Shown: piece after piece, positions 1 to 64,000 of the stretch | How the letters are laid out: each line of letters begins with the position of its first letter | Numbering within the stretch: the first letter of the stretch is position 1 | From: Orobanche coerulescens | Lineage: Eukaryota > Streptophyta > Magnoliopsida > Lamiales > Orobanchaceae | Assembly: GCA_033398695.1 (NCBI GenBank) | Contig: CM065802.1 | Coordinates: 166,713,965-166,777,964, forward strand | DNA length: 64,000 bases | Direction of reading: 5' to 3' | The notes under the pieces: model-generated | The model's database searches: none | What the model saw: the letters and a program-made list of their open reading frames with translations, nothing else | Told to the model about the DNA's origin: nothing | Made by a program: the position numbers and the translations under genes

Positions 1-2025
1 GAACAACAAACCTCAAGAGTTGAAATTACACAATCATGAATTAGCGAAGTTATGAAATATTCTTAATTATGAATTACGGCGAAGAGGAGCATCATAGTAC
101 GCCCGTAATGTCTGTGCAAGTGTACAAGACGAATGACCGGACACACCCGTCCTTGTACCTAATTAGTCTCACGGAGGTAAGCGTTACCGTGTGCACGGTC
201 CGATGTATCGGTGAACCCGATACATGACCATCGTGTGCCCGACTAAAAATTCCACCTGACCACACCCGGCCACGCAATATGAACCGGAAGGTCACATGAG
301 CGAGAATGACCATGATGAATATCAATGAATAATAATTAGACAAGGCCAAGATGACTCACCGATATGAAAGTAATAGTGATGTGATTGATAACTTGATGAA
401 ATGATTTGGAACCTTCGTTCCTCGTGAATGAAATGATTATTCGACAATTACAAGTCTCAAAATGATTATTATTATGATGAATGAATTATGATTATGAGCC
501 ATCAACAACAAAAGGAATTGGTATCCTTTTAACCGAGTAAGATTTAACTTACACAATACCGATGAAGAATGTCCGTCCACGAACAACGTCCTAACCAAGA
601 TACCGATCGCTCGAACAACCTTGAATAACAATAATTACCAACAATCGTTCAATACACGTATCAAACAACAAAACACGACTAACCCAAGGGTGAAACAACG
701 ATAAACAAACTCATAGGCATTCCAACGAATACATAACCGACCGCACAACCGGAAATATCGATCCGAATATGTCGAAACCCACACCAAAATGAGTATTTCG
801 AACTAACAAAACACTTCAATGATATCAATAATCCATTAGGAATCCATAATTCATGATTATAACGACATCAATCGGAAAATCCCCAATTAACGAAGTCAAC
901 CCCAAGGGTTCTTGAAAACAATTCGAAAATAACCATTAAATCCGGAGGAATATATTTATCAGTAGATAATCCATAACTTAACATATCCCAATGATAATCC
1001 AAGCTTACGAAGAAATCGGAAGGAAAACCCAAAAATCCGAAATTCTAGATCCAAGAGATTAATACCTTTGATTCGATGTGATGAAGATGATGAAATGATG
1101 ATCAATCCGAAAGATGAGCTTGAAGATGATGATTGATGATTACACCTCGAAGAACCCTCTCCGAAACGCTCGAAATCGCCCAAAAATACCGAAGGAGTGA
1201 AATGAGATGAGCAAATGAAGAAGTCTGACTAACTGTCGATTTATACTCGATCCGAGGTTAGCGTGCGCTAGCCCTTGTGCATAGCGTGCGCTAACGAGTA
1301 ATTTGGGTAGTCCAGTACCCACTGTCCGAACACGGTAGCGCGCGCTACGTACCTCTTTGTAGCGTGCGCTACGGCCATACTACTAGCGTGCGCTACGGCC
1401 ATACTACTAGCGTGCGCTAATATCCATTGTTAGCGTGCGCTAGCGAAATATTTGGCCTTGATCGGAGTCGAGAAAACCATCGCCTCGATCTAACCTCGAT
1501 AGCGTGCGCTACAACCATTATTTAGCGCGCTAATATATCGGTTGCGTCGCTAACAACAATGCATAGCGTGCGCTATGAATAAACCGGTGAAGTCCGGTAG
1601 CCCTTTGGACTCAACACGATCCGCCCAGCGCGCTACTCCACACATATAGCGTGCGCTACTCGACCGTTAGCGCGCGCTACTTACCACTCGTGGCGTGCGC
1701 TACAATTATTCTCACTGCAGTCCGGTACCTTACGGACGCGGCCCGAGTAACCTTAGCGTGCGCTAAAGGCTGGCGGTAGCGTGCGCTACTCCTCAAGCAC
1801 GACTTGCAACGAAAATGACAATGATGATAAACACGCACGAAACTCCAATCAGATTAATGATGAATGACGATCGATACTCGATACAATTACTCGAATGATG
1901 AATACCATGATCGAATCGAGTGACAAATGATCAATAATGAATGAAATTCGAGTATCAATTCTTGAATGATAAATCTTGAATGATAATTCTTGAGTGATAA
2001 TTCTTGAATTACAATGGGTATTACA
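1..2025 (-). repeat. 3' LTR of chromovirus copy A (partial)
   Basis: This stretch aligns along its length with 7,549-9,612. The inner end reads GGGTATTACA, the complement of the TGTAATACCC that opens the LTR in element orientation. Compared with the 5' LTR it has one extra palindrome unit near 1,384 and lacks two units near 1,790. Many CAG/CTG positions are altered, for example near 1,721-1,740 against 9,253-9,274. Confidence 0.93.
1259..1788 (-). repeat. Phased 12-bp palindrome array in U3 of the 3' LTR
   Basis: Copies of TAGCGTGCGCTA and variants start at 1,259, 1,282, 1,336, 1,360, 1,384, 1,408, 1,431 and onward. Spacing within groups is 22-24 bp. The array begins 12 bp from the TATA-like TTTATAC (GTATAAA on the element strand) at 1,240-1,246. 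It is the counterpart of 8,800-9,369 in the other LTR. Confidence 0.9.
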
Positions 2026-2037
2026 TACACCCCCTTA
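2026..2037 (-). other. Polypurine tract of copy A
   Basis: On the minus strand the bases next to the 3' LTR read AAGGGGGTGTA, a purine-rich plus-strand priming site. Location and composition are typical of plant LTR retrotransposons. Confidence 0.8.
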
Positions 2038-2061
2038 AAAAGTTTCGTCCCAGAAACTAAG

Positions 2062-3571
2062 GGTCAAACAACTCGGGATAACTCTCCCGCATACTATCCT
2101 CGGTTTCCCAAGTAGCCTCTTCGACTCCGTGTCTAGACCCTGAATTTTAACCAAAGGAATCGTCTTATTCCTCAAGCTTGATTCGCCGCTCTAAAACTCG
2201 TATAGGACGCTCCTCATATGAATGATCGTCGGCGATCTCGATTTCGTCGGCCGAAGTATGTGACTCGGGTCGGCAACATACTTCCGCAATGGCGAGAGAC
2301 ATGAAACACATTATGAATTCGGCTCAACGCGGAGGTAAAGCCAATCGATAAGCTAACTCGCCCACTCGATCCAAAATCTCAAGCGGTCCAATGAATCTCG
2401 GACTCAACTTTCCCCTCTTCCCAAAACGGAAGATACCACGACTCGGGATACCTTGACCAACACATGGTCACCGGCCTCGAACTCTAATGGTCGGCGGTTA
2501 TACGCATATGATTTACGCCGACTGCGGCGGTCAACAAACGACTCTGATCAAAGCTACCTTCTCACGGCGGCTATAAGCATATCGGGCTCGGTGCCGATTG
2601 ATTCGATAAGTCGTCCCAACACAACGGAGATCGACAACGGCGACCATACAAGGCCTCGTAAGGTGCCATCTTGATCGAAGCATGCCAACTATTATTATAC
2701 GTGAACTCGATCAATGGTAGTTGGGCTTCCCAATCGTCTTTCAATCGAGGACGCATGCCCTCAACATGTCCTCTAATGTCCGAATGGTCCTCTCACGATT
2801 GTCCGTCGGACCGAGGATGAAAAGCGATGCGAGATTAAGCGAGTTCCCATAGCACGATGGTGATTTCCAAAAATGCGACACAAACCGTCCGTCACGATCG
2901 GAAGCGATACTTTTAGGAGTACCGTGCGATCGACTATCTCTTTGATGAACAGTTGAGCAAGTCTCTCGGGACCCCACGTTTCCTTGATCTCAAGGAAATG
3001 AGCTGATTTGGTTAAGCGGTCCACGATCACCCGGATCGTGTTCATGCCTGACGACTCGTCGGCAAACTCGTGATGAAATCCATAGAAATGTCTTCCCACT
3101 TCCATTCGGGAATAGGAAGAGGTTTTGACATACCCGGCCGTCGATGTTCAATCTTAACTTGTTGTGAGTTAAGCATCTCGAAACAAATTCTGCGACTTCT
3201 CGCTTCATACTACTCCACCGGTAATTTTGTTTCAAGTCCTTGTACATCTTGCTAGACCCGGATGAGCAGAATAAGGGTAGCATGAGCTTCTTTCAAAATC
3301 GAGTTTTCAACTCGTCATTCGCGATACGCACAACCGATTCTTAAACCTCAAAAGTCCATCCTCGTGGACCACAAATCCGAGGGCTTTCCACAGCCACATC
3401 CTCTCGGATGCGCAACAATGATGGGTCGAACCACGATTCTCTCGGATTGCCTCCTCGAGTGATGATGAAATCTCTAACATACAAAGTGTCCCCGAACTCG
3501 TGAAGCCGGACCTCGATCTCGGGTCTAAGGAATTCCTGAAGCTCCTTCGAGGCTGTTAAACGGGCAAGCAT
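2062..3571 (-). pseudogene. Gypsy integrase and chromodomain region, frame-broken
   Basis: This is the C-terminal third of Pol. Read leftward from 3,571, the segments match the second copy's zinc-binding and catalytic integrase region (NTIRVIVDRLTKSAHFLEI near 3,050-2,990) and then ALYGRRCRSPLCWDDL near 2,640-2,590, a typical plant Gypsy integrase stretch. Integrase inserts the cDNA; the chromodomain that follows in this clade is thought to guide insertion to heterochromatin. The reading frame changes repeatedly, so no intact product is encoded as written. Several breaks coincide with altered CTG/CAG trinucleotides when compared with 14,178-15,566. The frame breaks may therefore be partly sequencing artefact. 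Confidence 0.85.
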
Positions 3572-3599
3572 CTGCTCTGAACGGACTTACGACTCAAGG

Positions 3600-5476
3600 C
3601 GTCGGCGACAACGTTCGCCTTGCCGGTGGTAGAGGATCTCGATATCATAATCTTTGATTAATTCCAACCACCGTCTCTCGCGCATATTTAACTCATACGA
3701 GTAAATATATACTTTAAGCTCTTATGATCGGTGAATATCGCGGTGACGCCATAAAGGTAATGACGCCAAATCTTCAAAGCGAACACCACGGTGCTAGCTC
3801 CAGTCGTGGGTCGGATAATTAACCTCGTAAGGCCTCAATTGCCGTGAAGCATAGGCGATAACTTTCTCGTTACGCATGAGCACACATCCGAGACCTGTCC
3901 GACGCATCACTATAGACCACAAATCCTTAGTCCCTGCGGCAAGGAAAGTACAGTCTTGACATTAACCGACTCTTGAGTTCCTCAAAACTCCGTTGACACG
4001 CGTCGGACCACGTGTATTTCTTATCCTTCCGCAAAGGTTCGTTAAGGGTTGAGCGATTCTAGAAAATCCCTCTACAAATCGCCGATAATAACCCGCTAAT
4101 CCGAGAAACTTGGATTTCCTTAACGTTCTTCGGAGGTAGCCAATCTCGAATAGCCTCCGTCTTCGAGGATCGACACGAACTCCGTCGATGAAATTACATG
4201 TCAGAAAAGTCACTTGGACATCCAGAACTCACATTTAGAAAACTTCCCATAAAGTTGTTCTCGTCTCAACACGTCGAGCACTCGATGAAGGTGAGACTCG
4301 TGTTCCTCAGTCACGAGAATAAATCAAAATGTCATCGATGAAGACAACAAAAACCGATCCAAAAAGTCGATGAAAACCCGATTCATTAACTCCATGAATA
4401 CGCAGTGCATTAGTCAATCCGAGCGGCATAACCACAAACTCATAATGACCATAGCGTGTTGAAGCGGCTCCTCGCGATGTCAGACTCTCGGATCCGCATC
4501 GATGATATCCGGACCTTAAGTCGATCTTGGAAAATCGAAGCTCCTGCAGTTGATCTAATAGATCATCAATACGGGGTAAGGGATACTTATTCTTGATTGT
4601 CACCCTGTTCAACTCCCGATAATCAATACATAAGCGAAATGAACCATCCTTCTTCTTGACAAACAATACTGGTGCTCCCCACGGGGACGCACTCGGTCGG
4701 ATCTAACCTTTCTTGAACAACTCCTCAAGTTGGTTCTTTAACTCCTGCATTTTGGTCGGGGCCATCCGGTACGGAGCCTTCGATATCGGGGACGTACCAG
4801 GCTCCAACTCAATCGTGAATTCCACATCCCTCTGTGGAGGCAAACCAGGTAACTCGTCTGGAAAAACATCGGCATATTCCCTCACCACCGGAATATCCGT
4901 TAACATTACTGATGACTTCTCGGTTTTGGCCATATAGCACCAATAACCGACACATCCCTGATTGAGTAACCTTACTGCTTTCATTGAATTAATGACCTTA
5001 CGAGCAGTAGGATTACCTCCCTGAAACACACATTCAACTCCATCGTCTGAAATGATAGTGACCATACGCTTACGGACATTAATGATGGCATCATGACGAT
5101 CCATCCAATCAATACCCAAGATGACGTCGTCCCTCGGCAAATCTACCACGATTAGGTCCACTGGCCATACACGACCATGAAACTGAATCGGACAATTCTG
5201 AATCTCACGATTACCGATAATTCGTCTACCATCAGGTAGTCCAATGACATAAGGCTCACAACTAGTAGCACTACCCAGACGTAGTCTACTCAAACATGAC
5301 TCGGAAATGAATGAATGCGATGCACCAGTATCGAAAAGAGTACACACAGGTTGAGATAGAATATCGAGTGTACCCGAGATCATTCGGGCCTCTGGATCAT
5401 CGGTCTTCTTCATCTCATAAATCCGGGGCTTGCTAGTCCCGACACCGGATGCTCCGTCTGTGGCTAAAAGCTCCAC
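3600..5476 (-). pseudogene. Gypsy protease, reverse transcriptase and RNase H
   Basis: A 257-residue open segment (5,476-4,703) carries the aspartic protease site FDTGASHSF near residue 50 and runs into the start of reverse transcriptase. A second segment (4,666-4,307) holds RT motifs: [20 protein letters not shown], then [11 protein letters not shown], then [10 protein letters not shown] with the catalytic FIDD. RNase H follows to about 3,600 in broken frames. RT copies the RNA genome and RNase H degrades the template. The protease part is well preserved and retains CTG/CAG triplets, whereas flanking parts have lost many, so preservation is patchy. Frameshifts near 4,680 and 4,480 separate the segments. 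Confidence 0.9.
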
Positions 5477-5576
5477 CTTTAGTCGCTCCGTCGTTTTAAG
5501 CAGCCGATTGAAGTGACCTGATTACGAGCGGTGTTGCTTAGGTGCACGAGATGACGTCCGAGTAGGTTTGGAGTCC

Positions 5577-6711
5577 CTACGGCAAAACGGGCCTTATGTC
5601 CCACAATTCCACAGTTATGACACGTGATGACTGTCTCGGACACTTGGTGCTGACATGACCAAGATCCCCACGGTTGTAACGGTGATGGCCGAAGGCCGCT
5701 CGCGGCCGAGATTCCGCGGGTTTAGACGACACCGGAGGTTGCTCGAAGCGAGCCCGCACGGGGTTTCTTGAAGGTTGTCGACCGCCTTGGTGATTACGAT
5801 TCTTGGACTTCTTGCTAGCAGACGAAGGTTGCCGCTTAGCAATTTCCTTAGCCGTAAGCTCGTAAGTAAGAGCCTTCTCAATGAACTCGGCCAACGTGGT
5901 GCAATTATGATTAAGTAATGAAGTCTCATACGGGGTTTCAGCCTCTTGTGAAATACTTGATCTTGTCCGCTTCGAGTGAATGATAGATGAGGCGACGGAA
6001 GAAGTTCTGAAATTTCTCGGCAATGGCGAGAACATCCTCGTCTGTTGAGGGGTCGGGGTGAGCAATTCGATGACTTGGCCTCTCCGAGTGGGGCCGGATA
6101 ATACCTCTCCATCATGAGAGTCTTGAATGATCCCAAGTACAAGATCCTTCGGTGGGCTTCAACGACAACCACCAAGAATGTGCGCTCTTACCAAGGTAGT
6201 AAGCCGCAACGAAACTTTGTGTCCTCGGGACACTCTACCATCGCATAAACGGACTTCTCGAAATGCTCGAGCCAATGAATGATATCTGCCGGCTCGGGCA
6301 GGCCCTCAAAAGTAGGTGGCCTCGGCGAGAGATATCGCCGATGATGTTACTCACATTCCTCTCTTGCCTCTCGAGGTGGCGGCGGAGGAGCCTGCGGATT
6401 CGATTGACGGAGTTATGCATCGTCTCCATCAATCGAGCCATCCGAGTCATTTGGGCCATCATGCCTGCATAAATGCGAGTGGGTCGACCGGACACCCTCC
6501 GACCGAGCCGTGTCCGGTACGACTCCTGACGGTGAATGATCGCGTCGGTGAGTGAGTGGCGGCGTCGGCTCGATGAGTTAGCATTATTCTGGCATTTGCA
6601 CGGGTATTCGCACGAGTTCTCGGGATTCGGCCCGCTCCACGGCCTCGTCCTCCACGTCCTCTGCCCGGCCCTTTCCATACCGAAGTGGAAAGTCATATGA
6701 TGATTATACAT
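5577..6711 (-). pseudogene. Gypsy gag (capsid and nucleocapsid), frame-broken
   Basis: Read leftward, the region matches the gag of the second copy (17,476-18,456): a retrotransposon capsid domain, the ERYYPAPLGEAKSS stretch near 6,110, then a basic, Gln- and Pro-rich linker and a nucleocapsid zinc-knuckle region near 5,600-5,690. Gag packages element RNA into cytoplasmic particles. At least two frame changes split it (near 6,065-6,175 and 6,235). A likely start lies near 6,711 (MYNHHMTFHFG), just downstream of the leader, but the true start is uncertain because the frame is disturbed. Confidence 0.8.
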
Positions 6712-7142
6712 CTCGCATGAGTATCACATTATGATTATATTATGAAATAATGAAAATGAGCATACGCGCTCAAATAACGATTACATGAATGATTGATTGA
6801 CGTGACATGATTATCGGTGAAATTCTTGAAATGATTATCTTGGATGAGTTAACAAGATTAATGATCCGATCTTCACGATCAACAAGCGAACAATGAAATG
6901 AATTGGTGATTAATGAGTTAACTCGGCCGTCTGGTCAAAATGACAATGATGATTGAGGATTGTTAGCGATGAATTATGAATGAATGACTATTGCGTAAAT
7001 TATACCATGGCATTAGAAATCTTACGGTTCTTGATACGATTGGCTCGGCATTTGCACGAGTCACACGTGGCGAAAGTCCAATGATACTAGTCCGATGACG
7101 ATGATTTCAAATGAGACATGACTTGGAGGGTAGTATTCAAAA

Positions 7143-7158
7143 CCACGCTCCGATACCA
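7143..7158 (-). other. Primer binding site (initiator Met tRNA)
   Basis: The minus strand reads TGGTATCGGAGCGTGG, matching the plant initiator-Met tRNA primer-site consensus (TGGTATCAGAGC). It sits four bases inside the 5' LTR, which ends at 7,163. This fixes the element's orientation. Confidence 0.92.
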
Positions 7159-8782
7159 ACTCTGTAACACCCCAAACTAGGCGGATATTACGGATCTGTG
7201 GACCCCATTGGGACCCACCGAGCGAATGAAAATGAATGAATTACAGGTAAATGTAGTACCGAACCACATTACAACATCAATTACTCCGATGAGGAGTTTT
7301 ATACAACACACCGAGGATAAAATAGAATACATGTGTATTTTATGTGACGATAAAATACACAACATGAATGAAATGAGCATTCAAACGGAATGTCTGCATT
7401 GGAATAAATAAAAGAAACACAAATGATGAATAAATGGTGAGCAATGGGGCCCCTACTAGTATCACTGGGACTCGTCGCCATCAACATGCTCTTCCGTGCC
7501 TTTGCCTTGCCGTGACACGAAAACAAAATCCCCAAGCGGGTCGATTCTGAACAACAAACCTCAAGAGTTGAAATTACACAATCATGAATTAGCGAAGTTA
7601 TGAAATATTCTTAATTATGAATTACGTGAAGAGGAGCATCATAGTACGCCCGTAATGTCTGTGCAAGTGTACAAGACGAATGACCGGACACACCCGTCCT
7701 TGTACCTAATTAGTCTCACGGAGGTAAGTGTTACCGTGTGCGGTCAGATGTATCGGTGAACCCAATACATGACCATCGTGTGCCCGACTAAAAATTCCAC
7801 ACGCCACACCCGCCACGCAATATGAACCGGAAGGTCACATGAACGAGAATGACCATGATGAATATCAATGAATAATAATTAGACAAGGCCAAGATGACTC
7901 ACCGATATGAAAGTAATAGTGATGTGATTGATAACTTGATGAAATGATTTGGAACCGTCGTTCCTCGTGAATGAAATGATTATTCGACAATTACAAGTCT
8001 CAAAATGATTATTATTATGATGAATGAATTATGATTATGAGCAATCAACAACAAAAGGAATTGGTATCCTTTTAGCAGAGTAAGATTTAACTTACACAAT
8101 ACCGATGAAGAATGTCCGTCCACGAACAACGTCTAACCAAGATACCGATCGCTCGAACAACCTTGAATAACAATAATTACCAACAATCGTTCAATACACG
8201 TATCAAACAACAAAACACGACTAACCCAAGGGTGAAACAACGATAAACAAACTCATAGGCATTCCAACGAATACATAACCGACCGCACAACTTCGGAAAT
8301 ATCGATCCGAATATGTCAAAACCCACACCAAAAGGAGTATTTCGAACTAACAAAACACTTCAATGATATCAATAATCCATTAGGAATCCATAATTCATGA
8401 TTATAACGACATCAATCGGAAAATCCCCAATTAACCGAAGTCAACCCCCAGGGTTCTTGAAAACAATTCGAAAATAACCATTAAATCCGGAATATATTTA
8501 TCCAAGTAGATAATCCATAACTTAACATATCCCAATGATAATCCAAGCTTACGAAGAAATCGGAAGGAAAACCAAAAATCCGAAATTCTAGATCCAAGAG
8601 ATTAATACCTTTGATTCGATGTGATGAAGATGATGAAATGATGATCAATCCGAAAGATGAGCTTGAAGATGATGATTGATGATTACACCTCGAAGAACCC
8701 TCTCCGAAACGCTCGAAATCGCCCAAAAATACCGAAGGAGTGAAATGAGATGAGCAAATGAAGAAGTCTGACTAATCGTCGA

Positions 8783-8789
8783 TTTATAC
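8783..8789 (-). promoter_or_regulatory. Probable TATA box of the copy A LTR
   Basis: GTATAAA lies on the minus strand, 10 bp from the first palindrome unit. The same element at a similar distance is found in the other chromovirus LTRs of the window (13,341-13,349; 62,653-62,662; 48,648-48,655), which supports a core promoter. Confidence 0.7.
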
Positions 8790-8799
8790 TCGTCCGGGT

Positions 8800-9369
8800 T
8801 AGCGTGCGCTAGCCCTTGTGCATAGCGTGCGCTAACGAGTAATTTGGGTAGTCCAGTACCCACTGTCCGAACACGGTAGCGCGCGCTACGTACCTCTTTG
8901 TAGCGTGCGCTACGGCCATACTACTAGCGTGCGCTAATATCCATTGTTAGCGTGCGCTAGCGAAATATTTGACGCCCAGTACTGGAGTCCAGAAAACCAT
9001 CTGCCCTCTGATCTAACCTCGATAGCGTGCGCTACAACCATTATTTAGCACGCGCTAATATATCGGTTGCGTACGCTAACAACAATGCATAGCGTGCGCT
9101 ATGAATAAACCCGGTGAAGTCCAGTAGCCACTGGACTCAACCTGATCCGCCCCTAGCGTGCGCTACTCCACACATATAGCGTGCGCTACTACGACCCGTT
9201 AGCGCGCGCTACTTACCACTCGTAGCGTGCGCTACAATTATTCTCACCTGCAGTCCAGTACCTTCTGGACTGCAGCCAAGGTAGCCTTAGCGTGCGCTAA
9301 AGCTGAGCGGTAGCGTGCGCTACCTATACCCAATTAGCGTACGCTAAAAGGAGTATGTAGCGTGCACTA
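8800..9369 (-). repeat. Phased palindrome array, type TAGCGTGCGCTA (reference copy)
   Basis: Eighteen 12-bp units start at 8800, 8823 | 8877, 8901, 8925, 8948 | 9023, 9046, 9067, 9090 | 9154, 9177, 9200, 9223 | 9288, 9311, 9335, 9358. Spacing inside groups is 21-24 bp, mostly exactly 23. The gaps between groups carry a second inverted repeat such as GTCCAGT-AGCC-ACTGGAC (near 9,119) and CTGCAGTCCAG-TACCTT-CTGGACTGCAG (near 9,247-9,274). Units are imperfect palindromes with arms TAGCG/CGCTA; some (TAGCGCGCGCTA) are perfect. The asymmetric TG centre nearly always reads TG on the plus strand. The array lies in U3 directly upstream of the TATA box. Its function is unknown. Confidence 0.95.
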
Positions 9370-9612
9370 CTCCTCAAGCACAGCTTGCAACGAAAATGAC
9401 AATGATGATAAACACGGCACGAAACTCCAATCAGATTAATGATGAATGACGATCGATACTCGATACAATTACTCTGAATGATGAATACCATGACTGAATC
9501 TGAGTGACAAATGATCAATAATGAATGAAATTACTGAGTATCAATTACTGAATGATAAATACTGAATGATAATTACTGAGTGATAATTACTGAATTACAA
9601 CTGGGTATTACA

Positions 9613-10984
9613 TTTTTGGCCTGTGCCGCGGCACACAAAGCGGTCAACTGTGCAATCTCGTCCTTATTAGACGAGATCGGCCATTTTCCTCCATTATTCA
9701 CCTGCGAGAGAGAGAGAGAGGTCTAAGGGGGGAGAACTTCTCAAGCATTCTTCATTCGGGGGTCGACTTTCATCATTTTCCTTCGGTTGTGAGGCCCGGA
9801 TAATCAATCTAACGCGTGTTCTACGGATCTTAGTACTTGAATCTCCAAAGGTAATATTTCTAGAACCCTATTTTCGATTAATTTGGGGGTTTTGGGATTT
9901 TTTTCCGATTCGTTCCGTCTTCTTGGTGGATTCATGATGTATACGATTAATATTGTTAGTATCTTTAGTTTTCCTACGGATTCATGGATATTTTGTGGAT
10001 TTTTACGGAATCGAGAGGGTTTGGTTGTGGTCCGCCCTCGTTGTTATTTTTGGTACGAATATACATGAATCGTAGGCGGGTTTCCGGGTGTATTCCATTT
10101 CCGTAATCGTCTAGAGTTGGTTGTGATTGTGTTATTCGAATCGTTAGGTTCATTTCCGCCGGTTCCTCGCGGTCGTGTTCGATTCTTGCTTTCCGTTCGT
10201 ATCACCGTCTATTAACCGAGGCAAGTACCCTTATGAACTTACAATCTTAATGTATTAGTACTGCATGAGAATTGTGTGTGTGTGTATGCTCACTATGGGT
10301 TAGACCCGACGGGGTCTCGGTAGGGGTCCACAGAGGGGTGGATCCGCGAGCTTGCTTTTAACCACTATGGGTTAGATCCGACGGGGTCTCGGTAGGGGTC
10401 CACGGAGGGGTGGATCCACGGTTAATTGTGGTGCATTTTTACAAATGTGATTTGATTATGGCATTTCCGGAAATGAGTGATTTGGAACTATGTTTTCTTG
10501 AATTGCATGCATTACTATATGTGTAAGATGTAAGTCGTTCATTTGGTTACTTGTACTAGCGTAATTGCTAACCCTCTGGGGACCTGTTTTGGAGAAATTC
10601 GTTTTATGAATTTGGTCGGAGTTCATCGAGACGAGCAGGTCTTTGGACGATATGCGGATGATGGCCGTGCGTGATGATTGTGCACGAGTGGTGTCTTGTT
10701 GCTTTCTATCTTTTACCTTTGTGGTCTTTAAACTAATAGAAGTACTCGAGTACTTAAGAACTTTTACTTGTCGGGATTGTATTGTTGTTTATTATGTTGT
10801 GATGGATTATGGTGTCATGTTTGACCGGTTGAACCGGATGAATTATTTTGTTGGGCGTCTTTATGACGAGGTATTTTTCTGTTGTTTCCGTGAGTCGATG
10901 AGTATGATGCTTGTTCAGCCTGGTGGGTCCCATGTAGGGATTCACGGCGCTGTAATATACCTCGGATATCCTGGGGGTGTTACA
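9613..10984 (+). repeat. Chromovirus LTR fragment, plus orientation (host of copy A)
   Basis: The 3' part of an LTR of the type seen complete at 47,843-50,648. It starts with a GCCGCGGCAC palindrome at about 9,625, runs through R/U5-like sequence, and ends GGGGGTGTTACA at 10,984. No primer site follows, so it is a 3' or solo LTR. Its left part would lie beyond the window, on the other side of copy A, which implies copy A inserted into it. A 139-codon open stretch at 10,643-11,062 runs through the LTR end and is not considered a gene. Confidence 0.8.
10291..10419 (+). repeat. Tandem duplication in the LTR U5/R region (about 72 bp x 2)
   Basis: The block CACTATGGGTTAGA...GGGGTCTCGGTAGGGGTCCAC occurs at 10,291 and again at 10,363. 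It contains a GACGGGGTC core related to the 64-bp tandem repeats at 49,600-49,922 and to the duplicated block at 52,225-52,340, so the position is a recurrent tandem-repeat site in this LTR family. Confidence 0.8.
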
Positions 10985-12632
10985 AATGCTGTACAGATGC
11001 ATGTTTTCCAAGCATCTTCTAACACTTCCATCATCTCAATGATAAACTCATCTCGATATTAAGTATTTCAGAACATATTCGATTCCAACTTTAATCTTCT
11101 AAACACGAATCAACAAGATTCCTTCTTGTTCATATTTGGTAAATTCATAGAACAATTTACCGGTTATTATCATGAATAATCATATTCCAAAGTCATCCGT
11201 AACCTTTCAAATTTTCAGTTCTTATTCATAACAATCATGACATATATAATTCAATAGTTCTTCAAGAACACGAATTACCCGAATTCACGTTCATGATCCA
11301 TAAAATGACATAATTCGATGTGTTCTAACATCTAAAAATCCATATTCATCATGTTCTTCGACATACAATTCATATAACTTCAAGAATCACAATAGCACCA
11401 CCATAATCGTTACCATACGAAGTAACCAACGACAAAACATCATAAAATCCGAATTGAAGAAGGGAATTACATCAACATATCTCTTTAATTCCATCCAAAA
11501 CCATACAAAACATATCAATACTCACATATTGATAACAACACTAACTTAGTTCGGTAATCCAACTCGTTATCATGCTCATCAACTCGAATATATGGTAATC
11601 ATCAACTCAAGAACATCAATAATCAATCCAAACGAAATCTAAAAGTGAAGAACTATTACCTTGTATAGATGAACCATGAAGGAGAACAATCAACTTCATT
11701 CCAAGGATCATCCATAATTTCAAGAACAAGACTTTAATCCATGTTTCTCAGCTTAATCTTTGTTAAAGATCATCATCTCTCAGTGTTTGGGACCTCAAAC
11801 TTCTCTCTAAAAACTCTCTCTCTCGGTTGCAAGGAAGGAATAGACGAAATGAAGGATAATGCCCAACTACACATATATATACTGTATATTATTAACGTGC
11901 GCTAACATCTCATGTTTAGCGTGCGCAACAGCCTTAACGTGCGCTAACTGACTTTGTTAGCGTGCGCTATCGCAGTCCAGAGGCTACTGTCTAGCTTCGT
12001 ACATGTGCTTACGTACGTAATGCCCATCCATTAGCGTACGTAACTTACATTGTCTAGCGTACGCAAGTCCTTACATTTGGCGTGCGCTAATACCAGTTGA
12101 CTTGCTACAGTCTACACCTACCACGAAGATGCTCGTGACCCACATGCCGAAAGCAACCAATAACGCCAAGATTCCCTGTTGACCGATCTGATTAGCGTGC
12201 GCTATAAATATACATTAGCGTGTGCTAATAGCTCACAACAAACATCCGTTGACCTTGTCGGTATATGCGCCGAAAGTGACCGGGTCCACACATAGATTCC
12301 TTCTGATCTGGTCTGTACTAGCGTGTGCTACACTCTGCCTCTAGCGTGTGCTAACCATGAACGATAACGTGCGCTATACCTGAACATTAGCGCGCGCTAG
12401 TCAGGCTATACTTAGCCATTTCCAACTCTTCTCGTCCGTCTCGACATACTGGATACGTATACATGACGCACTATATCCTCTAATACAATTGTCGACCAAG
12501 TACGACAATTATACCGATACTGACATCTCAATACTTTATTTATTTTATCTATACTGTACAGATTCCACGCTCTACAATATAACTCGGATAAAATAATATT
12601 AAACAACGGTAGTAGGAATTCCGGATATTACA
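10985..12632 (-). repeat. Chromovirus LTR fragment, minus orientation
   Basis: The right end, CCGGATATTACA at 12,632, is the start of an LTR in minus orientation. The interior has palindrome units, then a run of TATATATA near 11,871-11,880, as in the other LTRs. The left end abuts the plus-strand LTR at 10,984 and is probably continued beyond the window. It appears inserted in the 3' LTR of the second chromovirus, whose sequence resumes at 12,633 (AATACCGGTGATG, homologous to about position 550). Confidence 0.7.
11893..12399 (-). repeat. Phased palindrome array, mixed TAGCGTGCGCTA / TTACGTACGTAA cores
   Basis: Units start at 11893, 11917, 11935, 11958 | 12009, 12032, 12055, 12078 | 12193, 12216 | 12319, 12342, 12365, 12388, again mostly 23 bp apart in groups of four. 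The second group uses the perfect palindrome TTACGTACGTAA and hybrids such as TAGCGTACGTAA, which shows the core changing while phase is kept. One spacing (11917 to 11935) is short by 5 bp. Confidence 0.9.
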
Positions 12633-13340
12633 AATACCGGTGATGAAATGTCCTTCCTCGAGCAAACATCCTTAATGGAGTTATCGGTCGCTCGAACAAT
12701 CTTGAATAACACAAGTACCAACAATTCGCTTAATATATGTATCAATTACGATCATAACCAATTCAAGAAGTCGATACAACAAATCCAAACTCATTGGGGC
12801 GTTTTGACAAACACATTGCAAACATTCTTCCATTGTTAACAACCAACCCCAATTATATCGAAAGCAACCTCCAAATGAGTGATTCAACCCAACAAAACAT
12901 CATCAATGCAATCAATAATCCAATAGGAATACTCCATTCGAGATTACGACAACATCTAGTCGAAACCTCAAAATTCCAAAGTCAACACTCAAGGTGTTCT
13001 TGAAAAATTCCCCCAAATACTCAACAATTCCGAAAAATACACCAATAAATCTGTAGGAACACATGTATCCAGGTAGATAATCTATATTCAGCATATTCCA
13101 ACATAATAGCAAGCTAACTTGAAGAGATCGTAAGGAAAACACTCAAATCCCAAAATTCTAGATTCAAAAAAAGTTTACCTTGATTTGGTGTGATGGAGAG
13201 GATTAGATGTTGATTAATCTGAACTATGAGCTTGAAGATGATGCTAGATGATTGCATCTCGAAGAACTCTTCGCGAATCGCCCAAAATCTCCTGGAATGG
13301 TTGAGGAATGAAGAAATGACGAAATGAAGAGTGAAGTGTC

Positions 13341-13349
13341 CTATTTATA
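13341..13349 (-). promoter_or_regulatory. Probable TATA box of the copy B LTR
   Basis: The minus strand reads GTATAAATA here, 13 bp from the first palindrome at 13,363. The arrangement matches copy A. Confidence 0.7.
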
Positions 13350-13362
13350 CCCAAACCCAGCT

Positions 13363-13922
13363 TAGCGTGCGCTATCTCCTGCGATTAGCGTGCGCTAGCG
13401 GGTTTACCAGGTAGTCCAGTGAACTTTGCCTGCCGCGTTAGCGTGCGCTATGTACTTGGTAGCGTGCGCTAACGCCTTCCTCTAGCATGTGTTAACCGGA
13501 TGTTAGCGTGCGCTACCTGATAGTTGGTGCTAGTAACTGGAGTCCAGGACCTACTATCCTCTGCCCTGCTCGCCTTAGCATGCGTTACACCGGTAACTTA
13601 GCATGCACTACTAAAACAGTTAGCGTGCGCTACCCTCACACATAGCGTGCGCTACGAATTTCCAATTCAGTTCAGTGCCTACTGGACTGCCTGCCACAAT
13701 TACACGAGTTGTGTGCGCTAATGAAGGCCAATAGCGTGCGCTGCTGATATAACTAGTGTGCGCTATTCTCCACTCATATCGTGCGCTACGAATTCTCTAA
13801 TTCAGTCCAGTACCTTCTGGACTGTCTGCCTCACTTGCACTAGCGTACGCTAATACTGAGCGATAGCGTGCGCTACCAGTACTCAATTAGCGTGCGCTAA
13901 AAAGAGTATGTAGCGTGCGCTA
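13363..13922 (-). repeat. Phased palindrome array, 2-4-4-4-4 architecture
   Basis: Units start at 13363, 13386 | 13439, 13460, 13483, 13504 | 13576, 13599, 13621, 13643 | 13709, 13732, 13754, 13777 | 13841, 13864, 13888, 13911. Grouping (2-4-4-4-4) and phase are the same as in 8,800-9,369, although single units have diverged (for example TAGCATGTGTTA at 13,483). Gaps again carry CAGTCCAG...CTGGACTG (near 13,804-13,825). Confidence 0.95.
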
Positions 13923-14142
13923 CTCATCACATACAGGCTGCCAACAACGATGATAAATTGACAATATTCTCGTCTCGATCTCAACAGGGTTGAACAATGA
14001 ACGATACTGATACACGACTCAAAGTAAGCCGAATGGTGAAGCACAATGAATGAATATGAATGATGAATAATTATTAATGAGTGAAAATTACTAAGTGATG
14101 ATTATTGAATGATAATAATTAATTTTACAACCGGGTATTACA

Positions 14143-14155
14143 TACTCCTCCCCTT
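14143..14155 (-). other. Polypurine tract of copy B
   Basis: The minus strand reads AAGGGGAGGAGTA immediately next to the 3' LTR, as expected for plus-strand priming. Confidence 0.8.
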
Positions 14156-14177
14156 AAAAAGAGTTTCATCCTCGAAA

Positions 14178-15566
14178 CTAAGGGTCGAACAATTTGGGAT
14201 AACTCTCCTGCATACTATCCTTGGTTTTCCAAGTAGTCTCTTCGACTTCCTGTCTAGACCACTGAATTTTCACCAAAGGAATCGCCTTGTTCCTCAATTG
14301 TTTGATTCGTCGCTCTAAGACTCGTACAGGACGCTCCTCATACGTATGATCATCCGCGATCTCGATTTTATCAAACTGAAGTATGTGACTCAGGTCGGCA
14401 ACATACTTCCGCAGCTGAGAGACATGAAACACGTTATGAATTCGGCTCAAAGCCGGAGGTAAAGCCAATCGATAAGCCAGACTGCCTACTCGATCCAAAA
14501 TTTCAAATGGTCCAATGAATATCGGACTCAACTTTCCTCTCTTCCCGAAACGGAAAATACCTCGGCTCGGGGACACCTTGACCAAAATGTGGTCACCTGT
14601 ATCAAACTCTAATGGCCGATGACGATTATCTGCCTATGATTTTTGTCGACTCTGAGCGGTCAACAAACGACTCCTGATCAAAGCTACCTTTTCGCGGGCG
14701 GCTATAAGCATATCGGGCTCAGTGCCGATTGATTATGACAAATCATCCCAACACAAGGGAGATCGACAACGACAACCGTATAAGGCCTCGTAAGGTGCCA
14801 TCTTAATCGAAGCATGCCAACTGTTATTATACGTTAACTTGATCAACGGCAGTTGGGATTCCCAATCATCTTTCCAATCGAGAACACATGCCCTCAACAT
14901 GTCCTCTAACGTCTGAATAGTTCGCTATGATTGTCCATCGGACTGAGGATGAAAAGATGTGCTGAAATCTAGCTGAGTTCACATGGCACGATGAACGGAT
15001 TTCCAAAAATGCGACACTAATCGCCCGTCACGATCCGAAATGATACTCTTAGGGGTACCGTGCAATATCACGATCTCTTTAATGAATAATTGGGCAAGTC
15101 TCTCAGGACCCCATGTATCCTTAATCTCAAGGAAATGAGCTGATTTAGTTAAACGGTCCACAATTACCCAAATTGTGTTCATGCCACGACGACTCATTGG
15201 CAAACTCGTGATGAAGTCCATTGAAATATCCTCTCACTTCCATTCTGGGATAGGAAGTGGTTTTAGCATACCCGCCGGTCGCTGATGTTCTATCTTGGCT
15301 TGCTGACAGGTCAGACATCTCGAAACAAATTCTGCGACTTCTCGCTTCATATTACTCCACCAGTAATCTTGTTTCAAGTCTTTGTACATCTTTCTGGACC
15401 CCGGATGGATAGAATAAGGGGTAGCATGGGCCTCTCTCAAAATCGAGTTTTTAAACTCGTCATCCGCCGGAACACATAACCGGTTCTTAAATCGCAAAAA
15501 TCCATCCTCGTGGACCACAATTCCAGGGTCTTTCCCCTGAGCCACATCATCTCGTATACGCAACAA
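14178..15566 (-). pseudogene. Gypsy integrase and C-terminal chromodomain
   Basis: Segments in element order: 15,566-15,234 with the zinc-binding (HHCC) region, including LREAHATPYSIHPGSRKMYK and CLTCQQAKIEHQRP; 15,221-14,979 with the catalytic core start ([20 protein letters not shown]); and 14,585-14,178 with the integrase C-terminus (RFGKRGKLSPIFIGPFEILD) followed by a chromodomain-like end (RPVRVLERRIKQLRNKAIPL ... WKTKDSM). The chromodomain after integrase is diagnostic of chromoviruses and is proposed to target heterochromatin. The segment ends at a stop just before the polypurine tract. The catalytic part is split by frame changes near 14,600-14,980. Confidence 0.9.
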
Positions 15567-15599
15567 AAATGGATATGAACCCTAACTCGTTTTGATCGC

Positions 15600-17640
15600 C
15601 TCCTCAAGTGGCGATGAAATATCTAGCATACAAAGTTGCCCTTGCACTCGCTATAACCAGACCTCGATCTCAGGCCTTAGGAATTCCTGCTGAAGTTCCT
15701 TCTGAGCAGTCAAACGAGCAAGCATTTGCTCCTGAATGGACTTACGGCTCAAGGTGTCTGCGACGACATTCGCCTGACCCGGATGGTATTGAATCTCAAT
15801 ATCATAATCTTAATCAGTTCCAACCGCCGTCTCTGTCACATGTTTAAATCCTTCTGAGTAAATATATACTTTAAACTCTTATGATCAGTGAAAATCTGAC
15901 AAGTGACGCTATAAAGATAAAGTCGCCAAATCTTCAATGCGAAAACCACGGCCGCTAGCTCCATGTCGTGGGTCAGACAATTGACCTCATAAGGCCTCAG
16001 TTGCCGTGAAGCATAGGCAATCACTTTCCTGTTCTGTATTAATACACATCCGAGACCATGTCCGGGCGCGTCACTATAAACCACGAATCCTTCCATCCCT
16101 TGTGGTAAAGATAGGATAGGCGCTGAAATTAAACGGCTCTTAAGTTCCTCAAAACTCTGCTGACACGCGTCAATCCACGTGTATTTCTTATCCTTCCACA
16201 AAAGGTTCGTCATAGGTTGAGCGATCTTAGAAAATCCTTCCACAAATCGCTGGTAATAGCCTGCTAATCCGAGAAAGCTTCGGATTTCCTACATTCTACA
16301 GAGGTTGCCAATCTCGGATAGCCTTCATCTTCTGAGGGTCGACATGAACTCCGTCTGATGAAATCACGTGTCCGATAAATGTCACCTCGGACATCCAGAA
16401 CTCGCATTTGGAAAATTTTCCATAGAGTTGCTCCCGTCTCAACACATCGAGGACCTGATGAAGGTGAACTTCCTGCTACTCTCGGTTACGGGAATAAATC
16501 AAAATGTCATCTGTGAAAACAACCACGAACTGATCCAAATAGTAATGAAAACTCGGTTCATTAACTACATGAATACTGCATGTGCATTAGTTAACCCAAA
16601 CGGCATCACTACAAACTCGTACTGCCCATAGTGTTTTTGGAACGCCGTCCTTACGATATCCGACTCTCGAATTCGAAACTGATGATACCCAGGTCTTAAA
16701 TCGATCTTGGAAAATACTGAAGCTCCCTCAATTTGATCTAAGAGATCATCAATGTGGGGTAGGGGATATTTATTCTTGATCGTCACCCTGTTCAACTCTC
16801 GATAATCAATGCACAAGCGAAAAGAACCATCCTTCTTCATGACAAATAACACTGGTGCTCCCCACGGGGACACACTCGGTTGGATATAACCTTTGTCGAT
16901 CAATTTCTCCAGTTGATTCTTCAGTTCCTGCATTTCGGTCGGGGCCATACGATACGGTGCCTTCGATATAGGGGACGTACTAGGCTCCAACTCTATCGTG
17001 AATTCAACATCTCTCTGTAGAGGCAAACCAGGTAACTCATCTGGGAATACATCGGCGTATTCTCTCATTACCGGGATATCCTCCAACATCACTGATGGTT
17101 TCTCGGTCTTGGTCATATAGCACCAATAACCAACACACCCCTGATTGAGTAATTTCACTACTTTCATCATATTAATGACTCTTCCGGAACGGCTGGGGTT
17201 ACCCCCCTGAAATACACACTCGACTCCATTGTCTGAAATGATAGTGACCATACGCTTATGGACACTAAGTATGGCATCATGACGATCCATCCAATCAATA
17301 CCCAAAATTACATCGTCTTTAGGTAAGTTCACCACGATTAGGTCTGCCAGCCATTCATGGCCATTAAGCTGAATCGGACAATTCTTAACTTCACGATCTC
17401 CGATAATTATTCTACCATATGGTAGCCCAATTATATAAGGTTCAGAACTAGTAGCACTATCCAGGTGAAGTCTACTCAAACATGACTCAGAAATGAATGA
17501 ATGAGATGCGCCAATATCAAAAAGGGTACACACAGGTTGATATAAAATTTCGAGTGTACCTGGATCATTTGGGCCTCCGGATCGTCGCTCTTCTTCATCT
17601 CGTAAATTTGGGGCTTGCCCGCCCCAGAACCGGATGCTCC
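15600..17640 (-). pseudogene. Gypsy protease, reverse transcriptase, RNase H
   Basis: The long open segment 17,533-16,565 (322 residues) starts inside the protease and covers much of RT, including [20 protein letters not shown] and the [12 protein letters not shown] motif. The protease site reads [10 protein letters not shown], with isoleucine replacing the catalytic-motif threonine of D-T/S-G, so protease activity is doubtful. RNase H is at 16,243-15,836 ([15 protein letters not shown] and [16 protein letters not shown]). The RT end carrying the YIDD-type motif lies near 16,490-16,560 in another frame. These are enzymes of reverse transcription inside virus-like particles. Confidence 0.9.
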
Positions 17641-18475
17641 TGTCTGATAACTATGGGCTCCGCCTTTAGTTGCTCCCGTTGTCTTAAACGACTCGGACTG
17701 AGTGGCGTGATTCTGAACAGCCGACTGCTTCAGGGTAAGAGATGCCGTCGAAGTAGGTTTGGAGTCTCTTTGGCAGAAATGGGCCTTATGCCCGGCAATC
17801 CCACAGTTATTACACGTGATAGTCTGCCTCGGACACTTAGTGCTGAAATGACCCAGCTCTCCACAATTGAAATAGGTGATGGCCGAATTGGCCACTAGGG
17901 ACTGAGATTACGCAGGTTTAGGCACCATAGGAGGTCGCTCAGAAAAAGTAGGGCCCGCACGGGGCTTCTTGAAGGTTGCCTGATTGCTTTCGGACTGATT
18001 AGGATTCTTCGATTTCTTGCCAGAAGATGAGGGTTGTTGCTTAGCAATTTCCTTCGCAGTAAGCTCATAGGTAAGATCTTTCTTGATGAATTCGGCCAGG
18101 GTGGTGCAATGATGATTAAGCAACTGCATCCGCATACGAGGTTTCAACCTCTTACTGAAATACTTGATCTTATCCGCCTCGAAGTGGATAATGGATGAGG
18201 CGAATGGAAATAGATCCTGAAACTTCTCGGCAATGGCGAGAACATCATCTTCCGCTAAGGGGTCGGGACTGAGTAACTCCGATAACTTGGCCTCCCTGAG
18301 TGGGGACGGATAATACCTTTCCATCATTATGGTCTTGAACTGGTCCCAAGTGCAATATCCGTCAGTGGGCTTCAAAGATAACCACCAAGAGTAAGCGCTC
18401 TTACCCAGATAGTAAGCCGCAACTGAAACTTTGTGTCCCTCAGGACACTCCAACATAGCAAATAACTTCTCTAGC
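17476..18475 (-). pseudogene. Gypsy gag, N-terminus lost at a chimeric junction
   Basis: From 18,456 the capsid domain reads ECPEGHKVSVAAYYLGKSAY then WWLSLKPTDGYCTWDQF, typical of the plant retrotransposon gag domain. After a Ser/Lys/Pro-rich linker come two zinc knuckles near 17,820-17,890: the first (YFNCGELGHFSTKC) has Tyr where the first Cys is expected; the second (CNNCGIAGHKAHFC) is a complete CX2CX4HX4C. The start codon and first part are missing because homology ends at about 18,475. A small frame gap separates capsid from nucleocapsid near 17,900. Confidence 0.88.
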
Positions 18476-19396
18476 TAGGGAAGTGATGGTTACTGTCGGA
18501 AGTAAGCATAGTATCGAAGCAACCGACATAGGATCGCTTCTTTTAGGTTTAGAATCCGGTTTTGTTCTAACTTTAGAAGATGTACTTATTTTGCCCAAGG
18601 GGCATAAAAACAGTGTATCCATTCCGGTCATGGATCGGAAAGGCTTTTCATTTTTCATTGATGATGGTTCCTGTAAAATTTATTTTAGAAATAAACTCGT
18701 GAGCACTGCTACATTGTTAAATGGACTGTATCATCTAAACATTAGTAACAAAGTCGTTGTGAATACTATGACTAGGAAGCGTGGTAGGGATGAAACTAAT
18801 CAAGTTTTGAAATGGCATCTTAGACTTGGTCATGTTGGTCAGGCCAGGGTTTACAAAATGGAAAAGGATGGACTTATGGGTCCATTGGGATCGGATCCCT
18901 TTCTTACTTGTGAATCTTGCCTTAAAGGCAAAATGACTAAGTCCCCCTTCATAGGGACTTTTGAAATAGCCGCTGATAAACTAAGATTAATCCATACCGA
19001 CGTATGTGGTGCTTTAGAAGCAGTATGTGACGGATATCAGTACTTCATTACGTTTACATATGATCATACTAGGTATGGTTATGGTATACTTAATGAAACA
19101 TAAATCCAAGGCCTTTGAGAAATTCCAGGAATTTAAGGCCCTATTCGAGAAACAAACTGGAAACCATATCAAAGCACTTCGGTCGGACCGAGGTGGCGAG
19201 TATATGAGTACGGAGTTTGAAGAACTCCTTAAGGAACATGGAATAGTATCACAATTAACACCTCCAGACACTCCTCAGTTAAATGGTGTGTCAGAAAGAA
19301 GGAACCGGACCTTGTTGAACATGGTCCATTCCATGTTGGGCTATACTGACTTACCGATTTACCTGTGGGGGTATGCACTCCTGACTGTTGCATATA
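18476..19396 (+). pseudogene. Ty1/Copia pol fragment (protease end, GAG-pre-integrase, integrase)
   Basis: This stretch is strongly similar to 35,200-36,115 of Copia element 1. From 18,484 it encodes a GAG-pre-integrase domain (KWHLRLGHVGQ, CESCLKGKMTKSPF) and an integrase core with the HTDVCG and SDRGGEYMS acidic motifs. A frame change sits near 19,080. Both ends are abrupt: the left joins chromovirus gag at about 18,475 and the right is lost at about 19,396 after the LPIYLWGYALLT motif. It has no LTRs, so it is a relic left by recombination. Confidence 0.92.
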
Positions 19397-19478
19397 CTGA
19401 CAGTTATTATATGCCATTGATGATTTTACTTGTGTGTTATATTTATTTATAACATTGTGAGGGAATCCCACTGAATTA

Positions 19479-19638
19479 CAGTAAAATTTCGATAAATGAA
19501 TATGGTTGGAACCGGAGAAAAATATTCATTTAATGAAATTATTCATTTATCGGCAGAAAATTTGAACATGTTATAAAGAGTTGGGACCAGAGAAAATTAT
19601 TCATTTGACGAGGTTATTCATTTATCGAGGTTTAACTG
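19479..19638. mobile_element. Pogo/Emigrant-type MITE
   Basis: The ends read CAGTAAAATTTCGATAAATG and, at the other side, the complement of CAGTTAAACCTCGATAAATG, giving terminal inverted repeats of about 24 bp with a few mismatches. The left flank is TA as expected for this superfamily; the right flank is CA, probably a mutated TA. At 160 bp it is non-autonomous. Confidence 0.75.
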
Positions 19639-20022
19639 CAATTGTTTTGCTTTGGTCACTGTCTCTTTACAAACTTTGAATCTAATTCTTTTACAATTTA
19701 ATTCAATAAAGATTTTTAGCAATTGATTTTTTAATACGATTGTATTTTACTTATTTTATCTTCCGCTGCGAATTATTGGAAAAATTTGGACTTTTCGCCT
19801 CTTAATGTTCTGAACAAGGTTGCGGATGGCAGCGTCTTCTTGTTTATTGTAGTTGATCACCACTGTGATCGAATGGAGCTTTCCAACAACTGTCTCCAGA
19901 TTGTTTTTTTCTGGTATCAGTACCGCCTCTGTTTGATTACTGGCCACCGCCTGACGGGTGGCTATTCTGGTGGCAACGGGTGGGATGGCCGCCATGGAAG
20001 TTGATGGAATGTAGGAAGTGAG

Positions 20023-20467
20023 TAGGGATGGCAACGGGGCGGGGTTCACAACTCCCGGCCCCGGTTTTTGATTTCTTCCCTCGGTCCGGCCGGATACGGG
20101 GATTAATATTCCATCCCCGGTCAAATTCTGGTCAAATCCCGGTCAAATCCCGATCCCTGGTATCCCCGGTTTGCTGCTGTTTTTATAGCTACTTTTAGCT
20201 ATTTTGATGTTTTTTCAGTCAAAACACATAAAAATAGTAATTAAGTAACTGTAAAAAATTATATAAGTTCATAAAAGTCCACAATAAAAGATTACATAAC
20301 TTAAGTTTATATATTTAATAAATATCTAAAAAATATATATATACCGGGTCCGGGACGGCTCGGGGGATAGGCATCCCGGCCCCGGTTTCACGTAAGCGGG
20401 TATCCCCGGTACCCAGTTTGGCGGGGAATCCCCGGCCCCGGTCGGGACGGGTCGACCGAGTTCCCTA
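20023..20467. mobile_element. hAT-like non-autonomous element
   Basis: It starts TAGGGATGGCAACGGGGC and ends in TTCCCTA, with GC-rich inverted CCCCGG-rich ends around an AT-rich middle. This matches a very common plant hAT terminal type (TAGGGATGGCAA). No clear 8-bp target duplication is seen, so the limits are approximate. Confidence 0.55.
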
Positions 20468-20472
20468 TCGGT

Positions 20473-20570
20473 AGGGCTGAGAATCAGGACATTCCGAGGT
20501 CCCGATCCCGAGTCCCGATTGTTCCGGTCCCGAAAATCACCAATTTGGTGGGTATACTCAAGATGGGTAT
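20473..20570. mobile_element. Terminal fragment of a second hAT-like element
   Basis: TAGGGCTGAGAATCAGGACA followed by GGTCCCGATCCCGAGTCCCG resembles the TAGGGCTG end of another common plant hAT group. The matching end was not found. Confidence 0.45.
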
Positions 20571-21052
20571 ATAAAAAATTTAAATTAAAAAGTATATGAG
20601 ATTAAAAATCTCATTTAAAAATTGTTGAATTAATGAATGGTCATGATGGATAATTTCTAAAGTCATTTTAATAGATTGATGAATATAAATAATTTTTTAT
20701 CATTCATTTTTTTTGTAAATCGGCTTTATTGTGCCTATTTATTTATTGGCTTAATTACATATTAAATCATCATTTTTTATTAATTGCAATTTAATCTAAA
20801 AATTTTGGATGATTGCATATAAATTACCAAATTTAAATATTGGTACACATTAAACTGGACAACTTATATTGTGTTCATGTGTGATGTGGCTTGCTAACGT
20901 GGCATTCTGTTGTGCAAATTAGTCTTTCGAAAAGTCTCCCTTGTTTCATGTTGGCAAACCACGTAACAGACGAGCACAGAGAGAATGGTTAGGGAGTGTA
21001 ATTTACAATTAGTGATTTATCTGCAGTTATTTAAAATTTTAAAGAGGCATAT

Positions 21053-21186
21053 TTGTGTGAGACAATCTCACGATGAGACTGAGTTTAATTTGGGCATTGA
21101 TGCTTTTAACACTTTGGGAGGGGTGAGTGTTAATTGTACTAAGTTGTACACCATTTCATGCATGAGACCGTCTCATACGAGTTTTT
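21053..21186. repeat. Short inverted-repeat (possible MITE) remnant
   Basis: GTGAGACAATCTCAC near 21,056 and GAGACCGTCTC near 21,166 are two related palindromic blocks about 110 bp apart. They could be the ends of a small MITE; no target duplication is evident. Confidence 0.3.
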
Positions 21187-22112
21187 GTTAATTTTAAACT
21201 ACTTACAATTAAATGAAATGTAGTGATTTTTTTGGGCAAAGTGTAGGGTGGACAAATTTCACGATGAAACTGGTTAAGGAGTATGACTTATATTACTAAA
21301 GGGTATTGATTATGATAACTAAAGAGTGTGACTTTTTTATATGGTGTAGTCGTGATAACCGAAGTGTGTGATTTAAAGAAAAAAAGTCGTCATTTATGTA
21401 AATACACAAACCATTAGGAGGAGTATTTAAATTGAGAAAATGCAGTACTTAACCCCATCTCTCAAACTAGGGATTCAAATAATTAATCAGTGTCACTCTC
21501 TTTCGAATATTTCGTGAAAGAAAAGAATTTACCCATATCTATGAAAAAAAAATCTTAATCGACTAGTTAATCTCAAATATTATCGTAATCAATAGTTGGG
21601 TTGATATGCTGTGAAATTCATTTATAGTGAAATTGATTTATTTTTTACATGTATGACCCTTTAGTTATCAATACTAATACTCTTTTGTAATATGAGTGAC
21701 ACTCTCCGGTTATCACTACTAATGTCCTCTGTTGTAATACAAGCCACACCCTTCAGTGTTATGAGTAATATCATCTATAATATATAAAGATTCAGTACAC
21801 TAATTTAATTTACAAGTGTTAATGTGCAAAATAATTATGATTCAATTCAATGGCCTCAATTATAACACAAAGGGGTAGTCTTCTACACGATTAACCATTA
21901 TCTGATGACTTCTCCCCTTCTCCTTTCCCCTTGGCCTTTAGCCCTTCCAATAACCTCATGCATTAAATCAACAATCCCTGAGTTGACGGCCTATAAATAA
22001 CATCCTCCCTTTACTTACCTTATCACACCTTCACTGATCAAACATATGACCTTCAAAACAACCTTCAACAATTTTCTTCTTAAACAACTTTTCAACACTC
22101 TTTTGCAAAGAT

Positions 22113-22372
22113 TCACTGTTCATGAATACGAGTGTAAGCATCCATATGCCTATCACGAGCTTTCTCCAAGCTTTTCATCTCCTTGAGTGACTCCAAACAA
22201 AGCATCTGCAAATAACAAAAGACATCATAGAAAATAAGAAGAAAAAATAAAAAAATAATTTTTGATACATTCATATACAATGTATGAAAAAAGAAAAGGG
22301 ACAATTACACAAGTGTAATATGGAACCAACCATGTCTGAACCTCCGGGAATGACAAAGCCAAAACCAGCCAT
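22113..22372 (-). CDS. Possible two-exon small gene (44 codons), unknown function
   Basis: I do not recognise this gene. On the minus strand an ATG at 22,372 has a good plant start context (GCGACGATGGCT). Exon 1 (22,372-22,331) encodes MAGFGFVIPGGSDM and is followed by a GT donor (ATG|GTTGGT). The 125-bp intron is T-rich and ends TTATTTGCAG. Exon 2 (22,205-22,113) continues in phase 0 with MLCLESLKEMKSLEKARDRH, then MDAYTRIHEQ and a stop. Upstream of the ATG is a long CT run on this strand (22,532-22,645), common in plant 5' UTRs. The product would be a 44-residue soluble peptide with a charged helical C-terminal half. It could instead be the first exons of a longer transcript, or chance. Confidence 0.35.
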
Positions 22373-22528
22373 CGTCGCCGCCGTACTGTAGCCACGACTG
22401 GTCAATCCAAGTCGGCGATCCAGCGATGTGGTGCGAGACGATTTTTTGGTGTGCGTATGTTCCGTCTGATTTTTCCGGTGGGTGTGTGCTCGATTATTTT
22501 GATTTGTGTGCAAGGTTTTGTATGTGTG

Positions 22529-22645
<117 letters not shown>

Positions 22646-23114
22646 CAGATTTTTTGCACGGAAGAAACTAGAGAGAGATAGGACAGAGAGTTGGGGGACG
22701 GGAGGAAGAGAGGTGAGGCAGCTGGAGTCAAGAGGAGGGTATTTATACTGGCGAAAAATTAGGATTTTCCAATTTAGTCCTCACATTTTCCAGCAGCTTT
22801 TAATTTAACCCCGGATAGTTTTAATTACTTCGATTTTAACCCCAGTCTTTTTCCAATCCTTCGTATTAAGCCTCCAGATTTCTCAGATCTTACAATTTGA
22901 CCCCAGTCAACTTTAAAACATTCAATCTAGTCCTATTTTGACCAAGACATTAGAATGTTGACTCCTAAATTAATATTAATAATTAGTCCGATTTTATGCA
23001 CATATTTTAATTTCAGTCATTATATCGTAATATTTTATAATGATTAAATTATTATTATATGTAGATATTTAATTAAGTTATACGGCTACATCATTTAAAC
23101 ACGTACACAACACA

Positions 23115-23220
23115 TAGACGTGGCAAAACGGGCGGGGACGGGTCACGCTCTCCACGGGTTCGGCCCCGAACAGGCACGGGCTTAAATGGGCACGAGCTAA
23201 ATGGGCTCGAACCCATTTGA
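23115..23220. mobile_element. hAT-like terminal fragment
   Basis: TAGACGTGGCAAAACGGGCG followed by GGACGGGTCACGC and repeated CACGGGCT/CACGAGCT blocks is typical of a plant hAT end (GTGGCAAAACGGG). The second end was not found. Confidence 0.45.
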
Positions 23221-23573
23221 AAATTATAATAACAAATTAAAAAAAGTTAAGTGTAAGGCATATGCAAGAGTTCAATAGAGTCTAAACCCAGCTCATTGTC
23301 TAAAACTTAGACTAGAAACATAGAAAAAAATTAGAGAAACATAACAAGAAGAACTAAACTGTAAACTCAACAAAATAGATGCATCGGGTCCTGAGTAATT
23401 TGAAAAGAAAAAACAACTATAATAACTAATCAACTATAAACTCATCAAATTTTTCATATTTACGAAACCATAAACAAATTTACTCAAAAACACTTCGATC
23501 GCAAGTTTGTGCGTAGCACGGGTTCTGAATGACTCGTTTATAATAAAAAGTCACACCCTTTATTTATTACAAC

Positions 23574-24000
23574 CAGGGGCGGAACCAGAACGAGACAGCA
23601 GTAGTAGCACCAATTTTTTTTGATCAAATATAACAACATGAAAAAAAATTAAATTACGATTGATAAATATAACAAAGTAGTGTAAAACTTACATTTTAGA
23701 TTTGACATCCCCGTGTACACATTTTTTGATAGCAATCCATTACATCTTCAATCTTCACTTCCATAAGTGCTTCTTTTTCAACATTACAAATCAACGCATC
23801 GTTCATATAGTCATCACCCATTTTGTTACGCAAGTCGGTCTTCAAGAGCTTCATCGCAGAAAAACATCTTTCCATTGTTGCGGTCACGACGGGTAAAATC
23901 AAAGCCAACTTTAATAACTTATAAACCATAGGATAAGAACGATGTTTCCCCGTTTCCACCATCAAACCAGAAAGGTCGGCTTCTGTGCAACGCTGCAAGC
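23574..24000 (-). pseudogene. hAT transposase C-terminal fragment
   Basis: The minus-strand segment 23,998-23,696 encodes about 100 residues ending in a hAT C-terminal dimerisation region: LPVVTATMERCFSAMKLLKT then DLRNKMGDDYMNDALICNVE. The motif is characteristic of the zinc-finger (TTF/MYM-type) hAT proteins of plants. The element end CAGGGGCGGAACC at 23,574 has the expected form for this group and lies downstream of the stop, as it should. The N-terminal zinc finger and catalytic part are missing, so this is a truncated copy without a visible second terminus. Confidence 0.75.
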
Positions 24001-24512
24001 CTACAACAAATAATATATTAGCAGTCGGCTTCTCTGTGATTTTTGCTTGAAGGCACGCTTTTCGTTTTTTCTTTTTTCATTTTGGGCTACTAGACAAATA
24101 ATAAGTTAAGTTTGCATTGGGCTTTTTTTTTTCAGACTTGGACTACTTCTAGACAAAAAATGAGTAGGGTATCTTTTAATAATATAAATTATGCTTCTTA
24201 ATAAAATTTAAGATTTTTATGTGAAACTTGTTCACACTATAATTTTGAGTTTATTACATCAAAATCAAAGTTGTATGTATTTTCAAATTGGACAAAAAAA
24301 AATTAAATTTCTATGCACAAAGAAATAGAAGTATCTAAAAAGTAGGGTAGGACATGCAAGAGAAGCCATTTACCAATTGTCATCTCACATGGCGTCAGCA
24401 CATGCGTATATATATAGAAGATTTCTTTGTATCATGTGTTCACATTCAAGGCCTCAAATTTATCAACCTATATAATTTACTGAAACTTAGGCCCCAAACA
24501 AAAAGAAGTATT

Positions 24513-24684
24513 TGTTAAAATAATAATACTTGATGTGTGCCTAAGTCTATTAATCTACGGACTTTCTTAATTAGGGTAGGATTAAGCATGCTTGTATTAT
24601 TTTTTCCTATTTAAAGGGATGTCATCAATGGAATAATATACAACTTTTGCCCTACTTTTCTGTTCAGTTATTTTCTCTTCAACA
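24513..24684 (+). repeat. Candidate short LTR of the old Copia element (172 bp)
   Basis: It begins TGTTAAAATAATAATAC and ends CTTCAACA, followed by CGTTATCAGCAC, the usual junction in short-LTR plant Copia elements. An A/T-rich TATTTAAA lies at about 24,608. The partner LTR would be right of the window, so the limits are inferred. Confidence 0.55.
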
Positions 24685-25131
24685 CGTTATCAGCACATAG
24701 TCTCCCAACGGAGAAACAGAAATCGTCCGAAATCCTAAAAAAGTAACAGAGTAGACGATGCATCATCTTCACCAAGCTCAGACGTCATCTTCCTAAACCA
24801 GATCGCCGCCAACCCTAATTCCCACAGCCTACACCGCAGCAGCAACGCCACCCAACTCAGCCGCTGCCGCGTCCAGCAGCAACCCTAAATCGGACCTCCG
24901 ACCGCAACCAGCTTCATCTCTAACGATCAATTCATGACCAGATCCAGACGGAATGAACCAACAAAACAACCACATAAAGTCACCACCATCATCTTGCACC
25001 CTGTGAACCAAACACGACCATTTGGAGTCAAAGGCCAGACGACCAAACCTCCATTTCAGGTCCAAAACACAGAAACTCGAACTTCCTTGAACCAAAACCG
25101 CCACCACCAATGGTTTATCCAACCTATCTCC
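24685..25131 (+). other. Leader of the old Copia element
   Basis: This is a C-, A-rich stretch (CCGCCAACCCTAATTCCCAC, repeated CACCACC) between the primer-site region and the inserted block. Open frames on both strands here (107 and 67 codons) have no recognisable domain and I do not treat them as genes. Confidence 0.45.
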
Positions 25132-26789
25132 GGTTAGGGTTGTATACATCAAGCATACTTTATGCTTGTATTACCTAATTTTCCGGTCTTTATCTATGAA
25201 AATATTTTATTCATTTATCACATGTTTTGCATATTTATTCACGCTATGGTTATGAAAATGTAGTCTATATTACTCCCTCCGTCCCGCCCAAAGATTTATA
25301 TTTCTATCAAAAAGTAGTCCCTTTAGTAAGTTTACATATATCACTTTTTACAATCAAATCAAACAATCACTTTTTACTTTTTAATCTCCATCACTCATTC
25401 ATCATCAATACTTTTTACTTTTTAATCTCCACCACACATTTAATCATCATTACTTATACCAATCATTACCTAAAATACACCAAATATACACTCTCTGTCA
25501 ACCTTTGGCTGGGACAGAGGGAGTAATTTATATTGTAGATAATGTGGTGTGTCGAGTCACACAGAAGATCACATTATCGGTTCCTTATATAGTAATATTT
25601 AGTTCACAACCTATATAACATTAGACCGTTATGTGAGAGGTTGTAGTATATGCTTGAAATTGGTTGGTCTTGACCATTAGCATATATTAGCGTATTCGCT
25701 ATACGTTGAACAGGATCGAGGTGAGATAGATTCTTATGTACTGACTATAAGAAGAACGTACATCGTGGACAATTATTATTTCTTAATTCTAGTGATTAAT
25801 ATTTAATTATATATATTTAATATTATGATAATTAATATTATAGCTAGAAATCATGTCCCGACCAGTCGGGTTGATCATGTCTCTTGAGGCACTCGAAAGG
25901 ATTATTATATTAAACCCTGCAGGTGGAATTAATTTTTCGATATAATAATAAAGGTCAAGTGGTATACTAATGTATAATATATTAATTAATTAAAAGCTGT
26001 CAGTAGCTTAAATTAATTAATGGACATGAAATATTTTAAACACGTGAAATAATTAATTCAAAAAGGAGCTCAATTTTGTAATTTAGAATTTTGGTAGAAA
26101 GTGCAATATTAACTTATTAGTGGACTAAGTTGATATTAATAGAGTCCTAATATTAGGAAAAGTCCTAATATTGGAAAGAAGATATCTATTGGGAGTCCTT
26201 ACCATATTCTAAGCCTCTGTGCAGAGTGGCAAAACACCTATAAATACAACTACAAGGGTGGCCGATTTTCATACCAATTCTTGCTCAAAATTTTCGGTTT
26301 TTTCTCTACTTGTGTTTAATTGTGGATCTTGACTTGTGTCTTGGATTCCACAATTTAGCTAACACAATATTTTTCTAGAATACATAAATATTCAGAAAAA
26401 TAGAGAGTGAAATTTGTGAGGTAAATTTTGAAGAAAAGTGTTTCGACTGATTCCCCTTGCAGTCCAAGTAGTCCGGTTGATTGTTGCCCACACGACATCC
26501 AGACGTAGGCGGGATATACTCTAGAAGATCTCGAGGTAGAAATACAAGAAGATCGGAGAGGAGTACGAAGAGGAGATAAATCGACCAAAAGGGATTTCCT
26601 ACCACTTCACGTCAAAGATATAAATTACCGAATCTCATGCGTAAATATGTGTATTTAATTGTTTATTAATCTGTTTAGTTAATTAATTGACAAGCCTAAA
26701 TAGATCCGGTTTTTATGTTGGTTAGTTTATCAAACCTTTCATTAAATAATTTCAACCAGCTTGCTTCCGCTATGTTTTATATTCCAACA
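25132..26789 (+). repeat. Inserted LTR-like block (probable Copia solo LTR) in the leader
   Basis: The right end TTCCGCTATGTTTTATATTC followed by CAACA is typical of medium-length Copia LTRs. TCTCC occurs at 25,127-25,131 and again at 26,790-26,794, a possible 5-bp target duplication, but the left end does not read TG, so the left limit is uncertain. It contains a Stowaway MITE. Confidence 0.4.
25273..25523. mobile_element. Stowaway MITE (Tc1/mariner), 251 bp
   Basis: The ends are CTCCCTCCGTCCCGCCCAAAG and the complement of CTCCCTCTGTCCCAGCCAAAG, the classical Stowaway terminal inverted repeat. TA duplications flank it at 25,271-25,272 and 25,524-25,525. Confidence 0.93.
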
Positions 26790-27829
26790 TCTCCTCCCTC
26801 ACCGTGCATCGCCAACCACCACCCCGACCCGAGATGATATTTCCAGTAGTTCAAAGTTCCACAGGAGGCTCAAAGTTGCGAAGGTTTGAAGTAGAAGAAC
26901 ATCACCCTGTTGCGGTCTTGACAAGCAGAAAGGGACTACCATTTTTTCTCATATTATTAGAATTGTTATTAGATTTATTATATTACTTTTTGTTGAATAT
27001 TATAAATTAATCTTTTTGTTGTTATTTGATGTCTTGTAAGAGATTGTTGGACTTCAATTTGAACGGAGTTCAAGTTTTTTTGTCTCCACCAAGAACTTAA
27101 GCGGAGTACTGGAATGGGGAATGCAATATCATCCAAGAAAATCGAAGGATTTTCCCGAGGAGGTCATTCGTTTATTATCGTGGAGGAAAATTTCAGACGG
27201 TGAATGGAACGAAGAATATATTTTCATACAAAAAAATCGACGGTATGCCCTAGGAAAGAATCGTGTCTTTCCTGTAAGGTACACAATCCGAATAACCCTA
27301 CTATTTACAACTTGCAATTTTACATGCTTTAATTACTTTGATTGCATATTTATATTTCATAAATTTGTTTATGCTTAATTAAATCAATTAAAGCATGATA
27401 CATTAATAACTTTAATTAAATTAAAGCGAATTGCTTAAAGCAACTTGAATTAAAGTAAATTCATGTTGAATTACAATTATATTGCGGCATAAGAAACCTA
27501 CTTGATTGCATAGTATGTGTATAGATATATTTCTAGGATTATATGTCTATATCTATAAATATACATATATTTTGCATGCATATATAGATATCGCATGTAA
27601 TTAGGCTTCATGAGTAGTAGACTTTAATAATATATTTTCTACTACATATCATAAATTGAACCATGATAAAGAAATTTCATGAATAATTCTCAAATAGCAT
27701 TGAAAGTAGTTTTGACCATATCTTGGTTCCGAAAAAATAAAAATGCTCCCATTATTGAAAATTTTATCATGGAAAGTACTCATTGTAAAATGTGAAAAAT
27801 CATTTTCCTTTTTCTTGTATTAAGATAGC
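26790..27829 (+). other. AT-rich leader remainder, no gene seen
   Basis: This joins the inserted block to gag of the old Copia element. The stretch 27,120-27,290 has short overlapping open frames on both strands, but none has a recognisable domain. Confidence 0.4.
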
Positions 27830-28790
27830 TTATGCAACTCGCCTCAAATTTGATATCTTGGATTCAAAAGAGCTTGAGTACCATAGATGGGTCTCCTACG
27901 CCGAGACCACATTTATCACTAAAGAATATAGTGGTACGCTTCTTAACACCACATACCAAGTATCATCTGATAAGATAAAAGCGAGTGCACTTATATTTCT
28001 TTGGTGACACATCGAACCCAGCTTGAGATGGAAATATCTACAGTTGAAAATCCCGCAAAGAACTGTTGGATGCCCGTAAGGGCTAATTTGGGAACATTCA
28101 CGACACTTTGCTCCCAAAGTTGACTGTGCAGTGGAATGAAATCCATTTGCTCGACCATAAACGGATCAACAATTTCAACAAAGGTATGCTTCGTCTCAAG
28201 GCACGCCTAAATTTTCGTGGGAAGGACATCACAGAAGATGACATGATCCAGAAAACTTTTTTCACCTTCCCTACTTCTGCTCTTATACTAACGAACCAGT
28301 ATAGGCTGGAGTGTGATAATAAGCGCATCACTACATTCAGTAAACTCATCAACCTACTGCAAGTGGCTGAGGGGCATAATGAAGTGCTAGTGAGCAATAT
28401 TGTCATACCGTAGGGACAGAGAAAATTCCTGAGGCCAATTATGGCAAAGTAAAAGGTGGAAAGAACCCCAATGTACAGGGGACTGGTCATGGCTACCCCA
28501 AACCACAACGTGGTAAAGGGCATCGTGGTCAAGGACGTGGGGGGTCTTTACAATGTATTGCAAAGACTTGGTACTTCCGGCTCTGCTAGCCAAGGGAACG
28601 AAAAAAACACCTTCCCATCATATCGCCTCTAAGGCTCGAGTTGGAAATGAACCGTGCTATCATTGTGGAGATGCTGGACATGGTACAAGAACTGCCATGC
28701 AAGCAAGCAAGCCATATCTCACTACAAGAAATATAGAGAGTCCAAAGAAAGGAGGACTCATAATATGGAGGAATATGATCTAGAAAAGTC
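27830..28790 (+). pseudogene. Old Copia gag (UBN2 type) with zinc-knuckle remnant
   Basis: Reading through several frameshifts, the order is LKFDILDSKELEYHRWVSYA (gag start region), ASALIFL, ENPAKNCW-like text, then EANYGKVKGGKNPNVQGTGH near 28,430 and CYHCGDAGHGTRTAMQ near 28,655. This matches the arrangement of gag in short-LTR Copia elements: UBN2 domain, Gly/Arg-rich linker, zinc knuckle. The knuckle keeps C-X2-C-X4-H but its last Cys is missing. There is no intact frame, so it is non-coding today. Confidence 0.75.
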
Positions 28791-29848
28791 CCCCTATGTC
28801 AGTTTCACAGTCACCAATCATCGAATTGAGTCATACAAGCCACATTCTATAGACTGAATCTTAGTATTATGTTTACTTTCTCGTTTACATTTGGTATAGT
28901 TACCTCAAGACGACTGTGTTGGTGTTTTATTTTCAATAATGGCCTGATGCAACATTGTTTCATGAACAAGATATTAATACTGCTTACGTTAGATTCTTAG
29001 CTTTATTTCGAAGTACTGAATAATGCTTGAATGCTTATAGTTCGAAATTTTACTCTTTTCTAAGAAATGAATCGAGGAGAGCTTGAATGTTCTTAGAATT
29101 AGGCTTCTATTCATCGAATTAGTTGTCTGTCAAACCTCGGTAACTACGATGATTGGGTCCTTCCAACTCATCAAATGGCGAGGTAATGCCCAATTTTGAT
29201 GCCTAAACAGCAGTCTTCCAAGTTACCGATACTCTGTATGCACCTAGATCCCTTCGAACCTTACTTAGCTTCAACAATATACGTAGCAATAGTTTCCAGA
29301 TTGAAACCCACTGTGAGAATGGAATAGATTTTCTTTTATTAATTCTAATGAATGTGGACGTAAAGGCAATTTAGAATAACTGATGAGTCGATATAGTGGA
29401 CGTACCTCACTATTATTAGGTTTTTAAAATCCTATGTTGTCATCAACAATGTACTTTGGTACATACACTCATATAGGCTTTGGCACGATAGACTAGGTAA
29501 TCCTGGTCGAAGTATAATGATTCGTATACTAAAGAACTTGTGCGAACATCATTACTTTCCGAGCGAAAACGTGGCAACAACTCAACATAAAGAACAATGT
29601 AGATGTTAATCGTATTATATCATCCAAAGAACCGGATGCATGTCAAATGCCCACCACTTAGTGTTGCAAAGCATGCTCTTTAGCCAAAGTAGGAGCGAGA
29701 CCTTCCTACGCTAAAGAAACAAAAGCAAGTATTCTATTCTTACACCAAATATAAGGAGATATTTGTGGATACATCCACCTGATATGCGGACCATTTATGT
29801 ATTTATGGTTTTGATGGATTCTTTGACATGTTGGTCACATGTCGCTCT
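28791..29848 (+). pseudogene. Old Copia protease to integrase start, heavily decayed
   Basis: This is mostly stop-ridden sequence. Near 29,756-29,848 it reads DICGYIHLICGPFMY, comparable to the integrase catalytic start (GDICGP...CGPFRYFM) of plant Copia elements, and it stops where the solo LTR is inserted. Intermediate parts are inferred from position only. Confidence 0.65.
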
Positions 29849-30652
29849 TGTAACACCCCCAAACCATTCGGGAATATTACAGCACCGCAGACCCTCTCCG
29901 TGAGGATCTACCAGGCTAACTACAGAAACACCACAATACAATACATGCCGACATGGGTAATTAACGAACCATTAGACCGATTTGGTCTTTTACCACAATA
30001 TACACATCAATCAAACATTACTCTTTCTCGCAACTCATACCCACGCAAGGGTTAACATAAATCAACATTCCTATAAAACGGGAAAATAAACACAACGGAA
30101 GGACAAAACAACAAGACATCACCAAATACTCAACACCGATCTTCATGTGATCAGTATCGTCGTCTTCCATCATCCTTCATAACGATCCTGTGAATTGCTC
30201 CCCAGCAACCTGCAAATACCTGGACGAATACAGACATCCACCCCCCGAATACTCGGGGGTTAGCAAAACTCCACTGTTTTGCTAGTGCAAGTATAAATAC
30301 AGAGGCAAGTCATACATATCATACTCCAAGAACATAGAAATCGTGAATATACTTCCCGGGATAATTCACTTGATTAAAACCGTTTGAATTATGAAAGATA
30401 GGAATAAAACCATTTTACATCTTACAAAACATTTTACGATCTCGGGAGTTTTGGAAACATTTGGGTTTAAGAATTCTCAAGCCTTTCGAAACACCTAGGG
30501 ACACAGCCCAAAAATTATTTAATTCAAAATACGATTCTGATTACAAAATACGGGGTCCACGACCCAACCATAACATTCCAATCATAAACACGGGGTCCAC
30601 GACCCAAATCATCCACATCACATACTCGCAAGAATAACCCGATGGAAACTAC

Positions 30653-32605
30653 TGTTAGGAGTATGCCCTCGAATGCCATTCAGAGGTTGTTGAGTGAGGG
30701 CATTGTACTTGAAATTATGTAAACCATTTATATAAGGCAAATGAATGTTTCTTTATTTTACTGGTAGTTACTGGCATTCCTAACTCATAAATAAATATAT
30801 AGAAACTAGTCCATGTATTTGAGAGCAAAACGTTCCACTCCTTATTGGATAAGGGGGTCGGCACTGGAAAGGTTATAGCTCAAATACTTAATCGTTCGCA
30901 AGTCGATGAAACTTGACTGGGCGTTAAGTTTATGTGAAGACTTGTATAACGTGTTCTTTGACATGGAGAGTGCCTGTCGAACACTAATGGTTAGTGGGAG
31001 CACACGTTATAGGTATGCTAATTGGATTAGTATACTCGAACCGACTCACCCTCGATTCGTCACGGATTTCACTCGGGACGATCAATGACGGAATCGAAAG
31101 GTTGTGATAGGTATTCGTGAACCTTCGACTTGAGGATTTAGTAGGGATGTGCTTGTGACATCAAGATTTTCATTAGAGTAGTTCGACCGTAAACCTAAGG
31201 CGGGGTCAACCTCGACTGCATCTTGACGGCAAGTAGCAGTCTCGAATACCAAGATAGAATTCTTTCTCCTGTTAGTGAGCGGGTTATATGTCCTATGCGG
31301 TTATTGGAAGATGAGATCATAAGTCTTTGGCCAAAGCATTGGAGCTAGCTGTATTAGATACACGAGAGCTCGATGATCTCGGTTTGCATTAACGCATGCA
31401 TAGCGTCAAGTACAGATGGGGTTTGACTGACCGTGACCCCATAACTTGATCGGGACATTTGAAAGAAGGGTTTATATGTTTACTGGTATTCACGACAGAA
31501 TGGTTCTTGAATGATCCCATCATTCGTTCTCGATTCAAGTGCAGTGTAGGCCGCCAGTTGGCTAGGTGGTGCTACTACTCTTTGGTTCCTCCCATTGCTG
31601 ACTGAGACGAACCTACCGAGTCGCGCAATAGGATTGACGACGGAATGAATCAAGCTTATTCTCTCTTTATAAATATTGGATATTGGATATCTAATTTATT
31701 GGGACATTGGATGTCTAAATTGATTTATTGGATAAATTAATTTACGGCCTAATGAATTAAATAAATTACTGGGTGATTAATTTAATTCATGAATATAATT
31801 ATTTCTTGGAGAAATTAATTATGTTATTATGTATTTGATATGATTAATTAATTGGATTAATTGATATAAATACATCGGAACGGAATCGGAGTTTATCTGT
31901 TTGGACTCACGGGAGTCCGAAACGGACCGAATTTTTCCTACCCTTCTAGATGGCCGCCCCCTCTTTGTCTTCCACCTAATGTGGTGGAAGACTTCATGAT
32001 TTTATATCATGAAATGTTTATCAATAGGGGACATGGAATCTCTTTTATTATAAAAGTGATTTGATGAGTTGTTGAATGAAGAATAAAAGGAGTAGACTAA
32101 CTCTTCCTCCTTCATTATTAGCTTCCTACGTGAGTTGTAAGCCTTTCAAGAGAGAGAATTGTTTTCTCATATAGTCTTCCTTTTTCTTCTTCATCTTCAT
32201 CACAAGTTCTTGGTTTTTTCTTGGAGAAAACATCAAGACATAAAAGAGAGATTGTGAGTTATACACTTGGAGTGTTATAATTTCATATTGGAAGCTTCAT
32301 CACCTAGCTCTAGCCGTATCCTCGGAGGATAGCAAGGTGTTGTCATTCCGTTCGTTTTTCCGGCGCGTGGCAAGTAGAGACGCGGTGCTTTCGGCGTTGG
32401 ATCGTTCAAGAGCTTGGGGAATAGCTCAAGAGAAAGTTATCCATCTAATCAACGGACTACAAGGGTGAGTTTCTATATCTCTTGTTAATTCGTTTTTGAT
32501 ATTCGTATATACGTAGCTCGATCGATCCTCGTAGGGATTCGGATCGAATTAATTTTCGTTTTACCGCTTCTGCTGGGCCTTCGTTTTAGGCACCGAATCC
32601 TAACA
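30653..32605 (+). repeat. 5' LTR of Copia element 1 (1,953 bp)
   Basis: It runs from TGTTAGGAGTATGCCC to the terminal complement TCCTAACA at 32,605. It is related to the LTRs of element 2 (37,998-39,983 and 45,595-47,580) in inverted orientation. Confidence 0.95.
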
Positions 32606-32606
32606 G

Positions 32607-32619
32607 TGGTATCGGAGCG
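32607..32619 (+). other. Primer binding site of Copia element 1
   Basis: TGGTATCGGAGCG lies one base after the 5' LTR and matches the initiator-Met tRNA primer site. Confidence 0.92.
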
Positions 32620-32887
32620 TAGGTCTTGCGATCGTATATACGATATTGGCATTTGGAATGCTCGATTAGATGGTGAATGATTTGGAATCATTTTAGTCAT
32701 AATCGTGGTACATGTTTTACGTTCGTTGTAGTTATATTTTTCGTAAGTTTATGTCTAAATATAAATCTTAAATTTCTGGGAAATATGATTTATATTGAAG
32801 ATATGAATGTTAAAAAATATTGATATTGGATATCCGGTCGAAAATCGAGCTCCGAATCGTCGTCGGACGATTTTTCGGACAAAGGCG

Positions 32888-33070
32888 AGATTCTTTGCCC
32901 GGTGGTGACTCGGCCGTGTCAGTGACACGGGCCGTGTCCGGCGATCCCGAAGCCACGCCAGCACTCCGACCGTGTCGGGGACACGGGCCGTGCTGCGGCC
33001 GGTATCGGCGTGACTCGGCCATGCAGTGTCTGTCACGGAAAAGTGCCGATGGTGACTCGGCCAGTGACCC
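32888..33070 (+). repeat. GC-rich palindrome cluster in the Copia 1 leader
   Basis: Repeated GACACGGGCCGTGTC (perfect odd palindrome near 32,925), GACACGGGCCGTG near 32,975 and three copies of GTGACTCGGCC (near 32,905, 33,009, 33,051). The cluster lies in transcribed leader RNA between the primer site and gag and is also present in element 2 (45,130-45,310), so it is a family trait. Confidence 0.75.
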
Positions 33071-34246
33071 ATTTCGCCCGGCTCGATTTTTCTCGTATTC
33101 TTAAAAATTAATATCCCGCATATTAAATTGGATTTAATATGATTAAAATGATTTATGGTATTTCATTTTATAAGGGAATTTTGATTAATTGGAATATTTA
33201 TGGTCGACCGAATTATTTTGAACGTTATCATATTACCGATTATGTGAATCGATTTGATTGGTTCGTATTGTTGATTGGATCAATGTATCTCTACGTTTTC
33301 CATTTATTTAGTATTTATTGGATGAATGCTTTTGAATGGGGATGTGGTTCGTGGACTTAGTTTTTGAATCGTTCGTTTTATTCGATTGGGTTGTAAAGGC
33401 CGTTTTGAGCCTATTTATTTTACTAGAAATATTTGTATCTAGGATGCAATTTTCAATATAAAATTTATATGTAATGACGAAGACCGGAGGAGATCCATTT
33501 CGAGAAGACGAAGATTCAAGACGAAGACTTGTAATTAGATTACGGAGTTTTTTGTTTTCTAGGAACGGTCCATGAACCACATGTTGGTAGCAACTAGGTT
33601 GTGAATGGTTGTTTCATATTGTATGAATGCCACAAACGCGCTTAAACGATTAATGTGCAAAGTGCAATGTAAATCGCGAAAATTCTCCCACGATAAATTA
33701 TTAAGTTTATAAGGTTTCAAAGTTTTTCCTTCCCTCCATCGAGTTTTCGAGAAATTGAAATCCAAACCGGATGTGCTATGCTTCCGAGTTATCGGGGTAG
33801 TCGTTCGGGGATGACGGATAAATTACCGGGAGCGCATTGGATGCATTCGGTTGGAGCAAATTTTATCCCTAGAAACACGATAGGTTCTTAGGATAAGATT
33901 CAATTGTGAGCGATTGCGTCGATGGTATAAACTTAACTTGTTCACGAACCATAGAAACCGTATAGGTTGAGGGGAGTGAACAAGGGGAAAAAGAAGATCG
34001 AATCATCCATTAGATGGGTTGGTGTTGGACACCACTTTATGAAAATTAATAGACTAGAAACCTGTTCGGTTGCCTTCTATTAAGATTTATAAAGAACTCG
34101 ATCACCACAATGAAGTAGAGCGACGATACTTCCGGATTTCACATGGGAGTGTGTTATTCCGATAAAATAGTGGGAGCTGAGTAACAAGAATAGAAAAGAC
34201 CTTAATTCTATACTCAAAACATAATTGAATGAGTCACTAATACTTA

Positions 34247-35130
34247 ATGCAGACAAATCTCAATATGACAATGAATCCACTCACAATTCTACTCGAAAAG
34301 AACACCTTAATGGGACCTAACTTTGTGGATTGGCTCCGCAATCTGATGATTGTCCTCAGTATAGAGGCACTGGGATACGTCTTGGAGACGGACATTGGCG
34401 CCTCTGTGCGGACCGAGCCAATCGGAAGAGATTGAAAACCACGAAAAGTGGGTTAAGGATGACGTGAAAGTCCGTGCTTATATGATGGCTTCCATGTCTA
34501 ATGAGCTTCAGAGAGCTCATGAGAAAATGACTTCGCTGGCGATTTTATCTCACTTAACCGAGCTTTATGGTGAGCATAGCGTAAGCGCTAGATATGAGAT
34601 ATCCAAGCAATCGTTCGGTGGAAGGATGAAGGAAGGTGAGAAGGTTGGGGAACACGTCCTCAAAATGATATCCATGATCGAGAGATTGGAGGCTCTTGAT
34701 TTTAAAATGGATACTTCTCTCCAAACCGACCTTATCCTACAGTCTCTCCCGATTCCTTCTCACGGTTTGTTATGAACTTCAACCGCAATGAGATTGCATG
34801 TAATTTAGCCGGGCTAATGAACAAACTTGTGACCGCTCGGTCTCGGATGAAGACTCGCGGATGAAGGAGTCCGCTCTTGTGATTTCTTACGGACTTCTAA
34901 GTCTAAGAATAAGAAGAAAAAGACCAAGAAGCGGACTGCAAGCTAAGGACCTTAAGGGTAAGGGCAAGGCCCCGATGGTTCCGAAGAACAAGAAGAAGAA
35001 GGATGCTTGTCTCAAGTGTGGTGAGCTGGGCCACTGGGCTAGAGACTGTCCGATTATTCATGGCACTTCAGGTACAGAACTTTTAGTTTTGGAAACAAAT
35101 TGTTCTGCTACTGTATTTTCTACTTCCTGA
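34247..35130 (+). pseudogene. Copia 1 gag, frame-broken
   Basis: It starts MQTNLNMTMNPLTILLEKNT and carries a UBN2-type gag domain (EKWVKDDVKVRAYMMASMSN, MISMIERLEALDFKMD) and, near 35,005-35,050, a complete zinc knuckle CLKCGELGHWARDC. Gag forms the particle and binds element RNA. Compared with the 316-residue gag of element 2 it has frame breaks near 34,405, 34,755 and 34,880, nearly all at places where the other copy has CAG or CTG and this one has CGG or CG. The damage may therefore be sequencing error and not mutation. Confidence 0.9.
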
Positions 35131-37997
35131 ATACTTGATTCTTGTGCTAGTTCTCATATTTGTACCGTGAATCAGGATATGGAACAAAGTAGGAAGCTTG
35201 GAGCTGGAGAAGTTATGATCACAGTCGGAAGCGGGCATAGTGTCGAGGCGACCGACATAGGATCACTTCTTTTGGGTTTAGAATCCGGCTTTGTTTTGAC
35301 TTTAGAAGATGTACTTGTTTTGCCCAAGGGGCACAAAAACATTGTATCCATTCCGGTCATGGACCGAAAGGGCTTTTCATTTTTCATTGGTGATGGTTCC
35401 TCCAAAATTTATTTTAGAAATAAACTAGTGGGTACTGCTACATTGTTGAATGGATTGTATCATCTAAATCTCAGCAACAAAGTAGTTGTGAATACTATGA
35501 CTAGAAAACGTGGTAGGGATGAAACCAATCAAGTTTTGAAATGGCATCTTAGACTTGGTCATGTTGGTCAGACCAAGGTTTACAAGATGGAAAAAGATGG
35601 ACTTATGGGTCCATTGGGATCAGATCCCTTTCCTACTTGTGAATCTTGCCTTAAAGGCAAAATGACTAAGTCCCCCTTCACAGGGACTTTTGAAAGAGCC
35701 GCTGATAAACTGGGATTAATCCATACTGACGTTTGTGGTGCTTTGGAAGCAGCACGTGACGGATATCAATATTTCATTACGTTTACAGATGATCATTCTA
35801 GGTATGGTTATGTATACCTAATGAAACATAAATCCGAGGCTTTTGAGATATTCCAGGAATTCAAGGCCCTAGTCGAGAAACAAACTGGTAATCATATCAA
35901 AGAACTTTGGTCGGACCGAGGTGGCGAGTATATGAGTACGGAGTTTGACGAGTTCCTTAAGGAACATGGAATAGTTTCACAACTAACACCTTCAGTACCT
36001 CGGTTAAATGGTGTGTCAGAAAGAAGGAACCGGACCCTGTTGAACATGGTCCGTTCCATGCTGGGCTATACTGACTTGCCGATTTACCTGTGGGGGTATG
36101 CACTCCTGACTGCCGCGTATATCTTGAACAGATGTCCTTCCAAATCCGTTCCTAAAACTTCACATGAGATGTGGGAGGGAAGGAAACCAAGTCTTAATCA
36201 TATTAGGATTTGGGGATGTCCCGCTTATGTCAAGAAGACTAAGGTGGAAAAGTTGGAAGCTAGGTCTGCGAAGGGACGTTTCATTAGATTCCCGTCTGGG
36301 ACGATGGGATATCTATTCTACATGCCCGAAGATCGAAGGATCATTGTTTCTTTACAAGCACACTTCTTGGAAGATGAGTTCATTCAGGAAGGCGGAGCAG
36401 GTAGAAGTATTTCTTTAGAAGAATACAATGAAACTCCTCGGGAGACATCTGTGCAAGAAACTGGAACTGAACCTTCTGAAACACAAGTACAACCACCTCG
36501 TAGGTCTAGTAGGGTGTCTCATTTACCTGAGAGGTATGGGCTTGTGCACTTGGAGGAGCTGGGTCTCCATGAGGTTCCAAGTGATAGCCAAGAGACCGAC
36601 CCGACGACCTATGACCAAGCGATGGTGGATGTAGACTCCGCGAAATGGCGTGAAGCTATGGAAGCTGAGATAGACTCGATGCATGTCAATCAGGTCTGGA
36701 CTCTAGTAGACCGCCCCAAGGGCATAGTTCCTATTGGGAACAAGTGGATCTACAAGAGAAAGACTGATGGTGATGGCAAGGTTGACGCCTATAAGGCCAG
36801 GCTTGTGGCAAAGGGTTATACCCAGAAGGAAGGGATCGATTACCATGATACCTTCTCGCCCGTAGCCATGATCAAGTGTATTCGCATGATGCTTGCTATA
36901 GATGCCTACCACGATTATGAGATATGGCAAATGGACGTAAAGACGGCTTTCCTTAATGGATTCCTCGAGGAGGAAATCTATATGGAGCAGCCTAAAGGTT
37001 TTGTGTCCGAAGTCGATATTCAGAAAGTGTGCAAGCTTCAGTGTTCCATTTATGGACTGAAGCAAGCGTCGCGTAGTTGGAACTTTCGTTTTGACGAGGC
37101 AATCAAAGAGTTTGATTTCGTGCAAAATGAAGAGGAACATTGTGTATACAAGAGGGTTAGTGGGAGCAAGATCACATTCTTAGTACTATATGTAGATGAC
37201 ATTCTACTAATAGGAAATGATGTGGGAATACTCAGTTCTGTGAAAGCTTGGCTTTCGAGTAATTTCTCCATGAAAGACTTGGGAGAAGATACCTATATTC
37301 TTGGTATTCGACTCTACCGGGATAGAGCGAAGAGAACAATAGGTCTTTCCCAAGCCCTCTATATAGATAAAATCTTAAATCGATTTAAGATGGATGATTC
37401 TAAAAGAGGGTTCCTACTGATGCGACATGGAATAAAACTCACCTTGAAGATGTGTCCTCAAAGTGAGGAACAACGAAAGGAAATGAGTAATATACCACAT
37501 GCTTCGGCCGTGGGTAGCCTTATGTATGCTATGTTGTGTACAAGACCTGACATCGCGCATGCTGTAAGCGTAGTGAGTAGGTTTCAGGCAAACCCAGGTA
37601 GGGAACATTGGACTGCCGTAAAGAACGTTCTCAAGTACTTAAGAAGGACTAGAGATATGGTTCTGATGTATGGCGGTGGAGAATTGGATGTGGTGGGATT
37701 CACTGATTTGGACTTCCAATGACTGAAGGACGACTCGATGTCTACTTCTGGCTACCTATTTAATCTTAATGGAGGAGCAGTATCTTGGCGTAGCGCCAAG
37801 CAAAGTGCGACTGCTGATTCCACCTGTCAGGCTGAGTATCAAGCAGCCTCGGAGGCTTCCAAGGAAGGGTTCTGGATTAAGAAGTTTCTGGGAGAACTTC
37901 AAGTGATACCATGTCTTGAAATTTGCTGTTACCATCTTTGCGACAACGACGGAGTCAGCGCGAGGCCAGGCGAGGTTTCACAACAGCACCAAACATA
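35131..37997 (+). pseudogene. Copia 1 pol: protease, integrase, RT, start of RNase H
   Basis: An 851-codon open frame runs 35,167-37,722. Upstream of it the protease site reads ILDSCASSHIC, with Cys where Gly of D-S/T-G is expected. Then come the GAG-pre-integrase region (KWHLRLGHVGQ, CESCLKGKM, residues about 120-175), the integrase core with acidic residues in HTDVCG (about 186), SDRGGEY (about 250) and SERRNR (about 285), and RT with YVDDILLIGND at about 674. A TGA at 37,720-37,722 replaces a GGA of the sister copy and ends the frame; RNase H (QSATADSTCQAEYQA) follows to 37,997, where element 2 is inserted. Confidence 0.93.
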
Positions 37998-39983
37998 TGT
38001 TGGGATTCGGTGCCTAAAACGAAGGCCCAACGGAAGCGGTAAAACGAAAATTAATTCGATCCGAATCCCTACGAGGATCGATCGAGCTACGTATATACGA
38101 ATATATAAACGAAAAGCAAGAGTCGTAAGAAACTAACCCTCGAAGTCCGTTGATTAAATGGAAACCTTCTCTTGAGCTATTCCCCAAGCTTTAGTTGATC
38201 TCTACGTATCCGATCCGCTCCAAGCCCTTGAACGATCCAACGCCGAAAGCACCGCGTCTCTACTTGCCACGCGCCGGAAAAACGACCGGAATAACAACAC
38301 TTGATTAACCTCTAAAGGTTACGGCTAGAATCAAATGATGAAGCTTTTATTATTACACTCTAAGTGTATAATATATCTCTCAATAATTTTCTCTCAATTT
38401 TTCTCCAAGAAAAATGAAGAGGAAGTGAATGAAGAAGATGAAGATGAGTGTTAAACTCAAAGTCTATCTCTCTCTCTATATATTCTCACGTTGGAAAGGC
38501 TTGCACAAGGAATCAAAAGGTGCATATGAAATGAGATATCTTCTTCCCTTTATTCAACTCTCACTTCAATAATACAAATAATGCCACATTATTTTAAACC
38601 CCACAATGTCATGTTCTTTCATATAAAATGAAAGCAACAAGACAAGAGGAAAGTGAGTGGAAACATAAGGGGGGGCGGCTATTATGCAAAAACGGACGAG
38701 TTCGGTTCGTTTCGGACTCCCGTGAGTCCAAACAGATAAACTACGATTCCGTTCCGATGTATTTGTATCGATTAATTAATCCAATTAATTAAACATATCA
38801 AATACAAAATAACATAATTAATTTCTCCAAGAAATAATTATATTCATGAATTAAATTAATCACCCAGGGATATATTTAATCCATTAAGCCGTAAATCAAT
38901 TTATCCGATAAATCGATTTAAACATCCAATGTCCCAAATTTAGATATCCAATATCTAATATTCATAATGAGAGAATTAGCTTAATTCATTCCATCGTCAA
39001 TCCTAATGCGCGACTCGGTAGGTCCGTCTCAGTCAGCAATGGGAGGAACCAAAGAGTAGTAGCACCACCTAGCCAGCCTGGTGGCCTACACTGTACCCCG
39101 ACTGAGAACGAATGATTGGGATCATTCAAGAACCATTCTGTCATGAATACCAGTATACGTATAAACCCTTCTTTCAAATGTCCCGATCAAGTTATAGGGT
39201 CACGGTCAGTCAAACCCTATCTGTACTTGACGCTATGCATGCGTTAATGCAAATCGAGATCATCGAGCTGTCGTGTATCTAATACAACTAGCTCCAATGC
39301 TTTGGCCAAAGACTTATGATCTCATCTTCCAATAACCGCATAGGACATATAACCCGCTCACTAACGGGAGAAAGAATTCTATCTTGGTATTCGGTAGGAC
39401 TGCTACTTGCCCGTCAAGATGCACGTCGAGTTGACCCGCCTTAGGTTTACAGGTCGAACTACTCTAATGAAAATCTTGACGTCACAAGCACATCCCTACT
39501 AAATCCTCAAGTCTAAGGTTCACGAATACCTATCACAACCTTTCGATTCCGTCATCGATGTCCGAGTGAAATCCATGTGACGAATCGAGGTGAGTCGGTT
39601 CGAGTATACTAATCCAATTAGCATACCTATAACGTGTGCTCCCACTAACCATTAGTGTTCGATGTGCACTCTCCATGTCAAAGAACACGTCATACAAGTC
39701 TTCACATAAACTTAACGCCTACCAAGTTTCATCGACTTGCGAACGATTAAGTATTTGAGCTATAACCTTTCCAAAGGCCGACCCCCTTATCCAATAAGGA
39801 GTGGAACGTTTTGCTCTCAAATACACGGACTAGTTTCTATATGTTTATTTACGAGTTAGGAATGCGGTAACTACCGGTAAATAAAGAAACATTCATTGCC
39901 TTATATAAATGGTTTACATAATTACAAGTACAATGCCCTCACTCAACAACCTCCGAGTGGCATTCGAGGTCATACTCCTAACA
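37998..39983 (-). repeat. 3' LTR of Copia element 2 (1,986 bp)
   Basis: From TGTTGGGATTCGG to ACTCCTAACA on the plus strand; it pairs with 45,595-47,580. It reads CGGTAACTACCGG near 39,865 where the partner reads CAGTAACTACCAG near 47,461. Confidence 0.95.
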
Positions 39984-39996
39984 ATCTCCCACTTGC
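39984..39996 (-). other. Polypurine tract of Copia element 2
   Basis: The minus strand reads CAAGTGGGAGAT adjacent to the 3' LTR, identical in core to element 1. Confidence 0.85.
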
Positions 39997-40071
39997 ACTC
40001 AATGCCACACACTATGGTATCTAATACCCATGTTCTCCGGATGACGCTCCAAGCTAGTCCGAGAAAGTGGC

Positions 40072-42990
40072 TTAGTCGATGGATCGGCGACGTTGTCGGC
40101 CGAGTCTACTCTGTGCAAAGACAATGTATCCCTTGCGAACAAATTCTCTTACGAGATGATACTTCCTCTCAATATGTTTGGTCTTGTTGTGAAACCTCGG
40201 CTCCTTGGCTGCGCTTCTGACTCGTCGTTGTCGCAAAGACAAATGAACAGCAAACTCGGCACATGGTATCATTTGAAGTTCTCCCAGAAACTTCTTAATC
40301 CAGAACCCTTCCTTGGAAGCCTCCGGGGCTGCTTGATACTCAGCCTGACAGGTGGAATCAGCAGTCGCGCTTTGTTTGGCACTACGCCAAGATACTGCTC
40401 CTCCATTAAGAGTAAATATGTAGCCATAAGTGGACATCGAGTCGTCCTTCAGTCCTTGGAAGTCCGAATAAATGAATCCCACCACATCCAAATCTCCACC
40501 GCCATACATAAGAACCATATCTCTCGTTCTTCTCAAGTACTTGAGAACGTTCTTTACAGCAGTCCAATGTTCCCTACCTGGGTTTGCCTGAAACCTACTC
40601 ACCACGCTTACAGCATGCGCGATGTCAGGTCTTGTACACAACATAGCATACATAAGGCTACCCACGACCGAAGCATATGGTATATTACTCATTTCCTTGC
40701 GTTGTTCCTCACTTTGAGGACACATCTTCAAGGTGAGTTTTATTCCATGTTGCATCGGTAGGAACCCTCTTTTAGAATCATCCATCTTAAATCGCTTTAA
40801 GATCTTATCTATATAGAGGGCTTGGGAAAGGCCTATTGTTCTCTTCGGTCTATCCCGGTAGAGCCGAATACCAAGAATATAGGTTGCTTCTCCCAAGTCT
40901 TTCATGGAGAAATTACTCGAAAGCCAAGCTTTCACAGGTCGAGCATTCCCACATCATTTCCTATTAGTAGAATGTCATCTACATATAGTACTAAGAATGC
41001 GATCTTGCTCCCACTAACCTTCTTGTATACACAAGGTTCCTCTTCATTTTGCACGAAGTCAAACTCTTTGACCGCCTCGTCAAAACGAAGGTTCCAACTA
41101 CGCGACGCTTGCTTCAGTCCATAAATGGAACGCTGAAGCTTGCACACTTTCTGAATATCGACTTCGGACACAAAGTCTTTAGGCTGCTCCATATAGATTT
41201 CCTCCTCTAGGAATCCATTAAGGAAATCCGTCTTTACGTCCATTTGCCATATCTCATAATCGTGGTAGGCAGCTATAGCAAGCATCATGCGAATAGACTT
41301 GATCATGGCTACGGGCGAAAAGGTATCGTGGTAATCGATCCCTTCCTTTTGGGTAAAACCCTTTGCCACAAGCCTGGCCTTATAGGCGTCAACCTTGTCA
41401 TCACCATCAGTCTTTCTCTTGTAGATCCACTTGTTCCCAATGGGCACTATGCCCTTGGGGCGGTCTACTAGAGTCCAGACCTGATTTACATGCATCGAGT
41501 CTATCTCAGCTTCCATAGCTTCACGCCATTTCGCGGAGTCTACATCCACCATCGCTTGGTCATAGGTCGTCGGGTCGGTCTCTTGGCTATCACTTGGAAC
41601 CTCATGGAGACCCAGCTCCTCCAAGTGCACAAGCCCATACCTCTCAGGTAAATGAGACACCCTACTAGACCTACGAGGTGGTTGTACTTGTGTTTCAGAA
41701 AGTTCGGTTCCAGTTTCTTGCACAGGTGTCTCTCGAGGAGTTTCATTGTATTCTTCTAAAGAAATACTTCTACCTGCTCCGCCTTCCTGAATGAACTCAT
41801 CTTCCAGGAAGTGTGCTTGTAAAGCAACAATGATCCTTCGATCTTCGGGCATGTAGAATAGATATCCCATCATCCTGCACGGAATCCAATGAAACGTCCC
41901 TTCGCAGACCTAGCTTCCAACTTTTCCACCTTAGTCTTCTTGACATAAGCGGGACATCCCCAAATCCTAATATGATTAAGACTTGGTTTCCTTCCTTCCC
42001 ACATCTCATGTGGAGTTTTAGGAGCGGATTTGGAAGGACATCTGTTCAAGATATACACGGCAGTCAGGAGTGCATACCCCCACAGGTAAATCGGCAAGTC
42101 AGTATAGCCTAGCATGGAACGGACCATGTTCAACAAGGTCCGGTTCCTTCTTTCTGACACACCATTTAACTGAGGAGTACCTGGAGGTGTTAGTTGTGAA
42201 ACTATTCCATGTTCCTTAAGGAACTCGTCAAACTCCGTACTCATATACTCGCCACCTCGGTCCGACCGAAGTGCTTTGATATGATTACCAGTTTGTTTCT
42301 CGACTAGGGCCTTGAATTCCTGGAATTTCTCAAAGGCCTCGGATTTATGTTTCATTAGGTATACATAACCATACCTAGTATGATCATTTGTAAACGTAAT
42401 GAAATATTGATATCCGTCACGTGCTGCTTCCAAAGCACCACAAACGTCAGTATTGATTAATCCTAGTTTATCAGCGGCTCTTTCAAAAGTCCCTGTGAAG
42501 GGGGACTTGTTCATTTTGCCTTTAAGGCAAGATTCACAAGTAAGAAAGGGATCCGATCCCAATGGACCCATAAGTCCATCTTTTTCCATCTTGTAAACCT
42601 TGGTCTGACCAACATGACCAAGTCTAAGATGCCATTTCAAAACTTGGTTGGTTTCATCCCTACCACGTTTTCTAGTCATAGTATTCACAACTACTTTGTT
42701 CTTTGAGATTTAGATGATACAATCCATTCAACAATGTAGCGGTACCCACTAGTTTATTTCTAAAATAAATTTTGCAGAACCATCACCAATGAAAAATGAA
42801 AAGCCTTTTCGGTCCATGACCGGAATGGATACAATGTTTTGTGCCCCTTGGGCAAAACAAGTACATCTTCTAAAGTCAAAACAAAGCCGGATTCTAAACC
42901 CAAAAGAAGTGATCCTATGTCGGCCGCCTCGACACTATGCCCGCTTCCGACCGTGATCATAACTTCTCCGGCTCAAGCTTCCTACTTTGT
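40072..42990 (-). pseudogene. Copia 2 pol: protease end, integrase, RT, RNase H
   Basis: Four overlapping open segments in element order: 42,960-42,760, 42,688-41,870 (GAG-pre-integrase and integrase; HTDVCG appears as NTDVCG, SDRGGEYMS and SERRNR kept), 41,873-40,932 (C-terminal integrase, RT with YVDDILLIGND) and 40,935-40,072 (RT end and RNase H with QSATADSTCQAEYQA). Segments overlap by only a few bases, so few indels separate this from one frame of Copia length. The protease motif region near 43,000-43,045 carries an extra C. Enzymatic roles are as in element 1. Confidence 0.92.
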
Positions 42991-43023
42991 TCCAGATCCC
43001 GATTCACGGTACAAATATGAGAA

Positions 43024-43974
43024 CTAGCACCGAGAATCCAAGATTATCAGAAGTAGAAAATACAGAGCGAACAATTTGTTTCCAAAACTAAAAGTTACAG
43101 ACGAAGTGCCATGAAGAATCGGACAGTCTCTAGCCCAGTGGCCCAGCTCACCGCACTTGAGACAAGCATCCTTCTTCTTCTTGTTCTTTGGAACCATCGG
43201 GGCCTTGCCCTTACCCTTAAGGTCCTTAACTTGTGGTCCAGTCCGCTTCTTGGTCTTTTTCTTCTTATTCTTAGACTTCCGAAGTCCAGAAGAAATCACA
43301 AGTGCAGACTCCTTCATCCGCGGAGTCTTCATCTGAGACTGAGCGGTCACTAGTTTGTTCATTAGCCCAGCTAAGTTACATGCAATTTCGTTGCAGTTGA
43401 AGTTCATAACAAACTGTGAGAAGGAATCAGGGAGAGACTGTAGGATAAGGTCAGTTTGGAGAGAAGCATCCATTTTAAAATCAAGAGCCTCCAATCTCTC
43501 GATCATGGATATCATTTTGAGGACGTGTTCCCCAACCTTCTCACCTTCCTTCATCCTAGCACCGAACAGTTGCTTGGATATCTCATATCTAGCAGTTCTG
43601 CTGTGCTCACCATAAAGCTCGGTTAAGTGAGATAGAATCTGCCTAGCAGAAGTCATTTTCTCATGAGCTCTCTGAAGCTCATTAGACATGGAAGCCATCA
43701 TATAAGCACGGACTTTCACGTCATCCTTAACCCACTTTTCGTGGTTTTCAATCTCTTCCTGATTGGCTCGGGTCCGCACAGGAGGCGCCGGAATGTCCGT
43801 CTCCAAGACGTATCCCAGTGCCTCTATACTGAGGACAATCATCAGATTGCGGAGCCAATCCACAAAGTTAGGTCCCATTAAGGTGTTCTTTTCGAGTAGA
43901 ATTGCGAGTGGATTCATTGTCATATTGAGATTTGTCTGCATTAAGTATAACAGATTAATTAGTGACTCATTCAA
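43024..43974 (-). CDS. Copia 2 gag, intact 316 codons
   Basis: One open frame starts MNESLINLLYLMQTNLNMTM; the internal Met at MQTNLNM matches the start used for element 1, so the first 11 residues may be untranslated. It has a UBN2 gag domain in the first 220 residues, a Lys-rich linker (KSKNKKKKTKKRTGPQVKD) and a complete zinc knuckle CLKCGELGHWARDC near residue 278. Gag assembles the cytoplasmic particle and binds RNA. The frame leaves the normal gag-protease path just after the knuckle (CX...), because of an inserted C near 43,030 relative to element 1. It is the best preserved gag in the window. Confidence 0.9.
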   Translation of the reverse strand: MNESLINLLYLMQTNLNMTMNPLAILLEKNTLMGPNFVDWLRNLMIVLSIEALGYVLETDIPAPPVRTRANQEEIENHEKWVKDDVKVRAYMMASMSNELQRAHEKMTSARQILSHLTELYGEHSRTARYEISKQLFGARMKEGEKVGEHVLKMISMIERLEALDFKMDASLQTDLILQSLPDSFSQFVMNFNCNEIACNLAGLMNKLVTAQSQMKTPRMKESALVISSGLRKSKNKKKKTKKRTGPQVKDLKGKGKAPMVPKNKKKKDACLKCGELGHWARDCPILHGTSSVTFSFGNKLFALYFLLLIILDSRC

Positions 43975-45129
43975 TTATGTTCTGAGTATAGAATTTAAGG
44001 TCTTTTCTATTCTTGTTACCCAGCTCCCACTATTTTTATCGGAATAACACACTCCCATGTGATATCCGGAAGTATCGTCGCTCTACTTCATAGTGGTGAT
44101 CGAGTTCTTTATAAATCTTAATAGAGGGCAACCGAACAGGTTTCTAGTCTATTAATTTTCATAAAGTGGTGTCCAACACCAACCCATCTAATGGATGATT
44201 CGATCTTCTTTTTCCCCTTGTTCACTCCCCTCAACCTATACGGTTTCTATGGTTCGTGAACAAGTTAAGTTTATACCATCGACGCAAATCAGTTTCACAA
44301 TTGAATCTTATCCGGCAACCTATCGTGTTTCTAGGGATAAAATTTGTCGCAACGAAAGGCATCCAATGCGCTCCGGTAATTTATCCGTCCTCCCCGAACG
44401 ACTACCCCGATAACTCGGAAGCATAGCACATCCGGTTTGGATTTCAATTTCCCGAAAACTCGATGGAGGAAAGGAAAACCTTGAAACCTTATAAACTTAA
44501 TTATTTATTGTGGGAGAATTTTCGCGATCAACGTTACACTTTGCACATTAATCATATTAGCGCGTTTGTGGTATTCATACAATATGAAAAAACCATTCAC
44601 AACCTAGTTGCTACCAACATGTGGTTCATGGACCGTTCCTAGAAAACAAAAACTCCGTAATCTAATTACAAGTCTTCGTCTTGAATCTTCGTCTTCGCGA
44701 AATGGATCTTCCTCCGGTCTTCGTCATTACATATAAATTTTACATTGAAAATTGCATCCTAGATACAAATATTTCTAGTAAAATAAATAGGCTCAAAACG
44801 GCCTTTACAACCCAATCGAATAAAACGAACGATTCAAAAACTAAGTCCACGAACCACATCCCCATTGAAAAGCATTCATTCAATAAATACTAAATAAATG
44901 GAAAGCGTAGAGATACATTGATCCAATCAACAATACGAATCGATCCAATCGATTCACACAATCGGTAATATAATAACGTTCAAAATAATTGATACGACCA
45001 TAAATATTCCAATTAATCAAATTTCCCTTATAAAATGAAATACCATAAATCATTTTAATCATATTAAATCCAATTTAACATGCGGGAGATTAATTTTTAA
45101 GAATACACGAAAAAATCGAGCCGGGGCGA

Positions 45130-45310
45130 AAATGGCCTGCCATGGCCGAGTCACTGCCGTGACCTTCGGCCCGGCTGGCATGGCGAGACACGATCGGCGG
45201 CTCCGGCCAGGCACGGCCCGTGTCTCGACACGGTCGGGTCTGCTGGCGATGGCTGGGATCGCCGACACGGCCCGTGTCACTGACACGGCCGAGTCACCTG
45301 GCGACTTCAC
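45130..45310 (-). repeat. GC-rich palindrome cluster in the Copia 2 leader
   Basis: CACGGCCCGTGTC, GACACGGTCGGGTC and GACACGGCCGAGTCACC-type blocks, inverted relative to element 1. Flanking leader sequence is AT-rich, so the cluster stands out in composition. Confidence 0.7.
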
Positions 45311-45580
45311 GCGCCCTTTGTCGGAAAAGTCGACCGACGACGATTCGGAGCTCGATTTTCGACCGGATATCCAATATCAATATTTTTCAACATTCATATC
45401 TTCAATATAAATCATATTTCCAAGAAATTAAGATTTATATCTAGACATAAACTTACGAAAAATATAACTACAACGAACGTAAAAATATATACCACGATTA
45501 TGACTAAAATGATTCCAAATCATTCACCATCTAATCAAGCATTCCAAATGCCAATATCGTATATACGATCGCAAGACCTA

Positions 45581-45593
45581 CGCTCCGATACCA
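45581..45593 (-). other. Primer binding site of Copia element 2
   Basis: The minus strand reads TGGTATCGGAGCG one base inside the 5' LTR, identical to element 1. Confidence 0.92.
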
Positions 45594-45594
45594 C

Positions 45595-47580
45595 TGTTGG
45601 GATTCGGTGCCTAAAACGATGGCCCAGCGGAAGCGGTAAAACGAAAATTAATTCGATCCGAATCCCTACGAGGATCGATCGAGCTACGTATATACGAATA
45701 TATAAACGAAAAGCAAGAGTCGTAAGAAACTAACCCTCGAAGTCCGTTGATTAAATGGAAACCTTCTCTTGAGCTATTCCCCAAGCTTTAGTTGATCTCT
45801 ACGTATCCGATCCGCTCCAAGCCCTTGAACGATCCAACGCCGAAAGCACCGCGTCTCTACTTGCCACGCGCCGGAAAAACGACCGGAATAACAACACTTG
45901 ATTAACCTCTAAAGGTTACGTCTAGAATCAAATGATGAAGCTTTTATTATTACACTCTAAGTGTATAATATATCTCTCAATAATTTTCTCTCAATTTTTC
46001 TCCAAGAAAAATGAAGAGGAAGTGAATGAAGAAGATGAAGATGAGTGTTAAACTCAAAGTCTATCTCTCTCTCTATATATTCTCACGTTGGAAAGGCTTG
46101 CACAAGGAATCAAAAGGTGCATATGAAATGAGATATCTTCTTCCCTTTATTCAACTCTCACTTCAATAATACAAATAATGCCACATTATTTTAAACCCCA
46201 CAATGTCATGTTCTTTCATATAAAATGAAAGCAACAAGACAAGAGGAAAGTGAGTGGAAACATAAGGGGGGGCGGCTATTATGCAAAAACGGACGAGTTC
46301 GGTTCGTTTCGGACTCCCGTGAGTCCAAACAGATAAACTACGATTCCATTCCGATGTATTTGTATCGATTAATTAATCCAATTAATTAAACATGTCAAAT
46401 ACAAAATAACATAATTAATTTCTCCAAGAAATAATTATATTCATGAATTAAATTAATCACCCAGAGATATATTTAATCCATTAAGCCGTAAATCAATTTA
46501 CCCGATAAATCGATTTAAACATCCAATGTCCCAAATTTAGATATCCAATATCTAATATTCATAATGAGAGAATTAGCTTAATTCATTCCGTCTTCAATCC
46601 TAATGCGCGACTCGGTAGGTCCGTCTCAGTCAGCAATGGGAGGAACCAAAGAGTAGTAGCACCACCTAGCCAGCCCGGTGGCCTACACTGTACCCCGACT
46701 GAGAACGAATGATTGGGATCATTCAAGAACCATTCTGTCATGAATACCAGTATACGTATAAACCCTTCTTTCAAATGTCCCGATCAAGTTATAGGGTCAC
46801 GGTCAGTCAAACCCTATCTGTACTTGACGCTATGCATGCGTTAATGCAAATCGAGATCATCGAGCTGTCGTGTATCTAATACAACTAGCTCCAATGCTTT
46901 GGCCAAAGACTTATGATCTCATCTGCCAATAACGGCATTGGACATATAACCCGCTCACTAACGGGAGAAAGAATTCTATCTTGGTATTCAGTAGGACCTG
47001 CTACTTGCCCGTCAAGATGCACGTCGAGGTTGACCCCGCCTTAGGTTTACAGGTCGAACTACTCTAATGAAAATCTTGACGTCACAAGCACATCCCTACT
47101 AAATCCTCAAGTCTAAGGTTCACGAATACCTATCACAACCTTTCGATTCCGTCATTGATGTCCCGAGTGAAATCCATGTGACGAATCGAGGGTGAGTCGG
47201 TTGAGTATACTAATCCAATTAGCATACCTATAACGTGTGCTCCCACTAACCATTAGTGTTCGAGGCACTCTCCATGTCAAAGAACACGTCATACAAGTCT
47301 TCACATAAACTTAACGCCTACCAAGTTTCATCGACTTGCGAACGATTAAGTATTTGAGCTATAACCTTTCCAATTGACCCCTTATCCAATAAGGAGTGGA
47401 ACGTTTTGCTCTCAAATACACGGACTAGTTTCTATATGTTTATTTACGAGTTAGGAATGCCAGTAACTACCAGTAAATAAAGAAACATTCATTTGCCTTA
47501 TATAAATGGTTTACATAATTACAAGTACAATGCCCTCACTCAACAACCTCTGAGTGGCATTCGAGGGCATACTCCTAACA
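45595..47580 (-). repeat. 5' LTR of Copia element 2 (1,986 bp)
   Basis: The partner of 37,998-39,983. It starts TGTTGGGATTCGG and ends CTCCTAACA followed by ACATA. It retains CAG triplets that read CGG in the other copy. Confidence 0.95.
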
Positions 47581-47585
47581 ACATA

Positions 47586-47758
47586 TTGAGAGGAAGTATC
47601 ATCTCGTAAGAGAATTTGTTCGCAAGGGATACATTGTGCTGCACAGAGTAGACTCGGCCGACAACGTCGCCGATCCACTAACCAAGCCACTTTCTCAGAC
47701 TAGATTGGAGCGTCATCTAGAGAACATGGGTATTAAATACCATAGTGTGTGGCATTGA
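47586..47758 (+). pseudogene. Copia 1 pol C-terminal end beyond the nested element
   Basis: After the ACATA duplication the RNase H C-terminus resumes: ERKYHLVREFVRKGY, then SADNVADPLTKPLSQTRLER, then SVWH and TGA at 47,756-47,758. The text continues exactly from 37,997 and proves the split. Confidence 0.92.
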
Positions 47759-47773
47759 GTTCAAGTGGGAGAT
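47759..47773 (+). other. Polypurine tract of Copia element 1
   Basis: AAGTGGGAGAT lies directly before the 3' LTR start at 47,774. The same tract is found inverted at 39,984-39,996 in element 2. Confidence 0.85.
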
Positions 47774-47842
47774 TGTTAGGAGTATGCCCTCGAATGCCAC
47801 TCAGAGGTTGTTGAGTGAGGGCATTGTACTTGAAATAATGTA
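47774..47842 (+). repeat. 3' LTR of Copia 1, left remnant
   Basis: The first 69 bp of the LTR (TGTTAGGAGTATGCCCTCG...), cut by the chromovirus LTR at 47,843. Confidence 0.9.
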
Positions 47843-48470
47843 TGTAATACCCGTAATTTCGATTTCTGGTAATTTTCTTTTTCGGCGTATGTCCGTTTTG
47901 ACGACTCTCTCATGACCATTTCGTCATTTCGAGAATGATTAATTCTGCACTTTTTGTCATCCGAGTTCGTTTCGGTATCGTTTTGCTGAGTTCCGAGCTT
48001 TTTAGACGCTTTTCCGCACTTGAGTTCGATTCTTGCGAATCTCGTCCGAAACTGTTGTTTCGAGTTTCTCGTAAGTTCATTTAATGTTATTATTCTTGTT
48101 GCAAGATTTGGTTTGGTGTTTCGATCGCGTATCGTGATTTTCGGACGTTTTGGGCCATTTTCGTAATTTCCTAAAGTTTTGGGTAATTACTTCCGTTGTC
48201 GGATTCCGAGCCTTCGGGTGGTCGGAATTGTGTGTTCTCTTAGCTCTTAGATTCGTCTTTGCGAGTACGTCGTAACCGTATCATCGATTCGTATTCAGGT
48301 TCGGGTTTCGGGGTCGTTCGGGCCGTCGGAGTTGGCCCCGGCCGACATGGCCGGGCAATCTGGGCCCAGGCCGGTACTGGCCGAGTCACGGCCGGTAGTG
48401 ATCGGCAGCTTCTGGCCGAGTCACGGCCGGTAGTGCTCGCGGCTCCGGCCGGCGAGCCGTCTGCCGTAGG

Positions 48471-48636
48471 GCCGCGGCACATGCCGGCAGGGCCGCGCCA
48501 CACTCTGTGGCATTTTTCGGCCAAACCGACTGTACCGGGTGCCGCGGCACACGCTGGCCGGGCCGCGGCACACTGCCGACCACTGTGAGCCATTTTTGGG
48601 CCTGTGCCGCGGCACACTCCCGCTGGGCCGCGGCAC
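48471..48636 (+). repeat. Phased palindrome array, GCCGCGGCAC core
   Basis: GCCGCGGCAC units (longest form TGTGCCGCGGCACA, a perfect 14-bp palindrome) start at 48471, 48492 | 48541, 48562 | 48606, 48627, pairs exactly 21 bp apart. The last unit ends 11 bp before the TATA box, the same geometry as in the TAGCG-type LTRs. Further upstream, GAGTCACGGCCGGTAGTG is duplicated (48,380-48,440). Confidence 0.88.
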
Positions 48637-48647
48637 ACTGTGCAGCC

Positions 48648-48655
48648 TATTTAAG
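48648..48655 (+). promoter_or_regulatory. Probable TATA box of the plus-strand LTR
   Basis: TATTTAAG directly downstream of the palindrome array, with a C/T-rich stretch (TTTCTCCTTCTTCTACTTCT) about 30 bp further that resembles a start-site region. Confidence 0.65.
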
Positions 48656-49599
48656 GCCCAGCAGTTGTTTTTTCGCCATTTTTTCTCCTTCTTCTACTTC
48701 TCTTCCGCGGCTGGGGTTGTTCCTATCATGGAGAGATGTTGTTGGTCAACAAATCCATGAAGTTTTTGAGTTCATATCATCAATCATCCATCCTATAACA
48801 TCATTTGATCGAGCGAATCAGGTCAGATTTTCTAGAAATCTAATTTTGGGGATTTTGGGTATTTTGTTCGATTTCGTCCGTTTAATCCGATTTAACTTAG
48901 GATTGTGATGGATTGATGATTATTTGGATGTATTATATCATTTCCCTTGTTAACCCATGGTTGGATCGTATCGATTCGTTATTTTGGTCGAGTTCTTGAC
49001 CGACGCCTTGAAGGTGTCCGGTAAAATGTCATAGAGGGGTTTTCGGGCGTTCTACGATTATTATTCCTAGTATGATCGATGATTTATTGAATTTATGTTG
49101 TTAGGGTCGAATTCTTGTGAAGAACTCGAGTCGGGACCCTTCCGTTCATTGTCTTCTTCGGGGTCCGAGCTTCCCGGTCGAACCGTGTTCTTCGGAGCGT
49201 TTGGTAGCGGTTATTAAGGCAAGTATCTTATTATACGACTTGTATCTTGCGACTAGTAATTACGTATGATATGTATGACGATTTTGCTTTCCTCCGTAAA
49301 TATGTTCCGTTTGAGTTGGCTGTGTTTTTCGAAATTTGAAGGCTTTGTGATAATAGTCATATATTGGTATACGTGTTCGGCGTTGTGCCATTTGTGCAGG
49401 ATTGCGATGTACATATGAGATGGTTGTACACGTGGTTGTGCAATGTACTGTGTACCGAATGTGTGTTATGTTGGTTAAGAGTCGTTGTGATGATCATGAT
49501 ATTTGTGTTGTTTTGGTTTACATACTTGATTGTACATTTCGGTGTAATGTGGAATGGCTTGACATTTAATGATTATGAGTTGAGTCATGTCGATGTGTG

Positions 49600-49922
49600 T
49601 GCGTGTGATCCAGGTAGGGTCTGACGAGGCCTCTGGAGTTCGGTACATGATGTGTACGAACAAGGTGTGTGATCCAGGTAGGGTCTGACGAGGCCTCTGG
49701 AGTTCGGTACATGATGTGTACGAACAAGGTGTGTGATCCAGGTAGGGTCTGACGAGACCTCTGGAGTTCGGTACATGATGTGTACGAACGATGTGTGTGG
49801 CCGGGTAGGGTCCGTTGAGGCCTCCGGAGTTCGGTACATGATGTGTACGAACAGTGTGTGTGGTCCGGGTAAGGTCCGTCGAGGCCTCCGGAGTTCGGTA
49901 CATGATGTGTACGAACAATGAT
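49600..49922 (+). repeat. Tandem repeat, about 64 bp x 5
   Basis: Five units, each containing GATCCAGGTAGGGTCTGACG, AGGCCTCTGGAGTTCGGTAC and ATGATGTGTACGAAC. The last two units have drifted to GGCCGGGTAGGGTCCGTTGA-type text. Each unit contains the inverted TACAT...GTGTA core. Related two-copy forms exist at 10,291 and 52,225, so copy number varies among LTRs. Open frames of up to 147 codons over it are by-products. Confidence 0.95.
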
Positions 49923-50652
49923 CGTGTAGCAGTGATTGTTCGGGTAACATTTTAAATATGGATCTCGGACTCATAATGATATATTATTTAGTATGCTTTG
50001 AAACGAGAATCGGGCTAAGGCCCTAATGTTTACGAAAAGGTTTTGTAAATTGGGACTCGAGGTCCAAAAGAATTTCTGCTTTAAAAATCCCCGAGATGAT
50101 GTTTTCCTTTTCAAATATCTCTTACTTTAGTTCGAAATTCTAAAACTTCTAGGAACATTTTGATAATTGATTTACGTATTAAATTCGTAGTTGCTATTTG
50201 CTTGTTACATTTCGTATGGTTTGATACTTGCACTAGTAAAACGGTGGAGTTTACTAACCCCGAGTATTCGGGGTGGATGTCCGTCTGCGACTGTGTACAT
50301 GCAGTTCGGGGAGCGATCACGGGATTAGCACAAGGGGATGACGAGTGCGATACTAATCAAGAGTTGAGAGGTGGTAGAGTTTAGTTGAATTGTTAGAGTT
50401 GATTCAGTCTTACTGTGTATTGTATTTCGACCCTGTGTGGGTAATGTTGTTAGTCGATCTGTTGATAGAGTTGTGTGACCTCATCGGTCTGTGTGTTTAT
50501 GTGTAAGTGACCTTAACGGTCTGTATTATTATATTGTTTGACCCTGGCCAGGCAAGCATTTGGTTGTTTATGGACGTTTAGCCTGGTAGATCCTTGCGGA
50601 AAGGGTTTACGGCGTGTAATATTCCCATACGGTTTTGGGGGTGTTACATTTA

Positions 50653-50664
50653 TGGTATCGGAGC
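50653..50664 (+). other. Primer binding site of the plus-strand chromovirus
   Basis: TGGTATCGGAGC, four bases after the LTR end. Confidence 0.92.
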
Positions 50665-51656
50665 TTAGGTTGTGGAAACCTAGGCTATTGGGTCGAGTCG
50701 AGTCGTGATTTGTCGAGTAATGTGTTGTCTTGTCGTTCGAGTCGTCAGGTGACAAGTTGAGTTGTGCGTAGTCACAACGCGTTGGATATGTTGGCGGATG
50801 AGATTAGTATCGTAGCCGACCGTCGTTTCCGTGCGGCCTGTGGACGTAAGTCTCCTCTTTTATGCATAATAACTGTGTTCATGATTTCATTTATGTGTGA
50901 TATTTGTGGTGCATAATTTTATTTACACGGTGTTGTGTAATGAAGTTGTATTCGATACTTGGATACGTTGTACGTGTATAGAACTGGATGTATTGATGTT
51001 TGGCCCTTGAACCACCACGTGGTTGGTATGGTGTGAAAGTTGTGAACCTTGATGGGTTTTACGGTAGAGTTTGTGAGAAACTCCGATGAATGATTTTGCT
51101 GTGTGTTTAAACTTGATGCCATGAGATGTATGTGATGGAATTGGCGACCCTGTTTGCCATTTGGGCATGTGGTTTTAATATCGACTATTTTGGATTGTTG
51201 TAATTATACCTGCTACGGGTAACTTTGAAAACGTTTTTCCTTAAAGACTACTGATTTGAGCATTTTTGTGGAAATCAAAATTTTTGGAAAAATCTTGTTT
51301 TGCAGAACGACCCTAATTTTCGGAATTTAAATGTTATGTGTTTGTGTGTTGGGGGATACTGTGACAATTCTGCAGTCCTGCAGCTAGATGTTACGGCCGT
51401 AAGATGTTTTCCATTACGGCCGTAAGCTCAGAGTTGTACGACCGTAAACTGCATGTTGTTACGGCCGTAAACTTTTGACTGACCCGGTAGAAATTTGTTA
51501 TTACAGTTGTACCCGTGCCCCATGGTTATTTAATCTCTGTTGATATATCAGTGATGGATGGCGTGGTAACATGTTGTTACCCCGTATAACGCTAGTAAAG
51601 ATAATGATATATTGATAAGGTCATTTTGACGATATCTTCTAGCGAAAAGATTGAAG
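50665..51656 (+). other. Leader-like sequence of the plus-strand chromovirus
   Basis: About 1 kb with no recognisable gag. A short open frame on the other strand (51,168-50,919) has no domain. It contains the TTACGGCCGTAA tetrad at 51,391-51,470. It could alternatively hold part of another LTR's U3. Confidence 0.5.
51391..51470 (+). repeat. Palindrome tetrad, TTACGGCCGTAA core
   Basis: Units start at 51391, 51414, 51436 and 51459 (spacing 23, 22, 23). Three are the perfect palindrome TTACGGCCGTAA; the third is GTACGACCGTAA. Just upstream is CTGCAGTCCTGCAG, related to the inter-group inverted repeat of the other LTRs. Confidence 0.9.
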
Positions 51657-51914
51657 CCGTTCGTTTTTCCGGCGCGTGGCAAGTAGAGACGTGGTGCTTT
51701 CGGCGTTGGATCGTTCAAGAGCTTGGGGAATAGCTCAAGAGAAGGTTATCCATCTAATCAACGGACTACAAGGGTGAGTTTCTATATCTCTTGTGAATTC
51801 GTTTTTGATATTCGTATATACGTAGCTCGATCGATCCTCGTAGGGATTCGGATCGAATTAATTTTCATTTTACCGCTTCCGCTGGGCCTTCGTTTTAGGC
51901 ACCGAATCCCAACA
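51657..51914 (+). repeat. 3' LTR of Copia 1, right remnant
   Basis: This matches the last 258 bp of the 5' LTR (from 32,348), ending GAATCCCAACA at 51,914 next to the ACTAC duplication. About 1.6 kb between the two remnants is missing and replaced by chromovirus sequence. Confidence 0.9.
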
Positions 51915-52224
51915 ACTACACCGTGTCAAACATTACCATGACAACAGTCTCACATAACAACCTCAAAGAGCACAACTTTGCAACTTGACCATACGGTCGA
52001 ACTCGACACACCACAGAGTTACAATGCACAGATCAACCACAGGACTCACGTACTTATACCAAATTATCGCAGCCAAGAGGCAAATCTCACACAACACATT
52101 TACTGGTGCCATTCCAGCCAAGTACGATACCATTTGGACTGCCATTCTAATCAGACGAAATATGCGCCAAAAATCATAGTTCTCTAACAAAACATTTCAA
52201 AGTTAACCGTTACGAGACTCACGG

Positions 52225-52340
52225 CCGCCGCATCCCACAGAGGCCCCGTCGGACCGTCCCTGGGTGGTTAACCCTAGTTCGCGATACGCACACTCATGGC
52301 AATACACATCCCTAGAGGCCCCGTCAGACCGTCCCTAGGT
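52225..52340 (-). repeat. Two-copy block in the solo LTR
   Basis: AGAGGCCCCGTCGGACCGTC and AGAGGCCCCGTCAGACCGTC, about 85 bp apart, each followed by CCTGGGTG or CCTAGGTG. They correspond to the GACGGGGTC repeats of the related LTRs. Confidence 0.8.
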
Positions 52341-53505
52341 GAACACATATAAACATCCACAACGCCACGGGAAGCCATAATTCGAATACTAGAATATGCA
52401 AACAAATGCTAGGTACTTCGCTAGAATGGCCACTTTAGTCGATGTATACCCACGCGAATGTCACACAACAACAAACAAATACCAATACCAAATGACACCA
52501 AGTGCCACAACCTCCTTACGAAGGAGTAACAACTAATATCACACAACGTCACATATTCACCGAACAATTACACATATCAATACACAATCCTTGGCAAATA
52601 ATTACGATCTACTAAATTCATTAAATGTGTTCAACATCTTCCAACATACGAAACTAACGCACATATTCCGAAAGCACATCAATCCACGAAGCATACGAGT
52701 TATCTTTTGAAAGACAACAATTATTGAGAACATACCGATCCTTTTAAAAGTTCATTAAAACATTCAAATTGTAATTTGGTTCCAATACCAACGAATACGT
52801 CTACGAAACATGAAATGTATGGGCAAGATACTTGCCTCGAGACCACGAGCAATGAAACGACGAACGGACACGGTCGGATAGCCCTCGAACTTCCAAAGAC
52901 GACCAAGAATCCAGCAACCCCACAAATACTACGAAGATAACACCAACACGAATCAATAACACTAATCGGAATCTGAATCGATCCTAAAAACAACAAGGAT
53001 CTATGTTTTCTCAAGGAAATCAAGAATCATTGGTCCGGGTGATACAAAATCAATAAACACTACGCCATAGATGGCCCACAACAACCCTGAAACTGTGTCA
53101 CCATAGACCTGATTTAGTGTTGCCTTAGCCCCGAAAAGGGCAAATGTAACACCAAAAGTGTGTTGTGTTCTCAGCAGTTGCCTTTGACCACAAAGGCAAC
53201 ATGCGAACAGCCTAAGGTAACACACTGTTCTCATGTTACCATAGGAGCCTATGGCAACATACTTGGCACTCTATTGCAACATTTTATCTGTGTTGCAATA
53301 AACATTATAATTTAATAAAATAGATACCAGATTGTGTGGGGCACACCTGTGGGGGCCACCTGTGGGCCTATATTGTGGAAACGTGGTTAATTCAACACCA
53401 GATAATAACAACTGCAACTCAATGTGTATTGCAAAATATTAACCAATTTCAATACACTAACTACCTATTGCAACACCTCAAATGAACAGAATAAAAATAT
53501 AGCAT

Positions 53506-54093
53506 TTAAATATTGTATTTCCCATAAAAAAACAATTCTGCATCATTAACCTCGCTATAGTTAAAACAACAAGTACACCAATCCACCAAAAACATCAACC
53601 AATCCACTACATCAACCAAATAGACAAATGGATGAAAATTGTTCAAAAGAGAATAACAAATGGATGACATATAAGAGCTAGGGCCTCCTGTAACTGGAGT
53701 GTCATATTCTTGCGTAATTGGAGTGCCATCTTCTCGCGTAATTGGAGTGCCATCTTCTCGTGTGTCACCAGAAAGTGTTGCACCAATATCAATTTTCAAG
53801 TCAGTGTTGGCTTCACCTAATTTTTTCAGAACCCATGTCAGGTTGTGCTGGACCTTCTGATTCACCTTGGCATCCATTTCTTCATTGACCCTGCCATGTC
53901 CAGAAATAAGTGTACAGACACAATATGAATTACTGAATATAAACCAGACACCACATAAGTGTTTTATAAACGAACATGACCCAACAAAAATCAGTGTACG
54001 TTTCACTATCAAACTGGATATAAGAAACAATGGTAGAACCTGCAACAGCTGTATCCACAAATTAAGCAAGTATGTTGTATAAATATACACCAA
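53506..54093 (-). pseudogene. Possible CACTA gene exon with 8-residue tandem repeat
   Basis: The minus-strand open stretch includes EEMDAKVNQKVQHNLTWVLK then KLGEANTDLKIDIGATL, followed by three tandem copies of an 8-residue unit (EDGTPITR, EDGTPITQ, EYDTPVTG) made by a 24-bp DNA repeat at 53,697-53,765. An amphipathic helix before a low-complexity tail is common at the C-terminus of plant CACTA accessory or transposase proteins, but I cannot confirm the family. The upstream part (before residue about 75) is hydrophobic and looks intronic, so the exon probably begins near 53,890. Confidence 0.4.
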
Positions 54094-54260
54094 AACACCT
54101 AACTTTTTTCATATTGTCGAATTTAATGTCTACACAAAGGATTGTCCAAGATTAATCAAATTAGTCCTTGTGTTCTATTTGACAAGTTTCATGCACTTAA
54201 GGAAGACAAGATCAGGAGTACTATAAAATGAACTTAAGGAAGACAAGATCAGTAGTACAT

Positions 54261-54420
54261 ATCAATATAAGTGTGTATCTGTTCTATTATCATAAATGCA
54301 AGAAGATGCAAGTGTGTATCTGTTCTGTTCTCATAAATTCATTAAGATGCAAGTGTGTATCTGTTCTCTTCTCATAAATGCATTAAGATGCAAGTGTGTA
54401 TCTGTTCTCATCAATGCATT
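54261..54420. repeat. Tandem repeat, about 47 bp x 3.5
   Basis: Each unit contains AAGATGCAAGTGTGTATCTG and TTCTCATAAATGCATT. It lies inside the CACTA element just left of the mariner fragment. Confidence 0.85.
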
Positions 54421-54429
54421 TATCTGAAA

Positions 54430-54791
54430 ACAGATAATACCAGCAATAGTAGCAAAATGGCCAGAAGGAGCATGCAAAAACATCAACATCCAGCAAGACA
54501 TGCAAGACCTCATATAATGGATAGTGATCCAGAATGGAGGGCAGCTGTTGAACAATCAGGATTCAACCTGAAGTTGATACAACAGCCACCAAACTCCCCA
54601 GATACAAATGTTAATGATTTAGGGTGGTTTTGAGCCATTCAGTCATTGCAAGTAGAGAAAGCATGCAAAAACATGGATGAGTTTCTAAATGCAGTATCCA
54701 CATCATTTGTAGAGTTATGTCCTTTGAAACTCAACAATGTTCTTTTAAGTTTACAGGGTTACATGATAGAGATCATGAAGTTCAAGGGGTG
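54430..54791 (+). pseudogene. Mariner-like transposase fragment inside the CACTA element
   Basis: Across one frameshift and one TGA the plus strand matches the catalytic part of plant mariner-like (DD39D) transposases: IPAIVAKWPEG and NINIQQD, then ARPHI, then QQPPNSPDTNVNDLGWF (third catalytic Asp), AIQSLQVEKACKNMDEF and LNNVLLSLQGYMIEIMK. The break near 54,505 removes one base in the second-Asp motif; TGA follows GWF near 54,634. No mariner terminal repeats were found nearby, so it looks like a captured fragment, not a whole inserted element. Confidence 0.85.
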
Positions 54792-56534
54792 AAGTTCATG
54801 TTTGATACGTGCGTTCTTGAGCTTTATATCGAGCATGAAAATCTGATGGGACACACTGGACATCAATAACCATCATATCGCCTTCATTCTTCTGCAGCAA
54901 AAAACAAACTGGACATGTGTCGCCTATTCCTTAAGAAGACTACTAAAATAAAAAATTATGGACTATGGAAATAGTTAAAGAATAAAGACCAACTTGGCTC
55001 ATACAAATAAAAATTAGCTTTCTAGGAAATTAACCACCATAACTCAATTTGTTATACAAGCAAGTGAAATCTTGGCACAACCAACATGCATCAAAAGCTG
55101 GATATGGTCTTTCCAGATTGTCGAAGTTTTTATTGCAAGACACACGAAAATGCTTTGATCAGGTAATGGTGTAGGCATAATTTTCATAGCAAAAATCTTA
55201 TATGGACCCACTAATCAAGAGCTTATGAGGAAGTATATAAAGGTTACAAATTTACAAATTACTGACACCGAGTGACCAATTGCAAAACTAGTTGAATATT
55301 TGAGAACTTTGAGCACAATTTGCATCAATAGATCGACAAAAACAATAAACTGAAGAAGGAAAAGAACAATAAAAGGGACAATAAAAAGAAAGAAAGAGAC
55401 ATCCAAGTATAATGGACACCAGAGGACCAGATTATGAATATGTTGCAATGTCATTCAGCCACTTGCACAAATAAAGAGCAGCGATTACACGCGAAATTAC
55501 AGCCACTATATAGCAACTAGCAGGCATTGTCCAACATTACCACATATTACCACGCGAGAGGCTACCCGTCAAGAAGATTGTTTAAAATAATTATTGAAAT
55601 CCAGATTAATCAGAGTAGCAGTAACATACCTGTAAAAAATGATTGACAACTCTTTTGACCACAGAAGGTTCACGAGGTGGTAACTACATGTCAAAAAAGT
55701 GAATAAAAAAACTTCATCTGTCATTCAGTTGATTTATAAACATTTGTATATGAGCTTATTATAACATCAATTGGTAACATGAATAGTGACAACTATATCT
55801 AACAAAAACAAATTAAAACTTACTCCACGGTGCAAATAGTGTTTAAATTTCTAAGCTCAAACTCAAGGTCTCTTAACCATTTTGAGATAAGACCTCAAAC
55901 TTCTCAAGCTCTTAAGTCTTAAGCTTGTTATGAACCTCCAGTTTAGTCTTGAGCTTCATTCTTGAATGAAGATGTATAATATTATTTGGTTTCAATATAA
56001 TGATTACTATCATAAGATTTTCTTACTATCCTATCATTTAATTTACACAAAATAAATATATAATTTAATATAGACAATATAATAATGAAATAATAATGAC
56101 GATAATTCGACTTCGCATACACTAAACTTAAATAGTTCTGATACTTGCACTACTATAAATTTAGAAATAGTAATGACAACTACTGATATCATCTGTTATG
56201 TATAACAATACGTGCTTACAGTCATATGATCATAATAAAAACACAATGTTATTATTTTGGGGGAAAAAATCAATATGATTATCAGATTATCATCATAGAC
56301 TTCTAACTTCTTAGTATATATGATTATTATTATTATTATTATTACTATTATTATTGCTACAGAAGTTCTTACTATGAATAATACTTATAATGGAAATCGG
56401 ATGTCCAATGAATTTTTGAAACGCATCCGAAATTTATAGACACGCGAATACTCAGTTTCAATCAAATCAAATAAATTGGGATACCAATTAAGTAATAATA
56501 AATAAGAAACATGAAAATCACCGTTGTTCATATT

Positions 56535-56640
56535 CGAGCTCATATTCGTTTCCACGGACCCTCTCTCTTCCTCCTCGTCTTCCTCAACGTCGTCGGAGAA
56601 ATCGCCACGACCTCGGTCGAAAAGTATCTCCTCATTGTTC
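56535..56640 (-). pseudogene. Possible acidic exon in the CACTA element
   Basis: The minus strand reads NNEEILFDRGRGDFSDDVEE then DEEEERGSVETNMSS, a strongly acidic stretch directly next to the SINE. It may be an N-terminal exon of the CACTA gene; no splice model is certain. Confidence 0.3.
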
Positions 56641-56649
56641 TGAAATATT

Positions 56650-56860
56650 AAGTTACCCTTTGTGTGATCAACAAAACCTCATTCACACTTGGCCCCCTAG
56701 TGGCCAGAATCTGAGCGAGAGGACCCACGATACCGACCCCCAGCACAGCCCCCCACAACAAGGTGAGGAAACTGCACCACACGAGAATCGAACCGCGGTT
56801 GCCGGGGATAAAATCCCACGTCATCTCAGCCTTAACCACTAGGCTATGGCCCTGGGGGCG
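56650..56860 (-). mobile_element. tRNA-derived SINE
   Basis: The minus strand has a Pol III box A (TAGCCTAGTGGTTAAGG) and, about 40 bp later, a box B (GGTTCGATTCTC), followed by a unique body ending in GTTTTGTTGATCACAC. This is the structure of plant tRNA-related SINEs. The tRNA cloverleaf is not complete, so it is not a tRNA gene. Confidence 0.78.
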
Positions 56861-57887
56861 GAGTTCCAACAATTATAGTTCCACAAAGAGGAGAATTGTA
56901 GTTCAACAAGCTAATATTTTAGAATAAGCTAATATTTGAAATCACGACTGGAATACTCACTTAGAAAGGTTGTTGTACGGCGGCGAGTCGATGAGACGTG
57001 CGACAATGACTAGAACTTGCGACGTGCAACGATGAGGCGAGTCGAAGGAGACCGGAGAGGAAGCCAGGAAGGAGCGACTGTGAGTGACTGAGTGTGGAAG
57101 AGGGAGTTAGGGATTTGCAGCGACTGTGAGTGACGTCGAGTTCCTGTTCAGCAGTGACGACGAAGAATATGGTGAGGTTGAGTTCCTGTTTAGCAGCGAC
57201 GACTGGGTGAGGGGGTTAGGGATTTCTCCGGGTTGCGGCCGAGAATTGGAAAGACTGAAGAGAACAAATAGGTTAAGTTATAAATAGTAATAAGTAATAA
57301 CTTTTAATTTTAATTTTAAAGTTATAATTTCATTCAAAATTTATTAATTTTCATATATTATTTTTTTAATTTTTTAATAAAATTGCATATTGTAAGAAAA
57401 TTTTGAAAAGAATAGTATTTATAAAATAAAAATAATATTTATTTAATGAAGACATATTTTGTATAAAATATCTTTTTTTGTTTTAATAAATTTTTACATA
57501 TTTTTTTTTTAATTTTTTAATAAAATTATATATTGTAAGAAAATTTTGAAAAAAAAATAGTATTTATAAAATAAATATAGTATTTATTTAATGGCGACAT
57601 ATTTTCTATAAAATATCTTTTTTGGTTTTATTAAATTTTAATTAGTCTTAAAGTATAATTTTTATTTTGAAACAAATTTATCTTTTTATTTATTAATAGT
57701 CTAAGGCAACACAGGCATAATGTTGCAGTGTGTAACACCTATTTATAGCTACAGCAACACAGATTTATGTCTACGGTAACACCAAGGTTACAAGGTTGCG
57801 ATAGGGCAAAAATTTCATAGCTACTGCAACACCTGAGAAGGCGACACCATGCCCATGAGGTGGCAATAGGCCATCTATGGCGTAGTG

Positions 57888-58049
57888 AAATGAGTTGTCA
57901 AACCAAAAGCCACGGCCAAGACAATCAATAATACTCAACCGATCGGATGAGATCGGGTAAAAATCACCAAAACTAAGGAAATCTCCCAAATTCAAGAAAC
58001 TAGGGTTCTAAGAAGAGATTACCTTGATTTGAGCAAAGGAGATGATTAG
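57888..58049 (-). repeat. Solo-LTR piece between CACTA and gag-only Copia
   Basis: A 162-bp part of the solo chromovirus LTR, bounded by AAA (CACTA duplication) and ATTAG (Copia duplication). Confidence 0.9.
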
Positions 58050-59258
58050 TGTTGGTATATTATCGGATATTGCGCCGTTTGTGCGGAAGCGTAAATAAGG
58101 TGCGGAAAATAAATGACACAGCGATTTATAGAGGTTCGGCCAAACTTGCCTACGTCCTCTCTATCAAGATCTTTTTCTATAGGTTTAAGATCAAAACCTC
58201 TACGCCTCTCTTCAATCGGTCGAGGGATTACCGTTACAAGCTCGTCTTCTATTGGTCCGAGAAAAATCGTTTTTCCTTTTCTATTGGATAAGGAATCAAC
58301 CACTCTAGCTTTCTATGGGTACTAGATAAACCTCACTTAGATATCGATTGCGATTCTAACAATGTCGGATACTTGATCCTAATAACACCGAATCCAATCA
58401 TATCTTTTCTTTTACCTCTCGGGTATAATGTTGAATGTATAAACACTCAAACTAACAATATATAGCTTAATATCACAAAAACAATGTAAGTATATGATTC
58501 TCAGATGTGTATCTCATTTGCTTGAAGTTGTTGTACTCAAACAATACCATAGGGATGGTATTTATAGGCATTTCCCATAAACTAGTCGTTGCTGGCTGTT
58601 TTGACTTGCTAGCGTGCGCTAGCCTTCCTCTGGTAGCGTGCGCTAATATCTTAGCGTGCCTGTAGCGTGCGCTAGACTGTTCCCGATTTGCCACCAAGAG
58701 CTTGCTTCTTTAGCGTACGTTATGCCTTCTGCCTTACGTACGTAACCCTCTTGTATTAGCGTGCGTTAATAACACATTGTAGCGTGCGCTAATCCAATAT
58801 ATCCGTTGCATGGATTGTCACAGTATCCGTTTGATATGCTGACTTTGACCTGCTTTTCCCAACATTCTGATTGACTTGATTCAAACTGCTTAGCGTGCGC
58901 TATTCCTTCTTTGTAGCGTGCGCTAATGCTGACTTCATTGCATACGCCATTCTGCGTTTGAATTACTTCACAACGGTAACAAGACTTCGATAGCATGCGT
59001 TAATGATAACGTGTAGCGTGCGCTATCCCATCAGCTGACTTCACTTCAGCTTACTTCGAACTTGGCTGATATGCAGATTACTCCTCGTTAGCGTGCGCTA
59101 ACATATATGTCTTAGCGTGCGCTAATGTAGTCCAGTTGCAACTTTTTGCGTCTTCGTCTGCTTCGTCGTTTAGCTTCGCCTTAATGTTGTTTTGTTTGTT
59201 TAGCAACTTTAATCATCAAAACACAAATTAAATAATGTGTGGAATAAATATTCCAACA
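58050..59258 (-). repeat. 3' LTR of the gag-only Copia element
   Basis: TGTTGGTATATTATCGG to TATTCCAACA; the partner of 61,298-62,510 with few differences. A TATA-like CCTATAAATA is on the minus strand at 58,559-58,568. Confidence 0.95.
58610..59124 (-). repeat. Phased palindromes (TAGCG type) in the Copia 3' LTR
   Basis: TAGCGTGCGCTA and variants from 58,610 to 59,124, including TTACGTACGTAA near 58,735, upstream of the TATA box in element orientation. They are the counterpart of 61,858-62,376. Confidence 0.92.
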
Positions 59259-59272
59259 ATCTCCCCCTTTTT
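59259..59272 (-). other. Polypurine tract of the gag-only element
   Basis: The minus strand reads AAAAAGGGGGAGAT next to the 3' LTR. Confidence 0.88.
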
Positions 59273-59854
59273 GATGATTACAAAACAACTTCTTGAATTG
59301 GATAAAATCTGAAAAAATATAATCTATGTATATATATACGAATCAAAGTTTTCGGCTTTGATCGTTTCGTTAGTTCCTCCAATTCTCTTTTCTTTTCGAC
59401 ATCTCCTTTCCTTTTCAACTTCTTCGTTTTTCATTTTTCAATTTTTCAACTCCCCATATTTGTATGCTTTTCTTTTCTTTTCGACTTCTTCGATTTTTAT
59501 CTCAATTCATCTCCTTCTCCTTTTTATCTCAATTCATATTTTTCTCCCCCTTTTTGTCTTCATCAAAAAGTAAAAAATATAGAGTATATCGAAATATAAA
59601 TATGCATGATACAAATGAATATGCATTAATAAGCAAAAATACTCCCCCTGAAAGTATTATCTCCCCCTTTTTAAAATATCAATTGTTAAAATTTATTTAT
59701 GGGGATCCAACCTATAGTTGGTTTTTCTTTTGAAACGTGAACGATGTTTGAAACGTTTGTTCCTTTAGGAACCCAAATTTTCTTAATTTTTATCGTCCGA
59801 CGAGGGCTTTTGCAATTGGAAATGTGATGCCCGATTTTCAAACAAGTTTTCGCA
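59273..59854 (-). other. Non-coding 3' part of the gag-only element
   Basis: A pyrimidine-rich plus strand (repeated TTTTCTTTTCGACTTCTTCG-like text, and CTCCCCCTTTTT-type tracts at 59,545 and 59,660 that are additional purine tracts on the element strand). No pol is present where an autonomous element would carry it. Confidence 0.6.
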
Positions 59855-61232
59855 TCAGGATATTTTGAAATTGACGGATTCGTTTTTCGAACGTGGTTTG
59901 AATCCTAACCCCTCTTTATTTAGAGTATATTTTTGAACGCATAACATTTGTTCAAATTTATCGTTGCCGCACGATAATTTCTTTGTCAAGATTTTTAGTT
60001 CATCTTGAACTTTTAAAAGATCATTCTTTAAGATATTCTCATTTTCAATGCATTTCGAATGATCGATTTCAATAAATTTCCCTTTTTCAAGTATTTTGGA
60101 ATTTTCAATTTCCAAAGTTTTATATTTAGACTTGAGGGATTTAATTTCATTTAAAGCATTTTGATAGTACGTATGTAATAACTCGAATGCTTCAAAGAGT
60201 TCGTCGTAGGAGTTACTTACTTGGCTTTCGACGTCGCTATCGTCGAATGAACTCCGGGACATGAGCGCGAGATTATTTTATTCAAGAAAATCTTCATCGG
60301 GATCTTCGTCGCTCCATGTTGCGATTAAAACCTCCTTTTGCTTTACTCGACAGTTCTTGGCAAAGTGGCCTGGTTTACCACATCATCGACAAGTGTTGTC
60401 GGGTTTCTTCAATTCGCCCGCTTGAATATCCTTCTTTCTCCGATTTAATAAGTGTTGGAACTTATTAATATTTTTGGCATAATATGCCATTTCTTCGTCG
60501 CTTTCGTCCACCGGGGTTTCTTCTTTCTTCTTCGACATTTTAGCCTTGAAGGCTATCGACCTCTCCTTCGGTTTCGGTTTGGCATTCCGAGATTTTAGAA
60601 CAATCTCGTAGTTGATAAGAGAACCAACGAGAGCACTAAAATCGAGAGTATTTAAATCTTTGGATTCTATTATTGCCGTAACTGCACTGGTCCCATTCTC
60701 GAGGTAGTGATCGGAGAATTTTCTTTACTTTCTCACTACTCGAAAGTGGTTTTCCGAAACATGCTAATCCATTGGTGATGACCGAGAATCGGTCGAGCAT
60801 AATCGAGATGGATTCTTCGTCCTTCATTTGGAATAATTCATAATCGTGAAGGAGCATGTTTATCTTCGTCTCTTTGACTTGAGACGTACCTTCGTGTGTT
60901 ACCTCAAGCATTTTCCAGATTTCTTTGGCACTATCACACGATGATGTCCGGTTGTGTTCTTCCGGATTTAAGGCACAATAAAGAAGTTGAGTTGCCTTAC
61001 AATTGAAATGGTCGTTTTTCCAATCGGAGTCGTCATATTCTTCAAAAGTTTTAAGCGTACCGTTGGAATTCGTTGGAATTTTTGGACCAAGACAAATCAC
61101 CTTCCAAAGTTCGATGTCGTAAGCTCGAATGAATATCGACATCTTCTTCTTCCAAGTCATAAAATTCGCGCCATCAAAAAATTGTGGTCGGTTGAGAGCA
61201 AGGCCTTCGGCTGGAGACATTTGAAACGCCAT
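59855..61232 (-). pseudogene. Gag of the non-autonomous Copia element
   Basis: The N-terminal 198 codons (61,232-60,636) start MAFQMSPAEGLALNRPQFFD and read GANFMTWKKKMSIFIRAYDI, a UBN2-type Copia gag. Around 60,345-60,395 a zinc knuckle follows (TCR-stop-CGKPGHFAKNC) with an in-frame TGA inside. The final segment (60,262-59,855, 135 residues) is a coiled coil (ELFEAFELLHTYYQNALNEI ...) ending NKEGLGFKPRSKN, the usual C-terminal signature of this gag type. One frameshift near 60,640 and the TGA break the frame. It would bind and package element RNA. Confidence 0.85.
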
Positions 61233-61280
61233 TTTGGATCTTTTTTTTTTCTCCTCGGATGTTAAGCCGCGTATTGGAGT

Positions 61281-61295
61281 ACTGCTCCGATACCA
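61281..61295 (-). other. Primer binding site of the gag-only element
   Basis: The minus strand reads TGGTATCGGAGCAGT two bases inside the 5' LTR; initiator-Met tRNA type. Confidence 0.92.
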
Positions 61296-61297
61296 AT

Positions 61298-62510
61298 TGT
61301 TGGTATATTATCGGATATTGCGCCGTTTGTGCGGAAGCGTAAATAAGGTGCGGAAAATAAACGACACAGCGATTTATAGAGGTTCGGCCAAACTTGCCTA
61401 CGTCCTCTCTATCAAGATCTTTTTCTATAGCTTTAAGATCAAAACCTCTACGCCTCTCTTCAATCGGTCGAGGGATTACCGTTACAAGCTCGTCTTCTAT
61501 CGGTCCGAGAAAAACCGTTTTTCTTTTTCTATTGGATAAGGAATCAACCACTCTAGCTTTCTATGGGTACTAGATAAACCTCACTTAGATATCGATTGCG
61601 ATTCTAACAATGTCGGATACTTGATCCTAATAACACCGAATCCAATCGTATCTTTTCTTTTACCTCTCGTGTATAATGTTGAATGTATAAACACTCAAAC
61701 TAACAATATATAGCTCAATATCACAACAACAATGTAAGTATATGATTCTCAGATGTATATCTCGATTGCTTGAAGTTGTTGTACTCAAACAATACCAAAG
61801 GGATGGTATTTATAGGCATTTCCCATAAACTAGCCGTTGCTGGCTGTTTTGACTTGCTAGCGTGCGCTAGCCTTCCTATGGTAGCGTGCGCTAATATCTT
61901 AGCGTGCCTGTAGCGTGCGCTAGACTGTTCCCAGTTTCAGTCCAGTAGCTTCGTTTCTTCTTTAGCGTACGTTATGCCTTCTGCCTTACGTACGTAACCC
62001 TCTTGTATTAGCGTGCGTTAATAACACATTGTAGCGTGCGCTAATCCAATATATCTGTTGCATGGATTCTCAAAGTATCCGTTTGATATGCTGACTTTGA
62101 CCTGCTTTTCCCAACATTCTGATTGACTTGATTCAAACTGCTTAGCGTGCGCTATTCCTTCTTTGTAGCGTGCGCTAATGCTGACTTCATTGCATACGCC
62201 ATTCTGTGTTTGAATTCCTTCACAACGGTAACAAGACTTCGATAGCGTGCGTTAATGATAACGTGTAGCGTGCGCTATCCCATCAGCTGACTTCACTTCA
62301 GCTTACTTCGAACTTGGCTGATATGCAGATTACTCCTCGTTAGCGTGCGCTAACATATATGTCTTAGCGTGCGCTAATGTAGTCCAGTTGCAACTTTTTG
62401 CATCTTCGTCTGCTTCGTCGTTTAGCTTCGCCTTAATGTTGTTTTGTTTGTTTAGCAACTTTAATCATCAAAACACAAATTAAATAATATGTGGAATAAA
62501 TATTCCAACA
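61298..62510 (-). repeat. 5' LTR of the gag-only Copia element (1,213 bp)
   Basis: TGTTGGTATATT to TATTCCAACA, followed by ATTAG. U3 contains the palindrome array; the TATA-like CCTATAAATA is at 61,807-61,816. Confidence 0.95.
61858..62376 (-). repeat. Phased palindromes (TAGCG type) in the Copia 5' LTR
   Basis: Units start at 61858, 61882, 61911 | 61963, 61986, 62009, 62032 | 62143, 62166 | 62243, 62266 | 62341, 62365, with 23-24 bp inside groups. The tetrad at 61,963 includes the perfect palindrome TTACGTACGTAA. CAGTCCAGTAGC near 61,938 and AGTCCAGTTGC near 62,381 are the same secondary motif as in the chromovirus LTRs. Confidence 0.93.
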
Positions 62511-62652
62511 ATTAGATGTTGTTAAACACCTACAAATTCACTCCAAGATGAAGCTTGATGAAGAAGATCGCCCAAAAATCACTCCTGGAGCTCAACTCGG
62601 TCGAAAAGGACGAAGGAAGAAGAAAAAAATGACGAAATAAGGCTGATGTCCA

Positions 62653-62662
62653 GTATTTATAC
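62653..62662 (-). promoter_or_regulatory. Probable TATA box of the solo LTR
   Basis: The minus strand reads GTATAAATAC within the palindrome CCAGTATTTATACTGG, 11 bp from the first TAGCG unit. Confidence 0.7.
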
Positions 62663-62673
62663 TGGACAGTTAT

Positions 62674-63049
62674 TAGCGTGCGCTAGGGAGACTGCATTAG
62701 CGCGCGCTAACGGGGTCAACGCTCCAGAACAAACCGCCCGTAACACAGTTAGCGTGCGCTAGCCAATATGCGTAGCGTGCTCTAACGAGTCACGAATCCA
62801 GTCCAGTAGCTTCTGGACTGGTCTGCACCTACCACGTAGCGTGCGCTAGTAATAAAAATCAGCGTGCGCTAGGCCGACGATAGCGTGCACTATCAACCAA
62901 CCATAGCGTGCGCTAACGAGACTCCAGTACCAGTCCAGTAGCTCCTGGACTGCCTCTGGACTGCCAGTTAGCGTGCGCTACATGCCCGGTAGCGTGCGCT
63001 AACAATAGCACAGTAGCGCGCGCTACACCATAAGCGGTAGCGTGCGCTA
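62674..63049 (-). repeat. Phased palindrome array in the solo LTR, 2-2-4-4
   Basis: Units start at 62674, 62698 | 62750, 62773 | 62837, 62860, 62881, 62904 | 62969, 62990, 63014, 63038. The gaps contain CCAGTCCAG...CTGGACTGG near 62,799-62,821 and CAGTCCAG...CTGGACTG near 62,933-62,952. Confidence 0.93.
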
Positions 63050-63217
63050 CACTGGAAGGAGTCAAAAACTCATGCAATCATCCGGAATGGAAATCAAACA
63101 CGTGTCAACTCATGACACGACCATACATGGCACAACATTCTAAAGACATGGACAACGCTAATTCGATAATCCGCAGAAAAACTCAACGAAACTGAAACGA
63201 AGATCTCGGGTATTACA

Positions 63218-64000
63218 GCTCTCCTGTCCACTCAAACTGCTGCAGAACTTCCAAAATAATTTATAAGGACTCACCTCCCTTATCACATCTACAAGAATCG
63301 ATGATGTTAAAGAGTTCACATCAAAAAGTACTTGATGTTTATTGCATGATAGAGATTAATGAATAGTATCTCGTCCCATGTGCATATGCAAACGGTCTCA
63401 CATAAACCACCGTCGAAAGAATATGTATGGTGATTATGTCATTGGTTATGTGCACCAATTTGCATATTTTGCCTGGAATTATGCAATATTTCATGCAACT
63501 TAACTTAAATCGTTCATTCTCAGACCTTTTGCTAACCAATTAGTTTATGCGTACCAGTTGGTAACTGGATAGCCTGATTTTTGTATTTTAGACCCAGACG
63601 GACTTGAGTGCCAATTGCGTATATTTGATTACGCATTATATGTGCCTTCTGCGCCCCACAGCGCATCGGTCTTTAGAAACGATTAAGTATTCACGTTGGA
63701 TAAGAATCTCCAGACGTTTATCCGCTATTTAGAACCTTCACAGTGATCTCTTTACCGCATGATTTGCGGATTGTCACTTTAATGAGCCAACCTTCCCGTC
63801 GTTAGGGGGAGGAGAGAAAATGTAATTTCTCGGGGAACGACAGGAATTGTCGTGGTGTGTCCCCACTTTATCTTATTATGATCCCGAACTTCACAATATT
63901 ACCGTGAAACATAAAGAACACTCGATCTTGAGGATGTAGCAGATTCGATGCCTGATGCATTTACTGAAATCGTTCAAGTGACAAGATCTCATATTACAGC
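63218..64000 (+). pseudogene. Old Copia integrase C-terminal region (continuation of 24,513-29,848)
   Basis: It resumes after the GCTCT duplication. Through many stops, three landmarks of plant Ale/Retrofit-like integrase follow in order: RIDDVKEFTS near 63,297 (comparable to RLDNAGEFTS), HVHMQ near 63,380 (comparable to HVHTQNG), and IRYLEP near 63,720 (comparable to IRYLEP). Near 63,790-63,860 comes FPSLGG- and ELSW-like text. It is non-functional and runs out of the window. Confidence 0.78.

Follow-up and report, generated by a model that had tools for sequence, protein, structure and literature searches.

Repeated palindromes upstream of retrotransposon promoters have been described in Sireviruses. 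In their LTRs, a conserved TATA box is preceded by palindromic, CpG-rich repeated boxes (RM boxes; Bousios et al. 2010, PMC2829016). In the accessible part of that paper, a regulatory role was suggested for the boxes, they were called Sirevirus-specific, and a CGG-CCG core was given for 12 of 13. Dense arrays of short motifs in one orientation are bound by VANC proteins in VANDAL transposons (PMC5735166, PMC10398659, accessible parts). According to the accessible part of PMC5735166, the Arabidopsis VANC targets lie in non-coding regions and show up in dot plots as tandem repeats, the VANC21 motif YAGTATTAY has nine bases, the motif is rare in other elements, and target sequences differ between related systems. 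VANDALs are DNA transposons that encode the reader themselves. A third comparison is offered by the gammaherpesvirus proteins EBNA1 and LANA, which bind semi-palindromic sites as dimers (PMC2921154, PMC3798644). The dyad-symmetry sites of EBNA1 have a centre-to-centre distance of 21 bp, and the binding of LANA to two precisely phased sites is cooperative (PMC3798644; both sources cited for their accessible parts).

We analysed a 64,000-nucleotide stretch of DNA, called the window below, in which arrays of the palindrome TAGCGYRCGCTA (M1, consensus TAGCG-YR-CGCTA) were found at seven places. The array at 8800-9369 sat in U3 of a minus-strand LTR. The host element was assigned to Ty3/gypsy on its LTR pair, its gypsy protease and reverse transcriptase, and its polypurine tract. 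The features of this element were as follows.

7163-9612, minus strand: 5' LTR of the Ty3/gypsy element, 2450 bp, 92.4% identical to the other LTR
1-2025, minus strand: 3' LTR of the same element, extending 389 bases past the left end of the window
4310-5521, minus strand: remnants of gypsy protease (RVP_2) and reverse transcriptase (RVT_1), found with Pfam between the two LTRs
8800-9369, minus strand: M1 array of 18 units, 2-4-4-4-4 counted from the promoter side
8782-8788, minus strand: TATAAAT, the TATA box of the LTR promoter, with a gap of 11 bp to the first M1 unit
1259-1788, minus strand: M1 array of the 3' LTR, 14 units (at most two mismatches), with one group of five where the 5' LTR has four

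The ends of the LTR at 7163-9612 read TGTAACACC...ATTACA on the plus strand, and the alignment of the two LTRs placed the second one from -389 to about 2025 of the window. The original prediction had described 18 units in a 2-4-4-4-4 arrangement, and its coordinates were borne out to the base. With at most two mismatches to TAGCG-NN-CGCTA, exactly 18 units were found, starting at 8800 and 8823 (first group), 8877, 8901, 8925 and 8948 (second), 9023, 9046, 9067 and 9090 (third), 9154, 9177, 9200 and 9223 (fourth), and 9288, 9311, 9335 and 9358 (fifth). The fourth group showed steps of exactly 23 bp, as had been stated. However, a strict 23-bp phase described this one group, and intragroup steps were 23 or 24 bp, with some of 19-22 bp. 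The predicted position of the array next to a TATA box was right, but the gap was 11 bp instead of 10 and the element lay on the minus strand. In the window, AGCGNNCGCT occurred 71 times against 0.24 expected from shuffles. A chance origin of M1 was ruled out by this control and by the reversed-pattern control in the genome.

The array resembled the RM boxes in being a palindromic motif repeated many times, rich in CpG, in the upper half of the LTR and shortly upstream of the TATA box (PMC2829016, accessible part). In addition, a copia element in the window was itself of the Sirevirus type. With the RM boxes on record, the claim of no described plant LTR element with such a grammar was too strong. 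However, TAGCGYRCGCTA does not have the CGG-CCG core, and M1 was also present in gypsy elements (RVP_2, RVT_1, SH3_Tf2-1). Neither phased spacing nor even-numbered groups nor a second palindrome were reported in the text of PMC2829016, figures aside and in its accessible part. Compared with the VANC system, M1 is a 12-bp palindrome and not a nine-base motif, and its carriers are LTR retrotransposons and not DNA transposons. In the EBV Q promoter (Qp), the EBNA1 binding-site stretch contains the identical M1 12-mer, as printed in the accessible part of PMC2921154. M1 arrays lie in retrotransposon promoters and not in episome origins, and the likeness is most likely a coincidence or convergence on a type of site, not descent. 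A mutated Hes5 promoter construct contains the 12-mer once as well (PMC5825848, accessible part). Literature searches with the literal M1 and M2 strings listed no match on plant repeats, and a search mostly outside subscription papers found no palindrome grammar common to gypsy and copia LTRs. Palindromic boxes and motif arrays were known from Sireviruses and VANC targets. The new part is a grammar of two palindromes that is in register with the TATA box and shared between element types.

Further arrays were collected from the window and 40 loci, namely 18 motif places on contig C1, two places beside the window, and 20 further C1 places picked from pattern lists for apparent diversity. The sample was non-random, being chosen at motif places, and covered the window and the first 33 Mb of one contig of one genome. 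It contained 57 M1 arrays with four or more units each. Clustering of the M1-masked sequences by single linkage gave nine groups, and sorting by hand gave ten families, with the second arrays of F5 LTRs kept as a separate class (F7). The remaining M1-bearing elements in the window were the following.

11893-12399, minus strand: M1 array of LTR family F10, 13 units, TATATAT at 11 bp; superfamily without a coding tie
13363-13922, minus strand: M1 array in an F4 gypsy LTR that has diverged (about 69% identity to 8092-9558), TATA box at 13 bp
14181-18474, minus strand: coding remnants of a second gypsy copy (weak gag match, zinc knuckle, RVP_2, RVT_1, SH3_Tf2-1)
58050-59258, minus strand: 3' LTR of a Ty1/copia element of Sirevirus type, TGTTGG...CCAACA, target site duplication CTAAT
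58610-59124, minus strand: M1 array of the copia 3' LTR, 12 units, TATAAAT at 43 bp
59261-59668, minus strand: four AGGGGGAG polypurine tracts, a Sirevirus hallmark (plus-strand starts 59261, 59544, 59642, 59661)
60639-61307, minus strand: copia-type gag (PF14223, Retrotran_gag_2), Pfam E 5.9e-27
61298-62510, minus strand: 5' LTR of the copia element, forming the LTR pair
61858-62376, minus strand: M1 array of the copia 5' LTR, 12 units, TATAAAT at 43 bp
62674-63049, minus strand: M1 array of LTR family F3, 12 units, 2-2-4-4, TATA box at 12 bp; superfamily without a coding tie

M1 arrays were present in both gypsy and copia elements. The element at 58050-62510 was classed as copia by its gag, pol not being found in this short copy. 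Its four AGGGGGAG tracts lay within about 410 bp near the 3' LTR, the last of them 10 bp from the LTR, and the last junction read AGGGGGAG-AT-TGTTGG. Both the tracts and the junction were as described for Sireviruses. This element belonged to F1, which was copia by gag (L023, L024 and the window). F2 (L032, L036) was assigned to copia by its Sirevirus-type polypurine tract and LTR junction, and by a 62-bp match that it had with no family but F1. F4, F5, F6 and F11 were gypsy, with coding sequence tied to the array-bearing LTRs, and F3, F8, F9 and F10 had no coding match tied to the array. With M1 masked, ten representatives compared at a lenient threshold shared only short pieces of 11-35 bp across families. 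An apparent similarity of the F1 and F3 arrays was discarded as an artefact of overlapping 200-bp flanks within the window. Wherever an LTR pair was visible in the sample, the arrays lay within the LTRs. The predicted restriction to U3 was mostly true in the sample, but one gypsy group had another array, located downstream of the TATA box.

Several side observations were made on these elements. The second arrays were in or beside F5 gypsy LTRs (L018 1885-2073 and 9088-9279, L015 7055-7223, L017 2280-2495, L025 5250-5438), and in L018 about 670 bp separated the TATA box from the second array, which lay downstream and presumably within the transcribed region. The reading frames of L015 and L012 were interrupted by stops. 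At L009, gypsy coding sequence lay near an F3 array, on the wrong strand for it. A Pfam scan of one C-terminal stretch of the second gypsy copy (14181-14633) gave no chromodomain match. The two copia LTRs were 97% identical with one differing local block (58680-58710 and 61920-61965), where an M2 half stood against unrelated bases.

The spacing of M1 was determined by scanning the whole assembly of 3,646,015,169 bases (3.65 Gb), which its retrotransposons mark as that of a plant. The 11-mer AGCGTGCGCTA occurred 523,687 + 527,323 = 1,051,010 times, against 76 + 60 = 136 for the reversed-pattern control. Exact direct M1 pairs with a gap of 0-30 numbered 242,417 (0 in the backward control). Gaps of 11 or 12, which correspond to steps of 23 or 24 bp, accounted for 208,018 of them (85.8%), whereas two of 31 gaps would hold 6.5% if pairs were spread evenly. 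A genome-wide peak in spacing had been predicted and was found, with random spacing named as the result that would speak against the idea. Exact inverted pairs were found at 4,825 places in the same gap range, which gave a direct-to-inverted ratio of about 50:1. The pair pattern was not found in a viral contig set, searched at 23-bp spacing only, or in a genome contig collection. Dividing the 11-mer count by about 6.8 exact units per array suggested, as a rough estimate, that about 150,000 LTRs may carry the phased M1 address. At 10.5 bp per turn, 23-24 bp corresponds to 2.2-2.3 turns, and neighbouring units would be rotated by about 70-100 degrees. By this arithmetic, the proposed arrangement on one face of the DNA was not supported.

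We compared the conservation of the palindromes and of the spacers between them. The unit set comprised 381 units with at most one mismatch from the window and L009-L028, one unit being counted twice where L028 overlaps the window. The two centre bases were TG in 212, CA in 90, CG in 41, TA in 37 and AT in one, which meant a pyrimidine-purine centre in 380 of 381 units. Such a centre would fit a flexible step joining two half-sites. Spacer columns carried at most 0.26 bit among 95 distinct 11-bp spacers and at most 0.42 bit among 48 distinct 12-bp spacers. Palindrome positions carried 1.4-2.0 bit outside the centre and about 1.0-1.2 bit at the YR centre; the palindrome values are inflated by the one-mismatch selection, whereas the spacer values are not affected. 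Between copies of the same family, identity at palindrome and other sites was 0.941 and 0.676 in F4, 0.922 and 0.733 in F1, 0.895 and 0.599 in F3, 0.951 and 0.787 in F6, 0.820 and 0.562 in F5, 0.807 and 0.685 in F8, and 0.863 and 0.684 in F10; a site was counted as palindrome if it was so in at least one of the two copies, and F4 included both LTRs of one insertion. F9 showed little excess (0.675 and 0.590). In total, palindrome sites were more often identical in all eight families tested out of ten, F2 and F11 being left out. CpG observed/expected was 0.94 in spacers and 1.13 in array flanks. With these values, CpG decay was dropped as an argument for selection. Array flanks without CpG depletion are unlike many methylated plant elements.

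These results bear on whether M1 is an ordinary tandem repeat, in which recent in-phase duplications made the units and the spacing records only the duplication. One place fits this description. At 1360-1419 in the 3' LTR, a 24-bp unit was present in 2.5 copies with a 100% match, giving an extra unit with an identical spacer in the group of five within 1259-1788. However, spacers within an array were hardly more similar to each other (0.290) than shuffled ones (0.256), only three of 477 pairs were identical at 8 or more of 11 positions, and the palindromes were conserved far beyond the spacers. The even groups and the TATA register described below were also left unexplained. As a full account, a plain satellite was rejected on spacer information and conservation, and we regard this reading as very improbable. 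The rejection was in agreement with the original prediction, which held that palindrome and phase are kept and the spacer is not, and that equal conservation of both would refute it. In-phase duplication remains the likely way in which units arise, since one LTR of the window has five units against four in the other, with an identical spacer.

The grouping of units was examined by joining units at 18-29 bp. Counts with at most two mismatches (or one) were used, since grouping with three contained spurious matches inside spacers. Among 246 groups, 31 had one unit, 111 two, 17 three, 84 four and three had five. Even groups (two or four) numbered 195 and odd groups (three or five) 20, against means of 93.8 and 62.6 when spacings were permuted within arrays, and none of 1000 permutations was as extreme; these figures, like those for the TATA box, come from related copies in a sample chosen at motif places. 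With one array per family, there were 22 groups of two, 18 of four, two of three and three single units. The described groups of four were common, but the arrays are better described as pairs and fours. Since the groups are even, the working unit looks like a pair.

The distance to the TATA box was also regular. A TATAWAD match within 120 bp was found on the transcript-downstream side in 46 of 57 arrays and on the opposite side in one; for 11 arrays, the expected side held no such match over this distance. Arrays were oriented by their TG/CA centre. Of 28 arrays, this orientation agreed with the coding strand in 23 and disagreed in five, with all window arrays counted as minus although two had no coding evidence of their own. 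The distance from the last unit to the first box was 10-13 bp in 31 arrays (of 48 outside F1 and F2) and 38-43 bp in eight arrays, all from the copia families F1 or F2. The other seven distances were 21, 21, 22, 32, 37, 56 and 56 bp. The two boxes at 56 bp belonged to the arrays of L021, where the coding strand indicated the other side; both were counted among the 46. Genome-wide, M1 was followed by TATAAAT at 10-13 bp in 46,353 places, and by the wrong-way ATTTATA at any gap of 0-30 in 6,028, the gap ranges of the two counts being different. Among the 100 wrong-way matches listed, many read TATTTATA.

Taken together, the M1 array is probably a promoter-proximal regulatory platform in U3 of the LTR for a dimeric DNA-binding protein acting in pairs of dimers. 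We favour this account because of the even groups, the 23-24-bp phase, the YR centre, the conserved half-sites and the TATA register. Each TAGCGYRCGCTA palindrome would be occupied by one homodimer of a protein that binds DNA sequence-specifically. The working unit would consist of two such sites at a distance of 23-24 bp, and pairs would join into fours, possibly with cooperative binding. The TATA box falls where the spacer after the last M1 would end, and the complex would probably contact the basal transcription machinery, by which it might activate transcription. Units would arise at least partly by in-phase duplication, after which spacers would drift while palindromes are kept. Several results weigh against this account: 11 of 57 arrays lack a TATA match within 120 bp where one is expected, orientation and coding strand conflict in five of 28 arrays, the boxes of the eight copia arrays stand at 38-43 bp and not at 12, and palindromes in F9 are little better conserved than other sites. 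The earlier idea of a platform for a dimeric factor was the best-supported reading in its dimeric part, whereas its one-face part was not upheld.

A second palindrome, AGTCCAGTAGCYACTGGACT (M2), was found about 16 bp from neighbouring M1 groups. Its copies in the window were as follows.

9118-9137, no strand: M2, 16 bp to the M1 unit on each side
9252-9271, no strand: M2, 17 and 16 bp to the flanking M1 units
8850-8869, no strand: M2-like variant with three mismatches, 15 bp from the promoter-proximal pair and 7 bp from the first four
62800-62819, no strand: M2 in the F3 LTR, at 15 and 17 bp
62932-62951, no strand: M2 in the F3 LTR, at 16 and 17 bp

With at most one mismatch, 20 copies were found, with gaps to M1 of 16 bp (22 times), 17 (eight), 15 (six), 20 (three) and 14 (once). 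Allowing up to four mismatches gave 50 copies in arrays and 12 outside, all 12 of them at four mismatches. Genome-wide, M2 had 31,553 stranded matches (control 0), a perfect palindrome being counted twice, and 17,093 of these (54%) were flanked on each side by an M1 half at 14-18 bp. M2 was present in the gypsy family F4 and in perfect form in F2 (L032, L036), and F1 copia had only copies with three or four mismatches. The strongest M1-masked matches across families lay at M2 or M2-like stretches. In a 21-25-bp piece common to F6, F8 and F9 (L046, L043, L034), one M2 arm, CTGGACT, was kept and the other was changed. The 16-bp gap gives a centre distance of 32 bp between M1 and M2, which is close to three turns. 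M2 might be contacted by another dimeric factor or by a further surface of the same complex.

The sharing of M1 between gypsy and copia could also be read as an anti-silencing address. A VANC-like protein encoded by one element would strip methylation from any element carrying the array, and the others would be free riders. M1 pairs run mostly one way, as do the dense short motifs in the non-coding VANC targets (PMC5735166, accessible part), and exact 12-mers in the motif-picked sample numbered 386 inside arrays and three outside, each of the three no more than 14 bp from the end of a locus. The arrays are common to both superfamilies, and different palindromes stand at comparable spacing in other LTRs, just as VANC targets differ between related systems. 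However, the TATA register and the even-number rule point to a promoter function as such. In addition, Pfam on ten window stretches found gag-pol families in seven and gave no match in three. We consider an anti-silencing address rather unlikely. On the reading as a platform for paired dimers, unrelated element families behave as though they all used one putative DNA-binding protein. One phased address across superfamilies, with arrays otherwise unalike, makes a single trans-acting factor testable. The arrays bear on how retrotransposons keep their promoters active and why some lineages dominate a plant genome, and they would be a natural record, in tens of thousands of copies, of how palindromes, a spacing rule and a TATA box were assembled into a promoter.

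The centre of M1 was polar with respect to transcription. When the TATA box was used to define the sense strand, the 543 units of 44 arrays, including both arrays of L021, had CA in 408, CG in 56, TA in 38, TG in 36 and others in five. This polarity, together with the excess of direct pairs, is not needed by a purely symmetric site and speaks against the preferred account. Selection may favour CA polarity as a way to restrict folding of the transcript without loss of symmetry in the DNA site, because sense CA keeps C-A mismatches where TG allows G-U pairs. Alternatively, a factor could read the centre asymmetrically. The palindromes might also act as RNA, either as hairpins of the U3 transcript or by persisting as a source of small RNA. 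LTR palindromes of maize Sireviruses are reported as small-RNA hotspots (PMC5311732, accessible part), and stable folds were predicted here, such as -243 kcal/mol for the 563 nt of L013, an absolute energy of the unshuffled sequence only. However, flipping the units stabilized the predicted sense RNA in each of the 44 arrays, the mean falling from -173.5 to -196.6 kcal/mol, and the sense RNA was less stable than the antisense (mean -182.7 kcal/mol) in 31 of 44. This is the opposite of what selection for hairpins would give. A 12-nt palindrome with a two-base centre makes a poor hairpin, and an RNA function would need neither the TATA register nor the fixed spacing. An RNA role was judged quite unlikely.

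Other palindromes were found at similar spacing in other LTRs or LTR-like stretches. GTGCCGCGGCAC (M3) formed pairs 21 bp apart, mostly with 44-52 bp between pairs, and TTACGGCCGTAA (M4) formed a group of four.

48469-48636, plus strand: M3 array, six GTGCCGCGGCAC-type palindromes in three pairs at 21 bp, then 11 bp and TATTTAA
51391-51470, plus strand: M4 array, four TTACGGCCGTAA-type palindromes (TTACGGCCGTAA / TTACGYRCGTAA) at 23, 22 and 23 bp

M3 was also found at L009 5115-5313 (once with 24 bp between pairs), L016 2555-2707 and 5267-5437, and L025 8624-8721. At L009 and L016 the nearest T/A-rich box was farther from M3 than the 11 bp of the window. A less regular form was seen at L027 8343-8529, with steps of 63, 21, 24, 20 and 47 bp, and looser M4-like units at L009 1918-2061 were 23, 49, 37 and 23 bp apart. 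Exact GCCGCGGCAC pairs at 21 bp numbered 88,800 genome-wide (control 0), which was 68.5% of 129,714 pairs with a gap of 0-30 (control 1) in one of 31 gaps, some places being counted on both strands. Among repeated non-M1 palindromic 12-mers at most 60 bp apart in the sample, the commonest distance was 21 bp (10 of 36 pairs, all M3). The palindromes of L026 8127-8291 ('M5') were set aside for their irregular spacing and AT-rich surroundings.

It is possible, and put forward tentatively, that these arrays follow a spacing code, in which 12-bp palindromes set in pairs or fours at 21-24 bp by the LTR promoter are interchangeable (M1 TAGCGYRCGCTA, M3 GTGCCGCGGCAC, M4 TTACGGCCGTAA) and read by diversified dimeric proteins of the host or the elements. 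Gypsy and copia would then have converged on one address or swapped it. If this code is true, one factor could switch on or shield unrelated element families together. Apart from these arrays, a 7.5-kb inverted repeat free of M1 arrays was observed in the window, its arms (30653-37998 and 47580-40172) showing 91% identity.
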